Of a stretch of 29,103 bases of DNA, positions 1-29,103 are shown in pieces. Location: IMG/VR virus record IMGVR_UViG_3300025099_000095, positions 1 through 29,103 of that record; one strand, written 5' to 3'. A model generated the notes under the pieces. The model was not told where the DNA came from. It did no database searches and was given only the letters and a program-made list of their open reading frames with translations. Source of the stretch: a virus. The position numbers and the translations under genes are program-made. Numbering within the stretch: position 1 is the stretch's first letter; the number at the start of each line of letters is the position of its first letter.

Positions 1-2428
1 CTAAAGGTACATTTAAAAACTCACCCGTTTCTGGAACATATGGAAATATAGAATATTTACCATATGCATTATTATTTCTCATTTCTGCTGTCTCACTTAC
101 CCACCTTAATTTAAAAGGTACATCTTCTATCTCATCACAATAATAAACGGCATATCTTTTTGCTGCAATATCTATTTTAGTGGCTCCTGTGATGTCTACT
201 TGAGGTTCTACGTATGTCTGCATTTCTACTTTAACTGAAGGTCGAATAACTGGGACCTCGGGTCTTCCTGGAAACCCACCACCAAAACTATTACTCCAAT
301 CATCGTTAACTGGGTTAGTGTGTGAAACATTTAAAGTCTTAGTATTATACAATTCGAAATAGGAAGATTTACTCACTCCTGGTTTGGTTGCCACCACTTC
401 AAAGTTACTTTGGTACCCTGTAAACGCGATATCAAAGAATTGTGTTGTGGGTTGGGATGATGTGGTGTATCCATAATTTTGTGAACCTAAAAACTTATTT
501 AATTCATTTCCGGTAATTATTTTACTATCTACTGATGTAGTTCTTCCTGACCAAGTAGTGGTATCTAATAAAGAGAAGTTTAATTCATAATCAGGATTAT
601 AATCATTTGTTTGACCTATAAAAGTAGACGCGTGGGTTTGTGTAGCTCCCGTATTACCCATAGTGTCCGTCATCTGGATTTTAAATAGTTCCCCTTGTTG
701 TCCACTTCTAGTTATTCTTACTCTTACATTACCTTGTTTATCGAAATCATTACCTGATACAAATCTATAAGGACTAGGTGAGGTACCTATACTTCCACTA
801 AACTCACTATTCCAAGGTTGTTCATTATTGATTAATGAAAATCCGGATGCACTATTCCCATAGTTATAGGTTAAATTAATTGTAGGTGCGGAAGCACCGT
901 TTCTATTGGCAAAAGTTAAAGTTATATTATGTGAAACATTTGTAGGTCCGTACTCTCCAAGCGTGTCTTTAAACCAAGCTAAGTATAATCCTATGGTATC
1001 ATCGTCCGTTGAGGTAGAACCTAGTGTTACTTCATGTGTATAGTTCAAATATGAACAACTACTAATAAATCCATTAGGTAGTCCGGAATTACTTGTACAT
1101 TGAATCATACATGTCCCGACACCATTATCCATTTGTTTTGTGGTAGCACTGACTACGGTACTATTCGTTCCACTAATGGTAAATTGATTATTAGTTATTG
1201 GTTGACATCCCCAATTCGTACTAGAAGTTAAACCTGTTGCTGCAGATGGATTGGCTTCTATTCCTTGATTATTTCTTGGATTGAACGTTACCCACTGATA
1301 ATTAGTACCCACAACTGCAGTGTAGAATAACACTACAAACCTTTTTATTTTAGTACTCCAATAAAAAGTACCTGCATTAGCAGAATTTTTAGTTATTGTT
1401 GTAGGACCCACATCTTGACCTTCATAAGCAGCTTGTTGTGCTAAAGGGACGTTTGGTTGGTACCAGTCTTTGGTATTATCCGTTAAACGATTTGCGGTTG
1501 CTCCCGTATAGAACCAAAAATATGGAGCGTAGGCACTGTAATCTTCTATAACTTTATCACTCCCTCTTTCACCCTCTTTAGTTTCTACTGTTGCTTTTTC
1601 ACTTTTTTCTTCTGCAACCGTATAATAGTCTAATTCTTCTGCAGACCTAGCGGTTTCACTATCTGTTTCACGTTTACTCTTACTTTCATCTTCCCCTGTG
1701 GTCGCTATTCCATTTGTTATGTACCAAGCTCCTTCTCCATCGGTAAAATCTGTAAAAAACATTTTTTCGGCGAAGTACCCTGTCGGGTATGTATCGGCAG
1801 GACCATGAAAATATTTAGCAAAGTCTCCCATCGGTGCAACCCTAGTCCAGTTTTCTACAATAGTAGATGCGGACATATTTCCTGTGGTTGTATTCGTTGC
1901 ACTACACCCTGTTACATTCCTTGATTCATAGGTATAAAAATTTCCATCATGTGCCGTAACAGTATAACCCCCATCTGTTAAATTCTTAAAGATGTGGGGA
2001 TGATTACCTGGTCCAATATACGTCACACTATCTTCTAATATCCCGTCTTTAAATAAGTTGTATTTGACTTCAGGTTGGGTATGAGTAAAAGTATGTACTT
2101 TTATTTGACAATATTTAGAAACGTTAGTAACACAGCTATTATCAATAACAGATGCGGATAAACTAACTGGGGGGATATTTCCTATTATAATAACTTCTGT
2201 ACTTGCTGAACCAAATACATCGGTTACTGTACCTGAATATGCCCCAGCACATAGACTAGTTAATGTAGTAGTATTGGCTGTATAGGAGGAGGGTCCAACC
2301 CAACTAAGGGTATATGGTCCTGTTCCACCAGCTAATACTAAATTAGTAATAGAACCAGTACACGACCCACTTACAGTATAAGTGACGTCATACGAATTAA
2401 ATGTTGGTATTGTTGTTCTTGCACTCAT
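1..2428 (-). CDS. Large SprB-repeat-like tail/adhesin protein, C-terminus outside the window
   Basis: An uninterrupted minus-strand frame runs from an ATG at 2428 to the left edge of the window, giving 809 complete codons with no stop. I checked this frame line by line for stop triplets. The codon just before the ATG is TAG, so this ATG is the first possible start. Residues about 10-70 read like a SprB-type repeat (GGTGPYTLSWVG, then CAGAYSGTVTD), a module of flavobacterial gliding adhesins. Residues about 110-165 look like a second, diverged copy (KDGILEDS, LTDGGYTVTAHDG). Residues about 245-300 are a highly charged Glu/Lys/Ser-rich stretch, likely helical, followed by more beta-rich sequence. 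It begins 5 bases after the 3015-residue baseplate gene, so it is probably a tail-surface or fibre protein that contacts the host. The specific role is inferred; the SprB-like folds are a motif-level reading. Confidence 0.85.
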   Translation of the reverse strand, partial: MSARTTIPTFNSYDVTYTVSGSCTGSITNLVLAGGTGPYTLSWVGPSSYTANTTTLTSLCAGAYSGTVTDVFGSASTEVIIIGNIPPVSLSASVIDNSCVTNVSKYCQIKVHTFTHTQPEVKYNLFKDGILEDSVTYIGPGNHPHIFKNLTDGGYTVTAHDGNFYTYESRNVTGCSATNTTTGNMSASTIVENWTRVAPMGDFAKYFHGPADTYPTGYFAEKMFFTDFTDGEGAWYITNGIATTGEDESKSKRETDSETARSAEELDYYTVAEEKSEKATVETKEGERGSDKVIEDYSAYAPYFWFYTGATANRLTDNTKDWYQPNVPLAQQAAYEGQDVGPTTITKNSANAGTFYWSTKIKRFVVLFYTAVVGTNYQWVTFNPRNNQGIEANPSAATGLTSSTNWGCQPITNNQFTISGTNSTVVSATTKQMDNGVGTCMIQCTSNSGLPNGFISSCSYLNYTHEVTLGSTSTDDDTIGLYLAWFKDTLGEYGPTNVSHNITLTFANRNGASAPTINLTYNYGNSASGFSLINNEQPWNSEFSGSIGTSPSPYRFVSGNDFDKQGNVRVRITRSGQQGELFKIQMTDTMGNTGATQTHASTFIGQTNDYNPDYELNFSLLDTTTWSGRTTSVDSKIITGNELNKFLGSQNYGYTTSSQPTTQFFDIAFTGYQSNFEVVATKPGVSKSSYFELYNTKTLNVSHTNPVNDDWSNSFGGGFPGRPEVPVIRPSVKVEMQTYVEPQVDITGATKIDIAAKRYAVYYCDEIEDVPFKLRWVSETAEMRNNNAYGKYSIFPYVPETGEFLNVPL

Positions 2429-2433
2429 CTAAA

Positions 2434-5400
2434 TTAATATCTATTATTTCTTCCTAAGGTACTTCTACCTATAGGGGTGTTTATACCTAGAGATTTTAGT
2501 TTTCCTACCATAGTTTGGTTTGGTCTTACTCCTTTACAAAATTCTTGACACTTCCGTCCACAACTAGTGTTATTTTTACAATTAAGTGTTTTATCTGCTA
2601 TTACTTTACCTTCATTTTCAACTCTACATTCACATAAAGTAGTATACTCCTCTGTAGCTTCTAAACTACTATAGAGATTATACTGATTTGTTCTAATAGT
2701 AATAGGTTCTCCGTCAATAATAAGGTCGCTCAAACTAAAGTACATTTTTCTTTCTGTTTGATTTCTATTTTGTACTATATAATCTCTTCCAGTTCCCACA
2801 TCTGCTGGGTTTCCAAATAAAGTGGTTGCGTTGAAATAATTCATAGTTGTATCTGGATTATCATTGTAATATACCATATGTGAAAATCTCCTATCCGTTC
2901 CTTTAACTTGGAATATGGTTTCCACTAAATAAGTGTGTTGGTAATTAGGGAATGGTGGTGTTTCTCCCACATAAGAATTAAATCGTGGCATTGTCCAATA
3001 TGTCATCATTCCGTGTGAACTAAACGGTTCAGTACCAAATGGTTGTACAGCATTTGTAAATCCACCATTTAATAATGTTTCATTCCAACGTGCTGATTTT
3101 GATTTAGATATTCCCAATTCGAACTCTCCTCTATATTTTTGTGAGACATCTAAATATGTAAGATTGGTTATGTCTTTCTCGTTATTGATAGGGGGACTAT
3201 AAACTAATGGTTGGCTATCAAACATAGTAGTTACAAATAAACTCCCTTTTTCTTTTCCTGTAAATTTCTTTCCGTTATTCCACCATATTAAATCTCTACC
3301 GTAGTTGTCCACATCCCATACCAATCCTAGAGCCTGTTTCTTTGTGTTACATGCGTCCATAGTTACCCTATACCAAGGATAAGTGGTCTCCATATTTACT
3401 GTTTTACTACCTAATCTTAGATTAACCGATGTAGCACCACTCATTTTACTAGTACTAGTCCAGTTTACTCTATGTTTTAATCTTATCTCATCACCCGCAT
3501 TTAATTTAATACACTTAGTATCTAAACTAACATCCACTATTTTAGTAAATACATGACCAGAATCACCACTTACTGATGGATATCCACATGTTGCTCCTGA
3601 AATATTATAAGTGTCGGCGATTAAATCACCAGGTGTAACATCTAAAGTTAGGAATTTATCAGCAGTTGGGTAAACTTGTGGATTATTACCTATAACATAT
3701 TGAGTTAGGGTGACTGCGGATGTGGAACCACTTAATTTTCTTTCTATCCATATTTCTGCTTTAAGATGGTCTATACCCTTATATTGTGAGAAACCGTAAC
3801 TAGGTGTAACTCTCCAATATGGTGAAATGTTAGTATATGGATTAGAATCGTATCCTTCTTGGGTTGTCACATCACTACCACCACCCGCATATAATATAGA
3901 ACTATTAACTAAATTCTTATAGTGATAATCATTAGATGGATAACTATAATCAGTATAAATCTTATAGTAATTTCTTAAGTATTCACACCACCCTGTATCA
4001 TAATAATCTAGTGTTAAAGCTCCTTGATATTGGAATCTGTATTCCGCAGTGGTTAGGATTTTATAGTATATGTAATCATTATCTACATTAACTTGTTTAT
4101 ATAAAGGTCCTCCATTCTCATTTAAAACCTCTGGTTTCACACACGCTGCAGTTATGGTGTTACTCCCCCCTTGGAGTGTGGCTCCATCCGCTGTAGGACC
4201 ATTCATTGGTATCACAGTAGTTCCAGTAAATCCACTATATGTATAAACTAAATCAAAAGTTAAATCGCTGTTTAAGTTATTGTTTGTACTACCACTATTA
4301 TAAATTCCTAAATTAGTATACCCTGTGTATTGAGTTGTTAGTCCACTTAATTGGTGGTATTCTCTCCTAAAGGTCCTCCAATCACCATATGTGGTTGCTA
4401 GTAATTCAACATTTAAACTTTTAAGTGGTGTATATAAATTATTTCCTGAATTATCGACCCCTAGTGCGGTTGTATAGTCTTTTCTTATTTCAAAATAATC
4501 TAACTCCCCATCACTTCTATAACGTGCATAACTATTACTAAAGATGTCGTTCCCGAGAGTTCTTTCTACCCAATCATTTAAATTTTTATATTTTATAAAT
4601 GTTTTATGGAAAGAGTTGGTAGGTGAAAGTGCACCCACAGTAACCGCGGATAAACTAAAGTTCATCTCTGTTGATAAAGCTGGTATTTCTTCAAATGTAG
4701 AACTAGACCTTTCATCTGGTCCTGTACCTACAACTGTTTTATAATCAGGGTTGTACAAATTGTAAGATTCTACATTACCAATTTGTTTAGAAGTAAGACT
4801 ATAAGCAAATCCATCTCTAACTGATTGATTTCTAAAGAATAGTTGAGTTGTATGATTAGGGTAGGTTTGGACAATGGTAGAAAACCAATTTAGTTTTACT
4901 TTTTCATAACCATTACTATCCGTATAGGTTAGAGCGGTTCTGGTTGCAACCCTTGTGGTTGGGTCTACTATTACATTAACCGATGTCTGATTATATGGTA
5001 TCTCCAATCCACTCTTATATGGTGTATTATTGAGTACCGCATATATATTACCATCCACTATCTCATAATCTTCGGTATCCACCGATGGGTGATATCTATT
5101 AAAATATTGTTGGTAATTAAATTCTACCAGTCCACCTTCTCCCGCTAATTGTGTTAACGAACTATTCATTAGAGAGGTCATAGTATCCGATACTTCTTTT
5201 TTGTTCCCATCTAATGGGGTTAGTTGTAACATCGGTGCATTAAGGTTGGTAGGACATGGTTTACCACTTGGGATGTCGTTGTCTATTGTATCAAGTCCCC
5301 CGTAACTTACTATCTTATCATTAAATTCAATAGCGTCTGCTGGTAATCCATTACATATTAAATTTATCTCTAGTTGGTATCCGTATTTACGATTACCGTC

Positions 5401-8400
5401 TAAAGTAAAGTTAGTGAATATATTTTCTAAGTCTTTCCATGTCATTAAATTACCTGAACTGGAATTACCCCAATATGCTGGATGTGTCATATAGGTTGCA
5501 CCTAATGGACCACTTAATTGATACAGACCAAAGAAATCTTTTGTTTCCGATGGTGCTAATTCTATAACTATTTCAGTATCGGTCCCCACTAAAGGGTTTA
5601 ATAAATCCATAGTAGGATTATCTAAAGAAGAATTATCCGAAGTAAAAGTAACATATTCTTTTGGTATTCTTATGAAACATCTATCTACAGCATCTCTATG
5701 CATTCTGTATAAATAAAATTCTGTAGTGTCGGATAACTCTACTTCCCATTTTCTCATTCCTAAATAAGTAGAATCCGAATAAATATGATTTATTATTTCT
5801 AATTTATCACCAATACAACATGGAGTAACCATTCCTATAGTATCTGCTTTTATTTTACCTATATTTTGTTCTCTTAGAGTTTTAGTAATATAAGGCATAC
5901 TAGTTTGTACCTTTGCTGTTCCTTCAATTTTAAAGTCATTAATAACTGTCGGGAATAACCCACCTAAACCATTCATTGCGTCATACATGACACTTTTCCA
6001 ATCAGAGTTTTTACAAATACATCTATTTAAATTACCTGGACTATTCATAACTGTGGCAGCTCTAGTAGAAGCTCCCCCCATGGTGTTACCCATATCCAAA
6101 TATCTCGAATGTCCCCCACCACTTGGTCCGTTAGGTCTTATCCATGGATAGGAGGTATTACTAATAACACTTGGTGTTGCTGGCCTACCAGTACTTTCCA
6201 ATAAACCTATGTCACAAGGAGACCAACAACGATAAGCGACAGCTCCTGAGAAACTATCTTGCATATTACAAATAGACCAATTAAATGGTTCTGTTATTGC
6301 ACACGTTTTAGCTTCATAGGTACATGCAGATTCTACCCATTCATAATAATATGGTTCTAATAAGTATGCTTGTCCGGCATTCTTAGTATCACCACCACAG
6401 CAGACTTTAGTACTACTGTTAAAGTAGAGTAAATTATTAGTTCCTGGGTCCACACTTTTCCTATCTTCTACACCATCCGCAAAAACTCCAAAAAGTTGAG
6501 TGTCTGCAGACATTACTGTAGTATCACAATTACATGGGTCTAAAAAGTCATCACCAACCATATAACTTGAGTCAAAACAATCTTGTCCTCCTATATTGTA
6601 TATTCCATCTTTGAAAATGACGGGATTAGTTGTAAATCCTGTTCCTGAAAATTGTGGTACATCTGGTATTTCTACTAAATCAGTACAATCTTCTCTAGGT
6701 CTAAAATCGTTACCTCCATCAAAACTCATTGGTGATATTGATAAATTTTCCCATGTTTGTGTGTATCCCGTACCACTAAATGGACCACATATCGTATTTC
6801 CAGTATAACTTTCTATTGCTCCTACAGTTGGTTCTGAGGTATTACCACTAATTAAACTTCTATAACATTCACGACCGTATTGTACAATCTGCCCAAGATT
6901 ATAAGATTTTTGTTGGGTCCATTGATTATAATTTTTCGGTTCACATGGTTGGGTACAAATAGCTTCACAATATTCAAAATCACCAAGAGCAAGTGTTGTA
7001 TCACCTTTTAAAAAGTCAAGTAAGTCTTTGTTGAACTCGTCTCCCGTAAAGAATTCAGCTTCATTTACTGATAAGAAAATTCCGTTTGGTGCACCTGGGG
7101 AAACCCATGGTCCCGTACAAGGTGAACCCACTCTTTGGTTGTATTCTGTATGTGTGTGGTCATTACAACTAAGTTGACCACGATATATATTAGGACTACC
7201 ACCAGGATAACCTACACATCCCTGATAACATGGTGACCCATATCCTAAATCTCCTATACCGTATTGAGTATTAGAGCAATTTCTTATTAATCTTTCATTT
7301 TGATGGCATGCTTCTGGCACCCCTTTACTTTTCCAATCCCAACCAAAATTCTTTAGTCCTGGACCCATATATCCTGTATGAACATTAGTTCCACTTACAC
7401 TGGTATATGGGTTACTATTTGTTATAGCTGATAATGTCCCCCCTGCAGCAAGTACTGTTCCATTTTCTTTTAATGGTTCTACACATGGTACCATATAAGT
7501 GTAAGCAGTAAAACCTGTAGCAGTAGGATTTAAACTACAGGTATCTCCAGTTTTACTAGTCCACTGACATACGGTAACACCAGTGAAATTATCTTGGACT
7601 GACCATTCTCTATATGGTGTATGTCCTGTTATTGTTGTCCCACCACTTAGATTATATTGGAAACATGTATCTGCGGGATTATTGGTAAATATACATCCTG
7701 TACACCACCCTGTTTCCATTGCCCCATAGACATGTAAATTCATATCCATTCTTTGAGGTAAGTTATCAATCGTCATTGGGTACATTAGTCCCGCAAAATA
7801 ATCAAATGTCGCATGAGCGGTCATAAAATTATTAAAGTCGGTAACATACGCTGCGGTTGGTTGTGCTATCCCACTACGACTCCAGTCAGCTGCAGCTCCA
7901 GTAGGTGGTCCTTTAGTGGTAAGTCCTTGTGCTCCATTAAAACCAAATTGGAGTCCTTGTGCATTAGGAGTTGGGGGACCTTGATTTGGTGTGGCCATAA
8001 CATTATTAAAGATACCGGTATTATCAGCAGTGTAATAAGAGGTATCTGACTCATCTACAAAATTAATTATAATTACATCTTTTGAACCTCCAGTCCATAG
8101 TCCATGACTTCCTTGACCAAAGTTACCGTTAGGTGGCATGTTCGCATCTGGAACTTCGTCGGGCCAAACAGCAAATCCACCATTTTCAGGTTCACAAAAT
8201 TTTCTAGGATTACCTAAAAAATATGGACCACCAGCATTACTCCAACATGGACTACAAGTGTCAGGTGCTGTGGATGAGGTTCTAATGGCGTGTCCATCTG
8301 CTGGATAACTCGACCACCCTAACCATCTTTCATTGGCCGCTGTATCTCCAAAAAGAGGAATGTGATAGGTCTTACCACTCCAACCTGTTGTCCTCATACT

Positions 8401-11400
8401 ATTACTAAACGTATCAATGGAAGCTTTGGCTGCAAACATTGTATCTCCTGGAGTGGAGGTTGTATCATAAAAGGCATATATGTCTGTTTTTTTAGACGCA
8501 ATACTCGCATAAACCCCATTAAGGTTAAGACAGGCCTCTGCTAAAAATGTCCCTGGGGTGGGACCATTTACTCCCCACATATCGGTACCACCACTACAAC
8601 ACCCTTGTACTACAATAGTTCGAGGATTGTCAATAGATGGTATTCCAGTAGTTGTATCATCAAACACATAATAACTAAAACACTCACCAGTGATACCACT
8701 TAAAATATTTACCATATTATCCAACCATAGGTCGGTAGTTGGTATGTCACTAATTGTTGTACTACTATAATAAACTGGACCCGTATACATAGTTCCGTTG
8801 AGGGTAATCTTATTAAACCAACCTGCTCCACTAAATGTAATTGAATTGGATGCGAGATGTCCATTTACTAATACTTCTTCAAATCTAGGACCAACACATT
8901 CTACCCATGAACCTAAACATTCTAAATCATCACAAACTGGTTCATGTTTATATGCGTATTTGTATCTATGAAATGCGGAATTTTCTATTTTTGTACCACC
9001 CTGCCAAATAGTCGTTGCGGGTACCATTTGTTCTACTAATCTCACCCAATAATCTTCCATGTTATCCACAAACTCTAACATTTTTTCGTAAGTGTACTGA
9101 TTATTTGGTATTCCACATACCGACTTACTGTTCAAATAATCTAGGTATACCATTTGTAGTGTTGGGTATCCTCCTCCGTGTCCGTCATCAATTGTAAGTC
9201 TATTTTTTACATTTACATGAATCTTCCAGAAACTTTCAGCAAATTCAAAGAATGAGAGTTTAGATGCGTCTATTTGAATTGGTGTCCAATCTGGTCCTAC
9301 CGGAGGTGATGGGTATAGTGGATTAAGGTCTACTAAAGGTTTTAATCCGTAGAGACACCCAAACTTATTAGAAGTGTTCCATACATCCCAAGTTAATCCT
9401 TGACCTACATTTAGGAATAAATCTACGTTTTTAACATTTAAAATTTGTCTATCAGTATGAGCGTAATATTTTGTACCTCTTCCTCTCAGTAATGAAACTC
9501 TATTTTGTAAGTTTACAAAACTTTCATCTTGTGTTCTTTTTTCGGATGCTACCCAAGATTTCTTATTATCCACTGTTCTAGATAAGTCATACCCTTCATT
9601 CATATCTGGGAATTTTCTTAAATAGTCTAAATATTTTTCACCATAGGTAAAAGGTCCGTATTGTGTAACTACAGAAGGACTATCACCAGTAAAAACCGAT
9701 TTCTTTTCATCTACAACCCTCGAACTTTTATGTTCTGGAGTTCTTTCAAACCACCCTGCTCCTGCTTGGAAATACCCATCTTTACTAAAGGTTGGTGGTA
9801 CTGGGTATCCGTCTTTCCCTACTGGATATTCTTCACGTATTGCTGTTACTTGTCTAGTTACCGCTGAAACTCCATATGTGTACCCCGTAATTGTAATAGG
9901 TATAACTCCTACTGTTGGTGGTGTTTCACTAAAGTACTGATTCCTTACCGGTACATCTTCGGTATATGTTCCACCGGAAAAACTATCTAGTTTTTGGTTA
10001 AACTTCTCTACATTAATACGATTACCCGCTAAGTAGACATGTTCATTAAATTCAATTAATCCTTGAGGTGCTCCGATTAATCTAAGAAGAAACTCAATAG
10101 ATTTTCGTGTTCCTTTAGATTTAAAGAGATAGGCGGTATTAACTAATATTTTTCTATATAATTCTAGATTAAGTTGGGTGGGTGTTTTATTAGTGGCTAC
10201 TCCAGCAAATTCTTGTTTCCCACCTCTACTAAACAAAGCATCCATGAGGTCAACTTGTGCGATAGAGTTTGGTGTTCCCCAACCTAACATTTGTGCTAAG
10301 TTCTTTAATAGAGTATCAGGTACATTGTGTATTTTATCGTAGGTGACATTCGTCATATATGCCAACCCATCTATATATTTTTTTACCTCATCAAAACTTC
10401 TTCCATATATTTGTAATACTTTTTCAAATGCTTGGTCTTCAGTATCAAATTCTTTAAGTGCTCCTGTAGTAAGGAATCTAGATATTAAATTAGTTTTATA
10501 TGAATCATAAGTAATTGCAATATCATTCAAGGAATTTAGATAAGTTGTAAAAGAAAATCCATCTATTAAAATATTCCAATTATCGGTTAATGGCCAAGTT
10601 ATACTTTTACTAGATTTAATTAATGCTCCACTATTTGACTCTCTTAACATGTCAAATTTCGCTGTATATAGTGGTATACTTTCTCTATTTAATAAAACTT
10701 GTTCAATATCACCTAACTCATCAAATATTTCTTCTGTATTTAAGGTACTAGGACGTATAATAAATTCTTTAGTAGTGGTAGTAGCAGCACTTGTTGTAGC
10801 ACTAAAAGGATTACCCTCTACCGTTATGACTAATGAACCACTCACGTTTGAGGTTGCTGGTGTTATATCCGTTACTGGGTATTCGTTGGACCCTATAAAT
10901 AAACTATATTTACTAAACTCTTTTGTAAAATTTCTAATTTCACTAACTCCGTCTGTGGTTCCTGTAAAAAATAAATTTCCAATAGTAGTGAATTCTATAG
11001 CAAATGGATTTTTAATTTGTAATACATTAACATTTAAGGTAGTCTCTTTATCAAAAGAATCATGTAATATATTAGTAGCTGTCTGACCTGTTAAAAAATC
11101 TGGTCTAACTTTTTCTACCGATAATCCAGCTGGAAAGTTTTTAACTACATTTTGAGTCGCAACTTTCATTCTTTCAGCTAAAGACCCATAGAGTGTAAAA
11201 TCAGTTACTTTATGTGGGTCATAATTAATAAAAGCTTTTAACTGATTATTTGCAAGTATCTTTGTTTGTTCAGGATTCTGTAAATTAATACTTTCTAAAG
11301 TAATTGGTTTTGAAAAATTACCTAAAGAAAATTCAGTATTTTGTTTATCAGTAACTGAAACGGAAATTCCAAAATTTCCTAATGTAAATTGACTAGACCC

Positions 11401-11481
11401 ATCGGTAAATTGATTACCAACTAAACCGTCACTAAAACTATCTAGTCCACTACTAGCATATATATTATTACCATTTGCCAT
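2434..11481 (-). CDS. Giant (3015 aa) gp7/gpI-like baseplate wedge protein with adhesin-like domains
   Basis: This is the largest gene here. Residues about 340-490 are helical and resemble the tail protein I/gp7 family of contractile tails, notably YLFKSKGTRKSIEFLLRLIG near 453-472. In T4-type baseplates gp7 joins gp6 and gp25 to form the inner wedge, and both partners are encoded upstream, which supports the call. T4 gp7 is about 1030 aa, so this protein is roughly three times longer. Residues about 990-1240 resemble a von Willebrand A fold: DIYAFYDTTST at 1000-1010, then DVIIINFVDESD at 1135-1146. Residues about 1517-1577 look like a CBM5/12 module. The middle is Cys-rich, and the C-terminus has six closely spaced Cys (2950, 2952, 2968, 2974, 2978, 2982). 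It ends with TAA, and the ATG follows a TAGTAG at the end of the preceding gene. The structural role is likely; the added domains are tentative. Confidence 0.8.
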   Translation of the reverse strand: MANGNNIYASSGLDSFSDGLVGNQFTDGSSQFTLGNFGISVSVTDKQNTEFSLGNFSKPITLESINLQNPEQTKILANNQLKAFINYDPHKVTDFTLYGSLAERMKVATQNVVKNFPAGLSVEKVRPDFLTGQTATNILHDSFDKETTLNVNVLQIKNPFAIEFTTIGNLFFTGTTDGVSEIRNFTKEFSKYSLFIGSNEYPVTDITPATSNVSGSLVITVEGNPFSATTSAATTTTKEFIIRPSTLNTEEIFDELGDIEQVLLNRESIPLYTAKFDMLRESNSGALIKSSKSITWPLTDNWNILIDGFSFTTYLNSLNDIAITYDSYKTNLISRFLTTGALKEFDTEDQAFEKVLQIYGRSFDEVKKYIDGLAYMTNVTYDKIHNVPDTLLKNLAQMLGWGTPNSIAQVDLMDALFSRGGKQEFAGVATNKTPTQLNLELYRKILVNTAYLFKSKGTRKSIEFLLRLIGAPQGLIEFNEHVYLAGNRINVEKFNQKLDSFSGGTYTEDVPVRNQYFSETPPTVGVIPITITGYTYGVSAVTRQVTAIREEYPVGKDGYPVPPTFSKDGYFQAGAGWFERTPEHKSSRVVDEKKSVFTGDSPSVVTQYGPFTYGEKYLDYLRKFPDMNEGYDLSRTVDNKKSWVASEKRTQDESFVNLQNRVSLLRGRGTKYYAHTDRQILNVKNVDLFLNVGQGLTWDVWNTSNKFGCLYGLKPLVDLNPLYPSPPVGPDWTPIQIDASKLSFFEFAESFWKIHVNVKNRLTIDDGHGGGYPTLQMVYLDYLNSKSVCGIPNNQYTYEKMLEFVDNMEDYWVRLVEQMVPATTIWQGGTKIENSAFHRYKYAYKHEPVCDDLECLGSWVECVGPRFEEVLVNGHLASNSITFSGAGWFNKITLNGTMYTGPVYYSSTTISDIPTTDLWLDNMVNILSGITGECFSYYVFDDTTTGIPSIDNPRTIVVQGCCSGGTDMWGVNGPTPGTFLAEACLNLNGVYASIASKKTDIYAFYDTTSTPGDTMFAAKASIDTFSNSMRTTGWSGKTYHIPLFGDTAANERWLGWSSYPADGHAIRTSSTAPDTCSPCWSNAGGPYFLGNPRKFCEPENGGFAVWPDEVPDANMPPNGNFGQGSHGLWTGGSKDVIIINFVDESDTSYYTADNTGIFNNVMATPNQGPPTPNAQGLQFGFNGAQGLTTKGPPTGAAADWSRSGIAQPTAAYVTDFNNFMTAHATFDYFAGLMYPMTIDNLPQRMDMNLHVYGAMETGWCTGCIFTNNPADTCFQYNLSGGTTITGHTPYREWSVQDNFTGVTVCQWTSKTGDTCSLNPTATGFTAYTYMVPCVEPLKENGTVLAAGGTLSAITNSNPYTSVSGTNVHTGYMGPGLKNFGWDWKSKGVPEACHQNERLIRNCSNTQYGIGDLGYGSPCYQGCVGYPGGSPNIYRGQLSCNDHTHTEYNQRVGSPCTGPWVSPGAPNGIFLSVNEAEFFTGDEFNKDLLDFLKGDTTLALGDFEYCEAICTQPCEPKNYNQWTQQKSYNLGQIVQYGRECYRSLISGNTSEPTVGAIESYTGNTICGPFSGTGYTQTWENLSISPMSFDGGNDFRPREDCTDLVEIPDVPQFSGTGFTTNPVIFKDGIYNIGGQDCFDSSYMVGDDFLDPCNCDTTVMSADTQLFGVFADGVEDRKSVDPGTNNLLYFNSSTKVCCGGDTKNAGQAYLLEPYYYEWVESACTYEAKTCAITEPFNWSICNMQDSFSGAVAYRCWSPCDIGLLESTGRPATPSVISNTSYPWIRPNGPSGGGHSRYLDMGNTMGGASTRAATVMNSPGNLNRCICKNSDWKSVMYDAMNGLGGLFPTVINDFKIEGTAKVQTSMPYITKTLREQNIGKIKADTIGMVTPCCIGDKLEIINHIYSDSTYLGMRKWEVELSDTTEFYLYRMHRDAVDRCFIRIPKEYVTFTSDNSSLDNPTMDLLNPLVGTDTEIVIELAPSETKDFFGLYQLSGPLGATYMTHPAYWGNSSSGNLMTWKDLENIFTNFTLDGNRKYGYQLEINLICNGLPADAIEFNDKIVSYGGLDTIDNDIPSGKPCPTNLNAPMLQLTPLDGNKKEVSDTMTSLMNSSLTQLAGEGGLVEFNYQQYFNRYHPSVDTEDYEIVDGNIYAVLNNTPYKSGLEIPYNQTSVNVIVDPTTRVATRTALTYTDSNGYEKVKLNWFSTIVQTYPNHTTQLFFRNQSVRDGFAYSLTSKQIGNVESYNLYNPDYKTVVGTGPDERSSSTFEEIPALSTEMNFSLSAVTVGALSPTNSFHKTFIKYKNLNDWVERTLGNDIFSNSYARYRSDGELDYFEIRKDYTTALGVDNSGNNLYTPLKSLNVELLATTYGDWRTFRREYHQLSGLTTQYTGYTNLGIYNSGSTNNNLNSDLTFDLVYTYSGFTGTTVIPMNGPTADGATLQGGSNTITAACVKPEVLNENGGPLYKQVNVDNDYIYYKILTTAEYRFQYQGALTLDYYDTGWCEYLRNYYKIYTDYSYPSNDYHYKNLVNSSILYAGGGSDVTTQEGYDSNPYTNISPYWRVTPSYGFSQYKGIDHLKAEIWIERKLSGSTSAVTLTQYVIGNNPQVYPTADKFLTLDVTPGDLIADTYNISGATCGYPSVSGDSGHVFTKIVDVSLDTKCIKLNAGDEIRLKHRVNWTSTSKMSGATSVNLRLGSKTVNMETTYPWYRVTMDACNTKKQALGLVWDVDNYGRDLIWWNNGKKFTGKEKGSLFVTTMFDSQPLVYSPPINNEKDITNLTYLDVSQKYRGEFELGISKSKSARWNETLLNGGFTNAVQPFGTEPFSSHGMMTYWTMPRFNSYVGETPPFPNYQHTYLVETIFQVKGTDRRFSHMVYYNDNPDTTMNYFNATTLFGNPADVGTGRDYIVQNRNQTERKMYFSLSDLIIDGEPITIRTNQYNLYSSLEATEEYTTLCECRVENEGKVIADKTLNCKNNTSCGRKCQEFCKGVRPNQTMVGKLKSLGINTPIGRSTLGRNNRY

Positions 11482-11484
11482 CTA

Positions 11485-12390
11485 CTATTCTATATTGCTA
11501 AATGCTTTACTAAAGTCTATATTATTTCCTTTGTCTTTTCTTACTTCATATAATGGAGTACCGAATTGGTCTCGTTTTTCATATAATGTGTATTGTTTAT
11601 AAATGTTATTGTCTGCATCATATAGAGTATAAATTCCATCACTCAATGACTTACTTTGATTACCGTATAATGCAATACCTAAACTTTCTACGTCATAATC
11701 TACCATTTCAATATCTAAAGTAATTGGATTAAAATAAGTGTTAGTAATTATTACACTTTGGTCTGGTTGTCCAATATAAGGAAGTGCACTTGGTTTATTG
11801 GTAGGAGCTGAAGTTGGTGTTAAGGTACAGAATAAGAGATTACTTCCTCCGTTTACATATCTATATCTAATCGCTTTCTGACTACTATTAGTTAGGTTTT
11901 GAGTTACTGGTTCACAGAAAAAGGATGAAGTTACTATACGGTAGAAGTTTGGTATCTTAGTCCCATCTGAATTAAGATATTCGATTCTAAAACCTACCAA
12001 TCCATTATTAACAAATCTATTTCTAAATTTACTATCTACGTTATTAAGGTCAAATACTAACCCTTTAACATTAGGTAAAGAAGAAAGAACCCCACAATCG
12101 GTAATTGTGGTCCTTATTTCTACTGGTTTAATGTATACCGTATAAATTCCTTTTTTATCAAACTCAGATGATGGTAGCTTTAAATTGTAAAGACCACCTA
12201 AAATTTCTACATTTGCATTACCTGAGGTATTTCCGTTATGATAATAAGGTGCTAAGATTGCGTTTGCGTCTAAACTTTTTACAACCACACCACTGTTTGC
12301 TTCCCTTGTAGGGGTATAAACCATAACAATATCTACATCTTCTGGTGATACGTCAGCGGGTCTTTTTATTCCATATGCTCCTAATGCCAT
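11485..12390 (-). CDS. Phage structural protein of unknown function (301 aa)
   Basis: I do not recognise this protein. It starts at an ATG preceded by AAAAAATTAAAA and no Shine-Dalgarno motif, and ends in TAG followed immediately by a second TAG before the next ATG. The sequence is rich in beta-forming residues and Asn, with no signal peptide, membrane segment or catalytic motif that I can see. The N-terminal part (ALGAYGIKRPADVSPEDVDI) and a C-terminal stretch (DGIYTLYDADNNIYKQYTLY, near residue 255) look like compact conserved blocks. It lies between the 941-residue repeat protein and the giant gp7-like protein, so a baseplate or tail-fibre attachment role is a reasonable inference. It could be an adaptor joining the surface proteins to the wedge, but nothing in the sequence shows that directly. 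Confidence 0.8.
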   Translation of the reverse strand: MALGAYGIKRPADVSPEDVDIVMVYTPTREANSGVVVKSLDANAILAPYYHNGNTSGNANVEILGGLYNLKLPSSEFDKKGIYTVYIKPVEIRTTITDCGVLSSLPNVKGLVFDLNNVDSKFRNRFVNNGLVGFRIEYLNSDGTKIPNFYRIVTSSFFCEPVTQNLTNSSQKAIRYRYVNGGSNLLFCTLTPTSAPTNKPSALPYIGQPDQSVIITNTYFNPITLDIEMVDYDVESLGIALYGNQSKSLSDGIYTLYDADNNIYKQYTLYEKRDQFGTPLYEVRKDKGNNIDFSKAFSNIE

Positions 12391-12401
12391 TTTTTAATTT
12401 T

Positions 12402-15227
12402 TTATTCTTGTTTCTTTATTTTATAATACCCATAAGCGTAATTTACCAATCCTCCCATAGTCTTTATCTCCCCCAATCTTTGATTTGGCTCCATAACAGA
12501 CTGTTTGCCCCTCTCAATAAATATTTCTGATTGTATTTCTGGTGGTTCCGAAACATTCATTAATGCTTCTTCTTTTGTAAGAGGTTCTCTACATAATAAA
12601 ACAGGGGTTCCATTTAAGAAATTAACCTCGTCTTGGAAGGGTGTGATAACGTATTCACAACTTCCGTCATCAATCATTGCTAATGCGTTATAATTCCATG
12701 CATTAGGGTCCGTACAACCTTCCGTAGGATATGTACAACAACTAAAATCTTGAGGGTGTGGTACTGGTAAGGGGCCTGGTGAATAAGGTCCACCACAATC
12801 TTCAGTAGCTAGAGGATTATAATTAATTGCCTGTGGGTCCATACATCCCGGACCTGCTCCTGGAATATCATAAGTACAGAGAGTTAAATCTGGTACCCAC
12901 GCTATTTGCATATTAATATAACTTGGTCCTTGAGCTATCCAATTAGGATGAGTATTAGTTGAAGTACACATAGGTGGTCCTCCCGCTGAAATTGCCGTAT
13001 AGTTAGCAGGGTCAGCACAAGGGTCGTAGTTAACTGCAAAGACGTCAGGACAACCATAATCATACGTACATGAACCATCCATAATATTTGCCATTGGGTC
13101 GTAGTTATTTGCCGGTATTCCTGGATAGACGTATCCCGGATATGGTATGGCACCAACAACACTTAATCCTAAACCACCATCATCTATACACCCATTAATT
13201 GGTTCATCATAAAAACATGAACCGGAATCTACATTTGCTAAGGGATTATAATTCCACACTAAATAAGAACCAAAACCAAAAATATCTGGATTACCTGGTG
13301 TTGCTGGGGTATTATCCATACATCCAGGTATTTGATATTGACAACAATCTGCCCATCCCGGGTTGTACGTACCAGGACCTCCTGGTGGATGTGGGTCACC
13401 ATTACAATCTTCTAAACAATTTGGACAATAGTTACTTGCACCTACAGCAGAAGACGTTATATTAGTCGGACTCACAAGACCTATCATAACCGAATAACCT
13501 GGATAAAAAGGTATGTCTGTATTACCACCTGCACTAGCCCATGAAAACGATGGATTTGCTGGTGTATACCTAGCTGGGTCAGGCACTGCTGGGGGAACAC
13601 CCCCACCACCGGTCCATGGTGATAACACACCATTTCCATCATCTCTACATCCCGCATCTGAACAACAACAAGTATCGGCACTCTGGTAATTGGTTTTATT
13701 CCACGCATATGGGTGGTTAGACATATTAGGTGCACCATTAGAAGTTAAACTAGTACAAGGAACTGGACTACCTGCTGAAGGTTGGGTGGCAGTCGTTGGT
13801 AACCCTTGTGCGTCGTTATAATTAAAAGTTGTAGCTCCTCCCGCAACCCATGAAACATTTTCACACATCCATTGTGAATTTACGTTATCCCAGTATTTTG
13901 AATGTGCTGGGTCTGGATTTCCCTGACAGTCTAAACCACTAGAAGTAGTGGTTGCTCCATTAAAATTAGCAAAATTAGGGTCGGGACAACCAAATTGACT
14001 ATACTTACAACAAGCGTCCCAATCTTGACTCTGTTTAAAGTCTGCATTGTGGTATTTAACATCAGGGTTGGGATTATATTGAGTTGGGCTACTTCTGTCA
14101 CCACCTGCTCCCATTGTTTCACATCCTGCATATTGGTGATTAACACCGTACCCAACTCCACCATATACTGCAGTTGTCTCAGCACCTAAAGGACTATCCC
14201 ATGAACTCGCCGCACCATTCCATGTAGGAAATAGGGTGGTATTAGTTGCTGGGTCTACAAGGCTAGTACCATAACATGGATGAAAAACTGCTTTTCCTTC
14301 ACAATCAAAACACCCATTATCAGCTCCAGTTACTTGTCCTGTCACATCAAAACCATTTAAAATAGAATTATTCGAGATACATCCTGTTGGGGATGGGTTC
14401 GTTGGGGGACCTAAACACTGACCATTAGGTGAACAATCACCGTCTTGGCATGTTTGCCAAACAGTTGAAGTAAGAGGACATCCAGGAGTTAAATTGTGTC
14501 CGTTCGGTATTGATTGGGATGGTATATTTGTACCATAATCCATTGGGTTTAGACAGGAGGATAGTGGGCATCCGTCCTCGTTTTCGGTACCTAATAGTAA
14601 AGGATTAATACATAATGATATCCATGGAAAACCACCTTCGTTTGAGGCATACTGCCATCCACACGTTGAAGGAGCCTTCCACCAACCACTTAAACCTGCT
14701 TGACTATTAAATAGGTATTCGTGAAATGTCAAATCTAATCTACCCGCACCAGCCCATGAACCAGTCCCACAAGGTCCAGCCCAAATACCACTAGGGTCCC
14801 TATATAGCCCTCTGTTACCATGTAATTGATAAAGTCCACTAAAAATTTGACCACACCTACTACTCTGACCTATATTAAAATAGTACATTCTACTGGTCGT
14901 GGAAAGACTATATATTCCAGTAGTACCACCTGGAAAATAACCACTTGTCCATGTATCTTCGTGTGATGTATAGGTATTAGTCCTAACAAACTGATAAAAA
15001 AATGGAATATCCCCTGCCATCATACCCGAACATAAACATGAACAAGAATCCGTACCACTTTCTAACCCTGAATTTGCAGTATTGGCACCGTCATATGCTG
15101 AATTGTAATTAGAATTACTAAAACCACCACCAACTAACTTAGGGTAGTTATATCCTACACCCCATGTTACTGCTCCTATTTGTTCAGTTCCGGTTGAAGG
15201 TCCTGATGCTTGTCCTGGACATCCCAT
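12402..15227 (-). CDS. Cys-rich repeat protein with NYNP/DDGSC modules (941 aa), probable tail adhesin
   Basis: The protein is very rich in Gly, Pro, Asn and Cys. Its C-terminal half holds imperfect repeats that start GC[TMPI]D, continue with a NYNP- or NYDP-like block and often end in a D-D/S-G-S-C turn. The best copy is GCTDPNAWNYNALAMIDDGS near residue 837. Others begin near 413, 520, 635, 679, 726 and 793. This module is known from secreted and surface proteins of Bacteroidota and from some phage structural proteins. The Asp-rich turns could bind calcium and the paired Cys could form disulfides, both of which suit an extracellular environment. The N-terminal half is also Cys- and Trp-rich but has no clear repeat. 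The C-terminal 60 residues lose the repeat and are more polar, which may be an attachment segment. Its position inside the baseplate block suggests a host-contacting tail protein. The function is inferred. Confidence 0.82.
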   Translation of the reverse strand: MGCPGQASGPSTGTEQIGAVTWGVGYNYPKLVGGGFSNSNYNSAYDGANTANSGLESGTDSCSCLCSGMMAGDIPFFYQFVRTNTYTSHEDTWTSGYFPGGTTGIYSLSTTSRMYYFNIGQSSRCGQIFSGLYQLHGNRGLYRDPSGIWAGPCGTGSWAGAGRLDLTFHEYLFNSQAGLSGWWKAPSTCGWQYASNEGGFPWISLCINPLLLGTENEDGCPLSSCLNPMDYGTNIPSQSIPNGHNLTPGCPLTSTVWQTCQDGDCSPNGQCLGPPTNPSPTGCISNNSILNGFDVTGQVTGADNGCFDCEGKAVFHPCYGTSLVDPATNTTLFPTWNGAASSWDSPLGAETTAVYGGVGYGVNHQYAGCETMGAGGDRSSPTQYNPNPDVKYHNADFKQSQDWDACCKYSQFGCPDPNFANFNGATTTSSGLDCQGNPDPAHSKYWDNVNSQWMCENVSWVAGGATTFNYNDAQGLPTTATQPSAGSPVPCTSLTSNGAPNMSNHPYAWNKTNYQSADTCCCSDAGCRDDGNGVLSPWTGGGGVPPAVPDPARYTPANPSFSWASAGGNTDIPFYPGYSVMIGLVSPTNITSSAVGASNYCPNCLEDCNGDPHPPGGPGTYNPGWADCCQYQIPGCMDNTPATPGNPDIFGFGSYLVWNYNPLANVDSGSCFYDEPINGCIDDGGLGLSVVGAIPYPGYVYPGIPANNYDPMANIMDGSCTYDYGCPDVFAVNYDPCADPANYTAISAGGPPMCTSTNTHPNWIAQGPSYINMQIAWVPDLTLCTYDIPGAGPGCMDPQAINYNPLATEDCGGPYSPGPLPVPHPQDFSCCTYPTEGCTDPNAWNYNALAMIDDGSCEYVITPFQDEVNFLNGTPVLLCREPLTKEEALMNVSEPPEIQSEIFIERGKQSVMEPNQRLGEIKTMGGLVNYAYGYYKIKKQE
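12645..13995 (-). repeat. Protein-level tandem repeats (GCxD...NYNP...DDGSC) within the 941-aa protein
   Basis: About seven diverged units are visible in the translated minus strand, spaced irregularly by roughly 40-115 residues. Four carry the NY[ND]P or NYN core (near residues 650, 700, 733 and 800-845), and three end in a GSC[FTE]Y motif. The DNA itself is too diverged to be a simple nucleotide repeat, so these units look old and under protein-level selection rather than freshly duplicated. Confidence 0.7.
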
Positions 15228-15240
15228 ATTTTATATTTTA

Positions 15241-17157
15241 TTAATCACTAGTTTCTACTGTTATAGAGACTTGTTTAGTACATCCTTTATCATTTAAAAT
15301 GGTAAAGGTGTAAAGACCAGCTGCTGGTCCATTTATATTTGTATAATTGCTAGGACAAAGATTGTCAAAGAAAATATTATTATATTGCCCATTTACAGGA
15401 TAAATAGTTATAGATTCTGAGGTATTATTATTTGTAATAGTATACTCTGAACTTAACATGTCAAATCCACCCATTTCTACTACACCATCACAATCAAAAG
15501 TATGTGATTGAATTCCATTTGCATTTGTTAATGTAACAGTACCACATGTTTGAACATTATTTAAAGTTATATTAAGATTTTCTATTTCTGTACATCCACA
15601 GTTAGCGTTACAACCCTCTAACGAGGAATACATATTACTTTGTGCTAATAAACTACTATAAGTCGATTCTCCACTATCTTCATCTATCCAACTACCTTGT
15701 GGTATTTCACTACAAACCGTATTCATACATTCAAATAACCTATCCAAAGGGGTTATATTACTTACTTTAGGAATTACGGGAGTAGGTAAGGCTGTTTTCT
15801 CTTCTTGGGGTGCTCCGTATACTATCGCAGAACCTAATACTCCACCTGCCACTCGATTTCCTGGTCCTGCTCTCCTCATCAATCCATTTGCTTGTTTACA
15901 CTCATCTTCAGTACACCAAAGAGGACTCTGTTGATTAACTGTTACATAGTGACCTGGATTTGATGGGTCGGGTATTAGATATAGGAAAAGATTTGCCTGG
16001 GTCCCTGAATTTGGTGGGAAGCCTCCACCTCCACCATCTAAATAATCTCTAATTGTCATACAATCCATTCCCATATGGACTATCCAACAATCTAAATGTG
16101 GGTCTTCACTGCAATTACAAACTTCCTCTTCTTTACAACAATGATAATCTATATTATCATGATTTAATCCCATACTCATAGCTGAGTATGCTGTGGTCCC
16201 TCCACTATAATCTATATAATTAATATCGTTTAAAGTGTATGCCGTATACCAAGAAGAAATGGTAGTTATAACACCAGTACCCGATAATCCCACATTTACC
16301 ACTGACCCTACATTTGGGTATGGGTTGGTCCCGTATTGTTTTAAAACTTTTAACTGACTGGTATAGGAGTGTCCTGTAACCGCAAAAGGTGTATTCACCC
16401 AATTACTACTTAGAGTATCCCACACATCTGGATTACTATCCCCCCAAAATATCCAATCTTGGGTTACCGAATCACATCCAATTGGGTCTCCAATATTTGG
16501 AGCTAACATAGAAAAGTTTCCGAATGGGTTTGGTATTACTGGACTATTAAAGTATGGAATAGGAACACTCCTAGAAATGAATGTGGTTCCCCAGGGATTT
16601 ACTTGACTTAAAGTTATAGTATAACCACTACTAGGTGTGGTGTAGGTATGACTTGCAGTTACTTGTAAAGGTGGAGTTAATTGTGATGTATTACCATCTC
16701 CCCAATCTACATCATAAGGAGCAACTCTTAAAAATTTCCTAAATTCTAAATCTGCTGTATTAAATATAGTGATACTATTATTGTTTCCTGTATATACAAA
16801 ATTAACTAATACATCTCGTTGTACGGCTAACCCATCAAATGGTGTATAAACCCCAATATCGTTAAAATCTTGAGTTAAAAGTATAGGTATTGTAATACCT
16901 GTTAAACAAGGAGGTGGAGGTGGAAGAGGAGCTGTGGATGTTAAACTTCTCCATGAATCACACCTATAATCGTTCCTCACTTTTGCTTTCCAATATCCAC
17001 ATTTTCCTCCATTATTAAAAAAACAATTATTACAATTTTGTCCACTAAGTAAATTATTCTTTTGTTCAGACACATAAGATAATGGTAATTGGGCTGGTAT
17101 TGCATCTAGTTGTCCTGGATACAATCTTCTCTGAATTTGTAATGAATGTCTCTCCAT
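15241..17157 (-). CDS. Tail/baseplate protein with four-Cys site, PKD-like and SprB-like folds (638 aa)
   Basis: The N-terminus contains a compact Cys motif at C42, C45, C53 and C66 (C-x2-C-x7-C-x12-C, ending CDSW). This resembles HiPIP-like four-Cys patterns found in phage tail proteins, so it may hold an Fe-S cluster or zinc. Residues about 120-195 look like a PKD-type beta-sandwich: VDWGDGNTSQL at 150-160, then ASHTYTTPSSGYTITL. A second, weaker copy follows (IFWGDSN, later TGHSYTS). The last 70 residues resemble a SprB-type repeat (AAGLYTFTILNDKGC). PKD and SprB modules are typical of extracellular Bacteroidota adhesins. The gene starts with ATG after TAAAAT, 3 bases downstream of the 316-residue gene's stop, and ends in TAA 13 bases before the 941-residue gene. 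A baseplate-surface or fibre role is inferred from context. Confidence 0.8.
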   Translation of the reverse strand: MERHSLQIQRRLYPGQLDAIPAQLPLSYVSEQKNNLLSGQNCNNCFFNNGGKCGYWKAKVRNDYRCDSWRSLTSTAPLPPPPPCLTGITIPILLTQDFNDIGVYTPFDGLAVQRDVLVNFVYTGNNNSITIFNTADLEFRKFLRVAPYDVDWGDGNTSQLTPPLQVTASHTYTTPSSGYTITLSQVNPWGTTFISRSVPIPYFNSPVIPNPFGNFSMLAPNIGDPIGCDSVTQDWIFWGDSNPDVWDTLSSNWVNTPFAVTGHSYTSQLKVLKQYGTNPYPNVGSVVNVGLSGTGVITTISSWYTAYTLNDINYIDYSGGTTAYSAMSMGLNHDNIDYHCCKEEEVCNCSEDPHLDCWIVHMGMDCMTIRDYLDGGGGGFPPNSGTQANLFLYLIPDPSNPGHYVTVNQQSPLWCTEDECKQANGLMRRAGPGNRVAGGVLGSAIVYGAPQEEKTALPTPVIPKVSNITPLDRLFECMNTVCSEIPQGSWIDEDSGESTYSSLLAQSNMYSSLEGCNANCGCTEIENLNITLNNVQTCGTVTLTNANGIQSHTFDCDGVVEMGGFDMLSSEYTITNNNTSESITIYPVNGQYNNIFFDNLCPSNYTNINGPAAGLYTFTILNDKGCTKQVSITVETSD

Positions 17158-17160
17158 ATT

Positions 17161-18111
17161 TTATACTGGGTTTACGTATTCCCAAAACTCTATCGGGGTG
17201 TTTATACTTGTTCCTACTCTAGTACCTGCCATGTCTTCAACCCAATAGGTAAAATTATTTTTATCTAAGAGTAATTTATAATACATATTATTGGCTGGGT
17301 CAAAACTAGTCGGGTTAGGTAATGTGGACGGGTCTACATTGGTAAATCTAGACACCTCACCATCTCTACCATTATAAAACTTTGTAGACATATAGAAAGT
17401 ATTAAGATTTAAATAGGTACTCTCTTTTAACCAATAAAAGAAGTAACCTATACTTTTATTATCCATATCAAAGTGATAACGGGGTATTGGTACATTACGT
17501 GCAGTATCTAATACTGTATTTAACCCACTAGCATCCATTATTGGGGGGTCGGGAACATTCATATTTAAAGCACCCCATTCTGAAATAACTTGTGCTGGTG
17601 TTGACCCAATAATGTTATTCATACAATCTGCATCTATGGCAGATAAATTAAGTTTAGTACCATTCACGGGACTAAGAATATTGGACATATAGAATTTTTG
17701 TCTTGTCTTTACAGGATTATCATAAAAATCTAACTTAAAGAAACTTTTTAACAAATCAGAGGTATTTTCCCCCAATTCCTGATTGGTGTAACCTTTAAAG
17801 TTAAATCCAAACGGGTAGGGTTGGAATGGTGTGGCGAAGGGGAGTGTCGTAGGGTAGAGTCCCGTAGATACTTGATAAAAGTTAAACTGGTAGAATATAT
17901 CGGGACTTTCTTCACTATTATCTAATAATGGAGCATGTCTATATCTACTTACTTCAAAGTCTTTAGTGGGATTTACTAATTTTCTTACTACGTCATTCTC
18001 ATATACTTTTATTAAATCTTCTCTACCAGTCTCATCGAAAGTAGTACCGAACCCTAGTTGAATGACTGGGTCTTTAGTGTTTATATTAAATGTAAATTTA
18101 TTCGCAGCCAT
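17161..18111 (-). CDS. Phage structural protein of unknown function (316 aa)
   Basis: Not recognised. Its start (ATG in AACAGATGGC) lies inside the end of the upstream 597-residue gene, overlapping it by 14 bases in another frame, which points to translational coupling. The sequence is rich in Phe, Tyr, Asn and Pro, with no signal peptide or membrane helix. The N-terminal block (FTFNINTKDPVIQLGFGTTF) and the aromatic-rich middle suggest a folded beta-rich virion protein. Given its place between two other structural genes in a baseplate block, I infer a baseplate or tail component. I cannot match it to a named T4 protein such as gp8, gp9 or gp10. Confidence 0.8.
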   Translation of the reverse strand: MAANKFTFNINTKDPVIQLGFGTTFDETGREDLIKVYENDVVRKLVNPTKDFEVSRYRHAPLLDNSEESPDIFYQFNFYQVSTGLYPTTLPFATPFQPYPFGFNFKGYTNQELGENTSDLLKSFFKLDFYDNPVKTRQKFYMSNILSPVNGTKLNLSAIDADCMNNIIGSTPAQVISEWGALNMNVPDPPIMDASGLNTVLDTARNVPIPRYHFDMDNKSIGYFFYWLKESTYLNLNTFYMSTKFYNGRDGEVSRFTNVDPSTLPNPTSFDPANNMYYKLLLDKNNFTYWVEDMAGTRVGTSINTPIEFWEYVNPV

Positions 18112-19891
18112 CTGTTAAAAAGTCATCTATTATTTCTGTTAATCCTGTAACTGACAGGTCTGATTCCATTCTAATCTGTTTTTGAACATAGAATGGGATA
18201 ATTTTACTTGGGTATTGAGCGTTATTCATAAAAGGATAGTCTACACCATGTCCCCCTTCTATAAACCCTATCTCCCACAAATCTCTCCATCTCCAAGTTT
18301 TTTCTCTTTCCCAGTATTCTGCCCAATCTGGTATATCAATCACTTCTTGTGGGTCTCCAAACTCGATGTAGGTGGAGAATCTTCTGATGGGAACCTCGTA
18401 GTGTGGTTTATAAATATAACCTTTAACCCCATCTATAGTATCTTGTGACATCATAAACACCGAAGAATTCCAACTAAATTGGTGTTTTATTTCACTTATA
18501 ACTCTTTCTTTTAGTTCTTCCGCATTATATTCACAGAAATCTCCTCTCAGTAAGTCCCCAACTCTTAATTCTGTACCTCTCATTAATCCAGTACCACCCG
18601 GTAGAACATCTACTATAGGACCAGAAGGTTGTGGGTCTCCTATATCTCCTCTTACAATATTAGGACCAACTGGTCCGAATGGTAAAGGTACACCTGAGGC
18701 ATCTCCAACCCCACTAATGGAAGTATCCATGAAAGTTAGGGGGAAATTCCATTCCCACCCATATCGTGGGGGATAATTAAAGTAACCTAAATCATTTCTT
18801 AAAAATACTGTAACATATAAGTTTGTAAGTGGTCTTCCTAGATTATCTCTTAGAGTTTTAACATCTACATCTCTGGTGAAAGAATATAAATACGAAGGGT
18901 AACTATTCTTAACCGAAACCCTACATGAACCTAAAGGTGTCACTTTATCAACTTGTTTAACATCCGGAAAAACTCCTTGTTCAAAACCACAATCATCAAG
19001 TACTGTATCCGATACTTTTGTTAATATTTTATTTACTCTCACATAATATTGAGAAAGACTTTCAGGATTGGCTTTATTAGTTTGCCTTCTCATGGTACCC
19101 ATTGCAAAATTCGGTAGTGTTGGAAAACCTACCACCGTTCCTTGAGGAAAAAGTAAATTAAATACGGTTTCGGAAGAATTTCTAGTTGAGTCACCTACAC
19201 TATAAACTGGAAAGATAGTATCTCTAAGAGTGTATGTTGTCCCTTGACCATCATCCATATTTAATACCACATATTCACCCGTACTTAATCCATGGGGAGC
19301 ACCACAATAAAATCTAATCATATCTCTTCCGTTCAAGGTTATTTGTTGAGTATGAAAAGGAATTCCTTGGTTTGCTAAAAAAGCTATAGTGTTTGAGGTT
19401 GGTGATTGTTCTGCTTGGTACCACATTCGTTGGTCACTCATACATTCAGATGGGTAAGTTAGGAACATATTCCAATTAGTGGTGGTAGATAAAAATTCAT
19501 CTACATCCTTTCTTTTAAAATCAAATTCTTGAAATTGTGGATAACCAGGCCAAGGAGAAAATGCTGTACCTCCAGAACTGTGGATATAATATAATTGTTG
19601 AAAAAGTAGGGTTGTAAATCCACTGGAACTCGAACTCGTATCTGTATTTATAGCTAATCCACCATAGTCATTATCTATAAAAGGTGATATTTTACCGTAC
19701 ACTCTATAGTTACTTATATTTTGTCTTTCATCATTAAATCTATCATTAATATTCAGATTTACAGTTCTATCTCCCTGTATCAAAGGTCTAGAAGTGTCAT
19801 TTAATGTAACTTGGAAAGTTAAGTCTTCTTCCGTTGCACCAGCAAACTTTTTACTTGGTATAACTTTTAATATGTTTTCTCTATTTCCCAT
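18098..19891 (-). CDS. Phage baseplate-block structural protein of unknown function (597 aa)
   Basis: Not recognised with confidence. The gene starts at ATG in GAGTATGGGA, 3 bases after the 1170-residue gene's stop, and overlaps the 316-residue gene by 14 bases. The first 70 residues (LTFQVTLNDTSRPLIQGDRT, then NDRFNDERQNISNYRVYGKI) look like an assembly or docking segment. The middle is aromatic and beta-rich. The C-terminal 150 residues contain many Trp, Glu and Asp (PDWAEYWEREKTWRWRDLW) and resemble a conserved interaction surface. No enzymatic motif is visible. By position just after gp25-like, gp6-like and the 1170-residue protein, it may be a wedge component equivalent in role to T4 gp8 or gp10, but I see no specific similarity that would show this. 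Confidence 0.8.
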   Translation of the reverse strand: MGNRENILKVIPSKKFAGATEEDLTFQVTLNDTSRPLIQGDRTVNLNINDRFNDERQNISNYRVYGKISPFIDNDYGGLAINTDTSSSSSGFTTLLFQQLYYIHSSGGTAFSPWPGYPQFQEFDFKRKDVDEFLSTTTNWNMFLTYPSECMSDQRMWYQAEQSPTSNTIAFLANQGIPFHTQQITLNGRDMIRFYCGAPHGLSTGEYVVLNMDDGQGTTYTLRDTIFPVYSVGDSTRNSSETVFNLLFPQGTVVGFPTLPNFAMGTMRRQTNKANPESLSQYYVRVNKILTKVSDTVLDDCGFEQGVFPDVKQVDKVTPLGSCRVSVKNSYPSYLYSFTRDVDVKTLRDNLGRPLTNLYVTVFLRNDLGYFNYPPRYGWEWNFPLTFMDTSISGVGDASGVPLPFGPVGPNIVRGDIGDPQPSGPIVDVLPGGTGLMRGTELRVGDLLRGDFCEYNAEELKERVISEIKHQFSWNSSVFMMSQDTIDGVKGYIYKPHYEVPIRRFSTYIEFGDPQEVIDIPDWAEYWEREKTWRWRDLWEIGFIEGGHGVDYPFMNNAQYPSKIIPFYVQKQIRMESDLSVTGLTEIIDDFLTDGCE

Positions 19892-19894
19892 ACT

Positions 19895-22800
19895 CTAATC
19901 TAGTGGTGGCATATAACCATTAACAAATTTATCATAAGCATTATTTCCTTGATATAAACCAAAATAATAATGATAGTATCCCATAGATACTTTATCGGTA
20001 GACGGTATGAGGGACGGGATAGGTCCCGTTGGGGGTACTATTATGGGTCCTGGTTGTGATGGATTACTTACAATACTAATACCACTGTTATTTGCTGCCT
20101 CCCAATTATTATCTCTATTTCCAAAATTTACACCCGCTCCTTTTTTCCATGGATAATATGGAATTGTTTGAGCACGACTATACCCAGTACTCCCACCCAT
20201 TAATCTATTTCTTAAATCCATACTATCTATTTTCATTTCTTTCTGTGCATACGTATTATCGATAGCTGGGTCAAGAATTGTTGGTGGTAGTGGACCGTAG
20301 TTGGGGTCTGTTGGGTAATAAAAAGGACTTTGGTATTTGTGTATAGACATTTCATTATTAAAAGCGACTGCTTGTGCGATGTCACCATCTAATAACCTAT
20401 ATTGTCCCCCTGCAAGACCTGCACTACTAGCTTTGAGTTCACGTTTATTCCTATCAGACGCACCTCCTGAAGCTGGGAACCCAAATGTTTGCCATGCCCT
20501 ACTACCACCAAACCAGTTATTAACTCCAGCAAATTGTATTTCACCCCAATTATAACCCATTAATTTTTGATTAATAAAATAATCTAAAATTCCTGCTGGT
20601 GATTGTGCGGAAGATGATTGTAGTTGGTCTATGAAAAAATCGGTAGCTAGTTCACTATCACAATCTACACAGGAATTATTGGTACTTAAATCTTCAAAGG
20701 TACCCAATTCTATTACTGTTGTGGGATAATTAATACCTTTATAGAACATTCTATATTGGATGGTTGCTGTCCCTCCATTTTCTGGTTTTTCATATGAGAA
20801 AGAACCTCCCGCACTCGGGTTGTTTGCTTGAAATATTCCTGTAGTAGGATTATAAGGAGCACTTCTGTAATAATATTCGTTTGGGTTGGTGAAACCATCA
20901 TCAGGACCTACAATAATATCTCTACAAAAATAATCAGTGGTAGTTTCTGTTAGGGTACTTGGGTCTGTACTTTTTATTTTTTTATTGTCAAACCTAAAAT
21001 GGTAAAGGGTACCTCTAATCCAAGATGCCCAGAATCCCATATTAAAGATACCTTGACATAAACCATTATATATGTTTTTTCTTACTCTCCATTCATTAAG
21101 ACCAAAGAATATAACACCCAATCTATTCAACATAAAAGTTGCAATCAATATAACAAAACCATCTATAATAAGACCAATAAGAACAGGGCTTAAGGCAGCC
21201 CCCGCTCCAGGTATCCATGCAAATACAGCTCCAATTGTTATCATTGTCCATATAGCTACTGTAAATGTAGCTTCTAATCCAGACCCATCATAACTAATGG
21301 TATAACATCCCGCCATACTGGTTTTATCTTCTCCATCATCTATATCTTCACCATGTTCTTCACTATAATATAATTTATTACTAGCTCTTAATGCTGGAAT
21401 TTGACAATTAGGGTCGTCTACTAATGGACTACCCGATTCTTGTTGTATTTCTCCTGCTCCCCAAAGACCCGGAAAATCCATATCAAAAAATGAACCACAA
21501 TTACAATCTTCACACTCATCATATTTGGTTAGGGGTAATCTATACTTCATAGAAGTCACCCCAGCCTGTAATAATCTAACCATAGTTATCGCAATAGCTA
21601 CTTGTATTAAAGCAAAAGCAAATGCCCCCACCGCAGATAAAATTGCACCAATAGGAAGTAGAGCACCTAAACCAAGTACTATATTTAAGATTTGGGTCAT
21701 AGCGATAGCTAAAGCATTAACAGCTGATGCCACATGGAGGAGTAGACTATATGTTTCAAAAAGAACCATTAACGCTAAGAGGATATATGGAACAAATATG
21801 GATAAGACTGTTAAGAATAAAGTTAACTGTGTTATAACAAAAATAAACGACCCTCCTCTAAAACCATCGTTGGCAGGAAATTCTCTTATACTTCCACTAC
21901 AATCTACTTCTTTGGCGGGATTAGTACTTTTTATCCCTACAAAATCCCATCTATTTCTTTTAGCCCCATATCCACTATGCATTACCCCTCTACCTGGGAT
22001 GTCAGAATTGGTTGCGTCTGCATCAAAAGGTGTTTGACTATAATCATTCCTATAAATGTCTATAAACTGACCTAGACTATATACTCTGTCTGGTAACATT
22101 TCATAAAAATAGTCTTCTCCTAAAAATGCTGGTGAACTTAAATAGTTGTTACATTTTATACTTGGACTAGAACCCATATCGTGTGGATAATCTAATAATT
22201 CAGTAGAAAATTGATAACTGTCTATAAATTGGTCCGTATACTCTCTAATATTTGGTACTAGATATTTTCCTTTACGGGTTCCCGCACCTGTTTCACTATC
22301 AAAACTAAGTCTAAACCTATATTTACCTCTAGTCGGTACTCCTACAGAAGGGTCAGAAGATATTTGTTGATTTCCAAATTCATCGGTATAGATGTAATCT
22401 AAGTTCATAGGGACTTTAGCTACAAAAGACCCCGTACCATCTATATTGTGTAAATTTATTTTTTCTAATTTAGGTCTACAAGAACAACCTGGTTTTTCAT
22501 CATTTTCTTGAAATACTGTAAATCTAATCGCTTCTATTTTACCACTCCCTGTAGTTAATTTACATACATCACCTTGATTTCTACTTGGTCCACACTGCCA
22601 TCCAACACTCCCACTATTATCATCGGTAATAATACTCCCCATAAATAACGCGTTAGGTCTAAATTCGACATTGGAGTCTCTTAGGTCAAAATCAACTCTA
22701 GAAATACCAGAATTACACATCTCATCATCTCCCCAGAAGGAAACTGATTCTACTGTTTTATTTTGAATTACTATTTGTGGTAAAGTATCTAAGTTTTCTG

Positions 22801-23407
22801 ATTCATTAAATACAGCAGAGTTTTTAAATTTTTCTATTGGTACCCCTTGGGATACAAAGTCAAATGGTTTCATTGAGTAACATCCAATGTCACTTACGTC
22901 CACAGACATGTGTATTTGATGGATACCCAACGGTACCCCCCAAACCATGTAGTCTCCATTTTCATTAGTTTTTACAGTAAATTTATAATATTTCTCAAAT
23001 ACTTCTAATTTAAGAGGATTGGATATAGTTTCCTCCGCTGTTAAGAAACTTCCTGTTGGAGTGTGTCGGTTATGTTGTTTAGTGGTAGGTAAAAGATTAT
23101 ATCTATATCCTTCTTCATTTTTATCTGTAACATCCTTAAAAGGATACAGTGCGGTTATCGCATCATCTTGTTCATCTTCTGCGGTTAAAGGAATAAAAAT
23201 GGAAAGTTTTGCATTAGGGACACCCAAACCACTATTTGCTACTACTCTACCTACAATTACACCGTAGTCTGCACACATTCTTGCATACACCTCTGACTGA
23301 GTCAATTTTAGACTCAAAATTTCTAAAAGGTCAAAGTCTTGTTGTAAGTTTACTTTTACAAACTTATCTTCACCTACTTTTGTTCTTATTCTATATGATT
23401 TGGGCAT
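19895..23407 (-). CDS. Baseplate/tail protein with CnaB-like N-terminus and multiple predicted membrane segments (1170 aa)
   Basis: The N-terminal 175 residues resemble a carboxypeptidase-regulatory/CnaB-like beta domain: VGRVVANSGLGVPNAKLSIF near 52-71 and TVKTNENGDYMVWGVPLG near 140-160. Two strongly hydrophobic zones follow. Residues about 519-620 could form four membrane helices (for example FVPYILLALMVLF). Residues about 711-775 could form two or three more (VLIGLIIDGFVILIATFMLN), with a further hydrophobic patch near 782-802. Between them lies a soluble loop with a Cys cluster (CEDCNC). Multiple membrane segments are unusual for a non-tape-measure tail protein. The gene lies 73 bases downstream of the gp6-like gene and begins at ATG; it ends in TAG. 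A structural protein that inserts into a host membrane during infection is my inference. A tape-measure role is possible but less likely because of the N-terminal beta domain and the neighbours. Confidence 0.82.
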   Translation of the reverse strand: MPKSYRIRTKVGEDKFVKVNLQQDFDLLEILSLKLTQSEVYARMCADYGVIVGRVVANSGLGVPNAKLSIFIPLTAEDEQDDAITALYPFKDVTDKNEEGYRYNLLPTTKQHNRHTPTGSFLTAEETISNPLKLEVFEKYYKFTVKTNENGDYMVWGVPLGIHQIHMSVDVSDIGCYSMKPFDFVSQGVPIEKFKNSAVFNESENLDTLPQIVIQNKTVESVSFWGDDEMCNSGISRVDFDLRDSNVEFRPNALFMGSIITDDNSGSVGWQCGPSRNQGDVCKLTTGSGKIEAIRFTVFQENDEKPGCSCRPKLEKINLHNIDGTGSFVAKVPMNLDYIYTDEFGNQQISSDPSVGVPTRGKYRFRLSFDSETGAGTRKGKYLVPNIREYTDQFIDSYQFSTELLDYPHDMGSSPSIKCNNYLSSPAFLGEDYFYEMLPDRVYSLGQFIDIYRNDYSQTPFDADATNSDIPGRGVMHSGYGAKRNRWDFVGIKSTNPAKEVDCSGSIREFPANDGFRGGSFIFVITQLTLFLTVLSIFVPYILLALMVLFETYSLLLHVASAVNALAIAMTQILNIVLGLGALLPIGAILSAVGAFAFALIQVAIAITMVRLLQAGVTSMKYRLPLTKYDECEDCNCGSFFDMDFPGLWGAGEIQQESGSPLVDDPNCQIPALRASNKLYYSEEHGEDIDDGEDKTSMAGCYTISYDGSGLEATFTVAIWTMITIGAVFAWIPGAGAALSPVLIGLIIDGFVILIATFMLNRLGVIFFGLNEWRVRKNIYNGLCQGIFNMGFWASWIRGTLYHFRFDNKKIKSTDPSTLTETTTDYFCRDIIVGPDDGFTNPNEYYYRSAPYNPTTGIFQANNPSAGGSFSYEKPENGGTATIQYRMFYKGINYPTTVIELGTFEDLSTNNSCVDCDSELATDFFIDQLQSSSAQSPAGILDYFINQKLMGYNWGEIQFAGVNNWFGGSRAWQTFGFPASGGASDRNKRELKASSAGLAGGQYRLLDGDIAQAVAFNNEMSIHKYQSPFYYPTDPNYGPLPPTILDPAIDNTYAQKEMKIDSMDLRNRLMGGSTGYSRAQTIPYYPWKKGAGVNFGNRDNNWEAANNSGISIVSNPSQPGPIIVPPTGPIPSLIPSTDKVSMGYYHYYFGLYQGNNAYDKFVNGYMPPLD

Positions 23408-23480
23408 ACATTACTTTAACAGATAAATATTTGTTCTGTCAAAATTAAAAGTAATATACACTACCTATTTGTAAATCTAA
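23408..23480 (-). promoter_or_regulatory. Intergenic spacer with inverted repeat and possible promoter
   Basis: This 73-base gap is the longest in the window. On the minus strand, TTTTGACAGA and TCTGTTAAAG (plus-strand positions 23435-23444 and 23414-23423) can pair as a 10-bp stem with two G-U pairs and an 11-base loop, ending 6 bases before the ATG of the 1170-residue gene. The same region reads TTGACA, 17 bases, then TTAAAG, a partial sigma-70-like promoter that would give an almost leaderless message. It could be a promoter, a translation-control hairpin, or chance in AT-rich DNA. Confidence 0.3.
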
Positions 23481-25319
23481 TTATGTGATGGATGGTTGGG
23501 ATAGGGTTTTAATCCTTACTGCTATATCCTTATTTGGTAATTTCACTTGAAATATCTGATTTGGTTGTGCGAATAGGGTACCATCTATCAAAGCTATTTC
23601 TTTGGTTGAAGCGTTTTTATAAGGTTGTGAAACGGTATTTTCAGAGTAATCACCTCCCACTTTATTAAAGAGTCGAAGGTCTACTAAGTTTATTACCCCT
23701 GGTTGGTTTACGATATCTTTTGTTAGTTCCCCAGTAAAGACATCTTTCCCCATTTCTTTATTGTCGGGACTGAAAAAGGTTGTAGTTTTATCTATAATGT
23801 TAGTTACTATGTCTGCTTGATTGAATCCAGGGTCGATTATTAAATCCATTTCTAGTGATAAGTCTATAACTTCAGCGGATGTTACACTTATATAATCATT
23901 TAACATTCTATAGTCCGATAGATACTCCGCGATATTTTTCATCATCGTAGTACTTACCTTAGACGTTAATGAACCATCTTCAGAATAAGATAAAAGATTA
24001 ATAAAAATCTTATTTTCCACTTCCATAACCCCTACTTTTGCTGGAGACCCAAAAACACTTGGCATAGTCTGTATTCTAGAAACATAATCATTTATGGTTA
24101 CAGCTCTTTGTTGTGCGGAAAAATTAAATGAAATATAATTTCTTATTTCTTCTACACTCGGTTGATTGGCTCCTCCAATTGCGGAAGTTACATTATTCAC
24201 GGTTAAGGAATCTCTTACAGCAGAATTAATACTACTTATTGGACCATTAATAGCAAAATCTATACTGGCTACCGTATTAACACTATTAGGTCCTACATTC
24301 GTTCCTTTACCACCACCAACACGATACTGAATAAAAATAGTAGTGTTAGACTGTGGTGCTCTCCCTAATGATAAATTATTCATATATTGGTTAAGGTCTA
24401 ACTTATAACCTGTGGAAGTTAAATCATCAAGTGAGTCTTCTGCAGAACTACTTCCCCCACCTAAAGTTAGAAAAAAGAAACCTTCTGGGGTGTATTCCGT
24501 AATAAATCTCTGGTCTGTGTTTTGCCACTTTCCTATCTTAATACCTGGTTTATCTGATTTTTTACTACTATCTTCTATAAAAACTTTATCCTGTACCAAT
24601 GCTTCTACCTCATACCATTTATTTGTCGCATTAATAAAGTCGGTATTTTTAGGTAAAGCTTGGATACTTGTACCATCTTTTTGCATTACCGCTGTAACTC
24701 CTAATACATTTTTTTCTGGTAAGAAAACTTTAAGAAATGGTTTAACGTCTGTACTAGTTATTACTTTTTTAAACACTTTAGTAACTCCATTAACTACGAC
24801 CTCTCTCTTAGTTATTGTATAATTTATTACATTTCCGTTTGAGTCGAAGTTAGGGGTCTTAGTTCGATTAGGAAAACCTTTACTATCATATGCACTTGCG
24901 AAGTCTACATCATTTACTAACTCAAAAACTTCACCACCTCCTTTAAATTGTGAATTTCTTCTTAATAACCCCAGATACCTAGTATTCTCTTTATCTCCCA
25001 TAACTGGAACCGTAACCGATAAATCTACAACTGCCACTGAAGGACGATTACCAGGTATTTTTAAACCATAAGTTCTTGCTATATTGAAGAGGGAAGAACG
25101 TTGTTGTGCATATTCCAACACTGTTTCCTGTAAACTTCTATCTATGTGATAGTTAAGATTATCTCCGATTGCCGCATTTAAATCTAATAGAACTGAAAAT
25201 ATAGAAGCGTCATTTGCGTTTTGGATTAATTCTGGATATTGTTCTTTAACATATTTTAACAAGTCGGTCCTTAGTCCAACAAAATCTCTTTCTGTATATG
25301 ATATTTTATTATTTGCCAC
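23481..25319 (-). CDS. gp6: Baseplate wedge subunit, gp6/J-like (612 aa)
   Basis: The N-terminus (YTERDFVGLRTDLLKYVKEQ at 8-27, NDASIFSVLLDLNAAIGDNL at 36-55) and the following LKIPGNRPSVA segment are typical of Baseplate J-like proteins such as T4 gp6. A second family hallmark, RAVTINDYVSRIQTMP, lies near residue 405. The length (612 aa) is close to T4 gp6 (660 aa). In T4-type phages, gp6 dimers form the ring of the baseplate with gp25 and gp7. Both partners occur here: gp25-like directly upstream and a gp7-like giant downstream. The start codon is GTG, not ATG, and its G is the last base of the upstream TAG (TAGTG), so translation is probably coupled. A TAA lies in frame 9 bases upstream of the GTG, which excludes a longer form. 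The stop is TAA. Confidence 0.92.
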   Translation of the reverse strand: MANNKISYTERDFVGLRTDLLKYVKEQYPELIQNANDASIFSVLLDLNAAIGDNLNYHIDRSLQETVLEYAQQRSSLFNIARTYGLKIPGNRPSVAVVDLSVTVPVMGDKENTRYLGLLRRNSQFKGGGEVFELVNDVDFASAYDSKGFPNRTKTPNFDSNGNVINYTITKREVVVNGVTKVFKKVITSTDVKPFLKVFLPEKNVLGVTAVMQKDGTSIQALPKNTDFINATNKWYEVEALVQDKVFIEDSSKKSDKPGIKIGKWQNTDQRFITEYTPEGFFFLTLGGGSSSAEDSLDDLTSTGYKLDLNQYMNNLSLGRAPQSNTTIFIQYRVGGGKGTNVGPNSVNTVASIDFAINGPISSINSAVRDSLTVNNVTSAIGGANQPSVEEIRNYISFNFSAQQRAVTINDYVSRIQTMPSVFGSPAKVGVMEVENKIFINLLSYSEDGSLTSKVSTTMMKNIAEYLSDYRMLNDYISVTSAEVIDLSLEMDLIIDPGFNQADIVTNIIDKTTTFFSPDNKEMGKDVFTGELTKDIVNQPGVINLVDLRLFNKVGGDYSENTVSQPYKNASTKEIALIDGTLFAQPNQIFQVKLPNKDIAVRIKTLSQPSIT

Positions 25320-25777
25320 TATAAATTAATTATTACGAAATCTTTAGTTTCAAAAGCACTACTAGTGGTAGTAAAATCTACCCTCACTTTAGCTGTGTAC
25401 TCTTCTGCAGCGGCTCCCGATACCCGATAAACTCTATCATCGTTAGTGGTAACCAGTGTCCCTTCGGTTTCTTCCGCTTCTTTCATTGGTGTTATTATTA
25501 TATTATCTATCCTTAAATTAGGAATATATTTATCTACTTGTTCTCTTATTTCAGCCTCGATAGAATCAAACGTTGGGGTGTCCATCGGTTCAAATATATA
25601 TTCATAAAGACGTGTACCAAAATCTGGGAGGAAATACCTCATTCCTTTCCTAGTTAAAAGTAGATGGATTAAATCAGCTTTAATTTCATCCTCTGGGGTC
25701 TCTGTCAAATCGAACATGTACCCTAGTCTACTCTTATTTAAAGGAAAATTTATCCCGTATGTTCCAAATTCTGGCAT
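25319..25777 (-). CDS. gp25: Baseplate wedge/sheath-initiator protein, gp25/gpW-like (152 aa)
   Basis: The protein has the gp25 family pattern: a compact N-terminal segment, then KADLIHLLLTRKGMRYFLPD and FGTRLYEYIFEP (residues 33-64), and an amphipathic helix (FDSIEAEIREQVDKYIPNL) followed by beta strands. gp25 is the most conserved protein of contractile tails; it links the inner baseplate to the first sheath ring. Its length is close to T4 gp25 (132 aa). It starts with ATG in an AT-rich context with no Shine-Dalgarno motif (AAAAAACTTATAATG) and ends in TAG, overlapping the gp6-like GTG start by one base. The 25-6 gene order is the usual one in T4-like phages. The internal stretch at residues 98-125 (MKEAEETEGTLVTTNDDR) is a probable surface loop. 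Confidence 0.93.
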   Translation of the reverse strand: MPEFGTYGINFPLNKSRLGYMFDLTETPEDEIKADLIHLLLTRKGMRYFLPDFGTRLYEYIFEPMDTPTFDSIEAEIREQVDKYIPNLRIDNIIITPMKEAEETEGTLVTTNDDRVYRVSGAAAEEYTAKVRVDFTTTSSAFETKDFVIINL

Positions 25778-25807
25778 TATAAGTTTTTTATATAAATACT
25801 TCCAAGA
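25778..25807 (-). promoter_or_regulatory. AT-rich spacer upstream of gp25-like gene, possible promoter
   Basis: The 30-base gap between the DUF5522-like and gp25-like genes reads GTATTTATATAAAAAACTTATA on the coding strand, split here only as context. It divides the nucleotide-metabolism genes from the baseplate genes, a logical place for a new transcript to begin. A TATAAATA box is present, but on the opposite strand. The promoter call is weak. Confidence 0.2.
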
Positions 25808-26029
25808 TTAATTTATTGTTGTATTCTCTATTCTATTTGTGGTTTGTGTCTTATTTGATTGATATGGACAGTGCCTACAATTACTATTACAACAGTAACC
25901 TCTTTTCTTGTGGTACTCTTCAGTCATGACCATTTTACCTTCTTCCCAGTAAAAGTCTTTAGGTTCTAGTTTTGGTTTGACGAATTCTTTATAGTAGAGT
26001 TCTTCAATCCAGTCATCTTTTCTTTTCAT
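25808..26029 (-). CDS. DUF5522-like small Cys-rich protein (73 aa)
   Basis: The core reads LEPKDFYWEEGKMVMTEEYH followed by KKRGYCCNSNCRHCPY (about residues 41-56). This matches the pattern of DUF5522 proteins: a short acidic/aromatic block, then a C-C-x3-C-x2-C motif that probably binds a metal ion. Such proteins are common in Bacteroidota chromosomes and have no established function. It starts with ATG 2 bases after the ribonucleotide reductase stop, so the two are surely co-transcribed and probably translationally coupled. Its charged N-terminus (MKRKDDWIEELYYKEF) is likely helical. A role connected to the reductase is possible from position but unproven. The C-terminal tail (KTQTTNRIENTTIN) is polar and probably disordered. 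Confidence 0.82.
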   Translation of the reverse strand: MKRKDDWIEELYYKEFVKPKLEPKDFYWEEGKMVMTEEYHKKRGYCCNSNCRHCPYQSNKTQTTNRIENTTIN

Positions 26030-26031
26030 TT

Positions 26032-27933
26032 TTAACCCTCTGTTTCAGTTAATTCTTCTATTTTCTTTAAATCAACATCTATTTCACATTGACCACCAGA
26101 ACAAGCTAATTCACCCGATAAATCCGTATTGTCATCTAGTTCAATAACTTTAGATAAATCTATGTCATGTAAAGATTTCATCATTTCCTCATATTTTTCT
26201 TCTGTAATATCCTCAAATGGGGCTTGAGTATAAGAACCACCATCGTATGGTAATACAGATAGACCATTATAGTATTTTTTATTTTCCCACATCCACTCTC
26301 CGGCTGCATCCCATTCATGTTGTCTCAAACTAATTGTTGCAGATACATTATGTGAGTTGGAACCTTTACGGTGTCCTGAATTTACCCATTCTGTAGCTAC
26401 TTTTTTCACTCTTTCTAGAAGTTGGAATGGTGATTCAGTTCTCATAATAGAACCTTTTGGTGCTTTTTGTGGTATTTCAATTACTGCCGTATCATGTGGT
26501 CTAAAGAACTCATCTTCTACCAATTCTGGATGATTTATACTTAAATAAGTGTATATAGCTTCATTTTTACCAACTCTTATTCTTCTAATATAATAATCAT
26601 TATGCCATGCATGAATACCTGATGATGTTCCTAAAGTTAATGATGTTGTTCCTGCAGGTTTAACAGTTGTAGTTCTCGCTGCCTGATTTATACCTACTAA
26701 CTTAGATACTCTTGTATTTACTCTTTTAACAAGACTTGCAGCTTTTGCCATATCATAATTAAGTACTTTTCCAGAACCAATACCTGTCATCGAAACACCT
26801 ATAAGTGCATCTTTTTCTGTTGTTTCTCTCCATACATCTCTAAGATAATGGAATTCTGTATAACCTGCTTGTAACGTACCTATAAATGCTGCTGCTTTAA
26901 CTCTTTCATTTAAATCTTCTTGCGATTCAATGTTTGAAACATTTACTTCACAAAGATTACAGAATTGGTATGGTCTTAAAGCAATTTCACAACATGGGTT
27001 GGTCCCCCAATCTTTATCATTATTTAGATAAATTCCTGGTTCACCAGCTCCTGATAGTTCTACACGTTTCCATAACTCCATAAAAAAGTCTTTTGTAATT
27101 TTGTGTCTCATTAAGACTGCAGAGTTATTTGCTCTACCTCTTTGTGGATTCAATTCCCACCAATTTCCAGCTTTACATCCAATCATTATATCATCATCAG
27201 CACTAAATAAACTAATAAGAGCTGCTCGACGAATACCACCGGCCAATACAGCATCGGCGATATAACATACAATGTCATGTACTTCAATAGTTGTAAGTTG
27301 TTCTCCATTTTCTTTTTGATTTAATAATCCTTCTATCTTTACTAAACATTCCTTTAGTGGTTGAGGTCCTGGAGCTTTCCCTCCTGACGTTATCAATCTT
27401 GCTCCTTTAGGTCGAATATCTGAGTAATCAAATTCTACTCTACTTCCACCACCATTCATATATGATTTCATTAATACTTTAATTGAGTCTGCCCATCCTT
27501 CAATTGAGTCACCGATTAAGAATCTTCTTTTTCTTTTTGGGTATGGTTTTTGAATAACTGGTAATTTAGCTACATGATGTTTTTGTACAGAATAACCTAC
27601 TCCTGTTCCTCCAAGTAATAGAAACATTGTTTCACTAAATGAATCTATATGGTCTATAGGTAGGTATGCACAATTGTATATTCTGTTTGGGGAGATTTCT
27701 ATTGGTTTACCTCCGAATTGCATACTTCTCATTGAGGGTAGTACTTTCTTATCGTATACTAGTTTATATTTTTCATTAATTTCATCTTCAAGGAAAGGAT
27801 ATTTCTTTATGTGCATATTTTTGTTCCTCGTCACTAACTCTTCCCATGTCTCTCTTCTATTCAGTTCTGGTATGTACTTTGCATACTTCATATAAACTGT
27901 AATGTCAGATAAAATTTTATTAGATACTTCCAT
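26032..27933 (-). CDS. nrdJ: Monomeric class II (adenosylcobalamin-dependent) ribonucleotide reductase
   Basis: The protein (633 aa) should reduce ribonucleotides to deoxyribonucleotides for phage DNA synthesis. It has all the expected reductase residues: C88 (NCAY), the N-x-C-x-E motif at N312, C314 and E316 (NPCCE), and C325. C314 and C325 are 11 residues apart, the same spacing as the catalytic C408 and C419 of the Lactobacillus leichmannii enzyme. A C-terminal C611-x4-C616 pair (CSGGQC) matches its shuttle cysteines. The missing small subunit, short length and C-terminal Cys pair point to the monomeric B12-dependent family (usually about 740 aa), probably acting on triphosphates. The phage would need host cobalamin. 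The gene starts at ATG in an A-rich context, ends in TAA, and is followed after 2 bases by the DUF5522-like gene. No intein or intron interrupts it. Confidence 0.92.
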   Translation of the reverse strand: MEVSNKILSDITVYMKYAKYIPELNRRETWEELVTRNKNMHIKKYPFLEDEINEKYKLVYDKKVLPSMRSMQFGGKPIEISPNRIYNCAYLPIDHIDSFSETMFLLLGGTGVGYSVQKHHVAKLPVIQKPYPKRKRRFLIGDSIEGWADSIKVLMKSYMNGGGSRVEFDYSDIRPKGARLITSGGKAPGPQPLKECLVKIEGLLNQKENGEQLTTIEVHDIVCYIADAVLAGGIRRAALISLFSADDDIMIGCKAGNWWELNPQRGRANNSAVLMRHKITKDFFMELWKRVELSGAGEPGIYLNNDKDWGTNPCCEIALRPYQFCNLCEVNVSNIESQEDLNERVKAAAFIGTLQAGYTEFHYLRDVWRETTEKDALIGVSMTGIGSGKVLNYDMAKAASLVKRVNTRVSKLVGINQAARTTTVKPAGTTSLTLGTSSGIHAWHNDYYIRRIRVGKNEAIYTYLSINHPELVEDEFFRPHDTAVIEIPQKAPKGSIMRTESPFQLLERVKKVATEWVNSGHRKGSNSHNVSATISLRQHEWDAAGEWMWENKKYYNGLSVLPYDGGSYTQAPFEDITEEKYEEMMKSLHDIDLSKVIELDDNTDLSGELACSGGQCEIDVDLKKIEELTETEG

Positions 27934-27990
27934 ATTTTTAATTTTTTTAAGTTTAATCGAAACTATTAATTAATAATTTCTTATTTTAAT
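27934..27990 (-). promoter_or_regulatory. AT-rich spacer between helicase and reductase genes
   Basis: This 57-base gap contains the 12-base palindrome TATTAATTAATA (27964-27975) and a 5-bp hairpin, AGTTT-CGATT-AAACT, followed by an A-run on the coding strand. The hairpin lacks the T-run needed for an intrinsic terminator in the gene direction. A Bacteroidota-type -7 box is only partly matched (TAGTTTCG against TAnnTTTG). It may hold a promoter for the reductase, but the evidence is weak. Confidence 0.2.
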
Positions 27991-29103
27991 TTATTGTATT
28001 GTTTGGTTTCTTCTTTCCATCGCTGCACGTACTCGTTGAGCGTTTCTTACTTCTCTATCATTTTCTAGGTCTAAAAGGGTTTGTGATTGGTCTGTATCGA
28101 TTTCTAAATACTCATTATCGAATTTACAGTTTTCAAAAACTATCCCATCTTTACCAATTCTAGATTTAGTAATGGCTATGGTAGCTAAGCCTAATTCTTT
28201 TTGTTGTAGACTTTTCGCAATAGATATAATTACGTGACCTACCTGGGCTTTTTTAATGGACCCACCCATCATATCTGTTGTAACAATATCAGAACTTATA
28301 GAAGTTCTATTTCCTTGTGCTGCTGTCCAACCTGCAACGTCTAGTTCGTTACACATACTTTCGAATCTTCTCATAACTGAACCTTCACCTTTCCACTCAT
28401 CATTAAATACCCTATCAGGTAAAAGACAATCAATATAATCTAAAATTATTAAATCTATTTTATTGTCTTCTGCCATTAATTTTCTTACTCGATTTTTAAT
28501 TTGATTCATATTCATGGTATCAGAAGGTAATTTTTCTAATAATAGTTTACCTCTACCTTGATATTTTTCTAGTTTCTCTAGAACTTCAGTTTTATTAGAT
28601 GCTTGTTCTTTTGAAGAGATTCCTGTCCAACAAGTAATGTGTTTTCTTTGGATGATTTTTGGGTTGTCCTCAAAAAATATTTGTAGAACATTATAACCTA
28701 AATTATAAGCTGTATTTGCTACTTTAGTCAATACAGTACTTTTCCCAACTCCTGTGGGAGCTAAGAAAACACCTATTTCACCTTTTGCCAAACCACCATC
28801 TAAAAGATTGTCAATACCCGTGATTCCTGTAGGTATTGGTTCTCTAAAGTCATCTTGTAATACCTCTTCTAACCCACTAAAGACATCTAATAGGGTTTGG
28901 TCTAGTTCACCTACTTGAATTGCCTCTCTAATATAGGCCTCACATTTATCATAAGATTCAAAATCACCATCATCTAAAATTTTATTAACTTTAGTAATAG
29001 CTTTTTTTAATTCTTGTTGTTTACAGAACTTTAAAGATTTTTCTTGCACCCATAGGTGGTCTTCATATCCTGTATCTTTAATTTCAGCTATCATGTCAAA
29101 TAC
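27991..29103 (-). CDS. Replicative DNA helicase, DnaB/gp41-like, N-terminus outside the window
   Basis: The protein carries the RecA-like motor of hexameric replicative helicases. Counting from the internal ATG at 29094, it shows Walker A APTGVGKST at 112-120, Walker B IDLIILDYID at 213-222, the polar TAAQGNR at 258-264 and TKSRIGKDG at 309-317, which corresponds to the conserved basic motif near the end of DnaB. The linker before the motor (KFCKQQELKKAITKVNKIL) is also typical. The frame stays open through VFD to the right edge. DnaB/gp41 proteins are usually 450-480 aa with Walker A near residue 200, so about 85-100 N-terminal residues are probably missing, and the ATG at 29094 is not the likely true start. 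The stop is TAA. The product unwinds DNA at the replication fork. Placement beside the reductase fits a DNA-replication module. Confidence 0.92.
   Translation of the reverse strand, partial: VFDMIAEIKDTGYEDHLWVQEKSLKFCKQQELKKAITKVNKILDDGDFESYDKCEAYIREAIQVGELDQTLLDVFSGLEEVLQDDFREPIPTGITGIDNLLDGGLAKGEIGVFLAPTGVGKSTVLTKVANTAYNLGYNVLQIFFEDNPKIIQRKHITCWTGISSKEQASNKTEVLEKLEKYQGRGKLLLEKLPSDTMNMNQIKNRVRKLMAEDNKIDLIILDYIDCLLPDRVFNDEWKGEGSVMRRFESMCNELDVAGWTAAQGNRTSISSDIVTTDMMGGSIKKAQVGHVIISIAKSLQQKELGLATIAITKSRIGKDGIVFENCKFDNEYLEIDTDQSQTLLDLENDREVRNAQRVRAAMERRNQTIQ

Follow-up and report, generated by a model that had tools for sequence, protein, structure and literature searches.

A baseplate-cluster protein with internal hydrophobic helices, conserved in a large family of uncultured contractile-tailed phages

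The window (the whole 29,103-nucleotide stretch of IMG/VR virus record IMGVR_UViG_3300025099_000095 that was analysed) carries at exactly 19895-23407, on the minus strand, an intact 1170-aa ORF, P0001, that by sequence similarity groups with a large family, as yet without a name, of tail-baseplate proteins in uncultured contractile-tailed phages. P0001 is very probably a conserved structural protein of the baseplate cluster, and its internal hydrophobic helices are almost certainly genuine and strongly hydrophobic. That these helices insert into a membrane of the host envelope during infection is a reading that we favour tentatively, at somewhat less than an even chance. P0001 lies among the following genes:

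25319-25777, minus strand: P0010, gp25-like baseplate wedge protein (PHROG, Pfam, hhalign)
23481-25319, minus strand: P0002, gp6-like baseplate wedge protein (PHROG, Pfam, hhalign)
19895-23407, minus strand: P0001, 1170 aa, member of the unnamed baseplate-cluster family
18098-19891, minus strand: P0003, next gene downstream of P0001
17161-18111, minus strand: P0004, conserved downstream neighbour (75 of 92 loci, a good number of which are short, have a family member at some point downstream)
11485-12390, minus strand: P0007, conserved downstream neighbour (likewise in 58 of these 92 loci)
2434-11481, minus strand: P0008, 3015 aa, residues 346-481 of which match the long ORF after gp6 in LR756508

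The gp25 homologue (GPW_gp25 E 8e-12; T4 gp25 97% by hhalign) precedes the gp6 homologue (PHROG 219 E 3.5e-21; Baseplate_J E 8.8e-5; T4 gp6 81% by hhalign), which in turn precedes P0001 with a gap of 73 bases between the P0002 stop and the P0001 start. The first-pass annotation, which gave no strand, was thus right to place the ORF just after gp6, and its assignment of the protein to a baseplate block is borne out across the family: in 131 of 135 loci a gp6 gene precedes the family member by 1.5 kb or less, the median gap being 75 bp, and the P0003 family follows P0001 homologues in 88 of the 92 assessable loci. P0008 is a possible TriA/gp7-like protein, but it gave 0.22% against T4 gp7 by hhalign and gp7 homology is not established. 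Over the whole P0001 gene dN/dS is 0.10-0.18 against five relatives, and in the first hydrophobic zone (zone 1 below) it is less than 1 in all five pairs (0.14-0.65, with dS high in several), so a non-coding artefact is unlikely. The predicted layout of the protein, from the N terminus, is:

22661-23278, minus strand: CnaB / transthyretin-like / carboxypeptidase-regulatory beta domain, residues 44-249 (AF2, VIA-align)
21869-21880, minus strand: FPxN motif, residues 510-513, just before the hydrophobic zone (conservation)
21551-21847, minus strand: zone 1, residues 521-619, predicted helices 521-579 and 586-619 with an uncharged turn
21497-21514, minus strand: Cys cluster CEDCNC after zone 1, residues 632-637 (CxxC conservation)
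21293-21496, minus strand: linker, residues 638-705, where long homologues have several hundred extra residues
21056-21277, minus strand: zone 2, residues 711-784, predicted helices 711-730 and 736-784
20999-21034, minus strand: FxxxWxxGxLYxF motif, residues 792-803, conserved and not a hydrophobic helix
19898-21055, minus strand: C-terminal part, residues 785-1170, ending in a conserved YFG...G motif

The motifs that flank the hydrophobic zones are widespread in the family. An FPxN-like motif (in the loose form [FP]P.[NTS]) precedes the first hydrophobic segment by 45 residues or less in 114 of the 133 members examined, and a CxxC occurs within 220 residues after the start of that segment in 108 of the 133. 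In P0001, residues P511 and N513 of the FPxN motif (family alignment A4), C632 of the Cys cluster, and F792, W796, G799 and L801 of the motif after zone 2 are all at least 90% conserved. In long homologues the linker is extended to the point that P0001 residue 770 has its aligned counterpart near position 1467 of the 1865 residues of L022 and near 1524 of the 1930 of L025, and KD peaks at the place of zone 2 are listed for the window's clade and for L051. The C-terminal part, folded alone, has a mean pLDDT of 51, and the AF2 block means of the N-terminal beta domain are 74-90.

Database searches gave the family no name. Full-length P0001 has no PHROG match at E <= 0.001 and no Pfam family at E <= 0.1; P0001 and its profiles have no convincing match among PHROG, Pfam and PDB sequences, the few rows at E >= 0.035 being regarded as chance; and annotated phages searched by tblastn with P0001, L026 and L024 gave no match. 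Neither a name for the family nor a carboxypeptidase regulatory-like domain in a phage baseplate was found in the open-licence PMC literature searched. A homologue of known non-membrane function, which the first-pass annotation had said would count against a membrane role, did not clearly appear in the PHROG, Pfam, PDB, annotated-phage or fold searches. The closest structural match is A0A8S5LA66 of Myoviridae sp. ctPuP5 in BFVD (E 4e-50, 1011 columns, 23% identity, TM 0.45/0.52), which on the strength of the predicted models is probably a distant member of the family. The CnaB-like character claimed for the N-terminal beta domain is upheld by the AF2 model, by VIA-align of residues 44-249 (2nsm, Z 8.6, rmsd 2.1, 79 aligned, 23% identity) and by Foldseek (SdrD 10ps, E 5.5e-4). 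VIA-align also returned many pilin, SdrD and transthyretin rows, whose Z values near 8 are about the tool's quoted background but which agree on one fold; the absence of other fold families from such lists is no evidence. P0001 hits no CnaB-type Pfam family, and homologues stay below the gathering cut-off (CarboxypepD_reg 13-15.9 bits versus 32.3, in three of the five homologues scanned). CnaB, SdrD B-like and transthyretin-like domains thus share the fold of residues 44-249, but this is one domain of the protein only. The 6s7o_E (Z 8.8, the highest of its list) and 9go6_N rows for residues 520-783 were taken as common helix arrangements.

The two main hydrophobic zones reported from the first pass hold up, with a mean Kyte-Doolittle (KD) value of 1.80 and 3 charged or His residues in 102 for residues 519-620, and 1.48 and 5 in 65 for residues 711-775. 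P0001 has five non-overlapping KD19 peaks of at least 1.6 and a maximum of 2.65, and such a peak is found in none of the other 12 translated proteins of the window. A chance hydrophobic run was rejected on two comparisons: 1000 shuffles of the P0001 residues gave a mean of 1.18 peaks, with five peaks in 2 and the 2.65 maximum in 2, and none of 351 other ORFs of the loci reaches KD19 2.0. The AF2 structure prediction supports hydrophobic helices but only four of them (521-579, 586-619, 711-730 and 736-784), so that neither these nor the five KD peaks amount to the six or more membrane segments first proposed. The supposed third zone at 782-802 is not one; its best KD19 is 0.71, AF2 makes it mostly strand, and it runs into the conserved motif after zone 2. 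Zones 1 and 2 may each be a helix-turn-helix unit, the hairpin packing being a prediction in which confidence is low at the zone 1 turn (residues 571-590, pLDDT 51-57). The turns between the helices are uncharged, and the flanks of the four helices carry both charges (K/R 2, 3, 1, 3; D/E 2, 2, 2, 1), which leaves a positive-inside pattern without clear support. The longest helix, of 59 residues, exceeds one bilayer crossing. We note that the relative L005, unlike P0001, has six KD peaks.

The hydrophobic stretch is a property of the family. In one scan, relatives were encoded in at least 577 of 600 pattern stretches examined, and complete members range from 747 to 2094 aa. A KD19 window of at least 1.6 starts at residues 430-620 in 140 of 141 distinct members, and one of at least 2.0 in the same place in 117 of the 141; these members are related to one another and the counts are not independent. 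By comparison, 32 of the 351 control ORFs (>= 500 aa, same loci) reach 1.6 anywhere and 0 reach 2.0, though the members are longer (median 1331 versus 612 aa) and their KD19 maxima are therefore slightly raised. This comparison excluded duplicates of identical sequence as well as ORFs that are open at the 5' end or shorter than 600 aa, and L079, a relative by tblastn that the HMM search missed, is in neither the member nor the control set. An insertion energy of <1 was obtained for 107 of the 141 members and none of the 351 control ORFs, by a rough approximation that is not the published predictor (the Kyte-Doolittle, Eisenberg and biological insertion scales were used). The best 19 residues contain no charged or His residue in 55 members and one in 51, with a mean hydrophobic moment of 0.25. 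Exceptions are the 24 of 141 members below KD19 2.0, some with acidic residues or His inside the segment (e.g., L106 and L067), and L026 (747 aa), which has no hydrophobic segment.

Zone 1 diverges fastest or nearly so, with 35-63% identity to L062, L011, L005 and L003 where residues 1-505 keep 72-86%, and yet the KD19 maxima of these relatives in zone 1 are still 2.1-2.8. Changes to charged residues or His make up 11 of 224 in zone 1 versus 67 of 472 in residues 1-505. Substitutions that cross the line between hydrophobic (AVILMFWCG) and all other residues are no lower in zone 1 (71 of 224 versus 150 of 472). Only changes to charge are rarer there in the sequences compared, a kind of change that the genetic code itself restricts in part.

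P0001 would thus be a baseplate structural protein of a large T4-like contractile phage, its place given by synteny and its presence in the virion being what we infer from that. A body in the wedge region next to gp6 would be formed by the N-terminal part, rich in beta structure, together with the conserved C-terminal part. Into this body, as sequence and model suggest, a hydrophobic helical stretch is inserted, zone 1 between the FPxN motif and the Cys cluster and zone 2 before the W..G.LY motif. Between assembly and infection the helices would be shielded inside the baseplate; on tail binding and contraction they may be exposed and enter a membrane of the host envelope, where they could anchor the baseplate or open the membrane ahead of the tube. 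Weak matches of zone 1 to tape-measure families and, as a precedent, Cis13 of the Anabaena tCIS (both described below) also count in favour of this reading. How the DNA of contractile phages crosses the inner membrane once the tube is through the outer layers is, to our knowledge, an unsolved problem.

The tape measure is the natural comparison. The tape measures of two related cultured phages without the P0001 family are strongly hydrophobic; among tape measures, KD19 maxima are 2.24 in immuto gp37, 2.37 in Mel-JY01, 2.20 in T4 gp29 and 2.49 in P2 gpT. Of 22 related records, 12 yielded a tape-measure candidate distinct from the P0001 homologue, and in all 12 its maximum KD19 is 0.81-1.62. A tblastn search of annotated phages with the tape-measure candidate led to nothing useful. 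This complementary pattern suggests that the P0001 element may replace the hydrophobic segment of the related phages' tape measure, although the tape measures Mu gp42 (1.29) and lambda gpH (1.59) also lack a strong segment, and in these phages no P0001 family member was detected. The full form of this idea, that in a large clade of uncultured T4-like phages the membrane-inserting tail element has moved from the tape measure to a baseplate protein whose hairpins plug into the envelope and form or seed the DNA passage, leaving the tape measure as a ruler only, is in our judgement unlikely. If true, it would be a second architectural way to cross the envelope with a contractile tail. A widespread unannotated family that keeps a hydrophobic stretch, beside tape-measure candidates without one, offers a concrete place to test DNA entry, and the family helps in annotating environmental phage genomes.

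That P0001 is itself the phage's tape measure in an unusual place is extremely improbable. It shares membrane-like helices and weak PHROG similarity with tape measures that have hydrophobic regions (T4 gp29, P2 gpT, immuto gp37, TP901-1 TMP): zone 1, and zone 1 only, weakly matches nine PHROG families, four of them tape-measure families (phrog_1068 in 3 of the 50 members scanned, best E 9e-4; phrog_9483 in one, 6e-4, the best of all; phrog_30543 in one, 0.0096; phrog_1535 in one, 0.048; E values uncorrected). Moreover, fragments G001, G002 and G005, which represent the clade of the window itself, gave no tape-measure match. Against this, the P0001 gene follows gp6 rather than the tube and hub genes, its N-terminal part is beta-rich, and complete members (747-2094 aa) differ in length from the candidates, 11 of 12 of which measure 612-816 aa, the remaining one being truncated where its locus ends. 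The separate candidates in relatives, among them the 687-aa one of G006 that follows the sheath, tube and hub genes, led us to reject a tape measure in disguise, and the poor fit seen in the first pass stands.

A weightier alternative, possible though doubtful, is that the helices never meet lipid and instead pack in an oligomer core or against neighbouring wedge proteins, holding the baseplate together. T4-like wedge proteins had been said to lack such segments, but T4 gp7 has a KD19 peak of 2.07 (residue 886) and gp11 one of 1.66, and the gp7 record reads 'C-terminus is predicted integral membrane domain'. A comparable stretch is thus carried by gp7, a component of solved baseplates, and burial of the P0001 helices within the baseplate is for that reason a serious competitor. 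Like P0001, gp7 is large and encoded directly after gp6, but its stretch lies near the C terminus (877-909) and those of P0001 are internal. The P0001 family is encoded directly after gp6 in 131 of 135 loci, and position alone does not make P0001 a gp7; similarity of its profile (A5) to the single gp7 sequence was not found by hhalign (0.25%), a test that did recover gp6 and gp25 for their homologues but may be insensitive for gp7, since P0008, the suspected gp7 counterpart, gave a comparably low value. Burial is also favoured by the length of two helices (49 and 59 residues, longer than one membrane crossing), by the members with E or H inside the segment or, as in L026, no segment, and by the undiminished share of class-changing substitutions in zone 1. 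Buried protein cores are usually conserved, and the fast divergence of zone 1 therefore counts against it, as do the membrane-like composition of many members, with 55 of 141 free of charge and His in their best 19 residues, and the spread in segment number across residues 400-900, from 0 to 6 among 100 complete members.

Membrane contact could also serve assembly, the helices holding the baseplate at the infected cell's inner membrane while it is built, or recruiting an assembly chaperone, with no part in entry; this we consider quite unlikely. Membrane-anchored contractile machines do exist: in the thylakoid-anchored Anabaena tCIS (Cis13 / Cis12) a baseplate-attached protein with a predicted transmembrane segment, as proposed here for P0001, ties the machine to a membrane. 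The segment is a predicted helix of the baseplate-bound fibre protein Cis13, without which 9 of 14 machines were free-floating (PMC8894136). Cis13 differs from P0001, with its internal helices, in having a single C-terminal helix of a trimeric fibre that anchors in the producing cell. For the hydrophobic regions of the TP901-1 tape measure, a function in assembly or in recruiting chaperones has been suggested in place of membrane insertion (PMC5099701). The Cys clusters conserved close to the segment could be metal sites, as would fit a reducing cytoplasm. Virions must, however, be released, and such an anchor would therefore have to let go; no chaperone gene adjoining P0001 was recognised in the general searches.

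Very unlikely, finally, is a phage membrane protein that acts in the infected cell (e.g., in superinfection exclusion) and lies in the baseplate operon incidentally. The real hydrophobicity of the helices would suit such a protein, but the gene sits almost invariably in the same spot, with gp6 on one side and further conserved cluster genes on the other, and the product is large and has a CnaB-like domain, with SprB adhesin repeats present in one member, L024.

The ORF under study, P0001, is intact and encodes 1170 amino acids on the minus strand, and it lies, as the first-pass annotation had it, right after a gp6 gene, the homologue P0002 being directly upstream in the reading direction:

19895-23407, minus strand, P0001
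23481-25319, gp6 homologue P0002, upstream of P0001
25319-25777, gp25 homologue P0010, preceding P0002

Farther upstream of the gp25 homologue are genes for a ribonucleotide reductase and a DnaB-type helicase, and P0003, P0004, P0005, P0006, P0007 and the 3015-aa P0008 are encoded downstream of P0001. The window, a virus record, is 29,103 bases long; a near-twin of P0001 (99.8%) is present in the 65.6-kb contig behind locus L001. Among 139 family loci that are distinct over the first 300 residues, gp6 is found within 1.5 kb upstream of the family gene at 131 of the 135 assessable loci (median gap 75 bp; not at L026, L135, L149 or L161), and a P0003 family gene lies downstream at 88 of 92 (exceptions L109, L135, L149 and L161). 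It is chiefly this constancy of place within the baseplate cluster that argues for the family being structural. L149 and L161 branch off deeply, and the family gene in them is preceded by an ORF, of 542 and 533 aa respectively, that goes unrecognised by the gp6 profile; L149 has the P0007 and P0008 families farther upstream, so its cluster is rearranged.

Several neighbours deserve brief mention. P0006 (12402-15227) contains repeated Cys-rich units, GC.DP.A.NYNP.A..DDGSC.Y, that have no Pfam match at E ≤ 0.1, and it is possibly adhesin-like. P0008 (2434-11481) gave neither a Pfam nor a PHROG match; its N-terminal part recurs in a 1003-aa protein in the same place on the L025 contig and in an L024 ORF of 687 aa that is open-ended. 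The ribonucleotide reductase (26032-27933), which has a weak Pfam match to a B12-dependent insertion domain, shares 69% identity with the enzyme of Microcystis phage Mel-JY01 and 63% with Oceanospirillum and Vibrio phage proteins.

The family is large. A single-sequence scan of IMG/VR with P0001 gave 8 loci, all of which are among the 24 found with a profile; a profile including distant members and one led by L026 gave at least 577 and at least 544 relatives, respectively, each among 600 pattern stretches listed (80 loci were kept from each of these two widest scans, and contigs overlap between the lists). Two family contigs come from GTDB genomes, L026 (labelled a Candidatus Wolfebacteria MAG) and L027 (QCKH01000004.1, labelled a Prochlorococcus SAG), and look like phage contigs carried inside bacterial assemblies; a tape-measure homologue is present on another contig, C12, of the L027 assembly (G010). 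Comparison of P0001 with Pfam, PHROGs and PDB sequences, and of the family HMM with the gp6 regions of phages immuto, Mel-JY01 and LR756508, found nothing convincing, and tblastn of P0001, L026 and L024 against annotated phage records gave no match. Among BFVD structures, the P0001 model best matches that of an uncharacterized Myoviridae sp. ctPuP5 protein (23% identity across 1011 columns, E 4e-50). Within the reach of these searches, the databases hold the family solely as unnamed entries.

Complete members are 747-2094 aa long (one shorter ORF above 600 aa, L135, has 605). Their N-terminal ~450 residues are well conserved and are followed by an FPxN-like motif (found in 114/133 members with a loose pattern), the hydrophobic stretch, a CxxC no more than 220 residues from the start of that stretch (108/133), an insert that varies greatly in length, and a conserved block at the C terminus that has W..G.LY and a final YFG...G motif. 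AlphaFold2 modelling of P0001 with 57 sequences (mean pLDDT 71, pTM 0.73) predicts a beta-rich N-terminal half in which residues 44-249 have a CnaB/transthyretin-like fold, in agreement with the CnaB-like domain originally proposed there, and helices at 521-579, 586-619, 711-730 and 736-784. Most ten-residue blocks of the helices have pLDDT values of ~66-84, and the turn (571-590) of zone 1 (521-619) only 51-57; a "hairpin" is read here from the order of the predicted helices. The C-terminal part folded alone gave a poor model (mean pLDDT 51); perhaps it packs onto the N-terminal part, or perhaps the alignment is too thin. The 1455-aa member at L024:1850-6217 has SprB repeats at its C terminus (Pfam PF13573, E 3.7e-12), by sequence an adhesin-type repeat fused onto a baseplate-cluster protein.

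P0001 has five Kyte-Doolittle peaks of at least 1.6 in a 19-residue window (KD19), starting at 530, 566, 589, 714 and 742, and no such peak occurs in the other 12 translated proteins of the window; among 1000 shuffles of P0001, two gave five peaks and two reached the observed maximum of 2.65. Of the three hydrophobic segments annotated initially, 519-620 and 711-775 stand (3/102 and 5/65 charged or His residues), and 782-802 does not, since its best KD19 is 0.71; it runs into an F...W..G.LY.F motif that is modelled as a strand and in which F792, W796, G799 and L801 are at least 90% conserved. The hydrophobic stretch is family-wide: of the 141 distinct members that are 600 aa or longer, 140 show KD19 ≥1.6 in a window that begins within residues 430-620 (first start 443-580), and 117 show ≥2.0 there. 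The 351 control ORFs of at least 500 aa from the same loci, which are shorter (median 612 aa, versus 1331 for members), reach 1.6 anywhere in their sequence in 32 cases and 2.0 in none. Between residues 400 and 900, 100 distinct complete ORFs have 0 (1 ORF), 1 (44), 2 (32), 3 (12), 4 (8), 5 (2) or 6 (1) peaks. In a tree built on the N-terminal part, the clade of the window, which has the second hydrophobic zone (zone 2, 711-784), groups with L051 with support 1.0. The sole segment-less member, L026, nests, with weak support (0.49), among segment-bearing members, which suggests that it lost the segment.

Do these helices contact lipid, or are they buried? Composition argues for lipid contact: the best 19 residues contain no charged or His residue in 55/141 members and one in 51/141 (mean hydrophobic moment 0.25), and in P0001 the turns of the hydrophobic zones are uncharged. 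So does fast divergence with hydrophobicity kept, since zone 1 of P0001 is 80, 56, 63, 40 and 35% identical to those of L002, L005, L003, L011 and L062, against 88, 86, 85, 74 and 72% over residues 1-505, and these zones have KD19 maxima of 2.6, 2.8, 2.8, 2.5 and 2.1. Substitutions to charged residues or His number 11/224 in zone 1, 7/132 in zone 2, 67/472 in residues 1-505 and 79/630 in 785-1170, sums over five pairwise comparisons that share P0001 and so are non-independent. Counting against lipid contact, substitutions that exchange a residue of the AVILMFWCG set for one outside it, or the reverse, are equally frequent in zone 1 (71/224), zone 2 (42/132) and residues 1-505 (150/472), and the helix flanks of P0001 bear both charges, with no positive-inside pattern standing out. 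Hydrophobicity alone does not decide the matter, because T4 gp7 (gene 7, L200:7061-10159), which forms part of baseplates of solved structure, peaks at KD19 2.07 (residue 886) and has a predicted integral membrane domain noted in its record, and T4 gp11 (1.66) and gp18 (1.71) each exceed 1.6 in one window. From a TP901-1 study (PMC5099701) comes the caution that such regions in tail proteins may have a role in assembly.

The tape measures offer a further comparison. Related contig G006 encodes, after sheath, tube and hub, a protein of 687 aa that by position and sequence character reads like a tape measure; PHROGs did not name it as one, tblastn against annotated phages found no relative, and its profile matched the Mel-JY01 candidate weakly (E 4.5e-5). 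It is matched in 12 of 22 related records, counting G006 and each of the seven virus records >125 kb, and no match was found in G001, G002 and G005, of the window's clade. All 12 candidates (one, L211, cut at the locus end) have maximal KD19 values of only 0.81-1.62. The related cultured phages immuto and Mel-JY01 have gp6, no family match, and longer, strongly hydrophobic tape measures: immuto gp37, annotated as such, has 1006 aa and KD19 2.24, and Mel-JY01 WWT39328, assigned through similarity to it, 1348 aa and 2.37. Of other tape measures, T4 gp29 (2.20) and P2 gpT (2.49) are also high, but Mu gp42 (1.29) and lambda gpH (1.59) are not. No ORF of at least 250 aa in the stretch covered from gp6 onward in these two phages and LR756508 reaches KD19 1.6. 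Zone 1 alone, from 50 members, weakly matches nine PHROG families, of which four are tape-measure families (E 6e-4 at best; phrog_1068 in 3/50), and seven Pfam families, one member each, most of which are membrane families. Taken together, these findings suggest, but do not prove, that the hydrophobic element is carried by the baseplate protein in family-bearing phages and by the tape measure in immuto and Mel-JY01; the tape-measure contrast may reflect one single evolutionary event.

The gene, the family with its synteny, the hydrophobic helical stretch and, by model, the N-terminal fold stand as findings; from them it is inferred that P0001 is located in the virion, that its hydrophobic helices are exposed at tail contraction and enter a membrane, and that the element replaces a tape-measure function. 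If this reading is right, P0001 works as the membrane segments do in tape measures, or as Cis13 does in anchoring contractile systems to thylakoids (PMC8894136). It is filed under neither: its gene place and body differ from those of a tape measure, and the likeness drawn to Cis13 is one of function. Tail proteins with membrane-like segments are a known kind; here they occur in a new family and in an unusual place.

SprB is a gliding adhesin of Bacteroidota, and the repeats in L024 together with immuto's Flavobacterium host suggest Bacteroidota hosts. The host range is possibly wider, since Mel-JY01 grows on Microcystis and one family contig carries the Prochlorococcus label. On the near-identical contig of the window, a 439-aa ORF with four KD peaks (L049:1425-2744; G001 ORF 27) shares the hydrophobic string FDPLAI with a 377-aa ORF of Mel-JY01 (L029:7704-8837), and the two are possibly a conserved phage membrane protein.
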